A DNA stretch of 64,000 bases from Acidobacteriota bacterium. GTDB lineage: Bacteria; Acidobacteriota; Terriglobia; Bryobacterales; Bryobacteraceae. Shown here piece by piece: positions 1 through 64,000 of this stretch; the first letter of the stretch is position 1; every line of letters starts with the position of its first letter. A program made the translations under genes and the position numbers. The notes beneath the pieces were generated by a model. That model was not told the origin of the DNA. It did no database searches and was given only the letters and a program-made list of their open reading frames with translations. The stretch spans positions 1 to 64,000 of the forward strand of contig JACQZS010000135.1 in NCBI GenBank assembly GCA_016213725.1, written 5' to 3'.

Positions 1-9
1 ACCGCTTCG

Positions 10-17
10 CCGAGCTC
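10..17. repeat. IS66 target-site duplication, left copy
   Basis: The eight bases ccgagctc directly precede the left inverted repeat and recur exactly after the right inverted repeat. An 8-bp duplication is the usual size for the IS66 family, so this fixes the left edge of the element. Confidence 0.93.
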
Positions 18-40
18 GTAAGCGTTCGGTCCCGGCCGTC
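18..40 (+). repeat. IS66 left terminal inverted repeat
   Basis: Starts gtaagcgttcggtcccggcc. It matches the reverse complement of the right end at most positions, including the full GTAAGCG tip and an inner CGGCCGT block. Confidence 0.9.
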
Positions 41-105
41 TAGGCAGGCCGGTGTGGTGCTGCGATGCTCGAAGTGGACATGCGATGGCGTGTCCTGGAG
101 AGCAG

Positions 106-507
106 ATGGACGGAGCGGGTCGGAGTTCAAGTACAAAATCAGCCGTGGTACCGGCTGGGACTGAGAAGCGCCGGCGGCGGTCGGTTGCGGAGCGGCGGCA
201 GATTGTGGAGGAAACGCTCCTGCCGGGCGCGTCAGTGGCGCGCGTGGCGCGAGCGCACGGGGTCAATGCGAATCAGGTCTTCTACTGGCGCGCGTTGTAC
301 CGCCGCGGGCGATTGGGCGGCGCGGCGCTGGTCGCGGTGACGCTGGCCGACACGACAGCCGAAACGATGGCACCGGCGCTGCCGGCGGAGCCTGTGTCCG
401 TTGAGCCGGGCACGATTCACATCCAGTTCCGCACGGCGCGAGTGCGCATCGAGGGCCGGGCCGACCCGGCTGTACTGCGGGCCGTGTTGGAGGCGCTGGG
501 CGGATGA
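106..507 (+). CDS. tnpA: IS66 TnpA, HTH accessory protein
   Basis: First gene of the IS66 element. The protein is small and basic, with an RRRRS run followed by a helix-turn-helix segment of the form VARVARAHGVNANQVFYWR, typical of IS66 OrfA/TnpA, which binds DNA and assists transposition. I place the start at 106 because GGAG lies a few bases upstream. The open frame extends back to 52, giving 151 rather than 133 residues, so the start is uncertain. The stop overlaps the tnpB start by four bases (ATGA), which points to translational coupling. Confidence 0.85.
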   Translation: MDGAGRSSSTKSAVVPAGTEKRRRRSVAERRQIVEETLLPGASVARVARAHGVNANQVFYWRALYRRGRLGGAALVAVTLADTTAETMAPALPAEPVSVEPGTIHIQFRTARVRIEGRADPAVLRAVLEALGG

Positions 508-851
508 TCGCGCCGCCGAGCGGGGCACACATCTGGCTGGCGGCGGGCAATACGGATCTGCGGCGCGGCTTCACGGGCTTGAGCGCGCTGGTGCAAACCG
601 TCCTGGAGCATGATCCGTTTTCAGGGCACGTCTTCGTGTTTCGCGGGCGTCGTGGTGATCTGATCAAACTGCTGTGGTGGGATGGCGACGGGCTGTGCCT
701 GTTTGCCAAGCGTCTGGAGCGTGGGCGTTTCGTGTGGCCACGGGCTGAAAACGGCACGGTGGCGCTGACGCGGGCGCAGCTTTCGATGCTGCTGGAAGGC
801 ATTGATTGGCGGCGTCCGGTGCGCACGGCGGCGCCGCAGATGGCGGTTTGA
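504..851 (+). CDS. tnpB: IS66 TnpB (Orf2-like) accessory protein
   Basis: This is a 115-residue IS66 Orf2 family protein. Hallmarks are the N-terminal segment ending DLRRGFTGLSALVQ, the central VFRGRRGDLIKLLWWDGDG block and the LCLFAKRLERGRFVWP motif, all standard for the family. It is needed for IS66 transposition together with TnpA and TnpC, though its biochemical role is not settled. It starts in an ATGA overlap with tnpA. About 70 bases separate it from the chosen tnpC start. Confidence 0.93.
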   Translation: MIAPPSGAHIWLAAGNTDLRRGFTGLSALVQTVLEHDPFSGHVFVFRGRRGDLIKLLWWDGDGLCLFAKRLERGRFVWPRAENGTVALTRAQLSMLLEGIDWRRPVRTAAPQMAV

Positions 852-923
852 GAAAACGACAAAAACACGCGGAAATGTTCGATATTGTGGCACCCGAATG
901 AGCCGCGCGCACGTCCATTGATT

Positions 924-2468
924 ATGCCTGCCGCGCCCGCTCCGCTGCCCGATCTGAGCACGCTGGACGCGGCTGCGCTGCGGGCGCTGATCATCGAGCA
1001 ACACGCCCGGCTCATCTCGCGAGACACCGAGATTGAGAATCTGAAACTGCTCGTGCTGAAGCTCAAGCGGATGCAGTTTGGGCGCAAAAGCGAGAAGCTC
1101 GACAAGCAGATCGAGCAGCTCGAATTGCGCTTGGAAGAGCTGGAGGGCGAGCCACAGCCGGAGCCGGTTGTGTTTGAAACGGGCGTAGCCGGAAACGTTT
1201 CAAACAAGAAGCCCGCCCGTCGTCCGCTGCCGGAGCACCTGCCGCGTGAGATTGAAACGCATGCGCCGAGTGAGACCGCGTGCCCGGCCTGTGGTGGGGC
1301 GTTGAAGAAGCTCGGTGAAGACATCAGCGAAATCCTCGAATACGTGCCGGCGCAATTCAAAGTGATCCGCCAGGTGCGGCCGAAGCTGGCCTGCACAGCG
1401 TGCGACGCCATCGTGCAGGCGCCGGCGCCGAGCCGCCCGATCGAGCGCGGCCTGGCCGGACCGGGCCTGCTGGCGCACGTGCTGGTCTCGAAGTACGCGG
1501 ATCACTTGCCGCTCTATCGTCAGGCTGAAATCTACGAGCGCGCGGGGCTCGAACTGGACCGCTCGACGCTGGCCGATTGGGTGGGCGCGTCGAGCCGCCT
1601 GCTGGCGCCGCTGGTCGAGACGCTGCGGCGCTACGTGCTCGACACGCGGAAGCTGCACGCCGACGACACGCCGGTGCCGGTCCTGGCGCCGGGGACGGGT
1701 CGGACCAAGACCGGCCGGCTGTGGACCTACGTGCGCGACAATCGCGCCGCGGGCGACGCGCACGCGCCGGCCGTGTGCTTTGCATATTCGCCAAATCGCA
1801 AGGGCGAGCATCCGCAGGCGCATTTGAAGGACTTTCGCGGCACGCTGCAGGCCGACGCCTTCGCGGGATTCAATCCGCTTTACGAGCAGGCTGAGCGCGG
1901 CATCGTCGAAGCCGCCTGCTGGGCGCACGCGCGGCGCAAGTTTTACGATCTACAGCAAGCGCATGCGTCGCCGATCGCGGCCGAGGCCATCGCGCGCATC
2001 GGTACGCTCTACGCGATTGAAAGCGAGATCCGCGGACGCTCGCCCGATGAGCGGCGCCAGGTGCGTCAAGCACGTGCTCGCCCGCTGCTCGATTCGATGC
2101 ACGCATGGCTACAGGCGAAACTTGGCCAACTATCGAAGAAATCCGCTGTCGCGGCGGCGATCGGCTATGCCCTCGGGCGCTGGCCTGCGCTGACGCGCTA
2201 CTGCGATGACGGCCTTGTCGAGATCGATAACAACAACGCCGAACGGGCGCTGCGCGCCGTCGCACTTGGACGGAAGAACTATCTGTTTGCCGGCTCTGAC
2301 GCCGGTGGCGAGCGCGCCGCCGCGATCTATAGCCTGGTCGGCACGGCCAAACTCAACGGCCTCGATCCGGAGGCCTACCTGCGCGACGTGCTCACGCGCA
2401 TCGCCGGCCACCCGGTCAACCGTGTCGCCGAACTGCTGCCCTGGAACATGGCGAAGACGCCAGCCTGA
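924..2468 (+). CDS. tnpC: IS66 transposase TnpC (DDE enzyme)
   Basis: The catalytic transposase of the element. In order it has a coiled-coil leucine-rich N-terminus with an [11 protein letters not shown] motif, a zinc-finger-like pair (CPACGG and CTACD), and the DDE catalytic core. Candidate catalytic residues are Asp in [11 protein letters not shown], Asp in LQADAFAGF and Glu in [10 protein letters not shown], followed by the family signature [18 protein letters not shown]. The track ORF begins at 885, but the family N-terminus fits the ATG at 924, giving 514 residues. The reading frame is intact, so the element could be active. Confidence 0.95.
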
Positions 2469-2570
2469 GCCGTCACCGACCCATGCCAAATGTGTCCACA
2501 TAACCTGCTATGTGGACACACAAACCTCACTCATAACGGCCTCGCGTGCCCCCATCCTCCTCCCGACCAG

Positions 2571-2593
2571 AACGGCCGACGCCGGACGCTTAC
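2571..2593 (-). repeat. IS66 right terminal inverted repeat
   Basis: The reverse complement reads gtaagcgtccggcgtcggcc, matching the left end (GTAAGCGTTCGGTCCCGGCC) with a few mismatches. It ends immediately before the second copy of the target duplication. Confidence 0.9.
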
Positions 2594-2601
2594 CCGAGCT
2601 C
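2594..2601. repeat. IS66 target-site duplication, right copy
   Basis: ccgagctc, identical to bases 10-17, directly outside the right inverted repeat. Confidence 0.93.
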
Positions 2602-2700
2602 GCTGCCGCGAACAACCCCTCTGGCTGGGCGGGCATGCTGAAGGTGAAAACCCCCACTGGGGCGACTCTTGGCTACCTCTTGCTTTACAGCAACCCCTAG
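2602..2700 (+). pseudogene. 3' part of gene interrupted by IS66
   Basis: Removing the IS and one copy of the duplication joins bases 1-17 to 2602 onwards in one open frame, reading RFAELAAANNPSGWAGM and ending LGYLLLYSNP before a TAG at 2698-2700. Only this C-terminal tail lies in the window, so the function cannot be named. The frame converges on the methyltransferase gene with about six bases between the stops. I am confident of the interruption but not that the frame was an expressed gene. Confidence 0.55.
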
Positions 2701-2710
2701 CTATAGCTAG
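2697..2710. repeat. Perfect 14-bp palindrome over two stop codons
   Basis: CTAGCTATAGCTAG is a perfect palindrome that contains the TAG stop of the interrupted plus-strand frame and the TAG stop of the minus-strand methyltransferase. It could be a junction or recombination site, or simply chance. Confidence 0.6.
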
Positions 2711-3807
2711 TTGACGGCCCACACATCGTATTCTGCAAGCGGCTTCGTACGTCGACGAAGGAACGCATCGGCTTGCCGCTTTCCCGATGCGGCAGTACCA
2801 GCTTGGATGATAGTTCTTATTCGCCAACCGCTACCCGAGAGCGAACTCTTAATGATGTCTAAGGGACTCGCCTTTCGATCGGAGATGCCACCGAAACGGA
2901 TCACCATGCGAGCATCGGAGGTGCAGACACGGGCCGCATTGCGCCAGACGGTCGCAAGGTCCGCAGCGAACGCCTCTGGACTCGAATGGACGACCTGATC
3001 CATGTTCGTATAGTCTACGGCAGCGGGGCCCCCAACAAACCAATTGCGGAGCCACTGATCTGGCCGGTAGGTTCGCATGCCGTAGTAGGGCGGCGATGTG
3101 ATGATCCATCGGAACTTGGCGCCCGGGGCTTCAGGTTGCATCGATTCTTGTTGCCTGCTATCCGCCAGCCGGCACTGGCCCACCCCCGTGGGCACTGCAG
3201 AGAAGTAACGTTTGGCGCGTCGCTCAATTACTGCCTTAGTATCCACGAATCGAGGTCTCTCGCCGCGTTCACGCCAGTATTTGATTGAATAGGCAGGCTT
3301 AGGCGCATACGTGCGCGGGCTTTGATTCGACAGATATCCTGGAAACGCTTTCTGCTGTGGACCGTGCAGTGCGCCCAAGATGATGCCGCGCAACGCGAGT
3401 CGAGCCTCCGTCGGGCCGTCTGCAAGGAATGCTTCACGCAGTCGACAAATGGCATCGAGTGTATCGCGATGGAAAGCCCACTCCCAAAACTCACCCTCGG
3501 GGATCAGCCGAGGAGGGGGGCCAGCCAGAATGCTGCGCAACTCCCGCATGATCTCAGGTACACTCGTTTCCACCAATTTGGCAGCCGTTATAGCTGCAGC
3601 AACAGGATTAGAGTCTATTCCGAGTGATGGCAGCCCGAAAATGCGAGCTGCAAGATTCGTGGTGCCGCGACCGCAGAACGGATCGAGGACCCGATCGCCC
3701 TGCGAAGCCCTCTTGCCGAGGATAGCCAGTGGGAAGTCAAGCGGGAACATCGTGAAATACGGACACAGTCCGTTCAAAGCCGCTTGCCCGTTGAACTGAG
3801 TTAGCAT
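2707..3807 (-). CDS. DNA methyltransferase, SPPY type
   Basis: A 366-residue S-adenosylmethionine-dependent DNA methylase. Motif I, the SAM-binding loop, is LDPFCGRGTT near residues 41-50, and the catalytic motif IV is ITSPPYYGM near 236-244. SPPY is common in N4-cytosine and some N6-adenine enzymes, so the modified base cannot be assigned by eye. The protein starts directly at the motif I region and has no obvious recognition-domain insert beyond residues 90-230. It is the last gene of the long minus-strand defence operon and abuts the herA-like gene with no gap. It may protect host DNA from the island's own nucleases, or it may be an orphan methylase. Confidence 0.85.
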   Translation of the reverse strand: MLTQFNGQAALNGLCPYFTMFPLDFPLAILGKRASQGDRVLDPFCGRGTTNLAARIFGLPSLGIDSNPVAAAITAAKLVETSVPEIMRELRSILAGPPPRLIPEGEFWEWAFHRDTLDAICRLREAFLADGPTEARLALRGIILGALHGPQQKAFPGYLSNQSPRTYAPKPAYSIKYWRERGERPRFVDTKAVIERRAKRYFSAVPTGVGQCRLADSRQQESMQPEAPGAKFRWIITSPPYYGMRTYRPDQWLRNWFVGGPAAVDYTNMDQVVHSSPEAFAADLATVWRNAARVCTSDARMVIRFGGISDRKASPLDIIKSSLSGSGWRIRTIIQAGTAASGKRQADAFLRRRTKPLAEYDVWAVN

Positions 3808-5943
3808 CTATCGCTTCCTTCTGACGTAGCTGGTGTTGTTCTTGTTCTGGTTTCTGTAAGCTTCCCAGCTTTCATTCTGCGGCCCAAACACTCTGGTCAT
3901 CGCCTTAGCGACGAGTTGGTACGCGAGTTGGTTACGGTCATCCATCTCCGGTGGAAGGTGCTCCAGGAAGAACGCCTTGACCGATCCCCACGCAGCGCCT
4001 TCCGGGGAATCAATCTTGGCCATCAACTTCGAATCAGCCTGGAGCCGCCGGACCATTTCATCCTCAAGGTTCGCCATGACATCGACAGGCTCCGACTCTT
4101 CGGTGTCTGGAAACAGACTGCTCGGGGCCTCGCCGGTTGGTACCTGCACTGGGCCAACTGGTTGACGAGTGCCAGGGAAGGTCCTCCGAAGGGACTCTGC
4201 GTAGGTGTGACCCGGCGGCAAGTTGTACATCTTGTCGCGCATGGCGAAAAGCTTCTCAAAGGAGAGGACCCGCAGGCTTACGGGATACGGCTTGCCGCCA
4301 ACAGAGCTCCAAAACACGCCTTGGCCCGGAATTGGTTCGTTCAACAGTGAGCTCAGCAGGTCGTCACTAAAGTGGGCATTTGCCTTCTTGAGCGAAGTCA
4401 GATCCGCTGCGGAGAGCAGGTGAAAGATGAACCAATTATCGCCTTGGCTCAGAATCTCAACGGGGATACTGCCGGGCTGCTGCGTGATCAGGAGCGCGCC
4501 GAGATCATATTTCCGCCCCTCTTTGACCCACGCAACGTAAGGTTCCGACGCCGGCGCATTCTCGTTCAAAACAGACTGGGCCTCTTCGACTACCGCAATC
4601 GTCGGTATCGTCTTCGGGTCAGCAGCTGTGAACTCTTGCTGGTTCCGATCGAAGATCCTCCGGAGAATCAGGCCTGACAGGACGAGCGACTGGCCGCCGC
4701 GCATTTGCGATACGTCAATCACGCAGATCTTCCCCTCGGAGAGCGCGTGGACCAGCATGTCCATCAGTTGGCTGCTCTTGTCGTGGAGCATTCGGACAAT
4801 GGCGGTCATGTTTCCACGCGCAGCCAGGGCTTCAGCCTCTTGCCTCTGGGCATCCAGATCGAGCAAGTGGCAGATATCTTCAAGAGGAGTGGCGTTCCCA
4901 TTCGCGTCAATGAGGTTGACCAGAGACTCCCATCGCTCTTGCGACAATCCGCGGAGTTTCCTGACGTTTTGCTGTTCTTGACGCTCCGGTCCCAAAGCGA
5001 TGGCGATGACATCGCCTGGCCGCAGCCTCCGGATATCGAGCTTGATACCACCCGCTACAAACGATTGGTAGAACGGGCTGGGGTTCTTCCGCTCGGTGAA
5101 GACAACGAGTTTATCTTCCAAAGCAGGGACATCGCACAGCCCCGGCCTCCCCTTGTCATCGGGCCAGAAGTATTCGCCGTCAGGGTCGAAGATTACTGTG
5201 CCGACAGGCACCTGTTTTCCCGCGCGCTTGGTGACATGTGGAGTGGTCTCGTAGAGCTTGGCGAATAGCAGCTTGTTCAGATTCGACTTGCCAAATCCCG
5301 CGCGAGCAAAAACGAAGCTCCTGCGCGAGACGAGTGACTCCATTGGAAACCGGACAAGCACTTCTGGTTGCAGAATCTGCATCCAGTCCTGCGCCTCTAC
5401 CTGGGCATTTCCGCCAGCGTAGATGTACTCGCCGAACGCCAGGTGACCTATGGGCGCCCCCCCGATGTTGTGCCCGGCGATTTCCTGGAGAACGTCTTCT
5501 GAAGGGAAGGCGACCTTGCTTCCGACATGGGGCAAACGCCGATGGGAAGGGACGAACGTCAGTCCTTTCCCGTTCTTCCGGAGCACGCCGAGGACCCTGA
5601 TATTGACCCGGTATTTGAGGTACTGTTCCCGGAGGTCTTCGGGAATCGCGCGCTCCTCTCGTACCGCGCGAATGTTGAATTCCTCGCCAGACCCGAACGA
5701 CAACTTGCCCTCTGATGAGAAGGACGCGATGCGGCCGAGCACTGCCTCATCCGGAGTTTCGAGCTGCACGAGGAGGAACTGGCCGTGCATGGGGATGTTT
5801 TGAAACTCGTTACGGTAGGGCAGCACTAAGTCCGCGTGGAACTCGAGGCCCCCTTGCTGGAACCCGCGAAATATACCTACAACCTGGTCACGCGGAAAGA
5901 GTTGGAACTCGGTGGTTCTTGCCGTTGCTTGATTTTCGGGCAT
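3808..5943 (-). CDS. herA: HerA-like DNA translocase ATPase
   Basis: A 711-residue FtsK/HerA-type ATPase. The N-terminus (roughly 15-180) fits a HAS-barrel. Walker A is ARAGFGKSN with Lys219, and the Walker B region reads IAVVEEAQSVL. It is followed by the HerA-typical ALLITQQPGSIP and ILSQGDNWFIFHL segments. HerA forms a hexameric ring that drives DNA translocation and works with the nuclease NurA, whose gene lies 14 bases upstream. In bacteria such pairs are mostly found in defence islands. A GGAG sits a few bases before the ATG. The C-terminal ~130 residues are less family-like and may be a partner-binding tail. Confidence 0.9.
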   Translation of the reverse strand: MPENQATARTTEFQLFPRDQVVGIFRGFQQGGLEFHADLVLPYRNEFQNIPMHGQFLLVQLETPDEAVLGRIASFSSEGKLSFGSGEEFNIRAVREERAIPEDLREQYLKYRVNIRVLGVLRKNGKGLTFVPSHRRLPHVGSKVAFPSEDVLQEIAGHNIGGAPIGHLAFGEYIYAGGNAQVEAQDWMQILQPEVLVRFPMESLVSRRSFVFARAGFGKSNLNKLLFAKLYETTPHVTKRAGKQVPVGTVIFDPDGEYFWPDDKGRPGLCDVPALEDKLVVFTERKNPSPFYQSFVAGGIKLDIRRLRPGDVIAIALGPERQEQQNVRKLRGLSQERWESLVNLIDANGNATPLEDICHLLDLDAQRQEAEALAARGNMTAIVRMLHDKSSQLMDMLVHALSEGKICVIDVSQMRGGQSLVLSGLILRRIFDRNQQEFTAADPKTIPTIAVVEEAQSVLNENAPASEPYVAWVKEGRKYDLGALLITQQPGSIPVEILSQGDNWFIFHLLSAADLTSLKKANAHFSDDLLSSLLNEPIPGQGVFWSSVGGKPYPVSLRVLSFEKLFAMRDKMYNLPPGHTYAESLRRTFPGTRQPVGPVQVPTGEAPSSLFPDTEESEPVDVMANLEDEMVRRLQADSKLMAKIDSPEGAAWGSVKAFFLEHLPPEMDDRNQLAYQLVAKAMTRVFGPQNESWEAYRNQNKNNTSYVRRKR

Positions 5944-5957
5944 TGGGGCTCCTGTCG

Positions 5958-7100
5958 TTAGCGGTATCGTCCTTGGGCTGGGTCGGCATCCTGGAGTTGG
6001 AACGCATCCAAAGTTCCGGCATCTACACCGAGACTGCCGCGAACGCCTTCATAGATAAAGTCCTGCAGGACATCAAAGTCGAAGTCAACCAGAGCCGCGT
6101 TCTCGTGGGCCTTCTGGAGACAACGCGGGTAGTGGGGCACGGGGAAGCCATTGATCGCATCAGCCAACATTGAGCCGAGTACAACCTGAGAATCCTTCAC
6201 CTGAGACAGAAAGATATCGACCGGCCAAATCGGGTCTCTACGCTGGGATCCAAACTTCACGAGGAACATCTTCCCACCGACGAATTTGTTGATCTCCCCG
6301 CCTTCGCCCGCACGATCGTCACCACGTGCGAACTCGGACCAAACGTATGCTTTCTCTTCCACGTCCCGCGGAACCTCGACGTAAGCCGGATAGTCACTCT
6401 GGAGCACGCCCTCGAGTGCCATCGCGAGGCGATAGCGGGAGAGAACCTTGCTGTGCTTCGCAACACCTGCCAGATAGATCCTCCGCCGGCTTCGTTCCCA
6501 TTGGGCCTCGATGCGGTCTTTCATGCCGGCGAGAAGCTTCGGGAAGAGGTCCCCGGCGAACACCTTACTGCGCAACAGGCCGTCGCACACGATGAGCGTG
6601 TCGGTACCGAAATCCTTCTTAAGGATCGAAAACAGGATGGCCCACTCCACCAGTTCCCGATAGACCTGCACCCAACTGGGTGACACGGGCTTGCCCTTTT
6701 GGCTTGGGCGGATCATGTGTGAGAGAGCCGGGAGGGTGCTGACGCCCAGATAGGACATCATTTCTCCCAGCGCAGTGCGAGCGGAGCCGTCACCATTGAA
6801 CTGCCGAGAGTCGAGTTTCACAATCTCGGTAGTCGGCGAGACTGCCTCCAGACAGTATTCGTTATCGCTGCTATCGACCACCCGGACCAACTGAACCAGG
6901 AACGGGTCGAACTGAAGCTGGTTATTGCCACCGTCCGTGCCGACGAGCGAAATGGATGTCGTTGCCCGGGGTTGAATTCGCCGGGTCGCACTTCTGAGCG
7001 GTCGAATTTCGGCGCGCAGGGTATCCAAAACGTCCTGATCCGCACCGATACAGTCGGCGATCGCGTCTTTCAGGTCCTTGATAGTTTCCGGATCAAACAC
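5958..7100 (-). CDS. nurA: NurA-domain nuclease
   Basis: A 380-residue NurA family protein. The RNase H-like core begins at SLVGTDGGNNQ, where Asp56 of the DGG motif is the expected metal ligand. Later segments include LIVCDGLLRS and a C-terminal PHYPRCLQKAHENAAL stretch, as in NurA proteins that end in a conserved His. NurA is a 5'-3' exo- and single-strand endonuclease that acts with HerA. The start is a GTG with AGGAGGG just upstream. It overlaps the DUF6361 remnant by about 30 bases and is followed by herA after 14 bases, so the two are probably made together. Confidence 0.87.
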   Translation of the reverse strand: MFDPETIKDLKDAIADCIGADQDVLDTLRAEIRPLRSATRRIQPRATTSISLVGTDGGNNQLQFDPFLVQLVRVVDSSDNEYCLEAVSPTTEIVKLDSRQFNGDGSARTALGEMMSYLGVSTLPALSHMIRPSQKGKPVSPSWVQVYRELVEWAILFSILKKDFGTDTLIVCDGLLRSKVFAGDLFPKLLAGMKDRIEAQWERSRRRIYLAGVAKHSKVLSRYRLAMALEGVLQSDYPAYVEVPRDVEEKAYVWSEFARGDDRAGEGGEINKFVGGKMFLVKFGSQRRDPIWPVDIFLSQVKDSQVVLGSMLADAINGFPVPHYPRCLQKAHENAALVDFDFDVLQDFIYEGVRGSLGVDAGTLDAFQLQDADPAQGRYR

Positions 7101-7228
7101 TTGCCCTCCTGCCTTTGCACGAACCTGCGGTCGGCTCTGGTCTTGCGCTCCTCGAACATCGCGAGGACACGCTGTGTCCGTTCACGCTCGGCGGCGTTGA
7201 AGTCAAGCCATGCGAGGGTGGACTCCAT
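7070..7228 (-). pseudogene. Truncated DUF6361-like remnant
   Basis: A short frame absent from the ORF track. The minus strand from the ATG at 7228 reads MESTLAWLDFNAAERERT then QRVLAMFEERKTR, which closely resembles the N-terminus of DUF6361 proteins (WLDF..ERR.....FRERDTRDELG). The resemblance stops at about residue 32, and the frame ends at residue 52 inside the NurA coding region. Full DUF6361 proteins are several hundred residues long and are found beside defence helicases, so this looks like a decapitated remnant or a small leader peptide feeding nurA translation. The family match is from memory. Confidence 0.5.
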
Positions 7229-7242
7229 AGAATCTCAAGGCC

Positions 7243-9531
7243 TTACACCCTGGCTCCCCGACCTCTCGGGGCCGGAATCAGGAACGAGCCGTGCTTTTGG
7301 ATTAGGATCTGTCGCTGCCGCTCAACTTGAGGGTCGCCGGGGTGTTCCGCCTCCCAATCCTCAAGCCACCGATTTCGTTCGCGGGTGTCACCGAGCATAT
7401 CGAGGCAGATGACGGCCGCACAGTAAATGGCAGAGCTGATCGCTCGTTCGCCGCCGCTCAGTGCCTCGGGCGACTTGATATATGCCTTTGCGTCGTCAGC
7501 GGCCTCACGCCACATTTTTTCCGCTTTCTCCCGATGCATGCCCCGATGGAAATCAAAGCCAGCCTGCTTCTTGGCAAAGATCTTGCGCTCCATCACTTCA
7601 TAGAAATCCGGGAATACCTTGATGGCTCGATCGGCGACGGAGATTGCCCTGGACCATTCTTTCTCCCCGATCTCCATTCCAACCCACTGCAGGTACATGT
7701 CTCTGCGACCGCTCTTCAGCTTTGCGGCCGACTCGAATTGTGTCCGTGCGTCAGCCAGGCGGCCCATACGCTTATAGACGTAGCCGAGGAAACTGTGTAG
7801 ATCAGGGGCCTGTGGATACTTTTCGAGAGCTTCTAACAAGATCTGCTCCGACTCTTGGTATCGGTCCGCGTTCAGGCGAAGTTGGGCCTGTCGGATGAGT
7901 GCGCCCACCATGCCGGAAGCGACTTCGGGCATTTGTCCCCTGAGCATCTTGCTGGCGCGCTCAATCCGGGCATAGAAGTCACTCTGGCCCTCGACGAGCC
8001 GGACCAACTTCTTCGTGTTCAGGTTGATATCGAAGCGCTGTTCAGCTTCGATCACTTTGGGCTTGGGAAACAGGAATAGCGTCTGCAGCTCAGAGAGCGC
8101 CGAAAGCAGACGATCCTCCGACATTTCTAGAATGCTTTCGAGCTCAGCGTATGAAATCGGCCCGTCGGTTACGGCGGCGGCGACAAGGATCTTCTTCCCG
8201 TCCTGTGAGAGTCTTTCCATCTCCCTCTGCAGTGCGTACTTCCGGGCCTCGTCGCCACGACGTTCAGCCCATGTGCTCAGTGCTTTCTTGACATCAACGA
8301 TTCTTGTCAAACGCAGGAGATCATCCATGTAGAGCGGGGAACCGTCGGTCACCTTGACCAGCTCCGAGATTACCTGAGGTGTGAATTGCTGGCCGTCGAG
8401 CCCATAGAGATGGACCCGCGAGCGAATGAAGCTCTCTGCCTCGTCCTTCTCAAAGCCCTTCACCACGTAGCTGCGAACCCCAGGTATGTCACGCCGAGAG
8501 GTCAGCAGCACTGCCGACTGCGTGTGTGGGATTTCGTACGTGAACAGGCTGACCACATCGCTGTCTTCAAGAAGGGTGTCAATATCGTCGCCGACGATGA
8601 AGGCTGGATAGGAATTCAGGTAGTCTAGGAGGAGGCGCTTTCTCTCCTCGAAGGGTTTCGAGAAGTCGTCTGTAACCGCTCCGTATTCGGACAGCAAACG
8701 ATTGACGGCATCGTCGACTGTTGAGAAGTCGGGGGAATCGATGCTCACAACCTTACCTTCTTGGAACCGGCGGCGCTTCGCGCTGAGCCAGACGATGAGT
8801 TGGAAGCGCCCAGGAGCGTCGGCCAACTGCTGTGCATACCGGTAGGCTACAGCCGACTTGCCTTTGCCGCCGTCGCCAGCCAGGAGGCAACGACGGTTGT
8901 CCAACTGGTCGAAGTGCGACTTGACCTGCTCCAGCAACCCCGTCCGGCCGACGAACTCCATGTAGATCGAATCCTGCGGCGGCAGTTGCCGCAGGGCAGA
9001 TGCTCCCGCAGTTGGCCCCCCAGCCAGACTATCCCTCAGCTTGGCGAGTTCGGCGGCCTCAACCGACAGACCGAGCGCATCCAGAATCTGCTTAGCATCA
9101 ACCAAGAGGCCGAAAGCTTCATCGTAGGGAACCTCCTCCTCGACCGGGTGGGACAGAGGGTCACGACAGTCTTTCATCTGCTTGAGGTTGCCGAGGAGCT
9201 TACTCTTGACGGGACGGGGTTGAGTTGAGGGATGCCCCCCGTTGGCAGAGAAGATCTTATCGAAGAAGCGATCGAAGATTTCGAAGAAATGATTGACACC
9301 GAGAAGATCATAGTCGTCCCGGATTGTCGTCGCTGTCCCGCCGGTCTCCCGAGACTGAGTCGCGTTGGTCGCGGCTTTCGTCCAGCTCTCACCGAAGAGC
9401 CGCTTCATCTGCTGCAGGTGGTCGTTCGGAAAGGCTCGTGGCAGGCGCTCCCGAATAAAGCCAACCATGGCGTTGCGAAACACTCGCTGGATGCCTTGAT
9501 AACAGATCGCGTTATTGTCAAGCATTTGCAT
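7243..9531 (-). CDS. HEPN-STAND NTPase-TPR protein
   Basis: The start at 9531 overlaps the upstream stop (TGATG), giving 762 residues; the longer track ORF runs antisense through the neighbour. The N-terminal ~150 residues look like a Swt1-type HEPN domain with an R-x4-H motif (Arg123 to His128 in CRDPLSHP), the ribonuclease signature of HEPN proteins. A STAND/NB-ARC-like NTPase follows, with P-loop LAGDGGKGKSA (Lys225), a FIVGDDIDTLL Walker B region and LTSRRDIP. The C-terminal ~250 residues are TPR-like. This is the architecture of a sensor-effector: TPRs detect, the NTPase oligomerises and HEPN cleaves RNA. Whether the HEPN motif is active cannot be judged from sequence alone. Confidence 0.72.
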   Translation of the reverse strand: MQMLDNNAICYQGIQRVFRNAMVGFIRERLPRAFPNDHLQQMKRLFGESWTKAATNATQSRETGGTATTIRDDYDLLGVNHFFEIFDRFFDKIFSANGGHPSTQPRPVKSKLLGNLKQMKDCRDPLSHPVEEEVPYDEAFGLLVDAKQILDALGLSVEAAELAKLRDSLAGGPTAGASALRQLPPQDSIYMEFVGRTGLLEQVKSHFDQLDNRRCLLAGDGGKGKSAVAYRYAQQLADAPGRFQLIVWLSAKRRRFQEGKVVSIDSPDFSTVDDAVNRLLSEYGAVTDDFSKPFEERKRLLLDYLNSYPAFIVGDDIDTLLEDSDVVSLFTYEIPHTQSAVLLTSRRDIPGVRSYVVKGFEKDEAESFIRSRVHLYGLDGQQFTPQVISELVKVTDGSPLYMDDLLRLTRIVDVKKALSTWAERRGDEARKYALQREMERLSQDGKKILVAAAVTDGPISYAELESILEMSEDRLLSALSELQTLFLFPKPKVIEAEQRFDINLNTKKLVRLVEGQSDFYARIERASKMLRGQMPEVASGMVGALIRQAQLRLNADRYQESEQILLEALEKYPQAPDLHSFLGYVYKRMGRLADARTQFESAAKLKSGRRDMYLQWVGMEIGEKEWSRAISVADRAIKVFPDFYEVMERKIFAKKQAGFDFHRGMHREKAEKMWREAADDAKAYIKSPEALSGGERAISSAIYCAAVICLDMLGDTRERNRWLEDWEAEHPGDPQVERQRQILIQKHGSFLIPAPRGRGARV

Positions 9532-10439
9532 CACCCTTCGATGAACAACTGTTGCTGCTGTACCGGCTTGCCTCCGGTTCTTCGCCGATCCCGCGGTTCG
9601 AACCTGGTGTGCTCGGCCAGGCCCAGCAGAGCCTCCACTTGACCGGCGGCACGCATTACCTGGTACACGTCGATTTGGTCGATCGTGGTGTTGTCCCGGA
9701 CATAGTCCTTCAGATACGTCTCCGACGCAGACTGAACGCCGTTCCGAGCGCAAACGAGATACGCCACGGATTCGGCCTCGAGTTCTGCTTGTGTGTGGTC
9801 AGGTCGGGGACGCTCTGGCACGTTCAGCTTCTTGTCTGGCCCAAGATGACCGAGAAACAGGTGCGCCAACTCATGGGCCACCGTCGTGAACTGCACGGGT
9901 GGCTGGTGGTTGCGATTGACGTGCATCCGATACTCTGTGGCCTCTTTGTCGTCTGCGGGCCGCTTGATCACCCGGATGGAGCCCGCCCGCTGGTCGCCGG
10001 CGTCGACCAGACACCAATCGATGTTCTTCCGCCGAAGCGGTTCGGCGAAGGATGCGATTCTCTCCGCGTCGACCGGTCCCTGTGCGTAGAAGGAGAAGAC
10101 ATCTCGAGGCAGTTCGGCACCTTCCGTATCCACGACGTCATACACAAGTGCGACCGGCCCAAACGGCCACAGGATCAAGAGCGGACGCACGCCGTCCTTG
10201 GGTTTCCTTCCAAAACGAACCTGCCAGTCAAAGGCCGAAGCCGCGAAGCGCAAGCCGGGCTTCTGGACTTGGAGAAGCATGGCATTGAACGGTGCGAAGT
10301 TGCGCATCCGGGCCACGAACTCAAGCAGTTGCTGATAGTCCTTGCTCTTCGTGTAAAGCCGCGAGTCAGTTAGCAGCTGATCCAATAGGGACCGGGTGGC
10401 GTCGTTTTCGAAAGGGATCGATTGAGAATCGTTTTGCAT
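9531..10439 (-). CDS. ArdC/ImmA-IrrE-like metallopeptidase
   Basis: A 302-residue protein. The N-terminal part (about 30-110) resembles the single-stranded-DNA-binding region of ArdC-type antirestriction proteins: YQQLLEFVARMRNFAPFNAML, then a trp-rich segment on a plasmid-protein-like scaffold. The C-terminal half has a zinc-metallopeptidase motif, VAHELAHLFLGH, and a downstream LEAESVAYLVC that would supply the third ligand. Proteins of this kind cleave regulators or block restriction. It lies 14 bases after the large helicase gene and overlaps the HEPN-STAND gene, so it belongs to the operon. It could tame the island's nucleases or act as a switch. Confidence 0.75.
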   Translation of the reverse strand: MQNDSQSIPFENDATRSLLDQLLTDSRLYTKSKDYQQLLEFVARMRNFAPFNAMLLQVQKPGLRFAASAFDWQVRFGRKPKDGVRPLLILWPFGPVALVYDVVDTEGAELPRDVFSFYAQGPVDAERIASFAEPLRRKNIDWCLVDAGDQRAGSIRVIKRPADDKEATEYRMHVNRNHQPPVQFTTVAHELAHLFLGHLGPDKKLNVPERPRPDHTQAELEAESVAYLVCARNGVQSASETYLKDYVRDNTTIDQIDVYQVMRAAGQVEALLGLAEHTRFEPRDRRRTGGKPVQQQQLFIEG

Positions 10440-10453
10440 TGTGGCTCAGCGCC

Positions 10454-13400
10454 TCATACCACCGCTTCCGCAGCACCTGGCAAGCCCAGCGCGGTCCTGA
10501 GCTGATCGACACACACCTGAGGGGTGCTGAAAATCTGTGGGCCAAGAAAGCGAAGGACTATCCATCCGTCGGCCTGGAGCAGGTTGGACTGGCGGCCGTC
10601 ATGTATGCGCTGGCGCAGCGAGGAGTGGAACTCCATGCCGTCGGCGTAAATCAAGATCCTTCGTGGTGTGGTGTAAGCAAAATCCGCTCGCGTCAGTAGT
10701 CTGCCTAGGCCATCGCGAACTTCATGCTGCTTCGCCGGCTCGGGGAGGCCGGCGGCACGTATCGCCCTGAGCAGGGCCAACTCAATCGGAGATTCACAGC
10801 CCTCGCGGCGCGCCTCCTCCCACTCCGGCCCTTCCGTTGGCACCGGGGCGACCGGCGTCGCAATCGGCGACAAACCGCTCGCGGCCGCGACGCGCAAGTA
10901 GGGCATCGCCAACCGCCAGTTCAGCAGACCGTGCACCCGCTGATTCCGATAGCTGCGGAGGCACCGGTAGCAGGACGCAGGACAGTCATGCCCATCAAGG
11001 TGGCGGATCGCTGCCTGCACGACCGAGTTGAACTCTCGCAAGAGCCCATCAATCACTCCGGCGCCGCCCAATACCTTGTCGGCGAAGAGGATCTCCAGCG
11101 CTCGCGACCGGCCATCGGCATCGCGCGCGGTAAGCACCATGACCTCAAGATCGTCATCGTTGAGTTCGAAGTGCTTCAGTGCCCCTTCCAGAAGCGCCGC
11201 ACCGATGGACCAAGCCCAGGACACGCCGTCTTCGTGTTGCTCGGCAAGTCCAGGAACAATCAGACGAAGAGTATCGGCCCTTCCCTGGTGCCCCAATACA
11301 ACTTCACGGGGTTCGCCGTTACAGCGCTGGGCATGGGGATCCTGGTCGGCGCGCGGATCGCGCGCTTGCCGCCGGCCCCGTTGCGGTTGACCCTCCGGAG
11401 GATGCACGGGACGAACCCACTCGCCACACGTGCCGCAGAGGCGGAATGGCTCGGGCCGCCCGCCGTTTCTTGGAGCGTCACCATCCGGGCTGTTGTCTAT
11501 GGAGCCGTGGTTGACCCACCAGATCTGCTCCTGCCGCCTTTTCTCGAGCCGCCAGGCACCCAGCGCCCATGCCTCGGCCGGCACATCCCGCTGAGGATGC
11601 GACCGCACATCGTACACCCCCTGTTGGCGCTCTTCCTCGCTGTCCGGCTCCACTTCGTCGAGCCAGGCCTGAAATGCCGCAGCATCCCACGCCTCCTGGT
11701 TCGCGCCTGACAGTTCCGCATTGCATCGACGGCAATTGTTGTTCGAAGCCTGCGCAAGCCCGCAAACGGGACACTCCGTATACACGAATCGTTCCGGGCC
11801 GCGTCCCGTGCCCAGCGCCCCGGGGCGGTTCAGTGCCAGACCGCGGACTCTCCAGCGGTGCCCCCGGGCGTAGACTGTCTGGCCGGGACAGAACTCTCGT
11901 TGCGCCTGCATCCTTCCGGCAAAGATAACGTCCGGGTCAAGACCCAGCGACAGAGACCCCGGGTCCCCGGGGAAGGCGTAACCCGGAAGCAGGCCGGCCT
12001 CAGCCAGAACTGTCGGCAGATAGGAGTACTTGTAGTCTGCGCGAAGCTTCTGGGCGAGACGCCGGTAGGATGCCTCCGTAATCTCCTCCGCGCGATTCAG
12101 CCCAACCCTCGTGCCGAGCTCACTCATTCGGCGCACAGCCTCGGCAATCAGGGCCCCACGTTGCTCGATCACACCACGCACGCGACGAGGAAACCCTGAA
12201 ACGACGGATTCCAACCATTTCGCCGTAACGCCCGGCACTGCCCCAAAGATCTCCTGAGCGCGAGCGCGTGCTGGCGGCGCGGCCTGTTCGAGTCGCTGGA
12301 CCAGGACGTTCATGTTGCTTTCGATCACGGTTCCACGATCCGTCAGTAACGGTTCGAGGTTGCTCGCGAATTCGAGGGCCGCCTCTTCCACCACCAGGCT
12401 ATTCACATGCCGTTCGATCGCCGCCAGATTCTCCAGATTGAACCGGGGCGGCGGGATCGCGCCGGAGATCACTTCGTCGGGGTGGTCGAAGAAGTAGCCA
12501 TCGTGCGGTGTGCCTCGGGCGAACCCAGCGATGATGCCCGTGCGCGTTTCTCGTCCCGTCCGGCCCGCCCGCTGTGCGTAGTTGGCGGGGCTGGGTGGCA
12601 CGTTGCGCATGGCCACCCCCTCCAGATCGCCGATGTTCACGCCGAGCTCGAGCGTCGGTGTGCAAACAAGAACATTCGGGCGCGGTGGGTTCTGCTTGAA
12701 GCCCTCCTCCGCTCGCAAACGTTCTTCCTCTGTAACGGCGGCGGAATGTTCGCCCGGCAATAGGGCCGGGGCGTAAGGCGCCGCAATCGAACGCGCATGC
12801 AGGTTTCGTTCTACTAAGGCGCCAGCGTAAACCTGCATGGTCCCGCTACATCGGGGTCGCGCGCACCCCGCCCCGATGGAGCCATTGGCCTCGATTCGGC
12901 CGCACACGACACAGCGCGCGTAGGTCCCGGCCACGCAGACTTCAATCACGTCGTGCCGTAGAAGCAGCCCTTCGGCTTCTCCCGCATTCCTGCCAATTCG
13001 ACCTCTCACCAGGAAACGGCCGCCCTCCAGCAGCCACCGCAACGCGGCGTCGAGTGACGCTTCCGTTGCCTGATCACCCAGGCTCTGCCGCCACACGCTC
13101 TGCGGACCAGCCGGCATGCCCGTCCGGTTCCAGCAACCGAAAAGCTTGTAGGTCTGCCGCTGTTCCGAGCTGAGTCCTGGATCACGGAACGCAACCGGAA
13201 TGCCGACTTCCCGCCCGGGGGTGATGTCATACTCCCGGGCCGTCGAGTCATTCCCTCGCAAATAGCGCCGCAATGCCTCGTGGGATACCGCACGCCGAGT
13301 TCGGAAGAGATCCAGCAATCGCTTCACCGCCGTCCGCGCGCGGCCCAAGTCGAGACCCTGCGTCCGAACGAGTTCAGCAAATTCCTCCCCTTCGAGTTCC

Positions 13401-15562
13401 TCGTCAAGGAGCGAATAGCGGATCTCCACCAATCCAAGCCGCTCCAGGCTCTGGCGGACGTTCGGGGCGATGACGAATTCATGCAGGAGTGCTCCGTCGA
13501 GCTTCCTTCTCCGCCGCTCCCGCTCATCCCGGCTGCAACGAGCCGTATAGTCCCCGGCCCCGACGTACTCCTCGTGGATGCGATCTTCCAGCCAGCGCAA
13601 GTCATGTGGCTGCGGCGCTCCCGCAAGCGACCCGTAGATGAACCGGCGGAGCCTCAGTAGCCTCTCCGCCCCTTCGATGAACCGTGCTTGGTGAGCAGCG
13701 TCCTGCCGGCTGTCGGTAAAGATCAGCAGTTTCCTCCGCTGCTGGGGAAGCTCGCGCAACAGAGTGCGTGAAACATGCGTGAGCGCGGAGGAATTCCCAA
13801 GGCTCACCGAGGTGATGACGTCGAAACGGCCGTACCGGCTCCGGCACACGGGGCAGTTAGTCCCGCGGCCGCGCAGCAAGCGCACCGGCCGGAGTGGCGT
13901 ACTGCAGCCACAAGCCCGTTCCTCTGGGTTCTCGGTCAGCACAAGACACTGCGGGCATAGCCAGTGCGTGGCATCGGGTACTTCTGGCTGAGCCGGTGCA
14001 TCGTCGCCGGCGCTCTCTTCGCCTTCTCCCTCCTCGGGGAGGTCCTCCGGCTCCACTTCAACCGTGGCACCGGGCGGGTCATAGACGAAAGTCGTTCTTC
14101 GGCTGGACCGCCGGGAGAGCCATGGCGCAAGAGCGGATGCGCCGCCGCTATAATCTTGCTCCCGCCCAACGAAAAAATCCCATCCACACGTGCGACACAG
14201 CGCGAGCGGCAACGACCGGCTGCCGCATGCGTCGCAGGTTTCCACGCCGGAGTCCAGCAGTTTCCCGCAGTCCGGGTTCGTGCAGCGCCAGAAGCGCGCC
14301 AAGCCGCGTAGGAAACGATGGACACGCGGGCGCAGGCGTAGCGGATTGTCGGGCGGGAGACACGGTCCGGCCAGAAGCGCCGCCTGGATTTCTCGTTCTA
14401 AGGCTTCCGGTGCAACTCCCTGTCGCTCCTGCCGCTCCGCCAGCCTATCCCTCACCCATGACACCGGCCGCGGCTCCTTCAGCCAATCGAGCAGCAGGTA
14501 GGGCAAGAGGCTAGACTCCCAACAAGCCTCGACCGTCGGGAGATCCTGCCTGGCCAACTTGCGGGCAAGCGACAGGACCCGTTGGTTATCGTCGGGGTCA
14601 AATCCTTGCAGGTCCTGGCCGGTGAGGTCAGGAGGAGGCGGGAGGCGCAGTCCTTCGGGAGGTTGTGGGACGATTGACTGCTCCCGAATCACCGCATCCG
14701 GCGGCGTCGGCTGTCCCGTCAGCCGAGTGAAAAAGTCAGCCACCCCCTGGCGCGGATCTCCGTCGCCGGATTGCAGTGTGGCGGAAGTACCAATGAAGAC
14801 CGGACTGGCTTGGCCGAGTGCGGCCCGGAGGCGCCGCAGAAGGCAGGCGACATCCGTCCCCAGAGCGCCCTTGTAGGTGTGCACTTCGTCCAGCACGATG
14901 AACCGAACCGCATGGTTCTTGAAGATGGCCCTGCCGTCGCCGCGCAGCAGCAGGTATTCGAGCATCCGGTAGTTGGTGAGCAGAATATCCGGAGGATGCG
15001 CGCGAAACTCAGCCCGGGTGAGACGTTCGTTATCGGGTATTCCCTCGGGGCGCTGGCCTGTCCATTGTCGAGTCTCCCCCGTGTAGACGCCGAAGCCTAC
15101 CTTTGTGCCGGTCAGCAATCGGCGGATTCGGTCGCGCTGGTCATTGGCCAGCGCGTTCATCGGATAGACGATCACGGCCTTCACCACGTCCGGCTGGGCC
15201 GCACGTAGGCAGTGGTCGATGATTGGCATCAAGAACGCTTCTGTCTTGCCCGACCCCGTCCCGGTTGCGATCACCGTAGGCTCGCCCGCCAGGATTCGCC
15301 GGGTGGCCGCCGCTTGGTGAGAGTACGGCGTCTCGGCGATGGCTCCGATGCGCTGGCGCGTTTCCGGCAATAGCTCCGTGAGCGCCGGGCCATTCGCGTA
15401 CGGCAGCGCCAGCGAGACAAACGGCTCCCGGGTGAGAAATCCCTCGCGCTCTACTGCCGTGCGGAAGTCCTGCTTCAACCGCTCCTGGCGCGGCGCGAAC
15501 GTGGTGGTCAGCAACTCCAGGTAATCCGTACGAAGTTGCTCGGCGATGCGGAGCGGGTTCAT
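10454..15562 (-). CDS. DEAD helicase-DUF1998-nuclease fusion
   Basis: A 1702-residue protein. I start at 15562, where ATGA overlaps the DUF5615 stop. Order: helicase core with Walker A ATGTGSGKTEAF (Lys106) and LDEVHTYKG (DEVH at 225-228); several Cys4 zinc ribbons (CTNPDCG..CDACG, CRTCG, CPQC, CPVC); helicase C-terminal half with YAQRAGRTGR; DUF1998-type Cys cluster CPASCYRCLRSYRNQ; and a last ~110 residues like DUF559/Vsr-type nucleases (CESPIELALLRAI, ADFAY, YADGMEFH, WIVLRF). The usual acidic residue before xDG is Tyr here, so catalysis is uncertain. In DISARM, helicase (DrmA), DUF1998 (DrmB) and nuclease (DrmC) are separate proteins; here one chain appears to combine comparable modules. 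Confidence 0.82.
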   Translation of the reverse strand: MNPLRIAEQLRTDYLELLTTTFAPRQERLKQDFRTAVEREGFLTREPFVSLALPYANGPALTELLPETRQRIGAIAETPYSHQAAATRRILAGEPTVIATGTGSGKTEAFLMPIIDHCLRAAQPDVVKAVIVYPMNALANDQRDRIRRLLTGTKVGFGVYTGETRQWTGQRPEGIPDNERLTRAEFRAHPPDILLTNYRMLEYLLLRGDGRAIFKNHAVRFIVLDEVHTYKGALGTDVACLLRRLRAALGQASPVFIGTSATLQSGDGDPRQGVADFFTRLTGQPTPPDAVIREQSIVPQPPEGLRLPPPPDLTGQDLQGFDPDDNQRVLSLARKLARQDLPTVEACWESSLLPYLLLDWLKEPRPVSWVRDRLAERQERQGVAPEALEREIQAALLAGPCLPPDNPLRLRPRVHRFLRGLARFWRCTNPDCGKLLDSGVETCDACGSRSLPLALCRTCGWDFFVGREQDYSGGASALAPWLSRRSSRRTTFVYDPPGATVEVEPEDLPEEGEGEESAGDDAPAQPEVPDATHWLCPQCLVLTENPEERACGCSTPLRPVRLLRGRGTNCPVCRSRYGRFDVITSVSLGNSSALTHVSRTLLRELPQQRRKLLIFTDSRQDAAHQARFIEGAERLLRLRRFIYGSLAGAPQPHDLRWLEDRIHEEYVGAGDYTARCSRDERERRRRKLDGALLHEFVIAPNVRQSLERLGLVEIRYSLLDEELEGEEFAELVRTQGLDLGRARTAVKRLLDLFRTRRAVSHEALRRYLRGNDSTAREYDITPGREVGIPVAFRDPGLSSEQRQTYKLFGCWNRTGMPAGPQSVWRQSLGDQATEASLDAALRWLLEGGRFLVRGRIGRNAGEAEGLLLRHDVIEVCVAGTYARCVVCGRIEANGSIGAGCARPRCSGTMQVYAGALVERNLHARSIAAPYAPALLPGEHSAAVTEEERLRAEEGFKQNPPRPNVLVCTPTLELGVNIGDLEGVAMRNVPPSPANYAQRAGRTGRETRTGIIAGFARGTPHDGYFFDHPDEVISGAIPPPRFNLENLAAIERHVNSLVVEEAALEFASNLEPLLTDRGTVIESNMNVLVQRLEQAAPPARARAQEIFGAVPGVTAKWLESVVSGFPRRVRGVIEQRGALIAEAVRRMSELGTRVGLNRAEEITEASYRRLAQKLRADYKYSYLPTVLAEAGLLPGYAFPGDPGSLSLGLDPDVIFAGRMQAQREFCPGQTVYARGHRWRVRGLALNRPGALGTGRGPERFVYTECPVCGLAQASNNNCRRCNAELSGANQEAWDAAAFQAWLDEVEPDSEEERQQGVYDVRSHPQRDVPAEAWALGAWRLEKRRQEQIWWVNHGSIDNSPDGDAPRNGGRPEPFRLCGTCGEWVRPVHPPEGQPQRGRRQARDPRADQDPHAQRCNGEPREVVLGHQGRADTLRLIVPGLAEQHEDGVSWAWSIGAALLEGALKHFELNDDDLEVMVLTARDADGRSRALEILFADKVLGGAGVIDGLLREFNSVVQAAIRHLDGHDCPASCYRCLRSYRNQRVHGLLNWRLAMPYLRVAAASGLSPIATPVAPVPTEGPEWEEARREGCESPIELALLRAIRAAGLPEPAKQHEVRDGLGRLLTRADFAYTTPRRILIYADGMEFHSSLRQRIHDGRQSNLLQADGWIVLRFLGPQIFSTPQVCVDQLRTALGLPGAAEAVV

Positions 15563-15984
15563 CGTTTCCTCCGGTAGTTCACAACTCCCCAGCACTGGCT
15601 TCGGGTGCGATGCTTGCCCTTGATGCTGACCTCTACATACTGCCAGTCCTTCTGGCCGCACTCTTGGACGTACCAAGTGATGAAGTGACGAAACAGCTCC
15701 GTGGCGCGCAACTCGCTGTCTTCAATCCCGTCAGCTTGATAAACCAGGACAACAGGTCCGTGCAGTATTTCGTCCTTCGTCAGTTGAGGCAGAAAACCCA
15801 CATCTCTCGTTATCAGCAACGCCTGACGACGAGAAGCTAAACGCCAAACAGCTTTATCAGCAATGCCACTTTCATGCTCGGCGATCCAATAGACTGAGTA
15901 CCCGAGTTGCTCGAGCGCGGTGACGATCTCCCGAGGTATGTTCTCGTCCGCGACAACTGATTTGGGCAGTGGCAAGGCTCTCAT
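15559..15984 (-). CDS. DUF5615 PIN-like toxin-type protein
   Basis: This 141-residue protein starts with a PIN-like acidic cluster (VVADENIPREIVTALEQLGY) and has LLITRDVGFLP, both typical of DUF5615 (Mut7-C/PIN-like) proteins. The family is usually encoded next to a DUF433 protein and thought to act as a toxin-like ribonuclease. Here the DUF433 domain is not a separate gene but the C-terminus of the upstream methyltransferase. The gene overlaps the methyltransferase stop and the helicase start by four bases on each side, so production should be tied to both. Confidence 0.82.
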   Translation of the reverse strand: MRALPLPKSVVADENIPREIVTALEQLGYSVYWIAEHESGIADKAVWRLASRRQALLITRDVGFLPQLTKDEILHGPVVLVYQADGIEDSELRATELFRHFITWYVQECGQKDWQYVEVSIKGKHRTRSQCWGVVNYRRKR

Positions 15985-18900
15985 TCTCCTGACAGTGAAC
16001 GGAGCGCAGCGGCCAGATGCATTTCACTCAACTGCGGGAAGGACGCCGCGATCTCAGCAAACGTATGTCTTCCCAGTAATGAGCGAGCCTGAGCCAATTC
16101 AATCCGCGTACCTCGCAGTGTCGGAGACCCGCTGCAGATCTCCGGATTCCGTACAATCCACTCCTGCCAGTCAGGCGGCAGGTCAGGGGGTTGGTATGGG
16201 CCGTTCGGATCCCACTTCTTCGCCTTGCTCGGGATGTAGGCGATGGCGCCGCGGCGGTGGTACTCGGCGACGCGGGCTTCCAGGTTCCGGATGGGGCCCA
16301 TGCGGTAGGGGCAGGATTCGTCGTCGACCATGTTCACCTGAACTTCGTCGCGATACCAGGCGGCCAGATCCTCGGGCGGGGCGATGCCGCGGTGGTGGAA
16401 GTAGGCCAGCAGCGCGGTGTCGCGAGTGACGTAGGAGCGCGGTTCCAGTTTCGGCTTGCCCTCCTTGTTCCAGCGGACGAACAAGTCGTCCGGCAGCGAC
16501 GGCTGATCGCGGTCGAGGAGCGGGAAGGTGGTCAGGATGTAGCCGAACTCGGAGGGCGAGAGGTCGTAGAGACCGGCGACGATGGTGTCGATCTCGGCGC
16601 GCAACCGGGCGCGCTCCCGGAGGTCGACGGCGGGCTCGGCCAATTGGATTTCGGGCGTGATGGAGACGAGGCGCGCTGCGCGCGCAAGTGCATCGCTGAA
16701 GCCCGCAGATTCCTGCGGTGGACGGAGCAGTGGCCACGACTCGACGTAAAACAGGTTCAGGTGCGTTGAGATTTTCTGGCGGATGAGAAAGTCGCCAACC
16801 AGCGAGTTGGCGAATGCCAGCCAGACCAGGTGGCAGTTCGTGCCCGAGGTCATCACCGTTGGCACGGAGTTCCCAGCAGCCATTCCACTGGGCAGCAAAG
16901 TCGCCAGCGCCGACCGTTCGTTGGTCTGGCCTGTCACATCACAGAACCCTGCCCGCTCTCCGACCGGGTAATCTACTTCGTTGATGTAGAAGTGCGGGAC
17001 GAGCGATTTCTCGTTGAGCGCAAGATCCCGCCATTTTGCGCCGCGACCCTCGCCGGCTTCGTACGCCTTTGCCGCGTGATCGAATTGATGGACCATGCGC
17101 CCTTCGTAGAGCGGGACGTAGCGGGCACCGGGAACGACTGGCATTTCGTGTTCGTCCGCCGCGCGCGACCGCCGCAGGAAACCGGCAACTGACTGAACCC
17201 GCTGCCCACGATTGCCTTTCTTCTTGTCTTCGTCAAGTGGTTTCACTGAGGTGATCCGGTATTTCGTACCCTCCGGCACGATGTAGCGGATACCCGGAAC
17301 ATACTCAGCCGAATCTCCATACGATTCCGATGGTGGAGCGACGAAGACACTGCCTTCAGAGCGACAGTCATATTCCAGAAGCCAATCGCGACGCCGGAAG
17401 CGCCACGCGTCGTCCGTCATGTTCAGTTCGCGGTGGAATTCGACGTTCCATGCCCCCGGCCCCTCGAGTTTCTTGGACAAGGGCGGCACGGACCGGTAAA
17501 CACGCTCAACGAGGCCGCGTTCCTTGTCGTCCCGGAGTTCGGTGATGGACTGGTACACAGGACTTGTGAGATTGATGAACTCGCTCGTGATCCGGACCGA
17601 GCGAGCCCGACGTTCTTGCTCCGACAGAGTCAGGAATCCCTCGTTTCGGAGCATGAATGCGGCTGGGAAAGACTGCTTCTGGGTGCGCCTCTTTTCGAAA
17701 ACCAAGGTCAGGAACTTGAAACTGGGATGGATCTGGAAGAACCGTTTCCCCCAGTTCTCGAATGAGTAAATTGATTCGACAAGAGCCTCCGCGAAAAGGA
17801 GTCGCCTCAAACCCGTGGCTCCCTCGAGTGAGTAGAGACCAGCGGGCATCAGGATGGCGACATGTCCGCCTTCCCGAGAGAGTCTGTGAAAACGCTCCAA
17901 GAACAGTTTGAATAGATCGGGCTTGCCGCCAGTCTTCTCACCATTGACTTCGACCACCTGGTGCAAATACGCGCCGCCGCCGATTAGCAACTTCGCGAGA
18001 CTCGCCTCCAGTCCGTTGTAGGTCTCCCACCGCTCATGAGCCGCCGATCCCGGCGGTGCAAGCTGCGCGATTCGCCGCGCGAGAGTCTGCCCCTGAAAAT
18101 CACGAATTGCCGGGTCGTATTGGGCGAAGAACTCCTTTCTCTTTGGTTCCAACTTGTCCCACGGCGGATTCCCCACCATCGCGTCGAAGCCGGGGCGCAC
18201 GCGCCGCCGAATGCCCTGTCCTTCCATTTCCGGCTCGAAGAACAGTTCCGGGAATGCCAGCTCCCAACAGAAGGCGCGGACCTCCTTCCCCTTCGCGATG
18301 GCAACCGCCGCAGAAGTGCGGGTCTCGGCACTGACGTGGTGCTGGTCTTGAATCTCCTGCATCCAGCGATTGGCTAGCATCGGATCAGCTCCTGGGTCGT
18401 TACCGTCGAGAAATGCTCGGCCGATTCGCAGGTGGTGCGCCTCCACAAACTCCGCCAGTTCCTGTTGCATGGTCAGCCAGGCTTGCTGCTGATCCTCGAA
18501 GTCGCCGGGCTGTTCGGTTTCGAGCCTTTCGATCTCGCGCAAGTGGCGGAAGGCCCGAAGGAGACGGGCGTTCAGTTCGTCGCGGCTGAAGTAAAGCCCC
18601 AACCCGCCCTGCGCAGTCTCGTCGCCGGTCAGCGCCTTCTTCACCTTCTTCTGGTAAAACGTGCGCAGCAGGTCCTCCACCGTGATGCCGAGGAGCGAAT
18701 CGCCCGACACCAGGCGGTGATTGAGGAAGGTCAGCGGGTGGTCGGACGCGGCGGTGGCGAGCCACAGCGAAACGCGCGCCAGTTCCACCGCGAGCGGGTT
18801 CTTGTCCACACCATACAGGCAGTGGAAAGCCGCCAGGCGGCGGCAGGCGGCCAATTCGGCTGGCTCGTTGCCCCACACCCTCGACACTTCGGCGTGTATG

Positions 18901-20771
18901 CCCGCATCCAGCAACAGTTCGTGCGGATATGCGTCGCGCCCGGCAGCTTCGGCGCGTGACTTCTCTTCGGCGTACCGCGCGCGGTAAGCGGAGAGCAGGT
19001 GTTCGGCCAAGCGGCGGCATGCGCCTACCAGAAAGTGCCCGGAACCCATGGCCGGGTCGCAGACCGAGAGCTTCAGTATCTCTTCGGGCCGCTTGTCTTC
19101 CGCCAGAGGATCGACCGCGCGGCGCACCAGATATTCGACGAAGGCGCGATTAGTGTAGTAGGAGCCGGACTGTTTGCGGCCGAGCCCGGGGCGCAGCACC
19201 ACCGAGCCCACCGGAATCGGATTCGGCGCCTCAGGCGTCGCCGGCAGGACCCGGATCGGTTTCTTCTTGCCGGTGGCGACGGGTTCGACATCGGCTTCCT
19301 CGGCAGCTTCGTCTGCGTCGTCCTCCGATGGCTCGGCCGAATCGTCGTCTTCTTCGTTCTCTTCGAGTTCGAGCGTGGCTCCGCCCGTTTCGCCGCGGCG
19401 CTTGCGCAGGTCGGCGAGTTGGGATGCGGTCACCAGGACCACGTCCCCATCAAGCCGGATGCGCCACAGCGGACCGCTCTGCTCGTCCACCGCGTCGACG
19501 GTCCGTTCGAGCAGACCTTCGTAGAGAGATCCGAGTTGTTCGACGTCGAGTTCGCGGTAGGACAGCGTGACCTTGCCGCGCTTGGTCTGGACGTGGGTGA
19601 GCGCCTCCAGGACGTGGGCGACCGTGCGGTCGCCGAGACGCAAGTCGTCCAGTTCCGGATATTGGCAATCCGGATCACGATGCGGGTGGAAAAGGCCGCC
19701 GCCATAGGCGGGGATACGGCCTTCCGGACCGAGGTCTGCGCCGTCGCGTAGGAGGCGGAAGAGCGCGCGGAGGCTCAGTTCGTAGAAACCGCCGGCGGCC
19801 TCGGCGTTGACACGCGGGTCCGTGGCACGGTCCATCACGCGGCGGACCAGGCCGCGCGCGCCGGAGAGCGCGTATCCATCACGGTATGCCGGCATGTCGA
19901 GTGGCAGCAGGCCACGGGCCTCGGCGTAGAGGACGAACAGAATTCGGTAAAGGTACTGCAGCGCGCCCGCATGCAGGTGTTCCAGCAGCGCGCGGCGGCG
20001 CGAGGGATCTTCGAGGAACGGGGCGAGCGCTTCGTGGTTGGCGGGATGCGAGAGGGCTCCTTCGAGCAGGCGCTCCACGGCGGCGGGAACCTGCGAGCCG
20101 AGATTGTCGCCGACTTCCTGCTGGTGCTCGCGTCCTAGTCGGACCACCTCATCGAGCAGCGCAGGCGCGGAGGACCAGGCTTCGGCGCGCAGCAATCCCC
20201 AGATCAGGTTCCAGGCGTCGCGTGCGCCGGGGACGTCTCCCGCCAGGTCCAGCAGACTGAAAGCGAGGTGCGAGGAGACGAAACCTTCGCTGCGCCGGAC
20301 CAGGCGCAGTTCGTAGGCGTTCAGGAGAATGCCCCAGGTGAGACCTTCCTGTTCGAGGACGCGAACCAGGCTATGGGCGGGCGCGAACCGGCGATGCAGG
20401 CCTTCGGGCGGCAGGTCGAGAGAGGATTCGGCGGGCACAGACAGAACCCGGGCAACGATGTTCTTCCCGTCGTCGACCGAAAGCGTCTGACTGCCGTCCT
20501 CTTCGCCGAGACTGGTCGCTACGACCGACGGCTCGCCTAGTTCCCAGTTGAGAAGCCGAGCCAGCGGGTCCAGAAGAACGCGGCGGGTGACCCGGGCCTG
20601 GCGGCTGCCCCGCATTTCCCGGTGGGCGCCGCGCAAGGCGCTGCTAAATTCGCGCCAGGATCGGTCTGCGCCCGACGAATCCAGACGAGGTAGGAGCTTA
20701 CTGTCCGAAGGGAGGATGCGCCGGAGGAAATACTCACTGAAGGCGTCGCCTTGAACCTGAAAGGCCTCCAT
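15981..20771 (-). CDS. Eco57I-type adenine methylase with DUF433 tail
   Basis: A 1596-residue PglX/DrmMI-like N6-adenine methyltransferase. Motif I is CDPAMGSGHFLVG (Asp572) and catalytic motif IV is VGNPPWDKLEP (Asn868). A long helical N-terminus and target-recognition regions flank the core, and an acidic low-complexity stretch lies near residues 455-500. The last ~60 residues, starting WIVRNPEICSGSPTLRGTRI and ending LAAALRSLSGE, match DUF433, normally a stand-alone antitoxin-like partner of DUF5615. I see no stop or frameshift between the parts, so this is a true fusion in the given sequence. Only three bases separate it from the helicase gene upstream. Its role is presumably to mark host DNA. 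Confidence 0.88.
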   Translation of the reverse strand: MEAFQVQGDAFSEYFLRRILPSDSKLLPRLDSSGADRSWREFSSALRGAHREMRGSRQARVTRRVLLDPLARLLNWELGEPSVVATSLGEEDGSQTLSVDDGKNIVARVLSVPAESSLDLPPEGLHRRFAPAHSLVRVLEQEGLTWGILLNAYELRLVRRSEGFVSSHLAFSLLDLAGDVPGARDAWNLIWGLLRAEAWSSAPALLDEVVRLGREHQQEVGDNLGSQVPAAVERLLEGALSHPANHEALAPFLEDPSRRRALLEHLHAGALQYLYRILFVLYAEARGLLPLDMPAYRDGYALSGARGLVRRVMDRATDPRVNAEAAGGFYELSLRALFRLLRDGADLGPEGRIPAYGGGLFHPHRDPDCQYPELDDLRLGDRTVAHVLEALTHVQTKRGKVTLSYRELDVEQLGSLYEGLLERTVDAVDEQSGPLWRIRLDGDVVLVTASQLADLRKRRGETGGATLELEENEEDDDSAEPSEDDADEAAEEADVEPVATGKKKPIRVLPATPEAPNPIPVGSVVLRPGLGRKQSGSYYTNRAFVEYLVRRAVDPLAEDKRPEEILKLSVCDPAMGSGHFLVGACRRLAEHLLSAYRARYAEEKSRAEAAGRDAYPHELLLDAGIHAEVSRVWGNEPAELAACRRLAAFHCLYGVDKNPLAVELARVSLWLATAASDHPLTFLNHRLVSGDSLLGITVEDLLRTFYQKKVKKALTGDETAQGGLGLYFSRDELNARLLRAFRHLREIERLETEQPGDFEDQQQAWLTMQQELAEFVEAHHLRIGRAFLDGNDPGADPMLANRWMQEIQDQHHVSAETRTSAAVAIAKGKEVRAFCWELAFPELFFEPEMEGQGIRRRVRPGFDAMVGNPPWDKLEPKRKEFFAQYDPAIRDFQGQTLARRIAQLAPPGSAAHERWETYNGLEASLAKLLIGGGAYLHQVVEVNGEKTGGKPDLFKLFLERFHRLSREGGHVAILMPAGLYSLEGATGLRRLLFAEALVESIYSFENWGKRFFQIHPSFKFLTLVFEKRRTQKQSFPAAFMLRNEGFLTLSEQERRARSVRITSEFINLTSPVYQSITELRDDKERGLVERVYRSVPPLSKKLEGPGAWNVEFHRELNMTDDAWRFRRRDWLLEYDCRSEGSVFVAPPSESYGDSAEYVPGIRYIVPEGTKYRITSVKPLDEDKKKGNRGQRVQSVAGFLRRSRAADEHEMPVVPGARYVPLYEGRMVHQFDHAAKAYEAGEGRGAKWRDLALNEKSLVPHFYINEVDYPVGERAGFCDVTGQTNERSALATLLPSGMAAGNSVPTVMTSGTNCHLVWLAFANSLVGDFLIRQKISTHLNLFYVESWPLLRPPQESAGFSDALARAARLVSITPEIQLAEPAVDLRERARLRAEIDTIVAGLYDLSPSEFGYILTTFPLLDRDQPSLPDDLFVRWNKEGKPKLEPRSYVTRDTALLAYFHHRGIAPPEDLAAWYRDEVQVNMVDDESCPYRMGPIRNLEARVAEYHRRGAIAYIPSKAKKWDPNGPYQPPDLPPDWQEWIVRNPEICSGSPTLRGTRIELAQARSLLGRHTFAEIAASFPQLSEMHLAAALRSLSGE

Positions 20772-20774
20772 GGG

Positions 20775-23753
20775 CTATCGCACCTCCTCAAGGATCGCGG
20801 CGGGAACTCGGAGTAACACTCCAAGCGGCTCCAGCGTGGGCTCGCCGAAGCTCATGCGGCGATCCAGAAGCGAGCGTTGAAACTCAGCGCGCTTGCGGTG
20901 GTCCTCCAGGCGTCTGTGAATGGAGGGCGGCATGACAGGCTGGCCGCCAAAAAGACGCCCTTGTTCAAGTTGGCGTTCGTAGTCGCCAAGGATCGCCTTC
21001 TTGGTGGCGTCGTCCCAGCGATCGATTTCCGCCTTTCGAAACTCCCGTTCCAATCCTCGAAAGGCGATCAACGACTCCCTCCAATCGGCCACTCTCCGCC
21101 GCGCCTCGTCCTCGGCAAGGCGACGGGCTTCCAGCCACCAGCCGCTGAAAAGGCGATCGAGGAGTTCGACGGGCACGTTGCCTGGGTGCGACTCCCGTGT
21201 GGCGGCATCATCGGCGGAGACGTCGCGAGAGACTACGAGCGTTGCCGACACCCGCACTGCCTCAAAGCGCTGAACCTGCGCACCCGTGCCGTCCTGCAGA
21301 GTCGCAAGGCAGGTAGCGATCAACTCGGGACCCGTCAAGTCCGGCGTGGCCACACAGGCCAGGCGGTGGTCATCGTCAGAACGGAATCGTGTTGCCCGAA
21401 CCCACCGGAGCGCTGCCTGAAAGAGTGGATGTTCTTCGTGCAACACTTCCTCGGGCGCAACCTCCTCCTCGCCTTGCCGGTAAGAGCCCGGGGGCAACAG
21501 CCGCTCATAAGTCGACTCGACTTCGTGGGAGCGCCATACAGGCGGTGTTACGACGCGTAGCGCGGAGCCGTTTCGTTGCACTGTGCCGCCGGCCGCTGTG
21601 ACGGCCCGCTGAAGGAAGACATCGAGCGCAACCCCTCGCTCCCTCTCGACGCGAACCGCGGCCTCGGCCCGATCCAACTCATCCTGGACGTCACCGCCTT
21701 CGCCGATCTGACGGCGGACGCGGGGATCTGCGGCGCGATTCAACTCATCGTCGATCTGCGCCTCCGCTTCTGCAATGGCCCGATGCAGGTCCGAAACAGG
21801 ACGGCTGAGTAGCTGCTCAATGCGCTCCGCCTGGATTTGTCCGAGTACGTCACCAACTGAACCCAGCTTTCTAAGTTGGGCCTCAATCTTCTGGACAAGC
21901 CTTTTGAGCACCTCGCCTTCATAGGAGTCCTCCGCATAGAGAAAGGCGATGACAGGAGCCTTGGTTTGGCCGTAGCGATCGATGCGGCCGTTGCGCTGCT
22001 CGAGGCGGTTTGGATTCCACGGAAGTTCGAAGTGGACCAGTTGGTGGCAGTGTTCGTGGAGGTTGAGACCTTCGCCCGCAACGTCGGTCGCCACGAGAAT
22101 CACAGCGTCTGGGGACGCAAACCGTGCCAGTGCTGCGCGTCGATCTTTGCGACTTGTGATGTCACCGGTCATTCTGACGATTTTCCCGGCATATCCAGCC
22201 TGCTCCAGGTGCTCGACAATGACGTCGACAGTGTCCGCGTACTCGCTGAAGACGATCACTTTGTTGGAGGCGTCCGTTGCGTGGAGCGCTTTGAGGTACT
22301 TCTCCAATTCAACAAGCTTGGATTCGGGCCCAATGCCGCAGGCATCCACCAGAGCTTCCAACTGCCCGATTCGATCCTCCTCTTCCTTGAGCCGGCGCAG
22401 CTCGCGACCGGTGCGTTGCATGGCCGACAGATAGCTGCGGTAGAGGTCGCGCTCCAGGCGGACCTGCGCTTCCTCCGGGATCGGTTCGCCCTTCTTCCAT
22501 GCCCGCAGGTGTTCGCGCCGGATCTCGATCTCAGCCAGAGTTTGGGCTAAGTTCTCCTTCCGCTGGAGAATCGTCTTGTGCAAGGCCGCCAAGGACGAGG
22601 CCGCCCGCTTGCGAAGAACCGTGGCAACGAGCCGGATCGATTCCCTGTCGGCTCGCAGAGCCTTCTCGGCCAGTTCGTCTAGAGAGGCTGCTTCATCCTG
22701 GACCGCCTGCTGCACCTTGAGCTCGGCCGCCGTGAAGGGAACTGGGACCGGCTGGACAGGTTGGCGTTCCACAAACTTCGGCTGACCATTGGGAAGCCGG
22801 ATGTGGCGCTTGAGCCGCCGGACCATGTGCTGGCGGTATTGCTCGAAACGCAGTTCCCGCCCGGGGATGACGAGGGAGGGCTCCAGCAGGGACAGGAGCG
22901 AAGAGAAATTCTCGTCGTAACCGTCATGCGGCGTGGCGGTGAGAAGCAGCAGCGCCCCCGTGTTTTCCGCCGCCAGCCATCGGGCAAGGCGATAGCGGTC
23001 GGTGAGGTCGTCGTCGCCACCGCCCGAAGCCAGATGATGCGCCTCGTCAATGATGATGACGTCCCATCGGCTGGCTGAAAGCTCCCGAAAGGCTCCTTCG
23101 CGCCGTTTGATGAAATCAATGGAGGCGATCACTCTCGGTTCGGCGCACCAGGGATTCGTACCGGCCTCGTACGCGCGCCGCGCCTCCGCAACTCCCTCAC
23201 TGTCGAAGATCTTGAACTGAAAACCAAACTTCGAGGCGAGCTCGGCCTGCCATTGCTCAACAATCGAAGCCGGGCTCACAATCAAGACGCGGGAGGCGCG
23301 CCGCCGTGCGTTCAATTCACGCAGGATCAAACCCGCTTCGATCGTCTTGCCCAATCCAACATCGTCAGCTACGAGGAGGCGGGGCCTCGGCAACTCCAGC
23401 GCCCGCAGTGCAGGCACCTGTTGATAAGGCTCGAACTCAATCCTCGATCGTGCAGAAGAAACCAGGCGGTCGTCGCCGGGAGCAAGCCCCAGGCGTATGG
23501 CGTCCATGAGAAGTTGGAAGCGCGCCAATCGCCCCGGGTGCGCCAAGTCCAGCTCGGGAATCTGGTCCGGCTGAACTGGCTCCAGCGGGTGGAGGACACA
23601 GATCTCGTCGTTTCGGAAGGGTTCCTCCAGCGCACGAAGCCGCAGGCGGTGAATTGTCTGTCCAGAATTCTGAGCGATCGGGTCGGCAGCGACTACCGTG
23701 TAGCGGTTGCCCCGGGCGAGGACCGTCGAACCCACTTGAAATTCCGTCTGCAT
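20775..23753 (-). CDS. SNF2-like helicase, DrmD-like
   Basis: A 992-residue SF2 ATPase of the RapA/SNF2 kind. Walker A is VADDVGLGKTIEAG (Lys136) and DEAH is IIIDEAHHL (236-239). The C-terminal helicase half has VIVFSEYADT, ATDVAGEGLNLH and RNGRIDRYGQ. A coiled-coil-like insert lies between the two lobes, and a long C-terminal extension has no motif I can name. Size and order (SNF2 helicase then giant adenine methylase) match DrmD-DrmMI of class 1 DISARM. It starts three bases after the regulator gene and is probably co-transcribed with it. It would act as a DNA translocase in recognising or blocking foreign DNA. Confidence 0.87.
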   Translation of the reverse strand: MQTEFQVGSTVLARGNRYTVVAADPIAQNSGQTIHRLRLRALEEPFRNDEICVLHPLEPVQPDQIPELDLAHPGRLARFQLLMDAIRLGLAPGDDRLVSSARSRIEFEPYQQVPALRALELPRPRLLVADDVGLGKTIEAGLILRELNARRRASRVLIVSPASIVEQWQAELASKFGFQFKIFDSEGVAEARRAYEAGTNPWCAEPRVIASIDFIKRREGAFRELSASRWDVIIIDEAHHLASGGGDDDLTDRYRLARWLAAENTGALLLLTATPHDGYDENFSSLLSLLEPSLVIPGRELRFEQYRQHMVRRLKRHIRLPNGQPKFVERQPVQPVPVPFTAAELKVQQAVQDEAASLDELAEKALRADRESIRLVATVLRKRAASSLAALHKTILQRKENLAQTLAEIEIRREHLRAWKKGEPIPEEAQVRLERDLYRSYLSAMQRTGRELRRLKEEEDRIGQLEALVDACGIGPESKLVELEKYLKALHATDASNKVIVFSEYADTVDVIVEHLEQAGYAGKIVRMTGDITSRKDRRAALARFASPDAVILVATDVAGEGLNLHEHCHQLVHFELPWNPNRLEQRNGRIDRYGQTKAPVIAFLYAEDSYEGEVLKRLVQKIEAQLRKLGSVGDVLGQIQAERIEQLLSRPVSDLHRAIAEAEAQIDDELNRAADPRVRRQIGEGGDVQDELDRAEAAVRVERERGVALDVFLQRAVTAAGGTVQRNGSALRVVTPPVWRSHEVESTYERLLPPGSYRQGEEEVAPEEVLHEEHPLFQAALRWVRATRFRSDDDHRLACVATPDLTGPELIATCLATLQDGTGAQVQRFEAVRVSATLVVSRDVSADDAATRESHPGNVPVELLDRLFSGWWLEARRLAEDEARRRVADWRESLIAFRGLEREFRKAEIDRWDDATKKAILGDYERQLEQGRLFGGQPVMPPSIHRRLEDHRKRAEFQRSLLDRRMSFGEPTLEPLGVLLRVPAAILEEVR

Positions 23754-23756
23754 AGG

Positions 23757-24995
23757 TTAATGTCTATCCCCCGTGAGCCCAGCCCGGTGAAGCAATTCAT
23801 TCATCTCGTCCGTTTGGACAGACAGCAGACTGGCGACTTCCATGAGTTTGGCGCGGGTAATCAGTTCGCGGCGGTATGCCTCCAGCGACAAGCCGAGAAC
23901 GCGATGCCGGAATCCATCCGCATCGTCGCTGCTGTCGGCGTCAGGCAGGTTTAGCAGGCGCCCCAATTCGAGCCCGGAACCAGCTTCGTCTGCTGACTTC
24001 AACTCATCCAGCTCCGCCTGTGTCAGCAGCTTGAGATTGCGAAGTCGAAAGAGCGCCGCCAGGCGGCTGACGCCGAAGTAATGTGCGAGGTGCACAACGT
24101 CATAGAGCTGAATGTCCTGGCTACCGGGTGCCGCGCGCCCCTCCGCCTGGACCGCCCCGGCTTCGTCGAACACCTGGGCAATCGCCCTGCTGGGCTGACC
24201 TTTGCCGAGGGCTGCGACGAACTGCCGGATCCCCTCAGGGGGCATGAGGAACGCGGCGGCGAAGGCATTCGCCCTGACTTCAATCAGGTCGTCACGCTCC
24301 GAGGAACGGGTAACGATGCCCTTCATGCGGCGGTCGAAAAGCACGTGCGCATACTCGTGCGCGAAGGAAAAACGGCGGCGCGCCGCGGCATGCGCCCGAT
24401 TCGCCACGATGAACAACCCAACGCTCTGGTTGCTGATGGTGATTCCCGAGATCTCCTCGGGAAGATCCACAATTCCAGTGCGAACTCCCTGGGTCTCCAG
24501 AAGCTCGGGCAGCGGCGGAGACGGCGCCCATCCCAGGCCTAGGCGCCGGCGTTCTTGCTCTGCTGCGCGCTCGCCCTGCTGGATCGCCTCCCATCGCGAA
24601 CGAGGTGCGGCTATCTGGTAGCTCACTGCACCCGCGAGGTCCCGATCGATGCCGAGCAAACCCTCGAGGTTGGTGACCTCGCGCCCCAGTGCAATGCACG
24701 CCCGCAGGCTGTCGGCAACGTCTTCGTGATTGGCGATTTCCGGCTCAGCGCGGAAGAGGACAGCGAGGGCGTCCTCCTCTTCGAAGGTATCGGCGACGAA
24801 CTCCCGGATGTCCCGCCCGAACAAGTAGGCGAGCTTGTCCAGTTCGATGGTGGTCACCGCCCGATTGCCCAGCTCCATCTGTGCCACAGTCGGCCGAGAA
24901 ACACCAAGTCGGCGTGCCACATCCTCCTGCGTCATCCCGCAGGCCTCGCGCGCCGTCCGTAGTCTCCGTCCCATTTCCTGAGCACTCACGGCCAT
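23757..24995 (-). CDS. XRE regulator with ImmA/IrrE peptidase
   Basis: This 412-residue protein has an N-terminal XRE-type helix-turn-helix (about 10-60, GMTQEDVARRLGVSRPTVAQ) and a zinc-metallopeptidase centre FAHEYAHVLF (His213, Glu214, His217). In ImmR/ImmA-type switches the repressor and the protease that inactivates it are separate; in this single-chain family both sit in one protein. It is the first gene of the 22-kb minus-strand operon and is divergent from the plus-strand element module. The intergenic region has a perfect inverted repeat overlapping both promoters, so this protein probably represses both directions. Confidence 0.9.
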   Translation of the reverse strand: MAVSAQEMGRRLRTAREACGMTQEDVARRLGVSRPTVAQMELGNRAVTTIELDKLAYLFGRDIREFVADTFEEEDALAVLFRAEPEIANHEDVADSLRACIALGREVTNLEGLLGIDRDLAGAVSYQIAAPRSRWEAIQQGERAAEQERRRLGLGWAPSPPLPELLETQGVRTGIVDLPEEISGITISNQSVGLFIVANRAHAAARRRFSFAHEYAHVLFDRRMKGIVTRSSERDDLIEVRANAFAAAFLMPPEGIRQFVAALGKGQPSRAIAQVFDEAGAVQAEGRAAPGSQDIQLYDVVHLAHYFGVSRLAALFRLRNLKLLTQAELDELKSADEAGSGLELGRLLNLPDADSSDDADGFRHRVLGLSLEAYRRELITRAKLMEVASLLSVQTDEMNELLHRAGLTGDRH

Positions 24996-25032
24996 GGAAT
25001 GGTCCTTTCTGCCTGTTTCATCAATCAGATGC

Positions 25033-25061
25033 AGGTTATCACCCTTTACATGGATTGTAAA
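25033..25061 (-). promoter_or_regulatory. Predicted promoter of defence operon
   Basis: On the minus strand TTTACA (25061-25056) is followed after 17 bases by TAACCT (25038-25033), a fair -35/-10 pair about 40 bases before the regulator ATG at 24995. Prediction by eye. Confidence 0.5.
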
Positions 25062-25062
25062 G
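25044..25062. promoter_or_regulatory. Candidate operator, inverted repeat
   Basis: CTTTACA-tggat-TGTAAAG is a perfect 7-bp inverted repeat with a 5-bp spacer between divergent genes. It covers the predicted -35 boxes of both promoters. Size and position suit a dimeric XRE repressor such as the product of 23757-24995. Confidence 0.65.
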
Positions 25063-25084
25063 ATACGGATCCGAGTGTTATGAT
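25055..25084 (+). promoter_or_regulatory. Predicted promoter of plus-strand module
   Basis: TTGTAA (25055-25060), 18 bases, then TATGAT (25079-25084), about 48 bases before the ATG at 25132. The -35 lies inside the inverted repeat. Prediction by eye. Confidence 0.5.
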
Positions 25085-25131
25085 TTGGTTTCCGCGTTGG
25101 CGGAACACAACCATCGATTCAGGGGTAGATC

Positions 25132-26325
25132 ATGCGGATGGAATTCACACCGCGCCACTTCCTTCGCCTTGTGTCGTCGCCGTTGTTGCGCGCGTACTTC
25201 GAGCAGCGTCGCCTGCTCGCTGATTTTGACTGGAACGGCCTGGGCGACGAGATGGAGCCCTTGTACGACGCCTGGATGGCACTCCCAGGCAAAGAGGGAC
25301 ACGCCTGCTGGGTGGACTTCGAGACGGCGTTCGGGCTTTTTTCGCGGCGCGGCATCCAGACCGTTCTGGATTCGGCTGGGAGTACCGCCGAGCGTGAGAA
25401 GGTGCTCTCAACGATGGGCAAAGGCAGCACGGCGGACAAAGTCTTTCGTGTGCTGCTCGATCATCCGGACGTATTCGCCGTGGCCCGACGGTTCGCCTGG
25501 GCGGACGGTCTCAAGCGGCATTGGCAACCCCGACAAGACCTGCCCGCGTCGGATCCCCAAATTGACGAGACGTCGCTGGCAGAGTTCAAGGAGGCCGTGG
25601 CAGCACGGTACCGTAGGCTGGACGGGCGTGGCGAGTACAGCACGGGCAGAGCGCATTGGCGTGGCGAGGCTCTGTACATCATGATCTACATCTCGGACCA
25701 CCCCGAAGCGGTGGAGGAGTTCGAAAACTCGGACGACCTAAAGCGGCAGACGCGCCAGCGCGCATTCGATGTCGTGTACCGGTACGAGCCCGCGAGCGGG
25801 GCCTTCGAGATGTACGCTGAGGGGGACAAGGAGTTCCGCCGGAGTCTGGCCCAGGATTTCGTCGATCGTGTTCTAAAACAACAAGTGAGCTTGCCGGTCG
25901 ACGAGGTACTCTCATTCGACATCGAGAAGTTCAAGGATCCGAACTTCCGTTTCGCCACCGATAGCATGGATGGAGTCAGGTCCATGGAACTCTGCGCCAT
26001 GCGGTTGGCGGCCGCAGGCGCCAATGGCGGGCGGATCACATTTGGAGCGCAGCCGCGCATCTCGAAGCCGCAACTGCACGACTTCATCAAGAGAGGTCTG
26101 AACGAGACCCACTTGCCGCTGAAGCAGCTGACAGTCGAGCATGTGACCATCAAGGCCCAGGTGGCCAACGGCAGCCGGCGGCCTGCCAGTGTCACCTTCA
26201 ACATCAGCGCCAGCAATACGTGCAATTTGAAGGACACGACGGAGCACAACAAGATCCGCACGTGCCTGAAACGGTCGGGAGTGATCCGTGGACAGTCCGC
26301 TGACGCAGCTTCTCAATCGAGCTGA
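25132..26325 (+). CDS. Unknown protein, first gene of element module
   Basis: A 397-residue soluble protein that I cannot assign. The N-terminal ~150 residues are helical and charged, and the middle has regular charged/aromatic alternation (HWRGEALYIMIYISD, VVYRYEPASGAFEMYAEGDK). There is no transmembrane segment or P-loop, and no nuclease motif I recognise. The C-terminus (FNISASNTCNLKDTTEHNK) is polar. It is the first gene after the shared operator and overlaps the next gene by 38 bases, so it is probably the regulated leading gene of the module. A short GGGG precedes the ATG; a second ATG lies two codons later. Confidence 0.75.
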   Translation: MRMEFTPRHFLRLVSSPLLRAYFEQRRLLADFDWNGLGDEMEPLYDAWMALPGKEGHACWVDFETAFGLFSRRGIQTVLDSAGSTAEREKVLSTMGKGSTADKVFRVLLDHPDVFAVARRFAWADGLKRHWQPRQDLPASDPQIDETSLAEFKEAVAARYRRLDGRGEYSTGRAHWRGEALYIMIYISDHPEAVEEFENSDDLKRQTRQRAFDVVYRYEPASGAFEMYAEGDKEFRRSLAQDFVDRVLKQQVSLPVDEVLSFDIEKFKDPNFRFATDSMDGVRSMELCAMRLAAAGANGGRITFGAQPRISKPQLHDFIKRGLNETHLPLKQLTVEHVTIKAQVANGSRRPASVTFNISASNTCNLKDTTEHNKIRTCLKRSGVIRGQSADAASQSS

Positions 26326-27154
26326 TCTCACAGGACATGTCATCGGCTACGACGAGACGCGCCGATGGCCGGCCCAGGACCGCGATGCAATTCTACGTCT
26401 CGGCATCTTGCGGAAAGCTGCCGATGCGGAGTACGCCACCTGCGAGATCTGCGCGGACGGGGAGCCCTGCGATCTAATCCTGGACATCGGCCCTGACCCA
26501 CGCATCCACTGCCCACAACATGGCCTGGTGCGCATCGCGTGGGAGCGGCTCCAGCAGTGGGAGTTGGATTTCCAGAAGCTCGGCTTGTTTTTGATCGGGC
26601 AGCTTGGGCTGACCGGCGGGATGAACACTATTCCGCCGGGCCGGATCTGGCAACTTGGTCGCCGACAAGTGAGCGGCCGCACGGCGGAGTTCTTTCTGGT
26701 ACAGGGAATCGCCTGGCCGGATTCGCTTGACGTTCTGCGAGCGGCACCGAAGCTGGCGGGCTCGCCAGCGCCAATTATCGTGTGCCCGGATCAGCTGCCT
26801 CTGGAAGCCATGTGGCGGGAATCCGGCCGCGCATTTCTCCGGCTCACCGAATGGGCGCGCATCCACGACGGTCACCTCGTGGTCGACTTCGAGGCCTACG
26901 CCGACCTCTATCGCCAGACTGCCGAGGCTTTCGAGAAGCCTCTCACACCGACGCCGCCTGAAAGACGAGAGCGTCTCATTGAGGAGTTCTGTAAGACGCA
27001 CGGGTGCAAGGTCAAGCAGGTCTACACGTGGGCAGCCGTTGACCGGGGCGATCTGAACCGCTGGAAGAACGGCGACCCCACAATCCCAGACGGCGGCGAG
27101 CCCGCGATGCGAATCGAGCGCCTCCTTCAGTTGGACCAGCGGTCCAGGGCCTGA
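26288..27154 (+). CDS. Unknown protein with Cys/His cluster
   Basis: A 288-residue protein starting at GTG within the tail of the preceding gene. Residues about 50-80 carry CEICADGEPC followed by HCPQHG, which could bind zinc. Residues ~235-275 (EEFCKTHGCKVKQVYTWAAVDRGDLNRWKNG) look like a small helix-turn-helix with an adapter-like spacing. I know no family for it. The overlap with 25132-26325 suggests the two work together. The start is supported by a purine-rich stretch upstream rather than by homology. Confidence 0.72.
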   Translation: MDSPLTQLLNRADLTGHVIGYDETRRWPAQDRDAILRLGILRKAADAEYATCEICADGEPCDLILDIGPDPRIHCPQHGLVRIAWERLQQWELDFQKLGLFLIGQLGLTGGMNTIPPGRIWQLGRRQVSGRTAEFFLVQGIAWPDSLDVLRAAPKLAGSPAPIIVCPDQLPLEAMWRESGRAFLRLTEWARIHDGHLVVDFEAYADLYRQTAEAFEKPLTPTPPERRERLIEEFCKTHGCKVKQVYTWAAVDRGDLNRWKNGDPTIPDGGEPAMRIERLLQLDQRSRA

Positions 27155-27226
27155 TTTCGCTCCCATCATTTTTCCCATCACTCCCAACATTGATCCCCAA
27201 CATACCCCCTGCCCGATCATGGGCGC

Positions 27227-27484
27227 GTGGAACCGAATCGAACAAGCGCGGAGAGCCGAGAAACAGGCGAGCCGACCATTCAAACACTGCTGGACGAGCG
27301 GGATGTGGCGCGGTGGATTCGCGTCTCCGTGGCCACGCTCCGGTACTGGCGCGGCGAAGGGAAAGGCCCCCGCTACCGCAAGGTCGGGCAACTGGTCCGC
27401 TATGCCCCATCGGACGTCCAGGACTGGCTGAACACCCGTCCCGCCGGCGGCGAGGGCGTGAGCGAGGAGGCTTCCCGTGCCTGA
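27227..27484 (+). CDS. Excisionase-like HTH protein
   Basis: An 85-residue protein with a MerR/AlpA-like winged helix: LLDERDVARWIRVSVATLRYWRGEG followed by PRYRKVGQLVRYAPSDVQDWL. This is the standard helix_turn_helix_17/AlpA pattern of excisionases and small phage regulators. It starts at GTG 27227 and overlaps the helicase gene by eight bases. In an integrative element it would aid excision or regulate the genes that follow. The integrase itself is 9 kb downstream. Confidence 0.8.
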   Translation: MEPNRTSAESRETGEPTIQTLLDERDVARWIRVSVATLRYWRGEGKGPRYRKVGQLVRYAPSDVQDWLNTRPAGGEGVSEEASRA

Positions 27485-29141
27485 AGCCGCCTTCGCCGAT
27501 GTCGATGCCGGCCGCATTCTGCTGCGGGCCCCGTTCTCAAACTTGCTCATCTGCAAGCGGGTACCGGGCGCATCCTGGGACACCGCACGGCGCGTTTGGA
27601 CCTATCCCGCGACGCCGCAACACGCGCGCCTGATCCGATCCTCGATTCCGCGGCTTCAGGCCAGCTACAAATTCGCCGCACTTCTGGCCCCCAAGCCGGC
27701 GGCTGAAGCCCAGGTGCAACCGGCGCCGGCGCCGCCGACCCAGCCGGGGCCCACAATAGAACTCCCCGCCGGACTCAAAACCACGCCCTGGCGACACCAG
27801 ATCGATGCGTTTCGATTCGCCATGGAACGCCTGCTCCGTGGTGGCGGCGCCGCGCTTCTCGCCCTCGAGATGGGCGTCGGCAAGACGCTCGTCGCACTGA
27901 TGGTGCTGGCCGCGATAGCCGCCCGACGTATCCTCATCTGCTGCCCATTGCGCGTTGTGCCAGTTTGGGAGCAGCAGATCGAGCGCCACCTGGACCTCGC
28001 GCTGATCGTCGTGACCCTGGACGACAGCGCGGGCAGCGTCGCCAACAAGAAGAGACTCGCCGAGGAGAAACTCCGGCTCGCCGAGGCCACCGGGCGGCCG
28101 CTCGCCCTCATCATCAACTACGATTCTGTCTGGCGCGCGCCCTTTGCGGAGTGGGCTGAGCACCAGCAGTGGGACCTCATTATCGCCGACGAGTCGCACC
28201 GCCTGAAAGCACCTGGCGGCAAAGCCAGCCTGGCGTTCAAACGTCTGCGCTCCCGGGCCCGCGCGCGCCTGGCGCTCACCGGCACGCCGCTCCCGCACAG
28301 TCCGCTTGACGCCTATGCCCAGTTCCGCTTCCTGAACCACACCGTCTTCGGACCCTCCTTCGCCGCATTCCGGCAGAAGTACGCCGTCATGGGAGGATTC
28401 CAGCGCAAGCAGGTCACCGGTTTCCAGCAACTCGATGAACTCGAGGCGCTCATGAAGACCATCACCTTCCGCGTCTCGAAGGACGTCCTCGACCTGCCGC
28501 CTGAAACGCACGTGACCTATGAGTGCGAACTCTCCCCGGAAGCGCTCCGCGTTTATCGGGACCTCGAGCAGGACTTCGTCGCCGAGGTCCGTGATGGCCG
28601 GGTGACCGCCGCAAACGCCATGGTGAAGCTGCTGCGGTTGCAGCAGGTGGCCGGCGGCTGGGTGAAGACCGACGATGGCCAGTACCATCGCGTCGATTCA
28701 GCGAAGCAGAACCTTCTCGCGGACACGCTCGAAGACATCGGCCTCAACGAGCCGGTGGTCGTCTTCTGCAGATTCCACGCTGATCTGGATGCGGTTCATG
28801 AAGCCGCGAAGACCGCCGGGTTCGAGAGCCTGGAACTCTCCGGACGTCGCGACGAGCTGAAGCGCTGGCAGGACGGCGATGCCCAGGTGCTGGCGGTGCA
28901 GATCAGCGCCGGCGGCGTCGGCGTGGACCTCACCCGCGCCCGTTATTCCATCTACTTCTCGCTCAGCTTCTCGTTGGGCGAATACGACCAAGCCTTGAGC
29001 CGGGTTCACCGTCCCGGCCAAACGCGCCCCGTGGAGCACATCCACCTGGTGGCACGGAACACGGTGGATCGCAAGATCATGCGCGCACTCGAAAAGCGCG
29101 CCGAAGTCGTCGAGGCTATTTTGGCCGAGATCAAAGCCTAA
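27477..29141 (+). CDS. SNF2/SMARCAL1-like helicase
   Basis: A 554-residue SF2 ATPase typical of phages and integrative elements. The first ~60 residues (LLICKRVPGASWDTARRVW) resemble the small HARP-like cap found before the core in SMARCAL1-type proteins. Walker A is ALEMGVGKTLVAL (Lys136) and the DEAH-box equivalent is IIADESHRL (238-241). The C-terminal lobe has QISAGGVGVDLTRA and RVHRPGQTRPVEH. It may anneal or remodel DNA during replication or repair of the element. The start is a GTG overlapping the previous gene. A proline-rich linker (about 70-95) joins cap and core. Confidence 0.88.
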   Translation: MPEAAFADVDAGRILLRAPFSNLLICKRVPGASWDTARRVWTYPATPQHARLIRSSIPRLQASYKFAALLAPKPAAEAQVQPAPAPPTQPGPTIELPAGLKTTPWRHQIDAFRFAMERLLRGGGAALLALEMGVGKTLVALMVLAAIAARRILICCPLRVVPVWEQQIERHLDLALIVVTLDDSAGSVANKKRLAEEKLRLAEATGRPLALIINYDSVWRAPFAEWAEHQQWDLIIADESHRLKAPGGKASLAFKRLRSRARARLALTGTPLPHSPLDAYAQFRFLNHTVFGPSFAAFRQKYAVMGGFQRKQVTGFQQLDELEALMKTITFRVSKDVLDLPPETHVTYECELSPEALRVYRDLEQDFVAEVRDGRVTAANAMVKLLRLQQVAGGWVKTDDGQYHRVDSAKQNLLADTLEDIGLNEPVVVFCRFHADLDAVHEAAKTAGFESLELSGRRDELKRWQDGDAQVLAVQISAGGVGVDLTRARYSIYFSLSFSLGEYDQALSRVHRPGQTRPVEHIHLVARNTVDRKIMRALEKRAEVVEAILAEIKA

Positions 29142-29161
29142 CCGGAGAAAGGACGCTCGCA

Positions 29162-29605
29162 ATGAACATCGAGCAGTTGAAGGAGTTCGTGTGCCTGGAG
29201 ACGCGCAAACGCGAACTCGACTCGGAACTCAAAGCAATCGCAGCGCGGATTGACGACCTGGAGCAGGCCCTCGTGCCGCAGTTCTTGGCCGACGGCGTGG
29301 CCTCGATGAAGGTCGACGGCCGGACGGTCTACATCGCGCAGGACATCCACGCCAGCCCGGTGAACGACCGCGCGGAGGTCATCTCGGCACTGAAGACCTC
29401 CGAACTCGGCCAATACGTGTCGGAGAACTACAACACGCAGTCGCTCCGCGCATTCGTGCGCGAGGTCGCCGATGAGGCGCGCCTGCGCTGCCAGCAGCAG
29501 AACCGGCTCTTCACGGAAGAAGAAGTCCGCACCGCATTGCCGTCGCCGCTCTGCGACGCACTCAAGGTTTCGTTCGTTCATTCCCTGCGCAGCAGGAAAG
29601 CCTGA
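29162..29605 (+). CDS. Phage-type Gp33-like small protein
   Basis: This 147-residue acidic protein opens with a coiled coil (residues 1-45, LKEFVCLETRKRELDSELKAI) followed by VASMKVDGRTVYIAQDIHASP. This arrangement is common in small phage proteins sometimes labelled Gp33. Function unknown; its position between a helicase and an SSB-like gene suggests a replication or recombination accessory role. A GGAGAAAGGA-type ribosome site precedes the ATG. Confidence 0.7.
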   Translation: MNIEQLKEFVCLETRKRELDSELKAIAARIDDLEQALVPQFLADGVASMKVDGRTVYIAQDIHASPVNDRAEVISALKTSELGQYVSENYNTQSLRAFVREVADEARLRCQQQNRLFTEEEVRTALPSPLCDALKVSFVHSLRSRKA

Positions 29606-29622
29606 CAAGGAGAAAACACAGA

Positions 29623-30366
29623 ATGTCCACCGAACTGATTCAGATCCAGACGCCCCGCGCTCTTTCTGCACTCGAAAGCAGCCTGGACGCCATCAACGAG
29701 GCCATCGCCACCAACATCAGTGGCGGCGGCATCACGGACTTCGACCTGCCCCGCGTGAAGATCTCGGGCGGCGCCAGCCCGCGCTGGATCGTCCCCACGC
29801 TCGAGGGCGAAGAGACACTGGCGCGCATCGACGGCGTCATCGTCTACGCGCGCGATACCCGGGTTTACTACAAAACCGCCTTCGGCAAGGGCAGCGGCAA
29901 GCAGCCGCCGGATTGCTCGTCGTCCGACGGCATCACCGGCAAGGGCAAGCCGGGCGGTGATTGCTCGCGGTGTCCGCTGGCTGAATACGGCAGTGCGGAA
30001 GAAGGCGCCGGCCAGGCCTGCAAGCAGGTGAAGCAGATCTTTGTGCTGCGCGGCGATCTGCTGTTGCCCGAGGTCGTGTCGCTGCCGCCCACCAGCCTCA
30101 AGGGCGCGCGGCAATTCTTCCTGAAGCTGACCACGCAGGGCATCCCGTACTACCAGGCCGTGATCGGCATGGAACTCGAAAAGGCACAGAACGCCGCCGG
30201 CATCCAGTACGGCAAGGCGCTGCTCAAGTTCGTGCGCCGCCTCACGCCGGAGGAAGCGGCACGCGCGCAACAGTACCACCAGCTTTGCCGGACACTCGCC
30301 GAGCGCGTGCCCACCGGCCTCGATCCCGAAGTGCGCGACCAGGGCGGAGACCAGGGGCCGTTCTAA
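29623..30366 (+). CDS. Phage SSB-like protein, inferred
   Basis: A 247-residue protein. A central cysteine cluster (PPDCSSSDG, then GGDCSRCPLAEYGS, then QACKQ) is followed by LPPTSLKGARQFFLKL, a pattern I associate with phage/plasmid proteins proposed to bind single-stranded DNA. The tail VRDQGGDQGPF ends in Pro-Phe after a mildly acidic stretch, like the protein-binding tip of SSB. The SSB assignment is inference; the cysteines might bind zinc. A GGAGAAAA ribosome site is present. It would fit with the neighbouring helicases, primase and nuclease. Confidence 0.6.
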   Translation: MSTELIQIQTPRALSALESSLDAINEAIATNISGGGITDFDLPRVKISGGASPRWIVPTLEGEETLARIDGVIVYARDTRVYYKTAFGKGSGKQPPDCSSSDGITGKGKPGGDCSRCPLAEYGSAEEGAGQACKQVKQIFVLRGDLLLPEVVSLPPTSLKGARQFFLKLTTQGIPYYQAVIGMELEKAQNAAGIQYGKALLKFVRRLTPEEAARAQQYHQLCRTLAERVPTGLDPEVRDQGGDQGPF

Positions 30367-30378
30367 GCGGAGGACGCC

Positions 30379-30600
30379 ATGTACCTCGCCACAATCCTGG
30401 TCATCGCGCTTTCGCTCTGGTTCGTGCACTGGCTGACGGACTCCGAGCGCCGCCCCCTCACCCTCTCCGCGGCCCGCCTGCTTCGGCGTGCGGGCCGCTG
30501 GCTCTGGGCCACCGGCGAAGCAGTGGAGGTCGGCTACTTCCACAAACGCCAGGTGCGCGACAGCATTCAGCTCGAACTCGAAGCGGGAAAACGGCCATGA
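30379..30600 (+). CDS. Small membrane-anchored protein
   Basis: This 73-residue protein has one N-terminal hydrophobic helix (YLATILVIALSLWFVHWL), then a basic cytoplasmic-type tail (RRAGRWLWATGEAV). Function unknown. GGAGGA precedes the ATG and the stop overlaps the next start (ATGA), so it is probably translated as part of the module. Confidence 0.65.
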   Translation: MYLATILVIALSLWFVHWLTDSERRPLTLSAARLLRRAGRWLWATGEAVEVGYFHKRQVRDSIQLELEAGKRP

Positions 30601-30908
30601 ACGATGCGCAACTGACGGACGAACTCGCCAGCCGGGTGATGGGTTGGAAGGTGGCCTCCGGCCGCTTCGTCAAGCCGAGCCGCAGTTGGATCCCCAAGTG
30701 GCGGTTCGCCCCGCTGGAACGCTTGGAGGATGCCTTCCTTCTCCTGGACACGGCGCGCGCGGCATACACTCTGTCGCGCAGCGCCGCCGGCGCCTTCACG
30801 GTTTCGGTCCGGATCAACCAGGGGCGCGGCGAGGCCTCCGGTGAGCCGAAGCCCCGGACGATCACGATCGCACTCGCGGAGGCTGCCGGAATCGAGGTGG
30901 GTCGATGA
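30597..30908 (+). CDS. Small phage ABA-sandwich-type protein
   Basis: A 103-residue protein. The track ORF starts at 30285, but the ATGA overlap at 30597 is a much better start and gives MNDAQLTDELASRVMGWKVA. The pattern of an N-terminal helix, SWIPKWRFAPLERLEDAFLLL and a short strand region is typical of small phage 'ABA sandwich' proteins. Function unknown. It ends four bases into the nuclease gene. Confidence 0.65.
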   Translation: MNDAQLTDELASRVMGWKVASGRFVKPSRSWIPKWRFAPLERLEDAFLLLDTARAAYTLSRSAAGAFTVSVRINQGRGEASGEPKPRTITIALAEAAGIEVGR

Positions 30909-31213
30909 GCCGTCACAATGATCCCCGCGAGTCCACATTGGTCCGGCAGATCGTGGCCGCCCTTCGGGCCATGCCCGGCGTCGTTGTGCGTAAGCGCCAC
31001 GGCAGCAGTTGGTCGGTGGCCGGCGACCCGGATCTCTACGGCTCCTACCGGGGACGGCATTTCGAGATCGAAGTGAAGCGCCGTGACGGCGAAGTCACCG
31101 ACCTGCAGCGGGCGCGCCTTCGCGATTGGGAACGGTCTGGCGCACGGGCGGGTGTGGCTCGCAGCGTCCCGGAGGCGCTCGCAGTGGTTGGCATTCCGGA
31201 GGCAACACACTGA
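30905..31213 (+). CDS. VRR-NUC-type nuclease
   Basis: A 102-residue single-domain PD-(D/E)XK protein of the VRR-NUC family. Catalytic signature: AGDPDLYG followed by HFEIEVKRRDGEVTDLQ, so Asp, Glu and Lys are in the expected order. Stand-alone VRR-NUC proteins are common in phages and are thought to process branched DNA such as Holliday junctions. It overlaps both neighbours by ATGA or a single base. It probably resolves replication or recombination intermediates of the element. Confidence 0.85.
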   Translation: MSRHNDPRESTLVRQIVAALRAMPGVVVRKRHGSSWSVAGDPDLYGSYRGRHFEIEVKRRDGEVTDLQRARLRDWERSGARAGVARSVPEALAVVGIPEATH

Positions 31214-31692
31214 TGGCAGCGCCCTCGTACAGCCTCGATGCCTGGCGGCGTTTCCGCGAGCAAAAGGGGAGGCCGGAAACGCCCGCGAGTTCTTCGCCGG
31301 GAATCACTCTGGCGGACATCCCCGCCGACGCGGAAATGGATGACGGCATCGTCATCGGCTTCTGGAACGGCGAGCGGTTCGTGTCGTGGGAGAAGTGGCT
31401 CGCGACGGCGCCGATCACGGTGGATCCGGCGCCGGCGTCCCCGGCACTGCCCGAGGCCTCTGCATACCGTGCAACCTGCGGCAGCACTCCGGTGTGGCTG
31501 CGGAAGGATGGGGACCGCTGGCTGATGTTTGCCGGAACGCAGAAGAGCCGCCGGAGGGATTTCGCCTCGCCGTTTCTGGAACACGCGATCCGCACCGCGG
31601 AGGACTGGTACGGTCCAGCGGCCGACGGCTGGCACGCGGTCGAACGGGCGGTTGCACGGAAGGAGGAGGCACATGCCGATCCGGCCCAGTGA
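31213..31692 (+). CDS. Unknown element protein
   Basis: A 159-residue protein whose ATG shares its first base with the upstream stop. The track ORF begins earlier (31126) inside the nuclease gene. Features visible: acidic N-terminus, GFWNGERFVSWEKWL, and a middle FAGTQKSRRRDF region. I do not recognise a family. The HNH gene begins inside its 3' end. Confidence 0.6.
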   Translation: MAAPSYSLDAWRRFREQKGRPETPASSSPGITLADIPADAEMDDGIVIGFWNGERFVSWEKWLATAPITVDPAPASPALPEASAYRATCGSTPVWLRKDGDRWLMFAGTQKSRRRDFASPFLEHAIRTAEDWYGPAADGWHAVERAVARKEEAHADPAQ

Positions 31693-32068
31693 ACGCCACC
31701 GCTATCCGAAGGACTGGAAGTCAATCCGCCAGCGGATCCTCGAGCGCGCCGGACATCGGTGTGAGTTCTGCGGCGTCGAGAACGGGGCCATCGGCCGCCG
31801 GAAGCGCGACGGTAGCTTCGAACTCTTCCAGGGCATGGAAGTCGAGACGGCGGCGCTCGACGGCATCCGCCTCACGCGCATCGTCCTGACGATTGCCCAT
31901 CTCGACCACACGCCAGAGAACAATGCCAACGACAACTTGCGGGCCCTGTGCCAGCGCTGCCACCTGGCGCACGACGCCGCCGAGCACCAGCGAAACGCGC
32001 GGGATACCAGACACCGCAAGCTCGACGCGACCCGACCCCTGTTGGCCGGCCTGGAGACCACTCGATGA
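31673..32068 (+). CDS. HNH endonuclease
   Basis: This 131-residue protein starts at 31673 behind a perfect AAGGAGGAGG site. Zinc-type HNH motif: CEFCGVENG, then TIAHLDHTPENNANDNLRAL and CQRCHLAHD. The HLDH, N and H residues form the beta-beta-alpha-metal site. Small HNH enzymes like this in phages nick DNA near packaging sites or act as homing enzymes. No terminase lies nearby, so its role here is open. Confidence 0.85.
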   Translation: MPIRPSERHRYPKDWKSIRQRILERAGHRCEFCGVENGAIGRRKRDGSFELFQGMEVETAALDGIRLTRIVLTIAHLDHTPENNANDNLRALCQRCHLAHDAAEHQRNARDTRHRKLDATRPLLAGLETTR

Positions 32069-33801
32069 CAGATCCACGCAGCTTCCTACACAGCCTATTT
32101 GCGGAAAAGCCCGATGATGCCTATGTCCTGATCTGGACGCTGGCTGACAAGCGTTCGCACTGGTTTCGCGAGATCGATCGGGCAGCGGGATTCGTCGAGT
32201 CCGCGCGCGGCCGCGACATCTACGTCGGCGTCGGCTTGTCTCCGCAGGATTTCGGCCCATCGCGGCGCTGCCCATCAGACAGGGTCCTCGGCCTCGCAGG
32301 GTTCTGGGCCGATTTCGACCTGAAGTCGGAGGCGCACGCCAAGACCAAGCTTCCGACCTCCATCGAAGACGCACTCAGCGTTATCCCGCCCGCGATGTCG
32401 CCAACCGTGGTGATCGCCACCGGCAATGGCGCGCACGCCTGGTGGTTGTTCAAAGAACCCCTTGTATTCGACACCGTTGAAGAACGCCAGAGTGCAGCAG
32501 CGCTCATCGTGCGGTGGCAGACGTTGCTTCGTCTGAATGCCGCGGCACGCGGCTGGGCCTTCGACCGTTTGTCGGACCTGGCGCGGGTGTTGCGCATACC
32601 GGGAACGGTCAACAATAAGGACCCGAGAAATCCGAAGCCGGTCTCGGTTCACTCCAACGCCGGCCGCCGCTACAACCCGAGCGATTTTGCCGAGTTCCTG
32701 GACGGTCTAGGAATCCCCGACCCTGACGCCGAAGAGCGCGCGCGCCGCGAGTGGGCGGGCCGCATGGAAGACGCCCCGGTTGTCATCGACCTGAACGCGT
32801 CTGTGCCGGACGACCTCCTCAAGCGCTACATGGCCGCGGACATGCGCTTCAAGAACACCTGGCTCCGGCAGCGTCACGATCTCAGGGATCAATCGCAGTC
32901 GGGCTACGACTTGGCTCTGGCGGACTTCGGTGTCGATGCCGGCCTTGCGGACCAGCAGATTGTCGACTTGATCATTCACCACCGCCGGCTTCATGGGGAG
33001 CGTGCGCGCAGGAACGCCGACTACTTCGAACGCACGCTGGCGCGAGCGGCCGAACGGAAAGGCGGTGTTGATCCTTTCGCTCCTGAAACCGCCGCTGCAG
33101 ATCCTATCCAACCGCTCCAAAGTGACCCTCTACCCAAGCCGCCCGATCCTGAGCCGGATCCGGCAGCAGCCAAGGCCATCCTCTGCGAGCGTATCTCCCA
33201 GGCACTGGGAGTGCGGGTGCTCCGGCTTCTCAAGGTCACCGGCGAAGAGCCGACCTACGTGATGGAACTGGAGACCGCCACCATCAAGTTCTCCGGTGTC
33301 GGCAAGTTGATCGATCAGGCCAGCGTCCGCGTTGCCGTCGCCGCCGCCGTGAACCGCCTCATTCCTCGCATCAAGCCCAAAGCGTGGGAACGGTTGGCGC
33401 AGACTATGCTCGACGCGCTCACGGAACAGGAAGGTGGCGATGAAACCGACACCGTTGGTGTCACCAAGATGTATCTGACGCGCTATCTCACCGAGAGCGC
33501 CTTCATCCCCTCCATCGAAACTCAGCCGATTCAGTCGATCCGCAAACCCACGGTGATCGACGGCCACGTGGCCATTTCCGCCAGTGACCTTCAGATGCAC
33601 GTGAACAAGGCGTTCTTCCTCAGCCTCACGGTAAAAGCCATCGCGCAGATGCTCACAGTCCTGGGGGCTAAGAGCGTGCGCATCCGAGGCGCGCGGCTTC
33701 GAGACCAGAGCCGGTGGCTGTTGCCCAAAGACCTGTTCGATCTGGCGGACTTCACCGCGCCGCCTGCCAACGCTGAGGAGGTTTCCGATGAACGCGCATG
33801 A
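32065..33801 (+). CDS. Archaeo-eukaryotic-type primase-like protein
   Basis: A 578-residue protein starting in an ATGA overlap at 32065. The primase signature includes GFWADFDLKSE with the two catalytic acids Asp83 and Asp85, followed by ATGNGAHAWWLF with His124 in the expected place, and LARVLRIPGTVNNK, common to RepB/DUF3854-type primases. The C-terminal third (about 380-578) is mostly helical, with no helicase motif. It would prime replication of the element or its excised circle. It overlaps the UvrD-like gene by 14 bases. Confidence 0.8.
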   Translation: MTDPRSFLHSLFAEKPDDAYVLIWTLADKRSHWFREIDRAAGFVESARGRDIYVGVGLSPQDFGPSRRCPSDRVLGLAGFWADFDLKSEAHAKTKLPTSIEDALSVIPPAMSPTVVIATGNGAHAWWLFKEPLVFDTVEERQSAAALIVRWQTLLRLNAAARGWAFDRLSDLARVLRIPGTVNNKDPRNPKPVSVHSNAGRRYNPSDFAEFLDGLGIPDPDAEERARREWAGRMEDAPVVIDLNASVPDDLLKRYMAADMRFKNTWLRQRHDLRDQSQSGYDLALADFGVDAGLADQQIVDLIIHHRRLHGERARRNADYFERTLARAAERKGGVDPFAPETAAADPIQPLQSDPLPKPPDPEPDPAAAKAILCERISQALGVRVLRLLKVTGEEPTYVMELETATIKFSGVGKLIDQASVRVAVAAAVNRLIPRIKPKAWERLAQTMLDALTEQEGGDETDTVGVTKMYLTRYLTESAFIPSIETQPIQSIRKPTVIDGHVAISASDLQMHVNKAFFLSLTVKAIAQMLTVLGAKSVRIRGARLRDQSRWLLPKDLFDLADFTAPPANAEEVSDERA

Positions 33802-35485
33802 TGCTGTAGCAGCCGGGTCCCTCAACGACATCGGCGCCCTGGATCATTCCATCACCGCTGAATACCGTATCTTCGGGCCACCGGGAACCGGGAAGACCAC
33901 GAACCTAACCCGGCAGATCCGGCGCGCGGTTGAGCGCTTCGGAGCGGATTCGGTGCTGGTGACGAGTTTCTCCCGAGCCGCCGCCGCGGAACTCGCAGGC
34001 CGGGACCTGCCCATCAATCCCGACCGGATTGGAACACTCCACTCGCACTGCTACCACGCCCTCGGCGGGCCGGAGATCGCGGAATGCAACGTCGAGGAGT
34101 GGAACAAGGACAATCCACACCTTCAGATCACGCCGAAGAAGAAGCACGGGCGACTGGAGGGCGAAGAAAGCGGAGAGGACGAAGGCGGGGAGCAAGGCAA
34201 GGAAGGCGACGAGTGCCTCGAGCAACTGAACCGCTGGCGCGGCATGATGATCCCGCCTGAAGGCTGGCCCTCGGTGGTGCGGGAGTTCTCGGCCCGCTGG
34301 CGCGAGTACAAGGACGCCCATGGCCTGCTCGACTTCTGCGACCTGATCGATGTGGCCCTCCGCGACGTCTACATGGCCCCCAACCGCCCTTCGGTGATCT
34401 TCGCGGATGAAGCCCAGGACCTGAATCGGATGCAACTCACCCTCGTCCGCAAATGGGGCGAGCGGGCAAACTACTTTATCGTCGCTGCCGACGACGACCA
34501 GACCATCTACTCCTTCACCGGCGCGACACCGGAGGCGGTGCTCGACCCCGACATCCCGGCCGACCACAAGATCATCCTCAAGCAGAGCTACCGCGTGCCC
34601 AGGGCGATTCACGGCCCAGCCATGCGGCTCATCAAGCAAGTGACGCGCCGGCAGGAGAAGGACTACCTGCCGCGGCCGGAAGACGGCGAGTGCATCCGGC
34701 TCTCCACCGGGACGTACAGATCGCCGGAGTACTTCATCCTCAAGAGCGCACTTCAGCACCTGGAACGTGGCCAGACGGTGATGTTCCTCGCGGCCTGCGG
34801 CTATATGCTCCAGCCTCTGGTGGCTGTTCTTCGCAAGAACGCCATCCCGTTCCACAACCCGTATCGCAAGTCGAATGGCTTCTGGAACCCGCTGCGCATT
34901 GGACGTGGATCCACCCCAAGCCGCATCCTCGCGCTTCTGGTCGCCCATCCGGGCTTCGGTGACGGACGTCGGGACTGGACGATGGGCGACCTCGGGCTGT
35001 GGGCCGAATGGCTGACATCCGAGGGAGTTCTGAAGCGCGGCTCCAAGAAGAAACTGCAGAGCCTGCCGCCCAACGGCGACGTCACGATTGCGACTCTCGA
35101 TGAGCTCTTCGAGCCCTCGGCGCTCGAAGCCCTGCTTTCGACCTTCGATGGCGACTACCGCTCGCTGTTGGAGTGGTGGCGTCGGCGGGTGAACGCCTCC
35201 GTCTTCAAGCGAGTTCAGTTTCCCCTGGATGTGGCCGGCGCGCACGGCCCTGCTGCGCTGATCGACGTGCCCCGTGTCGTCGTCGGAACGATCCACTCCG
35301 TCAAGGGCGGCGAAGCCGACGTCGTTTACCTCTTTCCGGATCTCAGCGGTGAGGCAGACCGGCAGTATCAGAGGACGGGCCCGCCGCGCGACGCCGTGAT
35401 CCGGCAGTTCTACGTGGGAATGACCCGGGCGCGGCAGACGCTCTACATCTGCCCGATGGAAACCGGGATGGCGGTGCGGATATGA
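33788..35485 (+). CDS. UvrD/Rep-like helicase
   Basis: A 565-residue SF1 helicase. Walker A is FGPPGTGKTTNL (Lys36), motif II is VIFADEAQDLNRMQ (DEAQ, 207-210), and late motifs include VGTIHSVKGGEADVV and QFYVGMTRARQTLYI. It is shorter than cellular UvrD (about 720), and the 2B-like region is reduced. An acidic low-complexity stretch (about 122-145) lies between motifs I and II. Likely a replicative or recombination helicase of the element, working with the primase upstream. The final ATGA overlaps the next gene. Confidence 0.88.
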   Translation: MNAHDAVAAGSLNDIGALDHSITAEYRIFGPPGTGKTTNLTRQIRRAVERFGADSVLVTSFSRAAAAELAGRDLPINPDRIGTLHSHCYHALGGPEIAECNVEEWNKDNPHLQITPKKKHGRLEGEESGEDEGGEQGKEGDECLEQLNRWRGMMIPPEGWPSVVREFSARWREYKDAHGLLDFCDLIDVALRDVYMAPNRPSVIFADEAQDLNRMQLTLVRKWGERANYFIVAADDDQTIYSFTGATPEAVLDPDIPADHKIILKQSYRVPRAIHGPAMRLIKQVTRRQEKDYLPRPEDGECIRLSTGTYRSPEYFILKSALQHLERGQTVMFLAACGYMLQPLVAVLRKNAIPFHNPYRKSNGFWNPLRIGRGSTPSRILALLVAHPGFGDGRRDWTMGDLGLWAEWLTSEGVLKRGSKKKLQSLPPNGDVTIATLDELFEPSALEALLSTFDGDYRSLLEWWRRRVNASVFKRVQFPLDVAGAHGPAALIDVPRVVVGTIHSVKGGEADVVYLFPDLSGEADRQYQRTGPPRDAVIRQFYVGMTRARQTLYICPMETGMAVRI

Positions 35486-36357
35486 ACCTCCGGACATTGA
35501 TCAAAAAGGGCCGCGTAGTCGATCCGCGTTCCCTTCAATCCTACGTGGAGCATCCGGACGGGCCACGCGCAATCACGCTCGACGGGATCGTTCTGGACGC
35601 GATGGACAGAAGCCGGATCCTCGTCAACATCCAGAGCGTGATCGACGACGTGTATGCGATGCCAACCGTTGCCGGGGAATGGTCGGTGGCGGCGTTGCTT
35701 GAGGAAATCACCACGACACCCAAGGCGCCGCCCGTACCTCCGTACAAGTTGATGTGGCTCGAGGGCCGCGTCGCGGGCGAGACGCCGGTGGCGCTCATGG
35801 TCGAGCGTTTCGACGTGCCGGATGGATTCCGGGTGGCGTGCCTCGTCTGGGGAACCACGAACACCGCGAATGCGGTCTGTATCGGTTGTGTCGGCTACTC
35901 AGTCGACAAGGAGGGCCGCGTCCCGAGGGACTCCGTTGTCTACGACCGCTTCACTCACCGGGAGGATTACGCCGTCACGGAGGAGATTGCGGTTCTGACG
36001 TGGAACGGCGCTCTCGTGGCCCACAGTCTCGCCAGGATGAACTGCCGCAACGTCGTCTTGCACGCGATCGCTTCGCCCAAGGTTTCGCGACGCCACCAGC
36101 GGGATCTTGTCCCGGCCACGGTGTGGCACGAGATCCGGATCACCAGCGTGCCGCAAATCCGGACAACCGGTCGTGGCGTCCTCGGCCGGGATGAATCCAA
36201 AATGCGCCGTTTTTGGGTGCGCGGCCATTACGCCGACTACCGCAACGGCGTCGGCCTGTTCGGCAATCCCAAGCTGCGCTGCGTCTTCTGGATCCCAGAG
36301 CACCAGCGCGGCAACGCGGAACTGGGCGATGTGATTCCGGAGTACATGCTGGCGTGA
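35482..36357 (+). CDS. Phage-type unknown protein
   Basis: A 291-residue protein in an ATGA overlap with the helicase. The C-terminal part (RRFWVRGHYADYRN...GLFGN....WIPEHQRG) resembles a C-terminal motif of many phage and plasmid hypothetical proteins (a basic RGH followed by LFG and an aromatic/HxRG end). Function unknown. It is the last gene before the integrase, from which it is separated by 24 bases. Confidence 0.7.
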   Translation: MNLRTLIKKGRVVDPRSLQSYVEHPDGPRAITLDGIVLDAMDRSRILVNIQSVIDDVYAMPTVAGEWSVAALLEEITTTPKAPPVPPYKLMWLEGRVAGETPVALMVERFDVPDGFRVACLVWGTTNTANAVCIGCVGYSVDKEGRVPRDSVVYDRFTHREDYAVTEEIAVLTWNGALVAHSLARMNCRNVVLHAIASPKVSRRHQRDLVPATVWHEIRITSVPQIRTTGRGVLGRDESKMRRFWVRGHYADYRNGVGLFGNPKLRCVFWIPEHQRGNAELGDVIPEYMLA

Positions 36358-36381
36358 AGCCACGGCAATAGGACTTGAACG

Positions 36382-37755
36382 ATGCCTCGGAATGAAGTTA
36401 GCCTTCAGGCCCTGACTGGAGGCGTCAAGGTGAAACGGCGGGTACAGCATCCGAAGATTCACGAACGAAAGGACCGTGGAAGTTACTACTGGTTCTTCCG
36501 CTACTACGCCGACGAGATTCAGAGCGACGGTTCCGTGAAGACCTCCAGGAAGTTCCACATGCTGGGCCCCAGTCGTGGCGAGAACGCGATCGGCAAACGT
36601 GAGGCGGAGATCGAGCGCGACAAGTTCCTCGCCAAGCTGAATGCTCCAACGCAGGAAGCCGCCGTCGAACAAGTCCTGGCGACGGGGATTGCACTGTTCG
36701 GCGAGATCGCGAAGATGTACGAAGAGGGCTACCTCAGCCGCGAACACCAGATCAGCGTGGCGACCAGGGCCAAGGAGCTGTTCTACCTCCACAAGTACCT
36801 GATACCGCGGTGGGCCAAGTGCCGCCTGAACGAAATCAAACCCAAGGCCATCGAGGACTGGCTTCACACGACGTTCGACTCCTGGTACAGCATGCACGGC
36901 GTGCGCAACATCATGAGCCGGATCTTCTACTACGCCGAAGGCCACGGGCTTTGGGAAGAGGGCAAACGCAGTCCAGCCAGCCGAGCCAAGCTGGGCCGGA
37001 AACGGTACGCGTTCGAGCGGCGCATCCTGACTTTCGAGGAGACCGCAGGGGTGTTGGCTCGGATGGACGAGCCCAACAAACTCATCCTCGAAACCTGCAT
37101 CGCCACCGGCGCGCGCATCTCCGAGGTCCTTGGCCTGCAGTGGAAGCACGTGAACCTGGATGCCGGGACGGTCAAGATCGAACAGCGCGTCTGGCATCAG
37201 CATGTCGGCCGCCCAAAGACCGAAAACAGCCGGCGCGTGCTGGGTATCGGGTATCTGGCCGAGCGGTTTCGCGAAAGGGCCGCGGCCGAACGTGCCAAAC
37301 CCGAGGGTTGGGTCTTTCATCAGAAGTGGGCCCCGGACAGGCCAATGTGGGATTCGGCGGTCCGCGACGCGCTCCACCAGGCGGCGCGCGTGGAAGGTTG
37401 CGATTTCAAAGGCCTGGGACCTCACTCCTTCCGCCGCGCCAACATCACGTGGCGGCAGGAGGTCGGCGGCAGCGCCATCGAGGCGTCCAAGATCGCCGGT
37501 CACTCCAGCCTGGAAATGACGAGCGAGTACACCTTCGTGGCGCCGGAACGCCAGAACGAGCTGACTCGCCGCATCCAGGAGAGACTGGCAAACGCCGCCG
37601 CCAAGCCCGAGAAGACGACGACGGTCGAGGCGCCGCCTCCGGAACCGCCGCCACCACCGCCAGCAGCTCCGCCGCCCGCAACGGCGCCCACCCCAACGCC
37701 AGAGGCACCGCCCAGCCTGCTCGACACCTTGCAGGTGACGACGTTGGTGCAGTAG
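36382..37755 (+). CDS. Tyrosine site-specific integrase
   Basis: A 457-residue phage-type integrase. An N-terminal arm-binding-like region (about 1-90) precedes a SAM-like core-binding domain (100-200) and the catalytic domain. Catalytic residues: Arg245 (ATGARISEVLGLQW), Lys279, His348 and Arg351 (GPHSFRRAN), His374 (IAGHSSLEMT) and the nucleophile Tyr383 (SEYTFV). The pentad is complete, so the enzyme should be active. The last ~60 residues are a proline-rich low-complexity tail not usual in integrases. It closes the plus-strand module and would use an att core such as the tRNA-Pro fragment at 47475-47520, ten kilobases away. Confidence 0.9.
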   Translation: MPRNEVSLQALTGGVKVKRRVQHPKIHERKDRGSYYWFFRYYADEIQSDGSVKTSRKFHMLGPSRGENAIGKREAEIERDKFLAKLNAPTQEAAVEQVLATGIALFGEIAKMYEEGYLSREHQISVATRAKELFYLHKYLIPRWAKCRLNEIKPKAIEDWLHTTFDSWYSMHGVRNIMSRIFYYAEGHGLWEEGKRSPASRAKLGRKRYAFERRILTFEETAGVLARMDEPNKLILETCIATGARISEVLGLQWKHVNLDAGTVKIEQRVWHQHVGRPKTENSRRVLGIGYLAERFRERAAAERAKPEGWVFHQKWAPDRPMWDSAVRDALHQAARVEGCDFKGLGPHSFRRANITWRQEVGGSAIEASKIAGHSSLEMTSEYTFVAPERQNELTRRIQERLANAAAKPEKTTTVEAPPPEPPPPPPAAPPPATAPTPTPEAPPSLLDTLQVTTLVQ

Positions 37756-37989
37756 GCACTCCAGGTAGCAACTCTCAGAATCCAGACGACCACGGCCGTA
37801 TTCGACTACTCCACCCCATAAGCCCAAGAGCAAACGAAGAGAAGAGTTGGCATCACCCGGGCGCACGTGGCGTGATGTGGCAGGACCCGTTCCGAGCAAC
37901 TCGTTTCGAACTGACCAGCCCTCTCTCCTCACCTGATCGGTACAACCGCGCCATACGCCAGCAGCTAGAATACACATTCAGGAGCCCCA

Positions 37990-40848
37990 ATGCTGATTCT
38001 GCTCTCCTTCACAGAAGCTGCTGAGCGTCTGGGTATCCATCCTGACGAGTGCTTTGAGCTCGTCCAGAACGGCCAGCTGACGCCAATAAGGGTAGATCCG
38101 AATTGGTACATCGATGAGCGCGCTGTAGAAGAACTTCGCCGGAAGCGACAAGCCCCGACTCCAACCGACCCATACGCGATTGCTAATCAGTTCCTGTATC
38201 CAAGGACCCGGGCGTATGCTTCACTGACCAATAAAGAGTTCTCGGACCTTCTAAGCGAAATCAGCTCACTGCCACTCTGCGATACTGCCGAAAAGCGCGC
38301 TCAGCTAGAATCGAGCCGGCTTCTCGCAAGCCTTCCACTGCTCGCGAACGCGATTGGCAGAACCCTCGTGGGGGAGCCTGCCGATGATCGCAGGTCCCTC
38401 CACACTCAGAGATTGCGCGGGCTCTGGAGTGCCTGCGAACGGGTAGCAGGACCGGGACTCGATGGGCGGGGCTTTGCCGCCTTCCTGATCTCGGCATCCA
38501 AAGGTATGTCCGATGACCCCACCCTTCTTGTAGACATTGCCATGGCGGCGCAGAACCACGGCCGCGTTCCCGGCGACTTCGTCTGGAAAGATCCGACCGA
38601 GATGGAATCGAACCTCGTTGAGAGTGCACGTTACGCAATCCGGAATCAGGATCTCGCATTTCTGAAGCGATGCATTGCCGCCTCAACTTTACTGGGCGTG
38701 CGATTTCAATCGGGAACATGGTCGCTCCTGGCGAAGCACTGCGGCGAAGTGCCCGCACCCGACTCGCTGGAGTGCGTTTGGAGTTCTTCTGCCCCTTCGC
38801 ACAGCTCGTTTGGCGTACGCGAATGGAGAGCACTCATCAACGCCGCAGTGGAGTGTGACAACGTTGGTCTGGCTCGATCGATCTTCCTCGAGTGGGAGGC
38901 TAATGGGCTGATCGGCGCGAACGCTCTTCTCGGTGTTATGGCACAAGCATTCAAGGATCTCGGTGATGGGGGCCTCCTAAGTGAGGTCCTTGACCTGGGA
39001 GCGAAGGCCAAGGAACTCAGCTCCGCCACTTGGGGCAGCTTGTTTAACGCAGCTGGAGATCTCGATGATGAAGGCTCATCTTTGTACAGGCTTTGGACCT
39101 CATGCCGCGAGCAAAAGGCCAGCCTCGATGCTGGTGCACTGGGATCGTTGGCAGCGGCGAGTGGTACAGCACAACGGGGCGACATATTGACCGAGTGTTG
39201 GAATTCAGTAGTCGCATCGGAGGTAGAGCTGAATGCGATCGCTTGGGGTTCCTTCGCCTCAGCAGCGGGCGAATGCAGCGATGCAGCAATCCTGGAAAAG
39301 GTGTTTGAAGCCTGGTCGCCGACGACGGACACTCTTCAACGGGGGGAGCACGGGATCTGGGGGTCGTTCTTTCAGGCCGCCGCCACGCTGAAGCGCGCCG
39401 ACCTGCTACTTTCCTTTTTCGAAAAGCTCGAATCACTCGTTGATCACACCGTATTGCGGCACCGTGGGACGTTGGACCCCCTTCTTTGGTCGCTCAGTGC
39501 GCAACTGGACGACCGTGTTGTCGGCACTCGGATCCAAGATATGCTCTCAGGTGCAATACTTGACACCGAGCACTGCTTCGATGTTCTGACCTCGCACTCG
39601 CCGGCCGCCAGTTGGGATTCCAGCGGCCAATTCGAGGGCGCCGCACGTTGCCTAATGCGTTGGCTGATCAACCAGTCGTATCGGTCACCGGAACATTTCA
39701 TCGAGATCCTAGATCAATTCATCGATAGGCTATTTCAGATACGCCAAGACCGGACGAGGCTCTGGCATGCTTTAATAAGCCGCTCACAGGAGTCCTACGT
39801 CGGATGCCTTAGACGTCGCTGTCTTGAGCACCTTGGTCAGAGCTTCTCGTATCTCGATTCCCTGACCCCCACTGAGCTGGTAGCCGAACTCCGCAAAGCA
39901 AATAGCGGTGTCGTTGCCCGGATCGTCGACTTTCTCCAGACCGGTCTTGCACAGGTTCTTCCTGGCACGGAAAGTCAATGCACGTCACTAGACGACGAGC
40001 AGAGAAAAGTGGTCAACTACTTGGTCCAAAATCAGCGGACTTTCCTGCAGAGCCACGTCCGGGAGGATCCGGCCGCCTTCTTTGAGACTACCTTCAGCCT
40101 CGTTCAGTCTGCGAATCTTGCGGCGGTGTCCTCAAGCATCGCGAGGCACTTTCTCTTCTGTCTCATCCGTGAAATGTCCGCTGCTGTTTGGGAGGAGCTC
40201 TTCGAACCATTCCGGAAGGGTGTGCACAGCGCAAAGAACACTTTTATCCAACAATTCTCAGCCGTGCTTAACAAGGATGACCTGCCGGCACACTTCGCCG
40301 AAGAGGTCGCCGCGAACGCCCGCCGCTTCCTTCGCGACCTGGGCCACGCTTTGCGTGAATCAGCACCGCGCGAAGCGAAGGCCATCAATGTTGCCTTTGA
40401 TGTACTGGTCCATCTTGTCGGACAGCGCGGGCGCCTTCCCACCACAAAAATCAACGTTCCGCGTCCTTTCTGTATCGCCGCGTGGGATGGTGCTAAACGC
40501 GAGATCATCATCCCGTTGCTTAAGGAGCTCAGGTCCAATGCCGAGACTGCCCTCCGACGGTTGCCGTCGGATCAGCAATTCTTCGAGGTTTCACTCGGTG
40601 AGGCCTCCGGCGAAGAAGAAGGCTACGCCGTACTGACCGTCGCCAACGCATGGGGTGGTGGCGGCTCAGCGTCAGAGTACTCTACCGGGATCGGACTTGG
40701 AGCCATCCAGCGATGGGCAAACCGGTTAGAGTACAAGGGAAAGATCGGTTTTGCTGTTCCTGATCAGGAGATCCGGACGCAGCAATCGTTTTGGGTGTGG
40801 CGCGTCTACCTGCACCTTCCCGAACTCGAAGCCGAGTCGGCCTTATGA
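37990..40848 (+). CDS. Large atypical histidine-kinase-like protein
   Basis: A 952-residue protein with AGGAG before its ATG. The N-terminal 55 residues (SFTEAAERLGIHPDECFELV) look like an excisionase-type HTH. Residues ~60-700 are helical with repeat-like segments (WGSLFNAAGDL, WGSFASAAGECSD, WGSFFQAAATLK), possibly PPR/TPR-like. A candidate phospho-acceptor, His786, sits in LRDLGHALRESAPREAKA, and the C-terminus fits a GHKL ATPase: N-box KELRSNAETAL (Glu846, Asn850), a weak G1 VTVANAWGGGG lacking the usual Asp, and G2 STGIGLGAIQRW (900-904). No membrane segment. It overlaps the receiver-AAA+ gene by ATGA, so the two form a cytosolic two-component pair. Kinase activity is inferred. Confidence 0.65.
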   Translation: MLILLSFTEAAERLGIHPDECFELVQNGQLTPIRVDPNWYIDERAVEELRRKRQAPTPTDPYAIANQFLYPRTRAYASLTNKEFSDLLSEISSLPLCDTAEKRAQLESSRLLASLPLLANAIGRTLVGEPADDRRSLHTQRLRGLWSACERVAGPGLDGRGFAAFLISASKGMSDDPTLLVDIAMAAQNHGRVPGDFVWKDPTEMESNLVESARYAIRNQDLAFLKRCIAASTLLGVRFQSGTWSLLAKHCGEVPAPDSLECVWSSSAPSHSSFGVREWRALINAAVECDNVGLARSIFLEWEANGLIGANALLGVMAQAFKDLGDGGLLSEVLDLGAKAKELSSATWGSLFNAAGDLDDEGSSLYRLWTSCREQKASLDAGALGSLAAASGTAQRGDILTECWNSVVASEVELNAIAWGSFASAAGECSDAAILEKVFEAWSPTTDTLQRGEHGIWGSFFQAAATLKRADLLLSFFEKLESLVDHTVLRHRGTLDPLLWSLSAQLDDRVVGTRIQDMLSGAILDTEHCFDVLTSHSPAASWDSSGQFEGAARCLMRWLINQSYRSPEHFIEILDQFIDRLFQIRQDRTRLWHALISRSQESYVGCLRRRCLEHLGQSFSYLDSLTPTELVAELRKANSGVVARIVDFLQTGLAQVLPGTESQCTSLDDEQRKVVNYLVQNQRTFLQSHVREDPAAFFETTFSLVQSANLAAVSSSIARHFLFCLIREMSAAVWEELFEPFRKGVHSAKNTFIQQFSAVLNKDDLPAHFAEEVAANARRFLRDLGHALRESAPREAKAINVAFDVLVHLVGQRGRLPTTKINVPRPFCIAAWDGAKREIIIPLLKELRSNAETALRRLPSDQQFFEVSLGEASGEEEGYAVLTVANAWGGGGSASEYSTGIGLGAIQRWANRLEYKGKIGFAVPDQEIRTQQSFWVWRVYLHLPELEAESAL

Positions 40849-42584
40849 CGCCACCCAGTGGGTGTAGAGTCCTTATACTCGATGATGACGTTGGCTACGC
40901 ACTGCGGGTCGCGGTTGAGTTGACGAAAGTCGATCCGGTCCTGCTGGGCGGTGCAGTCCTTGAAATCACGCTCTGCAACAACGCCTGTTACATTGCTGAA
41001 TGCGTGAAGCAGCGTGAGCCTCGCTGGGATGTCGTGCTAGGGGACGTCTTCATGTGCAGGCCCAGTCGGACGCCTGCTTCTCCCCGCTCTCCTTCTGTGG
41101 TGCCTGTGACTCGGGAGCTAGATGGGCAGAAGTTCACTTCTCTCGAGTATGACTACCGCTGGAACAAAACATCGGCATCCGCACGCAGCGATGAAGGGGG
41201 CTTCCTTGTAGCGGATGCAATCCTTGAGGCCAGATCCAGTTCCGCGTCGCCGCAGGAGACCACATTGGTGCTGATCTCATCGGTCTTGAGCGGCCGCGAG
41301 CGCCGTCGGCTTCATAAGTATCTCTCGGAATCCGACGGGTACATCCGATACTTCGACAAGGCCGAGTGGGACACAGCGGGTGGCGGCCCAGTTCTGCTTT
41401 CCGCCCGGCTCTTCAAATGGGCACTGGTAGATGAGATAACCTGGCGATTCTCTCGGCGCTTGGGTGGGCTCCAGCATCCAACCCCGCGGCTGCCGCTACT
41501 CGCGACGTCTCCTGCGATGCAGGAGGCTCAAGTTCGGGCGGCGCGGCTGGCCGCAGATCGCAGTGTCAGGACGATTTTCATATCAGGTCCGGTTGGATCC
41601 GGAAAGAAGACAATCGCTGCGGACATTGCCTTTCGCCGCTGTCAGCTCCTAGCTGGCTCGCCCAGGGTGCTTTCCATCGTCGCACGAGGGTTGGATGTTG
41701 AGAAAGTGAGAGCCGAAGTTTCCGCCGCTGCACTTCCAACTGTTCTGTCGGTCGATGAGATCACGGAGTTGTCGCCGACGGCGCAGCTCAAGTTGGAGGA
41801 ACTTGTTACAGGCGCGGGCACCTTGGTGGAATTGGCATTGCTTTTATCTCGCCACCAGGTCGGTTACCTGAAGAAGCTTTGTGAACAGGGGCTCCTGCTG
41901 GATGTGTGGCTGAAGCGCGCCATTTCTGATTTCATCGTTTTGCGGCCACTTGAAGAACGGCGCGAGGACATTACCGCTCTGGCGTCTGCTGTGGCTTGGT
42001 CTGTGCGCCCAGGTCTTTCTCTGAGCAGCGACGCTCTTGACTGGTTGCAAGAGCGAAGTTGGCCACTCAACGGAGCTCAGTTAGCCGCCGTCGTTAACGA
42101 TGCTTCACGGATGTGTGCCGCGGCGATTGTTAACGCCACCGACGTTTCCGAGGCGTATCGCAGGGTCGCACTGGAACTGAATCTACCCACTAACGTGGAC
42201 GCGGGTCCCGCTTCGGCTTTTGCGGCATTAACGGCGCCGGGACGAAAGCGTCGCACTGCCGAGGAGAAGCAGGCGATTATTGACTTCCACAGAAGAGTCA
42301 ACCAGGAAATCCGCGAGTTGGCGAGGGAGTTGAAGTTCAATCACGACTTGACCTTGGACGATCTGCGCCGCATGAAGCCGGATCTGCAACTCTGGCAGAT
42401 CAGCCAAGCCGACCGGCTGAAACAGATATTCGACAGATGGCGCGGTGACCTAAAGAGGAATGCGCGTGTGGATGTTGCTGAAATTGTTGACAACATTGTC
42501 TTCCCGCTACATGGTCTGACATCCTCCTCGAACATTAAGAAGTTCAAAAGAGAGTTGCGCCAGTCCAAGCACCCCTCAACATAG
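40845..42584 (+). CDS. Receiver-AAA+ response-regulator-like protein
   Basis: A 579-residue protein (start at 40845 in ATGA). The receiver domain has the acidic pocket Asp13/Asp14, phospho-acceptor Asp67 (VVLGDVFM), Ser145 and Lys172 (YFDKAEW), with a ~60-residue insert after Asp67. The AAA+ core has Walker A ISGPVGSGKKT (Lys254), Walker B LSVDEITELS (304-305) and RPLEERREDI, as in NtrC-type ATPases, but the GAFTGA sigma-54 contact loop is missing. The last ~100 residues are helical and basic. So it is NtrC-derived but probably not a sigma-54 activator. Its output is unknown. It is the partner of the preceding kinase-like gene. Confidence 0.75.
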   Translation: MTPPSGCRVLILDDDVGYALRVAVELTKVDPVLLGGAVLEITLCNNACYIAECVKQREPRWDVVLGDVFMCRPSRTPASPRSPSVVPVTRELDGQKFTSLEYDYRWNKTSASARSDEGGFLVADAILEARSSSASPQETTLVLISSVLSGRERRRLHKYLSESDGYIRYFDKAEWDTAGGGPVLLSARLFKWALVDEITWRFSRRLGGLQHPTPRLPLLATSPAMQEAQVRAARLAADRSVRTIFISGPVGSGKKTIAADIAFRRCQLLAGSPRVLSIVARGLDVEKVRAEVSAAALPTVLSVDEITELSPTAQLKLEELVTGAGTLVELALLLSRHQVGYLKKLCEQGLLLDVWLKRAISDFIVLRPLEERREDITALASAVAWSVRPGLSLSSDALDWLQERSWPLNGAQLAAVVNDASRMCAAAIVNATDVSEAYRRVALELNLPTNVDAGPASAFAALTAPGRKRRTAEEKQAIIDFHRRVNQEIRELARELKFNHDLTLDDLRRMKPDLQLWQISQADRLKQIFDRWRGDLKRNARVDVAEIVDNIVFPLHGLTSSSNIKKFKRELRQSKHPST

Positions 42585-42641
42585 TCCGATTCGGAACAAC
42601 AAAATCCCGCCATGGCGGCACAACGCCAACGGCCGGTGTTG

Positions 42642-42778
42642 GTACCCGGCTGGGTGCAAATCGAACCGTCAGTTGAGGCCGGACCGGGCTGACTGCGGAG
42701 CTGAGCCCTTCCAGTAGTACCCCTCAGTACCCCCAACGTACCCAGAAGTCGTTTTGTTGCATAGCCTTGAAGTACCCC
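42642..42778. repeat. Clustered GTACCC(C) direct repeats
   Basis: GTACCC occurs at 42642, 42717, 42727, 42738 and 42772, all on the same strand, in the 300-base gap between the AAA+ gene and the membrane-hydrolase gene. Three of these copies are about ten bases apart. They might bind a regulator or mark a junction; no clear promoter or terminator is seen in the gap. Confidence 0.4.
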
Positions 42779-42885
42779 GCCCGCTCCGCCGCACACTGGG
42801 CCTGTAAGGACTCCGGCGGAGCCGGGAGCGGCCGACGGCGTCCCGGTTGAACGCTCCCAAATTCAGAAAAGGGGGTCTGAGGACG

Positions 42886-44106
42886 ATGCCAAACGGATTT
42901 GAACAGCTATTGGGTTCCACCTCGCTGTGGATCTACGTCGCGGTGTTCGGGACGGCAGTCTTAGAGGGTTTCGTGCTGACGACTTTCGCAATCAACGGGA
43001 CGATCGGGTTTGTCGCGCTCGGCGGCCTGCTGGCGAAAGGGTACCTCAATCCACCGGCGGTTGTCGCCTCCATCTACTTCGGGACCATGGTGGGCGACGG
43101 ATTGACCTTTATTCTTTCGACGCGGTTACAGCGGATTCGCGCAATCGCTCGACATCAGCGGAGAATTGAAAAATACCGGATGCCGCTCGTGCAGCGCCCG
43201 TTCCGGTTCCTTGTGTTGTGCCATCTGACGCCGTACCTCAAGGGCGTGAGTGCATTGCTGGCCGGCGGCGTGTTGCCGTGGCGCACGTGGATCCGGGCAG
43301 AGGCTGTGGGGGCGTTTTGCGGCACGCTGCTTTTTACGGGCCTGGGCGCCCTGGGCACCACAGTCGTCCTGAACGCTCGTCACCAGAACGCGGCCAGCGC
43401 TTCGTCCGGTTTCGCCGTGCTGGTGGCCGTGGTGGTGATATGGATGCGCGCGTTGCGGCCCTGCCGGATTGCCGGGATTTGCGAAACCCGGTCGGACCCA
43501 CGGTTGAGGGGAAGGAACTGGAAACGACTTTTCTTTGTCGTTTACTACCCATTCTGGAAACCGATCCGAATGGTCGAGGCGGCGCTGCGCCTGTTGCCAA
43601 CGCGTTCTTGCCGCCCGGACCTCGCGCAATCGTTTCCTGACGCCATGCCGGGTGACATCTTTCTCGTTCGGCTACACGCGCCGGCGCCTTGGGGCAAGTG
43701 GGCGCACACGGCGATCGCGATCGATCGGGACCGTTTCTGTCATGGCTTCGGGAAGGTGATTACTGAACACCAGTTTGACGGTTTCCCCGTGCGGTACACG
43801 ATCGCGCACCTGCGGGTCAAGTGTACGCCAGAGGAGGCGGCGCGCGCGGCATCTGCCGCGGCTCAGATGATCGGCAGGCCTGTCTCAATTTTGGCGCGCC
43901 CGGGCGACACCTCCAAATTCAGCTGCACCTCGCTCGCGTGCTACGCCTACTCCTCGGTCGGCATCACGCTGGGCCCGGAGAATACCGGGCGCGTCGTCCC
44001 GGACGATCTCTTCCGCTCGCCGCAAGTGGAATTGATCCGATTGGTCTTCACGGAAGGCCGGATGGAGCGCAAAGGAGCTGATCATGCTGAGCAGCAACTC
44101 GTTTGA
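42886..44106 (+). CDS. DedA-like membrane domain fused to YiiX-like hydrolase
   Basis: A 406-residue fusion. The N-terminal ~200 residues are a DedA/VTT-type membrane domain with several hydrophobic helices and the FGTMVGDGLTF and RFLVLCHLTP motifs. The remainder looks like a permuted papain-fold (NlpC/P60-like) domain of the YiiX/YaeF kind: MPGDIFLVR, then WAHTAIAI supplying the His, then a catalytic Cys in FSCTSLACYAY. Such domains hydrolyse amide or ester bonds in lipids or peptidoglycan. The ATG at 42886 has GAGGA upstream; an earlier TTG at 42847 is possible. It overlaps the next gene by 23 bases. The combination of lipid-handling membrane domain and hydrolase is unusual. Confidence 0.8.
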   Translation: MPNGFEQLLGSTSLWIYVAVFGTAVLEGFVLTTFAINGTIGFVALGGLLAKGYLNPPAVVASIYFGTMVGDGLTFILSTRLQRIRAIARHQRRIEKYRMPLVQRPFRFLVLCHLTPYLKGVSALLAGGVLPWRTWIRAEAVGAFCGTLLFTGLGALGTTVVLNARHQNAASASSGFAVLVAVVVIWMRALRPCRIAGICETRSDPRLRGRNWKRLFFVVYYPFWKPIRMVEAALRLLPTRSCRPDLAQSFPDAMPGDIFLVRLHAPAPWGKWAHTAIAIDRDRFCHGFGKVITEHQFDGFPVRYTIAHLRVKCTPEEAARAASAAAQMIGRPVSILARPGDTSKFSCTSLACYAYSSVGITLGPENTGRVVPDDLFRSPQVELIRLVFTEGRMERKGADHAEQQLV

Positions 44107-45514
44107 TGCTGAGCGTTGTCAGCACGTCGCTGAGGGTCTCCGTAGGGTGGGCTACCACCCTGCGGAGGCCGCCGGCGCACGCAGCGCCACGTGGCGCGTC
44201 TCACCTAAGCCGCTCACGTTGCCGCACGGGTACGTCGAGTGGCTCCAAACGCTCGGCCGGCATCTACACGCGTTCAATCGTGCCCTCGACGACCTCTATC
44301 TCGATAGTGTGTGTGGGCGCGAGCCGGAATGGATCGCTCGCTACCTGGAACAGGGTAAGCCGGAAAGCCTGGTGCGCTACGGCCGGACGCGTCAGGTTAG
44401 GAGATCCTGCCCGACAGTCATCAGGCCGGATGTCATCCCCACGCCGACGGGCATGTTGATCACGGAACTCGATGCAGTTCCCGGCGGGATGGGGATCATC
44501 GCCTGCCTGTACGAGATCTACCGAGCGCTGGGATTCCACCTTATCGCAGATGACGTACCACTTCCCGGCGCATTTGCAGCCATGGTGGAAGCCGTTGCCG
44601 GCGCGGAGGCTCCGCGTCTGGCGATCGTGGTGTCGGACGAATCCGCCTCGTATCGATCGGAAATGGCGTACTTGGCGGAAAAGCTGACGGAGTATGGTAT
44701 ATCGGCGCGAGCGGTGGCGCCGGAGGATCTCCGCTACTCCGACTCCAGCGTGGCGGTGGAAGGCGCATCCGGCGAAGTCGAAGTCGATGTGGTGTACAGA
44801 TTCTTCGAGCTCTTCGACTTGCCCAACGTCGCCAATGCGGAACTGCTGATGCGGCTCAATGCGAGGAACCGCGTTGCGGTCGTGCCACCGTTCCGTGCGT
44901 TCTTCGAGGAGAAACTGGCGATGGGCATGTTACACCACCCGGTTCTCGCACCTCGATGGGAAAAAGGACTGGGCAACGCAGGATTTACCTTCTTGAAGGA
45001 GTGCTTTGCGCCGACGTGGATCCTCGACCCGGCCCCCGTGCCGCCGTATGCGGCGATTCCGGGGCTCACCGCAGGCGGCGCGGCGGTGAACTCGTGGGAC
45101 CGGTTGAAAGACCTTGGGCGCAGGCAACGGGAGTTCGTCATCAAGCCGTCCGGTTTTTCGGAACGCGCCTGGGGGAGCCGCGGCGTGATCGTCGGCCACG
45201 ACATCTCTACTCCCGAGTGGAATGCGGCGCTGGAACAGGCGCTCGCCAGTTTCGTGGAGACGCCGCATGTTCTGCAGGAGTTCCGGACGGGCCGGCAGTT
45301 CGAGGGCCTGTTCTACGACACAGCCGCCGGCGCGATGCGCACGATCCCGTGCCGAGCGAGGCTGTCGCCGTATTTCCTCGCAACGGACGAAGATATCAGA
45401 CTCACGGCCGTAATGGCGACGTTGTGCCCCCTCGATAAGAAAAAGATCCACGGCATGCCCGAAGCGATTATCGTGCCTTGCGCAGTGGAGGAAACGGACG
45501 GTACCGAGCTGTGA
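44084..45514 (+). CDS. ATP-grasp-like protein
   Basis: This 476-residue protein has AAGGAG before its ATG. The middle and C-terminal parts look like an ATP-grasp ligase: EFVIKPSGFSERAWGSRGV with an expected ATP-binding Lys, VLQEFRTGRQFEGLFYD, and a C-terminal metal-binding-type stretch (RLSPYFLATDEDIRLT). The order is reminiscent of circularly permuted ATP-grasp enzymes such as glutathionylspermidine synthase. Such enzymes join a carboxylate to an amine using ATP. The gene overlaps both neighbours, so its substrate is likely linked to the radical SAM product. The precise reaction is unknown. Confidence 0.68.
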   Translation: MLSSNSFDAERCQHVAEGLRRVGYHPAEAAGARSATWRVSPKPLTLPHGYVEWLQTLGRHLHAFNRALDDLYLDSVCGREPEWIARYLEQGKPESLVRYGRTRQVRRSCPTVIRPDVIPTPTGMLITELDAVPGGMGIIACLYEIYRALGFHLIADDVPLPGAFAAMVEAVAGAEAPRLAIVVSDESASYRSEMAYLAEKLTEYGISARAVAPEDLRYSDSSVAVEGASGEVEVDVVYRFFELFDLPNVANAELLMRLNARNRVAVVPPFRAFFEEKLAMGMLHHPVLAPRWEKGLGNAGFTFLKECFAPTWILDPAPVPPYAAIPGLTAGGAAVNSWDRLKDLGRRQREFVIKPSGFSERAWGSRGVIVGHDISTPEWNAALEQALASFVETPHVLQEFRTGRQFEGLFYDTAAGAMRTIPCRARLSPYFLATDEDIRLTAVMATLCPLDKKKIHGMPEAIIVPCAVEETDGTEL

Positions 45515-46995
45515 ATCTAATCAAGTCACTTCCCGCTTCGGCACCACCCGTACTAGTCGCACACCAGCCGTATGAGTATCGGCGCCGACAGGTCGAAGAA
45601 CCCGATTGGAGGCGCCTGCCGGGGTACGCACATGTCTCCCGCACCGAGTGGCGCGATGCTACATGGCAGCGCAGGAACTCCGTCACCAGCGTGACAGGGC
45701 TATTAAGCGTCTTCGGCCGCTTTCTTCCGGCGGATCTCGCACGATCGATCGAAGCCGACCGCAGGCAACTGGCTACGATGGGCATGCGCGTCACGCCACA
45801 GGCTCTGAACACGATGGACGAGCGCAATCTCTGGGACGATCCGATCCGTCGGTACGTGTTGCCGGCCGCCGCTGACCGTGAGCCCGTGTGGCATACTCAT
45901 CCGGAAGCGCGGCGCGACAGCCTGCGTGAAACAGAAATGTCGGTGGTCGAGGGGCTGGTATGGCGGTACCCTACGAAAGCCCTCATCGAACTGGCGGCCA
46001 GTTGTCCCCTCTACTGCGGCCACTGCACCCGGATGGACCTGGTGGGTCCGGACGTGCCCGCCGTCACGAAGCGGCGGCTGGGCCTCCGACTGAACGAACG
46101 GCTCGATGGCATCTTTTCCTTCCTGGCCGCCACGCCGTCCATCCGCGACGTGGTGATCTCCGGGGGTGACATCTCGAATGTGTCGCCGGAGCTCCTGGAG
46201 GCCTTCGTGACGCGGCTCTTGGCGATCAGCCACATCCGAAGCTTCCGTCTGGCGACGAAGGCGGTCGTTGCCCTGCCTCAGTACTTTTTCCAGGATTCCG
46301 TGCTGCGGACCCTCGAGCGTATCGCGCGTCGCGCCCGATCGGCGAACGTGGACATGGCCGTTCACACGCACTCGAACCACGTGGCTTCCATCACGCCGCT
46401 GGTTTGCGAAGCTGCCGCCAGGCTCTACGACGTCGGCATTCCGGTCATTCGCAATCAGGGCGTCCTGATGCGCACAATCAACGATTCGGCCGCCGCGCTG
46501 CTCGACCTCTGCTTCGCGTTGCTCGACGCGTGCCGAATCACTCCCTACTACTTCTATCAGTGCGACATGATCCCGCACGGCGAACACTGGCGTATCTCCC
46601 TTCACCAGGCACAGCAGATTCAATCCGAGATCATGGGCTATCTGCCGGGCTTCGCCACCCCTAGGATCGTGTGCGATGTCCCGTGTCTTGGCAAACGCTG
46701 GGTCCACCAAGCAGAGTCCTACGACCGCGTGCTTGGCATCTCGTACTGGAGCAAGAATTACTGGACAACGATTGACAACCTGGATGAGGTGGCTCCTACT
46801 CAGCACAAGTATCTCTATTTCGATCCGATCGTCGAGTTGCCCCCAGATGGCCAGAGGTATTGGGAACTTAAGCAGGAACGCGACGGTCTTGTCGGTTTAG
46901 CCGGCGTGGGTGGGGCTTCGAACCGTCAACCTCTCGCACGGGCAGAGGACCACGACGGACACAATCAAAAGCAAGGACCTTGGCGCATCCGCTGA
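45511..46995 (+). CDS. Radical SAM lysine-2,3-aminomutase-like enzyme
   Basis: A 494-residue protein. I start it at the GTG overlapping the previous stop (GTGA), although the track uses TTG 45478. The radical SAM cluster motif is SCPLYCGHCTRMD (Cys165, 169, 172, CxxxCxxC). C-terminal CDVPCLGKRW corresponds to the aminomutase DxPGGxGK motif, with candidate PLP lysine Lys395. These are the two hallmarks of KamA/EpmB-type 2,3-aminomutases, which move an alpha-amino group to the beta position. There is no elongation-factor-P partner nearby. The clustering with an ATP-grasp and a membrane hydrolase suggests a beta-amino-acid-containing product. Confidence 0.87.
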   Translation: MNLIKSLPASAPPVLVAHQPYEYRRRQVEEPDWRRLPGYAHVSRTEWRDATWQRRNSVTSVTGLLSVFGRFLPADLARSIEADRRQLATMGMRVTPQALNTMDERNLWDDPIRRYVLPAAADREPVWHTHPEARRDSLRETEMSVVEGLVWRYPTKALIELAASCPLYCGHCTRMDLVGPDVPAVTKRRLGLRLNERLDGIFSFLAATPSIRDVVISGGDISNVSPELLEAFVTRLLAISHIRSFRLATKAVVALPQYFFQDSVLRTLERIARRARSANVDMAVHTHSNHVASITPLVCEAAARLYDVGIPVIRNQGVLMRTINDSAAALLDLCFALLDACRITPYYFYQCDMIPHGEHWRISLHQAQQIQSEIMGYLPGFATPRIVCDVPCLGKRWVHQAESYDRVLGISYWSKNYWTTIDNLDEVAPTQHKYLYFDPIVELPPDGQRYWELKQERDGLVGLAGVGGASNRQPLARAEDHDGHNQKQGPWRIR

Positions 46996-47351
46996 GTTTT
47001 GGGCAGCCCTTTGCGAGTCAACGGGGTTGCCATTGATCATGAAACACTCGTTCCCCGAAGAAGACCTCGTGCGCCGTCTGCGAAGTCGTTCCACGGCCCG
47101 GCCGCGGCCCGCCTTGAGTCGTACGCCGACGGGCAGGACTGACACCAGTCACTCGTTTCACTGCAAGTGCCGTTTTCAGCAAATGCTGAAAACCCGAATC
47201 ACATCGCAGGGGCAGCATGGGCGCTCTGTATAGGAGGAGAAGATCCTGTCAGACTTTCCGAGGGCGAGTACAACCGCGCGCGTGCGCGTAGCAGACGTGG
47301 GTCCACGGGTGGAAACTGTGGCGATTTCCTTGGCCGAAGTGGTCCGAAACT

Positions 47352-47410
47352 GGAGTCAGTTCGGAGTCCACTTCGCCTCCGGGGTGGCCCTGGAGACCAA
47401 CTGGAGACCA
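47352..47410 (+). repeat. Left repeat cluster, GGAG(T/A)CCA spaced 11 bp
   Basis: Copies start at 47352 (GGAGTCAG), 47363 (GGAGTCCA), 47392 and 47403 (GGAGACCA). The copies within each pair are spaced exactly 11 bases apart. Same strand as the right cluster. Confidence 0.75.
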
Positions 47411-47474
47411 AAACCGTTGCGGCTAAGTCTTGTGTTTTCAGTCAGCGGTCGCTGTAAGTGATTGATTTTCGCCC

Positions 47475-47520
47475 GTTGGGGTGCAAGAGGTCCCGGGTTC
47501 AAATCCCGGCGGCCCGACCA
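47475..47520 (+). other. tRNA-Pro(GGG) 3' fragment, att-type core
   Basis: Beginning at the anticodon loop, this is the 3' half of a tRNA: loop TTGGGGT (anticodon GGG, purine 37), GCAAG anticodon-stem strand, variable AGGTC, T-stem CCGGG with loop TTCAAAT and CCCGG, acceptor strand CGGCCCG, discriminator A and encoded CCA. Upstream bases do not supply the 5' half. Such displaced 3' tRNA ends are left where tyrosine-integrase elements insert into tRNA genes. The intact tRNA-Pro would be expected at the other end of the element, outside the window. Confidence 0.85.
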
Positions 47521-47568
47521 AACTTCTCAAAGAGTTACAGACCCCACCACCCTCCCACACCTCCCGCT

Positions 47569-47598
47569 GGAGTCCATTTGGAGTCCAAACGGAGTCCA
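47569..47598 (+). repeat. Right repeat cluster, three 11-bp tandem repeats
   Basis: GGAGTCCA starts at 47569, 47580 and 47591, giving three tandem 11-base units (GGAGTCCATTT, GGAGTCCAAAC, GGAGTCCACGC). Spacing and length resemble arm-type binding sites of phage integrases. Confidence 0.8.
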
Positions 47599-47936
47599 CG
47601 CCTCGCGGTACCCATCGCCTTTTCGACGGCTACCACGACCAGCACTGTGCTATCAACGGCTTGGTATCCATGGGGTGCAGGGGTGCCATCAACGAGGCCT
47701 TGTTCGCTGGTGGAGAAAACATTCAATCGCTCATAGGGGAACAGCTACCAGAGCCCCGGACGGGGGCACCAGCCGGCCTCCCTCGAAGCGCTGATCCTCC
47801 CTGGGGCCCTATCGCGTTTGCTGTTCCGAGGGGCCGATACTCGTTTACCGCGCCCGGTCGCGATACAGCCAGATATGGGCAAGCGCATCGTCTCCTGCAA
47901 ATTGTCTTAGCTTCTCGATAAACTGCGACTTGGACG

Positions 47937-49055
47937 ATGGGTATCGACCTCATCATCGGCATTGTCGGCTCGATCATCGCTGCCACCTTGATCGCGCTCA
48001 TGAAGTTCGGGATGAAAGACCACCTGCAGCGAAGAATGACGAGTCTGCGCACGAGGTGGATGTCACCGCTGCGGGTCGTTCTGGAGCGGAAAGGCACAGA
48101 TGCAGTGTCAGCGAAGCTCGTGACGTGGCTGAAAGAAGACCAGTACCAGCAAGGACCACGGGCGGGCCAATTCGGCAAACGCCAAGACATTGCCGAGACG
48201 ATTCGATTCGACCCAAACGAATCACCCCGTTTGAAGCCGAGGCTGTATCAGACGAGTTGGGCATGCATTGCGTTACGAAAACACAGTCTGTTGCCGGCCG
48301 CGCTCGAAAGGGCTCGCATCAGTCTGGAACGATTGATGGTCACGGGTTCCGTAATGGCGGTGATGCCGGCAAAGCGACCAGAGAAAGTTGAGGCGAAAGT
48401 TTCGGTTCGTCATACGCTGCGAGCAGCGCACACTCTCATGGTCTTGGTTCCAGGGTCACAACTCGCTACCTCCGTGTTGCGGAAGATGCTTGATCCCGGA
48501 TCACGCTGGGAATGCAAAGATGGCGGCTGGCCGCAGCACGAGTCGGCGCGCCCGTCCTCGGATCTCTGGGCATCGGTATACGCAATCGACTTTCTCGACT
48601 ACGTGCACACCAATTGCCCCGGGATGGCTCTGGCTGAGATGAGCGTGCTTAGTCCACTGCAAAGGACGGTGGCGCACCTTGCGCGGGAATGGCAGCGGAA
48701 CAGGTGGGCGTATCAAGGTGCGCCTGCCGCTGAGAATGTAATCCATATCCTGAATTGCGTGGCATTGGTGCTCAAGCGCTTGGAGCCGGAACTCCTTCGA
48801 AATGTTACCCACTTCATTGAACAGTGGATCACGGCTGAGCATCACGTGTCTGCGGCATATCTCAGAGAATGCGAGACCATCCAGTTGGGAGCCGCGTCGG
48901 CGCGATTCGCGTATTTCTGGTTCCTTGTAGACCGGAACGGCGAACGCTGGCGCACTCTGTATCAAGATGCCATCGAGCACTTCGAACTTGGGATGGATGC
49001 TTCTGACGTAGCTTTCCTGCTAGATCTGACAAATTCGATTAAGCACACCTCATAA
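47937..49055 (+). CDS. Membrane-anchored alpha/alpha-toroid-like protein
   Basis: A 372-residue protein with one N-terminal transmembrane helix (IDLIIGIVGSIIAATLIALM), then a basic stretch. Residues ~95-370 are helical and contain KDGGWPQHESARPSSDLWAS, a QxxGGW-like repeat as in terpene-cyclase/prenyltransferase alpha-alpha toroids. No catalytic motif (such as DxDD) is visible, so it may be a binding scaffold. It lies just outside the att region with no close partner. It could be element cargo on the far side of att or a host gene. Confidence 0.6.
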   Translation: MGIDLIIGIVGSIIAATLIALMKFGMKDHLQRRMTSLRTRWMSPLRVVLERKGTDAVSAKLVTWLKEDQYQQGPRAGQFGKRQDIAETIRFDPNESPRLKPRLYQTSWACIALRKHSLLPAALERARISLERLMVTGSVMAVMPAKRPEKVEAKVSVRHTLRAAHTLMVLVPGSQLATSVLRKMLDPGSRWECKDGGWPQHESARPSSDLWASVYAIDFLDYVHTNCPGMALAEMSVLSPLQRTVAHLAREWQRNRWAYQGAPAAENVIHILNCVALVLKRLEPELLRNVTHFIEQWITAEHHVSAAYLRECETIQLGAASARFAYFWFLVDRNGERWRTLYQDAIEHFELGMDASDVAFLLDLTNSIKHTS

Positions 49056-49319
49056 CGCGGTTTCGAAGACGAGGCGGATTCTTGAAAGTCGTTGAGCCGT
49101 GTGACTCTCAATCGACAACGCGCAGCCCCGGTTGGATCCTTAGATGATTCTTCTGTTGACGACACGAATCGCCGCCTGGTATTCATCGGCTGAACGCTGA
49201 ACACGGCGTTCCCCCAGAGGCGAGCGGGGCCTCTCGAAACTGCCCGCATCCCCAACACAAGAGAGCCGGGACTCTCGTGAAACTCCATCCCGCATTCGCG
49301 TCCGTACCCGTGTCTTCCC
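49056..49319. other. Intergenic, nothing recognised
   Basis: About 260 bases between two hypothetical genes. A minus-strand ORF here has no protein-like features. No repeats or RNA structure stand out. Confidence 0.5.
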
Positions 49320-49640
49320 ATGCAGACCGAGATCCCGCTCTACAAGGCCGTCGGTGAACTCTGCGACCGGATCACTCCGGCGCGCATGGCCCGCCTGGAG
49401 AAGCTCGATCTGATCCAAATCGTCCGCCACAAGAAGGGGCACGTGAGCCGGCGCATCGTGCGGCAGCGTCCGGGCCATCCGCCGCCGGCGCGGCTGACTG
49501 ACTACATCGGCACGCGCTACAGCTTCCGCGAGCACCTCGAGAACGGGCACATCTGCTGGCGGCTACGGCGACTCGGGCGTGAGCATGAGTTGCGGCCGAT
49601 CTTCCTGCAGGTGGTGACGGGCTGCCTGGCGCGATCGTGA
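49320..49640 (+). CDS. Small hypothetical protein
   Basis: This 106-residue protein is basic and arginine-rich, with HKKGHVSRRIVRQRPGHPPP and TDYIGTRYSFREHLENG. It has no recognised domain. The frame is open while the other frames are poorer, and the codon use looks coding, but no clear ribosome site is seen. It might be a lineage-specific protein or part of an old mobile-element gene. Confidence 0.4.
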   Translation: MQTEIPLYKAVGELCDRITPARMARLEKLDLIQIVRHKKGHVSRRIVRQRPGHPPPARLTDYIGTRYSFREHLENGHICWRLRRLGREHELRPIFLQVVTGCLARS

Positions 49641-50400
49641 TGCAATCCTGGGTCCTTCCTGGGCGGCGCGGCGGCGGGTGGAATGGTGCCACGATTTCGC
49701 CAGCGTCACGGGCTGAAATAGGTTGCCCGGTTGCCGGTTGCCACCCCAGGCGCTGATTCCGGAGATTTCTCATGGTCGACTCCCCTTCTGGAACAACAAG
49801 CGGCGGCGCGTCGAAGCAACGTACCTGAACTGTACCGTGACCCGATTGCACATCAGTGAATCACTCCCGCGGGATGAAAGAAGGGCGCAGGATTGCCGGG
49901 CCGAGAAGCGGCGCGAGAACTGATCCGGCTCCTCGCTCCAACGGCGCAGCGGGCGCCTCAGAACGCTGGGGGATAGGCACCTGCATTGGGTGCAGCTGAG
50001 CCAAGCGAAGTGGTTAGCCGCAGATTTTGAAACTGTGTTATGCGACGTGGGCGGAGGCAGGAACACCCGCGGGTGCAACCAGTAGGGGCCGAACCTGCCT
50101 CATGTGGATTCGGGGCGGAGGAACTCATTTGGCTTGAATAATATACGATCCTGCAGTATGATTCCGGTGGTATCCGGTGGTGTCCGGCGGGGACTGAAAT
50201 GTCACCTGGATTCTTTTGCAACTTCGTGGCTAAACTTGGCAGTCTGATGCGGATTCTGATCCGACTGGCAAAAAGCTGGAACCAAATTTCAGAAGCGTTG
50301 ACTCCCGTGTGCCGATCCAGTATACTCGCGTACCAGCCGAACCTCTTTAACTGGGGTGACGGTGGAGGCAGACTCGCTGAAGTGATGTGAAGGAGGAGGA
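49641..50400. other. Upstream region of the TonB receptor gene
   Basis: About 760 bases with no convincing gene. It includes the tandem-like run ccggtggtatccggtggtgtccgg near 50164 and AT-richer DNA around 50130-50150 that could hold a promoter. The strong AAGGAGGAGGA ribosome site for the receptor lies at its right edge. Confidence 0.45.
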
Positions 50401-53400
50401 ATGCTCAAACAACTCCGTTTGATGTTTGCAGTGGCACTGTTTCTGGCCTCGATGGCCAGCGTAAATGCCCAAGATGTCCGTGCCACGATCCTAGGGTCGG
50501 TCACCGACGGTTCCGGCGCAGCGGTGACGGGTGCGAAGGTCCGGGTGACATTCCTGGAACGCAACACGACCGTCGAAGTGGAATCGAACGAAACCGGCTC
50601 ATTCGCGACTCCATTCCTGACGCCCGGCATGTACCGGGTAGAGGTGGAAGCCAAGGGGTTCCAGAAGTATGTCCGCGAGAACATGCAATTGCAGGCGCAG
50701 GACCGTGCTCGCTTGGACATCAAGCTCACTCTGGGTGAGCTTACGCAGAGCGTGAGCGTCAGTGGTTCTGCGACTCAGCTCGAGACGGAGACGGCCAGCC
50801 GGTCGCAGGTAGTAGCGAGCGAGATCATCGCCAACTTGCCGACGCAAGGCCGCAACCCGTTCCAGATTGCCTGGGCGGCTGCAGGCGTGGTGAAGAGCGG
50901 TTCGTGGCGCTACCTCCGGTCGTTTGACATCGGCGGCACGACAGGCATTTCAATCAATGGCGGACGTGAAGGCCAGAATGAAGTCCTGCTGGACGGTATC
51001 AGCAATGTGCGCGCGGAATGGACCGTGATCAGCATTCCCACCACGGAGTCGGTGCAGGAGTTCAAGGTTCAGGCCAATACCTACGATGCGCAGTATGGGC
51101 GCACCTCGGGCGGCGTGATCACAATGGTGACCAAGGGCGGCGGCAACGACTTCCACGGCACGATGTTCGAGTACTTCCAGAACGACAAGCTGAACGCCAA
51201 TCAGAGTGAGCTGAACCAACCCGCCACCGTGGCCGGCGTTTATTATCCCAACGGCCGCAAGCCGCCAAACCACATCAACCAGTTCGGCGCCACCGGATCC
51301 GGCCCGGTTTACATTCCGAAACTTTTCAACGGCAAGAACCGCGCATTCTGGATGCTCTCCTGGGAGAGCATGCGGCAGCGTTCAGCCGACCCGGATGTGA
51401 AGACCTTCCCCATTCCTGAAATTCGGGGCGGCAACTTCTCGCAACTGTTCAACGCAGCGGGCCAGCAGGTGCAGATCTACGATCCGCTGACCACGAAGTC
51501 CGACGGCACGCGCACGCCGTTCGCGGGTAATATCATTCCCTCGAACCGTTTGGACCCCATCGCCCTCAAGCTCATGACGTTCTACCCGCAGCCGACGGCA
51601 CAGGGCAGCGGCCCGGCGCGCATCAACAACAATCCCTATCCGTCCATTTGGCGCGCCAGCTTCGATCAATTCGTAGGCCGCGCGGACGTCGTCGTCAATA
51701 CAAAGAACAACGTGTTCTTCCGCTACAACCAGAATCCATTCAGCGAATACCGCGCCGTGGTGTTTGGACTCGACAATCCGGCGGAGCCCACGGGTAACGC
51801 TCCGTTGCTGCGCAACGGACGCAACATCATGATGAACTGGACGTCCACGATCACCCCCACCGCCACGTTCGACCTGCGCTTCGGCCTAAATCGTTGGGAA
51901 GAGGCGGGAGGCAGCACGATCGGCGCCGGCTACGATCCGAAACAACTCGGCTTCGACCCCGGCCTGGTGAACCAGTTCACCGCCTACCAGTTCCCGGCGA
52001 TCAACATGGAAGGCTACCAGAACATGGGCGCCAACGCGGTGAGCCCGGGCATCCGCGACACTTATAGCTTGCAGCCCAACTTCAACAAGATCATGGGCAA
52101 GCACTTTCTGAAGATGGGCGCCGAAGTTCGCCGTTACAACCGAGCCAACTCCGGCGGCGGCTATCCTTCCGGAAACTACACCTTCAACAAGAACTGGACA
52201 CAGGCGGTGTCGAACCGTGCCGATGCGACGTCTGGCAACGGTTATGCGACCCTCCTATTGGGCTACGCCAGTTCGGCATACGTCCAGAAGACGATTGACC
52301 CTTACTACCGGCACTACTACTATGCCGGCTTCTTCCAGGACGACTGGAAGGTGAACCACCAGCTGACTTTGACCTTCGGAGTGCGCTGGGACGCCGAATC
52401 CGGCAACGTGGAGCGCTACAACCGAATGGTGAACGGCCTGGACTACAACGCCGCCAGCCCGATTGCGAACCAGGTTACCGGGCTCAACCTCATGGGCGCC
52501 ACACTTTTCGCGGGTTACAATGGAACGCCTCGTTCCCTGATCGATACTCCCTTGACGAGCTGGCAGCCCCGCGTCGGCGCAGCCTACAAGCTGAAGGACA
52601 CCTGGGTGCTCCGCGGCGGATACGGGCTCTATTACATGGGTGAGGACAGCATCGGTTCCACCAATGGCTTCAGCCGCCAGACCGACGCCATCGTTACCAC
52701 TGGAGACCTCACGCCGTACCCGGGCCTTAAGCTCGCCAACGAGTTCATCGCCTTGCCGGGTGGTAAGCTCCTGGATCCTATCGGGACATCCAAGGGCGCC
52801 AGCAGCTTCCTTGGCGAGTCGATTGCGTCGTTCAAGAGGAACCGTGCCCTGCCGCACGTCCACACGTACTCCTTCGACATTCAGAAGGAAATCAAGGGCG
52901 GAATGCTGATTGAAGTCGGCTATGCCGGCAACACGGCCCGTAACCTGCAGGTGGTGGGAAACAACTTCGTCCTGAACTACGTTCCCACCAGCCAGCTGGG
53001 CCGCCGCACCTCCACCGGCGCCATCGACACCGCCTACTACACGGCCCTGGTGCCCAACCCCATGGCCGGGCTGATCCCCAATAACGCCACGCTCAACGGC
53101 AGCACCATCCAGCGCCAGATCCTCTGGCGGGCCTACCCGCAGTTCAGCGATCCCAGGGCATATGATGTTCCGGTCGGCCGTGCGCAGTTCCATGGCATGA
53201 GCGTGAAAATCACCAAGCGGCTTTCGCACGGCCTCAGCTTCCTGTCGAGCTTCTCGATTGGCAAGAACCTGCGCCAGACCCGGCCACTCAACGCTCAGGA
53301 CTTCTCGCTAGCCACCTGGGAAAGCACCCCGCTGGTCAAGGAGCCCGATCAGAACATCGACACGCCGCGCAAGTTCGCCATCGCTGGTATCTACGAACTC

Positions 53401-53901
53401 CCGTTTGGTCACGGCCGCCGTTTCGCCGGCGACGCCAAGGGCTGGGTGGATCAGGTGATTGGCGGCTGGCAGGCCAACTTCAATGTGACCTACCAGGTCG
53501 GCTGGGTCGTTGACTACCCCAATGCCCCGCAAAACGCTCCCGGCAGCGCCAAGCTCGAGAATCCGACCAACAAACAGTGGTTCAACACTTCGCTCTGGAA
53601 GACCTCTTCCGGCACGCCGGTGGCCACGCAGGAGCCCTTCACGCTGCGCACCTTCCCCTTCCTGTTCAGCGACGTTCGCCGGCCGGGCTACAAGAACTGG
53701 GACTTCTCGCTCTCCAAGATCTTCCCGATCACGGAGCGGCTGCACCTCCAGTTCCGTGCCGAAGCCGTCAACATCATGAATCACCCGTGGTTCGCCGACA
53801 TGGCTTCCACGGACGTAACCAACGCCGCTTTCGGGCAGTTGAATACGACGCAGCGCAACCTCCCGAGGTTCGTCAAGCTCGGGCTGCACCTGACCTTCTA
53901 G
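50401..53901 (+). CDS. Oar-type TonB-dependent receptor
   Basis: A 1166-residue outer-membrane protein. It has a signal peptide (basic start, then MFAVALFLASMASVNA), followed by a carboxypeptidase-regulatory-like beta-sandwich (about 25-110, ILGSVTDGSGAAVTGAKVRV ... GMYRVEVEAKGFQ), a plug domain with SINGGREGQNEVLLDG, and a long beta-barrel that ends in LGLHLTF with a C-terminal Phe, as needed for barrel assembly. Large receptors of this architecture are abundant in Acidobacteriota and take up oligosaccharides or peptides. The ribosome site is very strong (AAGGAGGAGG). It is transcribed alone and ends at a good hairpin terminator. Confidence 0.93.
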   Translation: MLKQLRLMFAVALFLASMASVNAQDVRATILGSVTDGSGAAVTGAKVRVTFLERNTTVEVESNETGSFATPFLTPGMYRVEVEAKGFQKYVRENMQLQAQDRARLDIKLTLGELTQSVSVSGSATQLETETASRSQVVASEIIANLPTQGRNPFQIAWAAAGVVKSGSWRYLRSFDIGGTTGISINGGREGQNEVLLDGISNVRAEWTVISIPTTESVQEFKVQANTYDAQYGRTSGGVITMVTKGGGNDFHGTMFEYFQNDKLNANQSELNQPATVAGVYYPNGRKPPNHINQFGATGSGPVYIPKLFNGKNRAFWMLSWESMRQRSADPDVKTFPIPEIRGGNFSQLFNAAGQQVQIYDPLTTKSDGTRTPFAGNIIPSNRLDPIALKLMTFYPQPTAQGSGPARINNNPYPSIWRASFDQFVGRADVVVNTKNNVFFRYNQNPFSEYRAVVFGLDNPAEPTGNAPLLRNGRNIMMNWTSTITPTATFDLRFGLNRWEEAGGSTIGAGYDPKQLGFDPGLVNQFTAYQFPAINMEGYQNMGANAVSPGIRDTYSLQPNFNKIMGKHFLKMGAEVRRYNRANSGGGYPSGNYTFNKNWTQAVSNRADATSGNGYATLLLGYASSAYVQKTIDPYYRHYYYAGFFQDDWKVNHQLTLTFGVRWDAESGNVERYNRMVNGLDYNAASPIANQVTGLNLMGATLFAGYNGTPRSLIDTPLTSWQPRVGAAYKLKDTWVLRGGYGLYYMGEDSIGSTNGFSRQTDAIVTTGDLTPYPGLKLANEFIALPGGKLLDPIGTSKGASSFLGESIASFKRNRALPHVHTYSFDIQKEIKGGMLIEVGYAGNTARNLQVVGNNFVLNYVPTSQLGRRTSTGAIDTAYYTALVPNPMAGLIPNNATLNGSTIQRQILWRAYPQFSDPRAYDVPVGRAQFHGMSVKITKRLSHGLSFLSSFSIGKNLRQTRPLNAQDFSLATWESTPLVKEPDQNIDTPRKFAIAGIYELPFGHGRRFAGDAKGWVDQVIGGWQANFNVTYQVGWVVDYPNAPQNAPGSAKLENPTNKQWFNTSLWKTSSGTPVATQEPFTLRTFPFLFSDVRRPGYKNWDFSLSKIFPITERLHLQFRAEAVNIMNHPWFADMASTDVTNAAFGQLNTTQRNLPRFVKLGLHLTF

Positions 53902-53918
53902 TTCGATCTGTTTCCGGC

Positions 53919-53951
53919 AAAAAGGAGGCCCCTAACCGGGGCCTCCTTTTT
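53919..53951. terminator. Rho-independent terminator, bidirectional
   Basis: GGAGGCCCC-taacc-GGGGCCTCC forms a perfect 9-bp stem with a 5-base loop, followed by five T and preceded by five A. It sits between the converging receptor gene and the minus-strand operon and can serve both. Confidence 0.93.
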
Positions 53952-54018
53952 CTTTCCTCTCTCACTGGATTGATGGGTGCGCCAGGGTTATGTGGAGGGA
54001 CGCAGGGGGCCTGCGAGC

Positions 54019-56025
54019 TTACTTCCAGATGGGGACTCCGAGTTCGGAGAAGCGGGCGGCCCCGTTGAGGAAGTGGGCGGTGATCCAGAAGACGGTCCAG
54101 GCTTCGTGATAGCCTCCGCGCATTTCAGTGATCGCAACGTCGCGGCCGAGCTGGGCGTAGTTGGTCTGCTGGAGTTGCTCGCCCTGGCTGCCGTGGGGGT
54201 CGATGATCTGGCCGGCGGAGCGGTACATGACGAGGGCGAGCTGGCGGAGGTCGGCGCGGTTGTCGATCTGGCCGAGGCGGTAGACGTCGGGCGCGGTGAG
54301 GGCGCCCCAGACGTCGAGGTGCTGGTTCTGGACGGAGACGGAGGTCCCGCCGCGAGTTCGGGCGCGATGATCGGTGAGGCGGCCGGCGGGCTCGGGGACG
54401 TCCCAGACGTAGGTGTAGGTGAGCATGACGTCGGCGGCGTGGCGGGTCCAGCGGAGATGTTCGGGGGAACGGGTGAGTTCGTAGAGTTCGAGAAAGCCGG
54501 CGAAAGCGAGGGCGGCGCCCTCTTTGTCTTCGCAGGAGGCGTCGGAGGTGCCGCCCCAGTAGGGCTCGGACATGTTGAAGTGGCGCTGGGCGTAGTGCCG
54601 GGCGGCGGCGCGGCCGGCCTGGCGGTAGCGGGGGTTAGAGAAGAGCACGGAGGCTTTAATGAGCGGGGCGATGAGGGAGGCCTCGTTGGTGGAGCGGGGA
54701 TGCCAATTGGAATCGAGGATGCGGGCGGAGTGGACATCGGCGGCGTGCTTCAGGAACTCCTCCCACCTGGCGGTCTTCAGGCCGCGCGTGCGGCCGGCGG
54801 CGATGGCGCGGGCGATGGTGAGCATGGCCTGGCCCTGGTTGAGGAACTCCTGGCTGTGCCACTGCTTCTTGCTGAGGTCGTACCAGGTGTGGAAGCCGGC
54901 GTCGTAGAACTGGGCGGTGGAGAGGAAGTCGAGTGATTTCTGGACGTACGTCAGGGCTTTGGAATCGTTGAGGCCGGGGGCGAGGATTTGAAGAGCGTAG
55001 CCGAGAGCTTCAGCCTGGCCGGTCCAGCCCATGACTCCCTGGGTGCGATCGACGTACTTCTGGAATATCGCGTAGTCGGAGGTTTCGCGCCAGCGCGTGA
55101 GGGCGTAGCGGTACTTGGCGCGGACGATTTCAGGGATGGCGGGAAGGTCCTCGGCGTAGAAGGGCTTGAAGAGGGCGATGGAACTGCGGACGGAGGTTTG
55201 GAAGGCGCTGCCGGGCTGCGTGACGGGGAAGGCTTCGAGATAGAAAGACTTTTCGACAACGGCATTGGGCGGGAGGTTCAGATAGGCGTTGTCGTAGGGG
55301 ACGAAGCTGCGTTGGGCGGCTTTGATGACGGAGCGTTTGCCGTTGGAGGCGCAGGGGCCGGAGAGGGCGGTGAGTTCGGTGGCGCCTTGCTGAGCGATGA
55401 CGCCGAGGGACCACCACTGGTCGTGCAGGTTGGCGTAAGGGACGGGGGAGGGGATGGTGTGGAGTGAGGCGCCCCAGAGCTTCGCGCCGCGTTGGAGTTC
55501 AAGCGAGGCGAAGGGCATGGGGTAGCGGTGCTCTTCATAGATGGACTCTTCGCCGGGCCTGCCGGTGGAGACGGGGGTGCGGCCGCTGCGGGCGCCAGAG
55601 GGATTGCCGAAGTAGAGGATGCCGGGCAGGACGGGCTGCGCGGATTCAGACGGGGCCATGAAGCGGACGGAGAGGGTGGCCTGACTGAGGGGCTGCTTGC
55701 CCTTCCAGGTGAAGCGGCGCAGGCCGCGGACGAGGCCATTTTCGAGGCGGTAGGCGTCTTCGAGCTGAAGGGTTCCGCCGCAGGCGCTGAGTTCGCCTTT
55801 GAGGATGGTCCATTCGCCGGCGGTGAGGGTTTGCGTGGGGGAGGCGTGGTGCCAATCGGCGGGCCAGCCATCGCGCCAGGCGCAGGAGACAGACCAGAGA
55901 CCTTCGGCGGGCGACTCTGCGACCACTTCCGCGCCGGCTAGAACTTGGACGCGGTTGTTTGCGATGCGGAAGTCGGCGGCCGGCAGGAGGCCGGCAATAA
56001 GGAGGACGGAGGGGCGGAGTCGCAT
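54019..56025 (-). CDS. Secreted six-hairpin glycosidase-like protein
   Basis: A 668-residue protein; I use the ATG at 56025, since MRLRPSVLLIAGLLPA is a signal peptide, rather than the longer track start. An N-terminal beta-rich region (about 20-270) precedes a helical C-terminus (about 320-660) with GWTGQAEALGYALQIL and FHTWYDLSKKQW, resembling the (alpha/alpha)6 fold of glycoside hydrolases and epimerases. No family can be named with confidence. It follows two DUF1593 genes in the same operon, suggesting joint action on a plant-cell-wall or nucleoside-type substrate outside the cytoplasm. Confidence 0.68.
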   Translation of the reverse strand: MRLRPSVLLIAGLLPAADFRIANNRVQVLAGAEVVAESPAEGLWSVSCAWRDGWPADWHHASPTQTLTAGEWTILKGELSACGGTLQLEDAYRLENGLVRGLRRFTWKGKQPLSQATLSVRFMAPSESAQPVLPGILYFGNPSGARSGRTPVSTGRPGEESIYEEHRYPMPFASLELQRGAKLWGASLHTIPSPVPYANLHDQWWSLGVIAQQGATELTALSGPCASNGKRSVIKAAQRSFVPYDNAYLNLPPNAVVEKSFYLEAFPVTQPGSAFQTSVRSSIALFKPFYAEDLPAIPEIVRAKYRYALTRWRETSDYAIFQKYVDRTQGVMGWTGQAEALGYALQILAPGLNDSKALTYVQKSLDFLSTAQFYDAGFHTWYDLSKKQWHSQEFLNQGQAMLTIARAIAAGRTRGLKTARWEEFLKHAADVHSARILDSNWHPRSTNEASLIAPLIKASVLFSNPRYRQAGRAAARHYAQRHFNMSEPYWGGTSDASCEDKEGAALAFAGFLELYELTRSPEHLRWTRHAADVMLTYTYVWDVPEPAGRLTDHRARTRGGTSVSVQNQHLDVWGALTAPDVYRLGQIDNRADLRQLALVMYRSAGQIIDPHGSQGEQLQQTNYAQLGRDVAITEMRGGYHEAWTVFWITAHFLNGAARFSELGVPIWK

Positions 56026-56038
56026 GGCGAGTGATGAG

Positions 56039-57445
56039 TTATTGAGGAAGGACGGTGATAATGACTCGGCGGTAGCGGGTGAGGCGCGGCGTTCCGTTGT
56101 CGGTGACGGCCAGAACAATGTGGATGGTTTCCGGCTTGGCGACGTTGGGCGCGGTGAAGGAGGCCAGGGGCTTGTCGAGGTCTTCGATGACGAGAGCGAG
56201 GGGGGTGCGGGAGTTGGAGATGGGGACGGTGGAGGGCTCGGGGTAGTAGATCCACTGGTAGGAGAGGGTGTTGTTGTCGGGATCGGAGGAGCCTTCGGCG
56301 CTGAGGCGGACGCGTTCGCCGGAACGGGCGGTGAGGCGGTCTGAATGGTTGAGGGCAGCGGCAGGCGGATGGTTGGCGGCGGCGAAGGGTTTGATGGTCC
56401 AGTCCATGCGCGCGGAGAAGTCGTTCTGAAAGGCCTCGCGCCAGCGCCAGATGGTGACTTTGTTGCCGGAGTGCCACTTGCCGTCGATGCCTTGGGCTTC
56501 GTCTTCGGCGTCGGACCAGAAGGGGCGGGTTTCGGGCTCGATCAGCCACTTGCGCATGCGGGGCGTGTAGAACTCGTAGCGGCCGCCCCAACTGCCCCAG
56601 TCGGGGTGTTCGGGGTTGCCGAGGCCGTTCTGAATGAGGAAGAGGAACGACGGGGTGTCGCCTTCCATGAGGAACTTGGTGATGGGGTAGAGGGCGCCGA
56701 GGGGGCCTTTGGCGCGGACATGGGTATCGAGCCAGGGGTTGTCGACGATGGTGAAATCGGCGCCGGCGAAGCGGCCATGGAAGTTGTCGCCGCTGATGGC
56801 GGACCAGGTGGCGTGGTGGTAGGCTCCGGCGGCATGGTAGCCGGGGCTGGCGACGTAGAAGAGACTGGGGAAGGTCTTGCGGAGCCAGGGGCCGCTGTCG
56901 TCCTGATCGGAGATGGTGTAGACGCGGAGTTTTGCGACGAACTTTTGGAGGTCTTCTGGAGAGCGTGTTTGGCGGATTTTGTAGAGAGCCTGGGCGAGGC
57001 AGTTGGGTCCGCCCCAGACGACGACCCAGACGGGGCGGGGGTCGTCGCGGTCGACGACTTCGATGATGCGGTCTGAGCCGGGGGAGTCCATGTCTTTGCC
57101 GACGGCGTTCATGCCGAAGGCGGGGCGGCCGTCGCGGATGACGGATTGGAGGTAAGCCTCAGTGGGAAAGCCAGGTTCGTGCAAGATGAGGTTGTCACGG
57201 ACCCTGCCATAGGCTGCGACGATTTCGCGAATGTGAGCGGAGGCGGTGCGGGTGCGCTGGTGGACTGAGGTGGTGGCGACGACGGCTTCGACGTCGAAGT
57301 GGTTGGAGTAGACAAGGAAGCGCACCATGGATTGGGTGTCGTCGGGCTCGTTCTCGATATCGGTGAGGACGACGACGCGGGGTTTGGACGGGGCGGCGAC
57401 GGCGATGCAGGAGGCCAGGAAGAGAAGCGAGACAGCGAGTTTCAT
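56039..57445 (-). CDS. Secreted DUF1593 protein, copy 2
   Basis: A 468-residue protein with a signal peptide ([17 protein letters not shown]). The DUF1593 signature [21 protein letters not shown] gives the Asp cluster of the nucleoside-hydrolase-like fold, where Asp residues bind Ca2+ and the ribosyl group. A C-terminal region from about 350 looks like an immunoglobulin-type domain ([18 protein letters not shown]). Substrates of the family are not settled. It lies 13 bases before the glycosidase-like gene and 7 after its paralogue. Confidence 0.88.
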
Positions 57446-57452
57446 GGGGGTG

Positions 57453-58730
57453 CTAGTTGGATTTGGGCTGAGCGCAGCGAGCGATACGGGCGGCGAAGTC
57501 TTTCAGGAATTCGGCGCGCCATTGGTTGACGGATTTTGCGCCGGGGTAGACGCCTTCGGCGAGCGCGGGATCGGGCGAGTCGATCCACCAGTTGGGATGG
57601 ATGGTGGACGGCAGCGAGGTCTTCTCGGGCGGCGGAGGAACGGCGGTGAACCTGCCCTGGATGCCATCGAGGGCGGGGAAGTCGCTCTTGACGGCAAAGG
57701 ACCAGGCCTTGGCATCGCGCGGAGAGAAGCGGAAGCGGAGGGTGTTGCCATCGAGGGCGGCTGGAGTGTTGATGCGATTGTCTACGACCACGCGGACGGA
57801 GTGCCGTGCGGTGAAGCCGTCGGGTACGGCGATGGCGTACTCCACAACGCCGAAGACTTCTGCATGATCGGCTTCTGTGGTCCAGCGGGTGAAGACGGTC
57901 TTGCGATGGTCCCAGATGCGAGCGTAGCTGCCGCCCCAACTGGGAGCGGCGGGGTTTTCCGGATCGCCCTTGAGGAGGAAGTTGACGGAGGGGGTGTCGC
58001 CCATCTTGATGGCGCCCTTGAGGAGAGAGGCGAAGAAGGAGCCGAGGGCGCCGCGGCCGGCGACGTAGGCGGAGACGAACGTGGAGTTGCCGAGGTCGCC
58101 GGATTGATCGCCGCCCACGAAGTAGCCGCGGTAAGTTGCATTCGATTCGACGATCCAGAGCTTGGGGTGATTCTGTTCGATGTAGTTGTAGGCGTGGACA
58201 CTCCACATTTTGTTGGGGCCGCCGATGAAGTAGACGCGGAGTTTGGGGAGGATGTCGGGGGCGTCGTGGAGGGCCTGGGCGAGGTCTTCGATACCGCCCC
58301 AGACGAGGACGTAGAGGGGGCGGGGGTCTGGCTTGCGGGCGCACTGGACGATCCAATTGGAGCCATCGGTAGCGGCGCCGAAGCCGGCGGGGCCGGGACT
58401 ATCGAATGCGCCCTGTTTGGAGATGGAGCGGAGGGTGGCGGGCGCGGGATAGCGGGCGGACCAGGTCTTGAGCTTGGGGTAGTCCTGCTGGTAGAGATCG
58501 ATGACCTGAAGGATGTGTTGGAGGCGGCCGGGGCCGTAGGGAGAGGAGACGATGCCTTCGACGTCGAACGAGTCGGCGTAGAGGAGGAAGTGGACCATGG
58601 ACTGGAAATCGTCGGGGTCGGTGCCGCCGATATCGGAGGAGACCAGGACGCGGTGGCGGTGGCCGGAGAGGGCGCCGCGGTCGGCCGCGGAGAGAAGAAT
58701 CGGCAGGATGAGGAGGAAAAGGAACTTCAT
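57453..58730 (-). CDS. Secreted DUF1593 protein, copy 1
   Basis: A 425-residue paralogue of the next gene; start at ATG 58730 with a signal peptide ([14 protein letters not shown]). The Asp cluster is [17 protein letters not shown]. It lacks the clear immunoglobulin-type tail of its neighbour, and identity between the two looks moderate, so the duplication is not recent. First gene of the operon. A decayed TonB-dependent receptor lies just upstream on the same strand and may once have imported the product. Confidence 0.88.
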
Positions 58731-58769
58731 GGCGCAGCCTGAGGAGAGCATACCGGGTTGGAGCCACAC

Positions 58770-59335
58770 GAGAGAAGCCCCTTGCGGGACCGGTGGGTTT
58801 CTGAGTGGTTTGGACTGGAATGACCAGACCTTCGATGAAGCGGGTGGCGGAGGGGGTGACGGCGAGGAGGTTGGAGTCGTTGATGGTGTATTCGTTGCGG
58901 TTGAGGTAGGACTGGAAGCAGTCTTTCTGGCCGACGGCGGGGTCGAAGTGGTTGTTCATGCCTTCTTCGGTGCCGAAGCCAGGGGTGTTGGTGGCTTTGG
59001 GGTACAGCTTCACGTAAGAGGCGTAAACGGGGTCGAGGACGGGAATGCCTTTGTTGCCGGGGAAGGGGGTACGGACAACGCGGGCGTCCTCGTGGCGGGC
59101 GGAGTGGGGGTCGCAGATGGTGGATTCGACGGTTTTAAGCGCTTGGCCGACTTCGAGGGTGAAATTGACGACGGGGCGCGTTCCGGCAGTGAGGGCCAAT
59201 CCGGTACGGTGCGCCTTCTTGAAGTCGTTGGCCTCCACGGCGACTGTGTAGGCACCCGGGCTGAGAAGCGGCACTTCTTAGAAACCGGTAGCCGTATCCA
59301 GTACAGCGAACCCACGAGATGCGAGCGTGGCACTC
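58770..59335 (-). pseudogene. Decayed TonB-dependent receptor
   Basis: Minus-strand remnants of an Oar-type receptor. Pieces include LLSPGAYTVAVEANDFKKAH and FTLEVGQALKTVES (carboxypeptidase-like domain), VRTPFPGNKGIPVLDPVYAS (plug/barrel entry) and RNEYTINDSN (barrel). They are joined after large deletions and the N-terminus is out of frame (ATLASRGFAVLDTATG). A full receptor would need about 3 kb. The sequence is close to, but not the same as, the intact receptor at 50401. Confidence 0.72.
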
Positions 59336-59521
59336 AGGCAGGCGTGATTCAAGAAGCTTGGCCATATTCCGGCGTTCTGTCGCACGACTTTCCGCCTCGC
59401 GGAATTCCGGGGAGTTTGGGATGAGAGCGGGCTCTTCCCGCCATAGGGAATTGCCCGGCTGCCCCGATGTTCAAGTTGCATTCCGAGCCCAATGCGATGG
59501 AATAGAAGGACGAGGCGATGC

Positions 59522-60217
59522 ATGCAACATAGATTGGCTCTGCTTCATACAAGTCCGGTGCTGGTGCCGGTGTTCGATGGCTTGTGCCAGCAGGTACTGC
59601 CTGAGGTGGAGAGATACCACATGGTAGACGAGAGCCTGATCCGAAACACAGTCCGGGCGGGGCGACTTGAGAAGCCCACTATCCGGCGGCTAGTGGCGGA
59701 GATTGGCGTGGCCTTCGAAGGCGGAGCGACAGCCGTGTTTGTGACGTGTTCGTCGATTGGCCCCGGGGTGTCAGCGGCCAGGCAACTCTACGAAGAGCCG
59801 ATATTTCGGATTGACGAGGCGATGGCAGCGAAGGCCGTTACAATGGGCTCCCGGGTAGGGGTGCTGGCGACGGTGCGGACGACCCTGGAGCCGACGGTGC
59901 AACTGATCCGCGACTCTGCGAAAACAGCTGGCACGGTGGTGACCGTGGAGGCAGGACTGTGTGAGGGGGCGTTCGACGCCGTGCTGGCGGGCGATGGGGC
60001 AGGCCACGACCGGATTGTGAGGGAGGGGTTGATGCGGCTGGCCGGACTGGCGGACGTAGTCGTGCTGGCGCAGGCTTCGATGGCGCGGGTGATTGAGAAC
60101 ATTGCAGAGGGCGAATTGAAGGTGCCTGTGTTGACGAGTCCGATGTTGGCTGTGCAGCAGATCCGGGTGGCTCTTGGATTGAGCCGAGCGCAAGTCCCGG
60201 TGGGTGTTTCCGCATAG
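59522..60217 (+). CDS. Asp/Glu racemase-like protein
   Basis: A 231-residue protein starting at ATG 59522. The aspartate/glutamate/hydantoin racemase fold is indicated by FVTCSSIGPGVSAAR, with the first catalytic Cys, and GSRVGVLATVRTTLEPT. In the region where the second catalytic Cys would be expected, VVVLAQASMARV has none, so it may be a one-Cys enzyme or a different lyase/isomerase of the superfamily. The MFS transporter follows after 26 bases, suggesting uptake and conversion of a small acid. GAAGGACGAGG lies upstream as a possible ribosome site. Confidence 0.8.
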   Translation: MQHRLALLHTSPVLVPVFDGLCQQVLPEVERYHMVDESLIRNTVRAGRLEKPTIRRLVAEIGVAFEGGATAVFVTCSSIGPGVSAARQLYEEPIFRIDEAMAAKAVTMGSRVGVLATVRTTLEPTVQLIRDSAKTAGTVVTVEAGLCEGAFDAVLAGDGAGHDRIVREGLMRLAGLADVVVLAQASMARVIENIAEGELKVPVLTSPMLAVQQIRVALGLSRAQVPVGVSA

Positions 60218-60242
60218 GCGGGGCGGCGCAGCCGTGGGCTTC

Positions 60243-61511
60243 ATGAAGACACGCAATCTTGTCCTGGCTCTGTTGGTGCTGCTGTCGGTGATCACGTTTC
60301 TCGACCGTCTGGCGATAGCGGCGGCGGGGCCGAGGATGCAGCAGGAGTTGGGCCTGGATCCCAAGCAATGGGGTTGGATTCTGGGAGCATTTGTCCTGGC
60401 ATACGGGGTCTTCGAGATCCCGACAGGCGCGATGGGCGACCGGATGGGACAGCGACGGGTGATCACGAGAATCGTGGTGTGGTGGTCAGTCTTCACCGCG
60501 CTGACAGGAGCGGTGAGCGGGTTTGTGCCGTTGCTGGCGACGCGGTTTCTCTTTGGCGCCGGAGAGGCTGGCGCCTACCCCAACATGGCGGCCAGCGTGG
60601 CGCGGTGGTTTCCACGAATGGAGCGGGCGCGGGCGCAGGGGTTCGTGTGGGGCGGCAGCAGGGCCGGCGGCGCACTGGCGCCGCTGCTTGTAGTTCCCTT
60701 ACAGGCGCGCTTCGGCTGGAGGGCGTCGTTCTGGATTCTGGGCGTGATCGGGGTTGCATGGGCATCTGTCTGGTGGTGGTGGTACCGCGACTTGCCTGCT
60801 CAGAGCGGCCGCGTGTCCGAAGAGGAACTGGCGGAAATCGGGTCGTCGAGCAACGCTGAGACGCATGAGGCGGCGCCCTGGGGGCGGCTACTGCGCAGCC
60901 GCCAGTTGTGGCTCATTCTGGGCATGTACTCGTCGTATGCGTGGAGTTCGTGGTTCTACTTTTCGTGGCTGCACACCTACCTGGTGCGAGGGCGAGGATT
61001 CAGTTATGACCAGATGGCGGTGATCTCTGCGCTCGCTTTCGCGTTCGGCGCTGCGGCGAACCTGGCGGGGGGGTATGTGGGGGATCTCGCGGTTCGCAAA
61101 CTGGGGGTGAAACGAGGCCGGCGGATGATCGGCTGCGCGAGTTTGAGTGCGGGGGCAGTCCTGCTGCTGGCGACGGCGCTGACACGGGACCAGGTGTCAG
61201 CAACGGTCCTGATTTCACTGGGGCTGGGAGTGACGGACCTGATGCTGCCTTCGGCATGGGCGACCTGCGTGGACATCGGCGGAAGGTATACGGGCACCGT
61301 GACAGGCGCGATGAATTCAGCCGGGCAGTTGGGGGGCTTCCTGTGCACGGTGCTCTTTGGCTACATCGTTGCGCTGAGCGGGAGCTATGATCTCCCGTTA
61401 GTCGTGATTGCGGCGATGCTCACGTTGAGTGCGGTGCTGTTTTCGCGCATCGACTCATCACGGCCGCTGTTTGAGGAGGCCGAGGCCACGGCGAACGGCG
61501 GACGGGATTAG
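60243..61511 (+). CDS. MFS transporter, anion/sugar-acid type
   Basis: A 422-residue 12-helix major facilitator protein; start at ATG 60243. Motif A-like GAMGDRMGQRRVITR lies after helix 2, and FLFGAGEAGAYPNMAASVARWFP after helix 4 is typical of the ACS (anion:cation symporter) family, which imports organic acids and sugar acids. It is coupled to the racemase-like gene and overlaps, tail to tail by four bases, the regulator on the other strand. Probable inner-membrane importer of the racemase substrate. Confidence 0.88.
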   Translation: MKTRNLVLALLVLLSVITFLDRLAIAAAGPRMQQELGLDPKQWGWILGAFVLAYGVFEIPTGAMGDRMGQRRVITRIVVWWSVFTALTGAVSGFVPLLATRFLFGAGEAGAYPNMAASVARWFPRMERARAQGFVWGGSRAGGALAPLLVVPLQARFGWRASFWILGVIGVAWASVWWWWYRDLPAQSGRVSEEELAEIGSSSNAETHEAAPWGRLLRSRQLWLILGMYSSYAWSSWFYFSWLHTYLVRGRGFSYDQMAVISALAFAFGAAANLAGGYVGDLAVRKLGVKRGRRMIGCASLSAGAVLLLATALTRDQVSATVLISLGLGVTDLMLPSAWATCVDIGGRYTGTVTGAMNSAGQLGGFLCTVLFGYIVALSGSYDLPLVVIAAMLTLSAVLFSRIDSSRPLFEEAEATANGGRD

Positions 61512-62674
61512 GCCATCAGCGGAGACGAGTGAGCGGGGATGGCGGGATTCTGGCCGTCGAGGGGATAGACGAGATCCACGTTTTGCGTGGTGAGCAGCTT
61601 GTGTTTGGCGAATACGGCCGAGGGAACGGGTTTGCCGTCGAGGATGTTAATGGCGAGGCGGACCAGATCCTCGCCGTAACGTTCTGGGAAGTAGGCAACG
61701 GAACCGACGAGGCGCGTATTCTTGCGGCGTAGTTCATTGCGGGCCTCGAGGGTTCCGTTTTGCCCGACGACGGCGCAGAGGTGGCCGACCCCAGCCTCTT
61801 CAAAGCCGCGGAGCGCAGCGAGGGCGCACATGTCGTTGACAGCGCCGACCAGAGTCCTCTTGGGCTTGGAGCGCGCGATGAAGCGGCGGACGACGCCAAG
61901 AATCTGTTCGAAGTCGCCTTTGCCATCGAGATGAATGGGGTTGAGCCGGTCGAAGCCCGGCAACTCCGTACGCAGTCCTTCCACGGTGCCTGTGATTCGG
62001 AGGCCGGGCAAGGGGCCGGCGATCGGAAGTTCCAGTAGAAGGAGTTGCTCGGCGCCCTCCGGCCATTGCTTTTTGGCCCAGCGGCCGAGTGCACGGCCCG
62101 CGATGAGGCCTGCCTCGTAGTTGTTTGCTCCGTAGTACGTGGCGCCTGGGTGGGGGATTTCGATGGCGATGACAGGGATGTTCGCTTCGAGGAAGCAGGC
62201 GGCGATGCTAGGGGCGACGCGTTGGTAGGTTTGGAATTCCAGAACGAGATTGACCCGCTCCCGCACGAGGTGTTCCGCATTGCGGAGGGCCTCGCGGGCG
62301 CTATAGCGGTTGTTCACCATGATGAGGTGAATGCGGTCATTGGCGGCGGCAGCCCGCTGCAGGCCCTCGCTGACCGTTTGAGAAAAGACCGAATTGGCCT
62401 GCGCCGCGAAGCCGAGGCGGATGCTCTGCGAAAACCCGGTACGGACCAGGCAGCGGTACTCGCCCCGCGCCACGCGCTCCATAATGCCGCCTTGCACAAG
62501 GCTGGTAAGGAGGCGGAAAGCGGTGGTGCGCGACAGGCCGGTGCGATTGACCACGTCAGCGAGTTGGAGAACTTCACCCTCTCTGCGGAAGCACTTCAGG
62601 ATCCCACAGGCCCGGACAACAGCCTGGGCAGCGTTCCGATCGCGGTTCTGGACGTTGGTGACGGGAGTTTGCAT
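61508..62674 (-). CDS. IclR-type HTH fused to periplasmic-binding domain
   Basis: A 388-residue regulator. The N-terminal ~85 residues are an IclR-like winged helix (VRACGILKCFRREGEVLQLADVV, then GLSRTTAFRLLTSLVQGG). The rest is a sugar-binding type 1 periplasmic-binding fold as in LacI/RbsB (VLEFQTYQRVAPSIAACFLE, GANNYEAGLIAGRALG, LVGAVNDMCALAALRGFEE). IclR proteins normally have a GAF-like effector domain, so this pairing is uncommon. It has no signal peptide and so acts in the cytoplasm as a ligand-sensing regulator, possibly of the racemase-MFS pair, to which it is convergent. Confidence 0.85.
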   Translation of the reverse strand: MQTPVTNVQNRDRNAAQAVVRACGILKCFRREGEVLQLADVVNRTGLSRTTAFRLLTSLVQGGIMERVARGEYRCLVRTGFSQSIRLGFAAQANSVFSQTVSEGLQRAAAANDRIHLIMVNNRYSAREALRNAEHLVRERVNLVLEFQTYQRVAPSIAACFLEANIPVIAIEIPHPGATYYGANNYEAGLIAGRALGRWAKKQWPEGAEQLLLLELPIAGPLPGLRITGTVEGLRTELPGFDRLNPIHLDGKGDFEQILGVVRRFIARSKPKRTLVGAVNDMCALAALRGFEEAGVGHLCAVVGQNGTLEARNELRRKNTRLVGSVAYFPERYGEDLVRLAINILDGKPVPSAVFAKHKLLTTQNVDLVYPLDGQNPAIPAHSSPLMA

Positions 62675-62896
62675 GTCGAATGGCCGGCTGGATTCAAGTC
62701 TCGTACTCGTCGACTATTGTATGCTGGCTTCCCGCATTACGGAATCGCTATTCGCGTCGGCGGGAAGGCGCAGGCGGAGAAGAAGAGCCCCAGGCCCTAA
62801 GCGGAATTGATGAGGCAGGCAGCAAGGCGAGGCGGAAGAACTGGATTGACGGGGCAGATGGCAGGGTGCGGCGTTGAGTTTCAGGTCAGGATAACC
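62675..62896. other. Intergenic, nothing recognised
   Basis: Short space before the decayed transketolase. It should hold the regulator's promoter on the minus strand, but I cannot place it with confidence. Confidence 0.4.
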
Positions 62897-63330
62897 ATGC
62901 ACTCCATCGATTCAGCTCCCGAAGGATCAGTTGCCGCGGCGGCAGCCGCTGCCAGTCTGGCACAAAGGGTGAGATGCCACAGTTAGCGGATGGTCTACGC
63001 CGCGAAACTCGGACATCCGGACCGCCACAAGCTGCCGGGCGTGGAGGCGAATATAGGGCCGCTGGGCTATGGACTGCCGATTGCGGTGGGCGCGGCTAAG
63101 GCGGCCAAGCTGAAGGGGGAACGGTGGCGCACATTCGTGATGACCGGCGATGGCGGCATCTCACTTCCAACTGGATAACTTGGCCCTAATGGCAGACAGG
63201 AGCCGCTTGCAGCAGGGGGGCGAAACGGGGCGCACGATCACGATGGAGCCTCTCGCGGAGTGGTTCCGGGCATTTGGCTGGGCAATGCGAGAGGTACATG
63301 GTAACGACCACTCTGAGTTGGTGCAAACGT
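62897..63330 (+). pseudogene. Decayed transketolase N-terminal half
   Basis: Pieces in order: SLAQRVRCHS before an in-frame TAG, like the transketolase ARLRRHS start; HKLPGVEANIGPLGYGLPIA and FVMTGDGG (thiamine-diphosphate-binding motif); then, after a frameshift and small deletion, MAASHFQLDNLALMADRSRLQ and EPLAEWFRAFGWAMREV. The order follows the transketolase N-terminal subunit, with parts missing. No C-terminal subunit follows. Non-functional. Confidence 0.8.
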
Positions 63331-63488
63331 TCAGCGGCCTTCCTTTCGAAATGGGCCGGCTGAACTGCGTGATAGGGCGGGCACAGTTTGAGGAGGGAAG
63401 TGAAAGGATGACCGTTCCACAGATAGAGCGTGTTGAAGCGGTTTTCGAGCAGGAAGTATGGCTCACCCCCTGTGTTGAGAAGTCTCTA

Positions 63489-64000
63489 TTACTGCGTGTT
63501 CGTGCTGAGGCCGCGTTTCTGGATCAGCGGAGCCACGGAAGGCTCGCGGCCCCGGAAATCCTTGTACATCTGCATGGCGTCTTCGCTGCCGCCGCGCTCC
63601 AGTATCCTGGTGCGGAATGCGCGAGCCAGATTCGGATCGAACAGATTGCCCTTTTCCTTGAAGGCCTGGTAGGCGTCACTGTCGAGTACTTCACTCCAGA
63701 TGTAGCTGTAGTAGCCGGCGGCGTAGCCGGAGGCGAAGATGTGCTGGAAGTACGTGCTGCGGTAGCGCGAGTAAATTTCAGGCAGCAGGCCGATTCTCGA
63801 GAGCGCGGCCTTTTCGAATCCGGCGGCGTCGGTCTTCGGCTCCGACTTGATGGTGTGCCATTCCATGTCGAGCAGAGAAGCGGCCAGGTACTCGACGGTG
63901 AGGAAACCTTGGTTGAACTTGCCGGCGCGATCGATCTTGGCGAGTAGTTCGGGGGGAATGGGTTTGCCGGTCTGATAGTGCTTCGCGAATGTAGACAGGA
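63489..64000 (-). CDS. M3-family oligopeptidase, C-terminal part (partial)
   Basis: The frame runs off the right edge, so only the C-terminal ~170 residues are seen. Typical M3 (Dcp/oligopeptidase A) sequences are FNQGFLTVEYLAASLLDMEW, YRSTYFQHIFASGYAAGYYSYIWSEVLD and FRTRILERGGSEDAMQMYKDFRGREP. The zinc site HExxH lies outside the window. The protein would cleave dipeptides from peptides. The end at 63489 is a normal stop. Confidence 0.9.
   Translation of the reverse strand, partial: LSTFAKHYQTGKPIPPELLAKIDRAGKFNQGFLTVEYLAASLLDMEWHTIKSEPKTDAAGFEKAALSRIGLLPEIYSRYRSTYFQHIFASGYAAGYYSYIWSEVLDSDAYQAFKEKGNLFDPNLARAFRTRILERGGSEDAMQMYKDFRGREPSVAPLIQKRGLSTNTQ

Follow-up and report, generated by a model that had tools for sequence, protein, structure and literature searches.

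A conserved divergent control region between a DISARM-like operon headed by an XRE-M78 regulator and the genes of a phage-like integrative element

The window, a 64,000-nucleotide stretch of an Acidobacteriota contig, contains at 25.0 kb a 136-bp intergenic region from which two groups of genes diverge. To its left the gene REG starts at position 24995 on the minus strand (23757-24995), and to its right orf397 starts at 25132 on the plus strand (25132-26325). Domain matches identify the REG product as a fusion of an XRE HTH with an M78 (ImmA/IrrE) domain. Its HExxH motif (residues 213-217) and E239 are invariant in 30 relatives, and its AlphaFold model (pLDDT 85.6) has CapP as best fold match and IrrE as the next, so the M78 fold and active site are intact. 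The likeness of its HTH to ImmR is at the superfamily level only. These domains agree with the initial annotation, which had described a single-chain XRE repressor and ImmA/IrrE protease encoded next to a palindrome.

REG heads a ten-gene operon, all on the minus strand, whose genes are a few bases apart or overlap. It is followed by genes for a DrmD-like SNF2 helicase (20775-23753; 502 bits, under the NCBIfam cut-off of 610), a DrmMI-like methyltransferase with a C-terminal DUF433 (15981-20771), a DUF5615 protein (15559-15984), which we take to be of a PIN-like toxin type, and a DruE-like helicase with an MZB domain and a weak C-terminal nuclease-domain match (10454-15571). Beyond these lie a second M78-domain protein in which no HTH was found (9531-10439), an NTPase-TPR protein, STAND-like by inspection (7243-9753), a gene pair (3808-7100) made up of a HerA-like ATPase (3808-5943) and a protein with no family matches that is NurA-like by inspection (5958-7100), and, as the last gene, a small methyltransferase with a weak match (2707-3807). 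The predicted products are those of a DISARM/Druantia-like operon, as the annotated defence operon next to the regulator would have it, with DrmD-, DrmMI- and DruE-like genes behind REG. It differs from DISARM and Druantia in having a DruE-type helicase in place of separate DrmA and DrmB and in an inserted DUF433/DUF5615 pair, and from DISARM in that no DrmC was found among the proteins scanned. Within 15559-20771, the pair seems to be a toxin-antitoxin-like insertion with the antitoxin fused to the methyltransferase, since at a related locus, L081, the methyltransferase ends without DUF433 and the helicase is directly next to it.

On the other side, orf397 is the first gene of the element (PHROG 37634) and is followed on the plus strand by its conserved partner orf288 (26288-27154), by phage-like replication genes encoding an HTH_17 protein, an SNF2 helicase, VRR-NUC-like and HNH nucleases, a primase-like protein and an SF1 helicase (27227-35485), and by a tyrosine integrase (36382-37755). 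The replication module predicted on this side thus takes the form of phage-like integrative-element genes. The structure model of orf397 (pLDDT 48) was too poor for use, and searches with orf397 in viral contigs and plasmids gave no match. Its relatives head many elements within this bacterial family whose cargo differs, being by inspection, for example, type I restriction-like (L186), SbcCD-like (L183) or Cas9-like (L033). In L033 (2955-9805) the orf397 relative is divergent to the Cas9-like gene, and a Cas1-like gene, a CRISPR-like array and, elsewhere on the contig, an integrase fragment could be recognized by inspection.

The intergenic region carries a predicted promoter in each direction. 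The promoter scan placed that of orf397 at 25055-25084 on the plus strand (TTGTAA at 25055-25060, an 18-bp spacer, TATGAT at 25079-25084, with an extended -10 TG). The REG promoter, read from the sequence at 25033-25061 on the minus strand, has TTTACA (25061-25056) and TAACCT (25038-25033) separated by 17 bp with a TGn extended -10, a layout that agrees with the TTGACA-17-TAACnT promoters of REG relatives. Between the two genes, at 25044-25062, lies CTTTACA-TGGAT-TGTAAAG (CTTTACATGGATTGTAAAG as read there), a 19-bp palindrome and candidate operator that forms a perfect inverted repeat with 7-bp arms (25044-25050 and 25056-25062) and a 5-nt spacer. The palindrome had been annotated at this place and as overlapping the -35 boxes of both directions, which is true for the TTGTAA/TTTACA pair: both boxes are on its right arm. 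The scan also gave an alternative REG promoter on the minus strand (ATAACA-16-TACAAT, 25054-25081), whose -10 falls within the palindrome. A second inverted repeat, TTGGTTTCCGC-GTTG-GCGGAACACAA (25085-25110, plus strand), is near the orf397 transcript start; it could be an mRNA hairpin or another operator. An Rfam search gave no match.

A sister element, L080, from a Bryobacterales MAG, has the same divergent layout. Its proteins are 88% (REG), 93% (orf397), 89% (orf288) and 95% (SNF2) identical to those of the window. The palindrome arms are conserved at 14 of 14 positions and both -10 regions are kept, that of orf397 reading TAAGAT, while the REG hexamers are identical to the window's and the alternative REG promoter has TTAACA. 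The second inverted repeat is mostly retained. The cargo of L080 is BREX (BrxA, B, C, PglX, PglZ, BrxL), not DISARM-like, together with a UvrD-like helicase, a DarT-like protein and a protein that by inspection is ADP-ribosylglycohydrolase-like. BREX and the last two kinds of gene are found behind the same regulator type both in L080 (4205-15425) and on contig C152 of genome G297. The converse case is L081, which has DISARM-like cargo (DrmD 85% identical), a REG of 76% identity and no adjoining orf397. REG thus tracks the chassis and not the cargo, the BREX-linked REG of L080 being closer to that of the window than the REG of L081. DNA identity between the window and L080, about 91% over the chassis and control region, falls to about 79% where REG begins, and the fraction of identical fourfold sites is 76% in orf397 vs. 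38% in REG. These comparisons indicate that the element is a mosaic with its junction at the control region. The two divergent promoters of the initial annotation share one control region, and its conservation, as judged from the two elements, is well supported, as is its retention while the defence cargo was exchanged.

Symmetry alone is modest evidence that the palindrome is an operator, since 7.8% of dinucleotide shuffles of the intergenic region contained a perfect inverted repeat (arms of at least 7, spacer of at most 10). Conservation of the arms between the window and L080 is likewise weak support (P about 0.09 relative to the local rate; P 0.18 for the longest conserved run), since the palindrome is known from just two junctions, with intergenic regions that share 86% identity overall. 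A DNA search for the junction in 237 genomes of the bacterial family gave only the copy in the L080 genome, three short matches being chance. The exact palindrome has one copy in the source genome and one in the L080 genome, both at the REG-orf397 junction; there was no second copy within the window or the 6.05-Mb genome, none in five further genomes searched, and no match for the extended palindrome in viral contigs. It was absent beside the orf397 relatives examined, which makes it a feature specific to the REG-orf397 junction. Three wider roles were rejected: a host regulon site, given the lone genomic copy; an element-wide operator, as orf397 relatives without REG have none; and a copy of the identical palindrome at every REG relative, the exact form being confined to the window and L080.

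Scanning 85,000 genomes turned up 78 loci with REG relatives, most of which have a PIN-like PDC-S70 protein directly 3′ of the regulator. A plasmid search found relatives of about 41% identity with a small protein downstream, and the PIN-like PDC-S70 partner was also present in 3 of the 3 plasmid records inspected. Viral contigs gave only distant HTH/M78 matches to REG and a search of phages no match. Fusions of XRE with COG2856 (M78) that accompany PIN toxins were described in 2009 (Makarova, PMC2701414), and RosmerTA is an XRE-M78 fusion with a PIN partner (PMC10440598). As most relatives of REG are paired with a PIN-like protein in the same way, REG is a recruit from this known two-gene family and not a novel protein type; the earlier proposal that the regulator combines both functions in one protein is correct, but such a single-chain fusion is not new. 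REG shares the fused HTH-M78 architecture of these pairs, RosmerTA included, but there the toxin gene adjoins, whereas in the window the PIN partner has been lost, the DrmD-like gene starts 3 bp after REG, and REG heads a DISARM-like operon. On one further contig (L195, 6878-19106), a REG relative (57%) and its PIN-like partner lie about 8 kb from an orf397 relative, which hints that the two modules have come into contact more than once.

The REG relatives have an operator motif of their own. Palindrome-constrained EM on about 57 of their upstream regions, with the window and L080 excluded, yielded GTTnGAAnTTCnAAC with a log-likelihood of 133, vs. 29-34 in shuffles. The motif is located 6 bp past the -35 box, in the -35/-10 spacer, in about 10 relatives and 41 bp upstream of this usual place in about 10 others, a few having both; intact sites score 10-20 bits in about 26 relatives. 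The upstream sites (e.g. in L100, L099 and L107) give a two-site spacing of about four helical turns, which suggests cooperative binding or looping. A conserved palindromic motif embedded in the promoters of REG relatives implies autoregulation, and autoregulation of REG is probable on these grounds.

No intact family operator is present at the REG promoter of the window, where the two usual positions score 0.9 and 1.1 bits, and L080 scores about 1 bit or less at both. The first of these, on the minus strand at the usual place (25035-25049), appears to be a degenerate remnant, GTAAAGGGTGATAAC vs. GTTnGAAnTTCnAAC (P 0.013 in shuffles); the second (25077-25091, minus strand), over the orf397 -10, is an uncertain match. 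Conversely, CTTTACA-N5-TGTAAAG is absent upstream of the approximately 57 other REG relatives, all of which have at least 3 mismatches. Conservation of the repeat at orthologous regulators, anticipated by the initial annotation, thus fails at the family level: only L080, the closest orthologue, has it, and a search of the other orthologues reveals a different operator, degenerate at this locus.

Our best explanation, which we hold tentatively and at a little less than even confidence, is that of a phage-like integrative element with changeable defence cargo, in which REG represses itself, likely with an effect that reaches orf397, and is released through M78 cleavage. REG would most likely repress its own promoter. 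Its binding would probably affect orf397 too, since the two promoters interlock within about 50 bp surrounding a single palindrome. A stress signal would then lead the M78 domain to cleave an XRE domain, releasing repression. We infer binding of REG at this site, its two-sided effect, and the cleavage with its signal; a single shared switch for the defence operon and the element genes is plausible, and the palindrome is a possible REG operator here. The shared operator and the DNA-damage switch of the initial annotation thus stand as hypotheses. Against this explanation, the family operator is degenerate here despite a nearly unchanged recognition helix (SRPTVAQ) relative to the relatives that retain it, and the CTTTACA half-site is unlike GTTnGA in orientation and spacing.

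Chance, or operator rebuilding, is accordingly a serious rival to REG binding at the palindrome. When aligned on the -35 box, the window reads TTTACA-atcca-TGTAAAGGGTGATAAC and L105 reads TTGACA-gtaac-AGTTTGAAATGCTAAC, so that the palindrome is in exact register with the TTGACA-N5-xGTTnGAAnTTCnAAC of the relatives. It appears to be a rebuild specific to this lineage, in which the -35 box is combined with the left arm, now decayed, of the ancestral operator. The palindrome could then be incidental, the REG -35 box (CTTTACA) and the decayed arm (TGTnnnG) being complementary by accident, and REG would use the weak remnants at 25035-25049 and perhaps 25077-25091, or would have lost autoregulation. 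The exact register, the remnants themselves, the frequency of such repeats in shuffles and the near-palindromes that L092 and L124 have in the corresponding position favour this alternative. It accounts less well for the fact that both arms have changed vs. the relatives (TTGACA to TTTACA, TGTTnGA to TGTAAAG) in such a way as to make the symmetry perfect, and that perfect symmetry is kept in both elements. We consider it possible, if rather unlikely.

It is less probable still that another regulator, the orf288 or HTH_17 protein of the element or one from the host, binds the palindrome while REG acts elsewhere. In line with this alternative, the palindrome falls on the chassis rather than the REG side of the place where DNA identity drops, and the REG family uses another motif, but L183 has no palindrome in spite of an SNF2 chassis gene that is 94% identical, and the second genomic copy that a host regulon would need is lacking. 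Least probable is that REG is mainly an antitoxin-like sensor of the RosmerTA or XRE-M78/PIN type, carried along at the head of the operon with the orf397 promoter independent of it: the partner gene of most relatives and a PADLOC label of RmrA-like agree with this, but REG has no PIN partner here and is followed by DrmD, and by other genes in L080.

Several known systems resemble our preferred explanation, that of an autorepressing REG released by cleavage, in part. In CapH/CapP of CBASS, ssDNA-stimulated cleavage gives release (summarised in PMC10233336). REG likewise combines XRE and M78 modules in a defence operon, but CapH and CapP are two separate proteins and REG a single chain. We know of no element promoter that shares the CapH/CapP operator. 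ImmR/ImmA of ICEBs1 and TnSmu1 (PMC10233336) control an integrative element with an XRE and an M78 protein; REG has both, with HExxH and the third ligand intact, but ImmR and ImmA are separate proteins controlling element genes. The WYL regulators BrxR/CapW (PMC9122589, PMC9122601) are encoded with the defence locus they control, and RptR (PMC12255303) controls its defence locus at its own promoter. They belong to other protein families than REG, a single type of regulator placed here between different defence cargo and the promoter of an element.

A further possibility, which we put forward as doubtful, is that the control region is a fixed regulatory socket, in which a regulator derived from a toxin-antitoxin-like XRE-M78/PIN module faces the element's own promoter across a rebuilt shared operator and DISARM-like or BREX cargo recombines in behind it. 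If true, any inserted defence would share its stress switch with the replication genes of the element. The regulation of defence cargo by mobile elements is little known, and DISARM-like vs. BREX cargo behind the same control region offers a ready comparison of one element-borne regulator over unrelated defences and mobility. For the family as a whole, the operator motif provides a testable binding site for XRE-M78/PIN modules.
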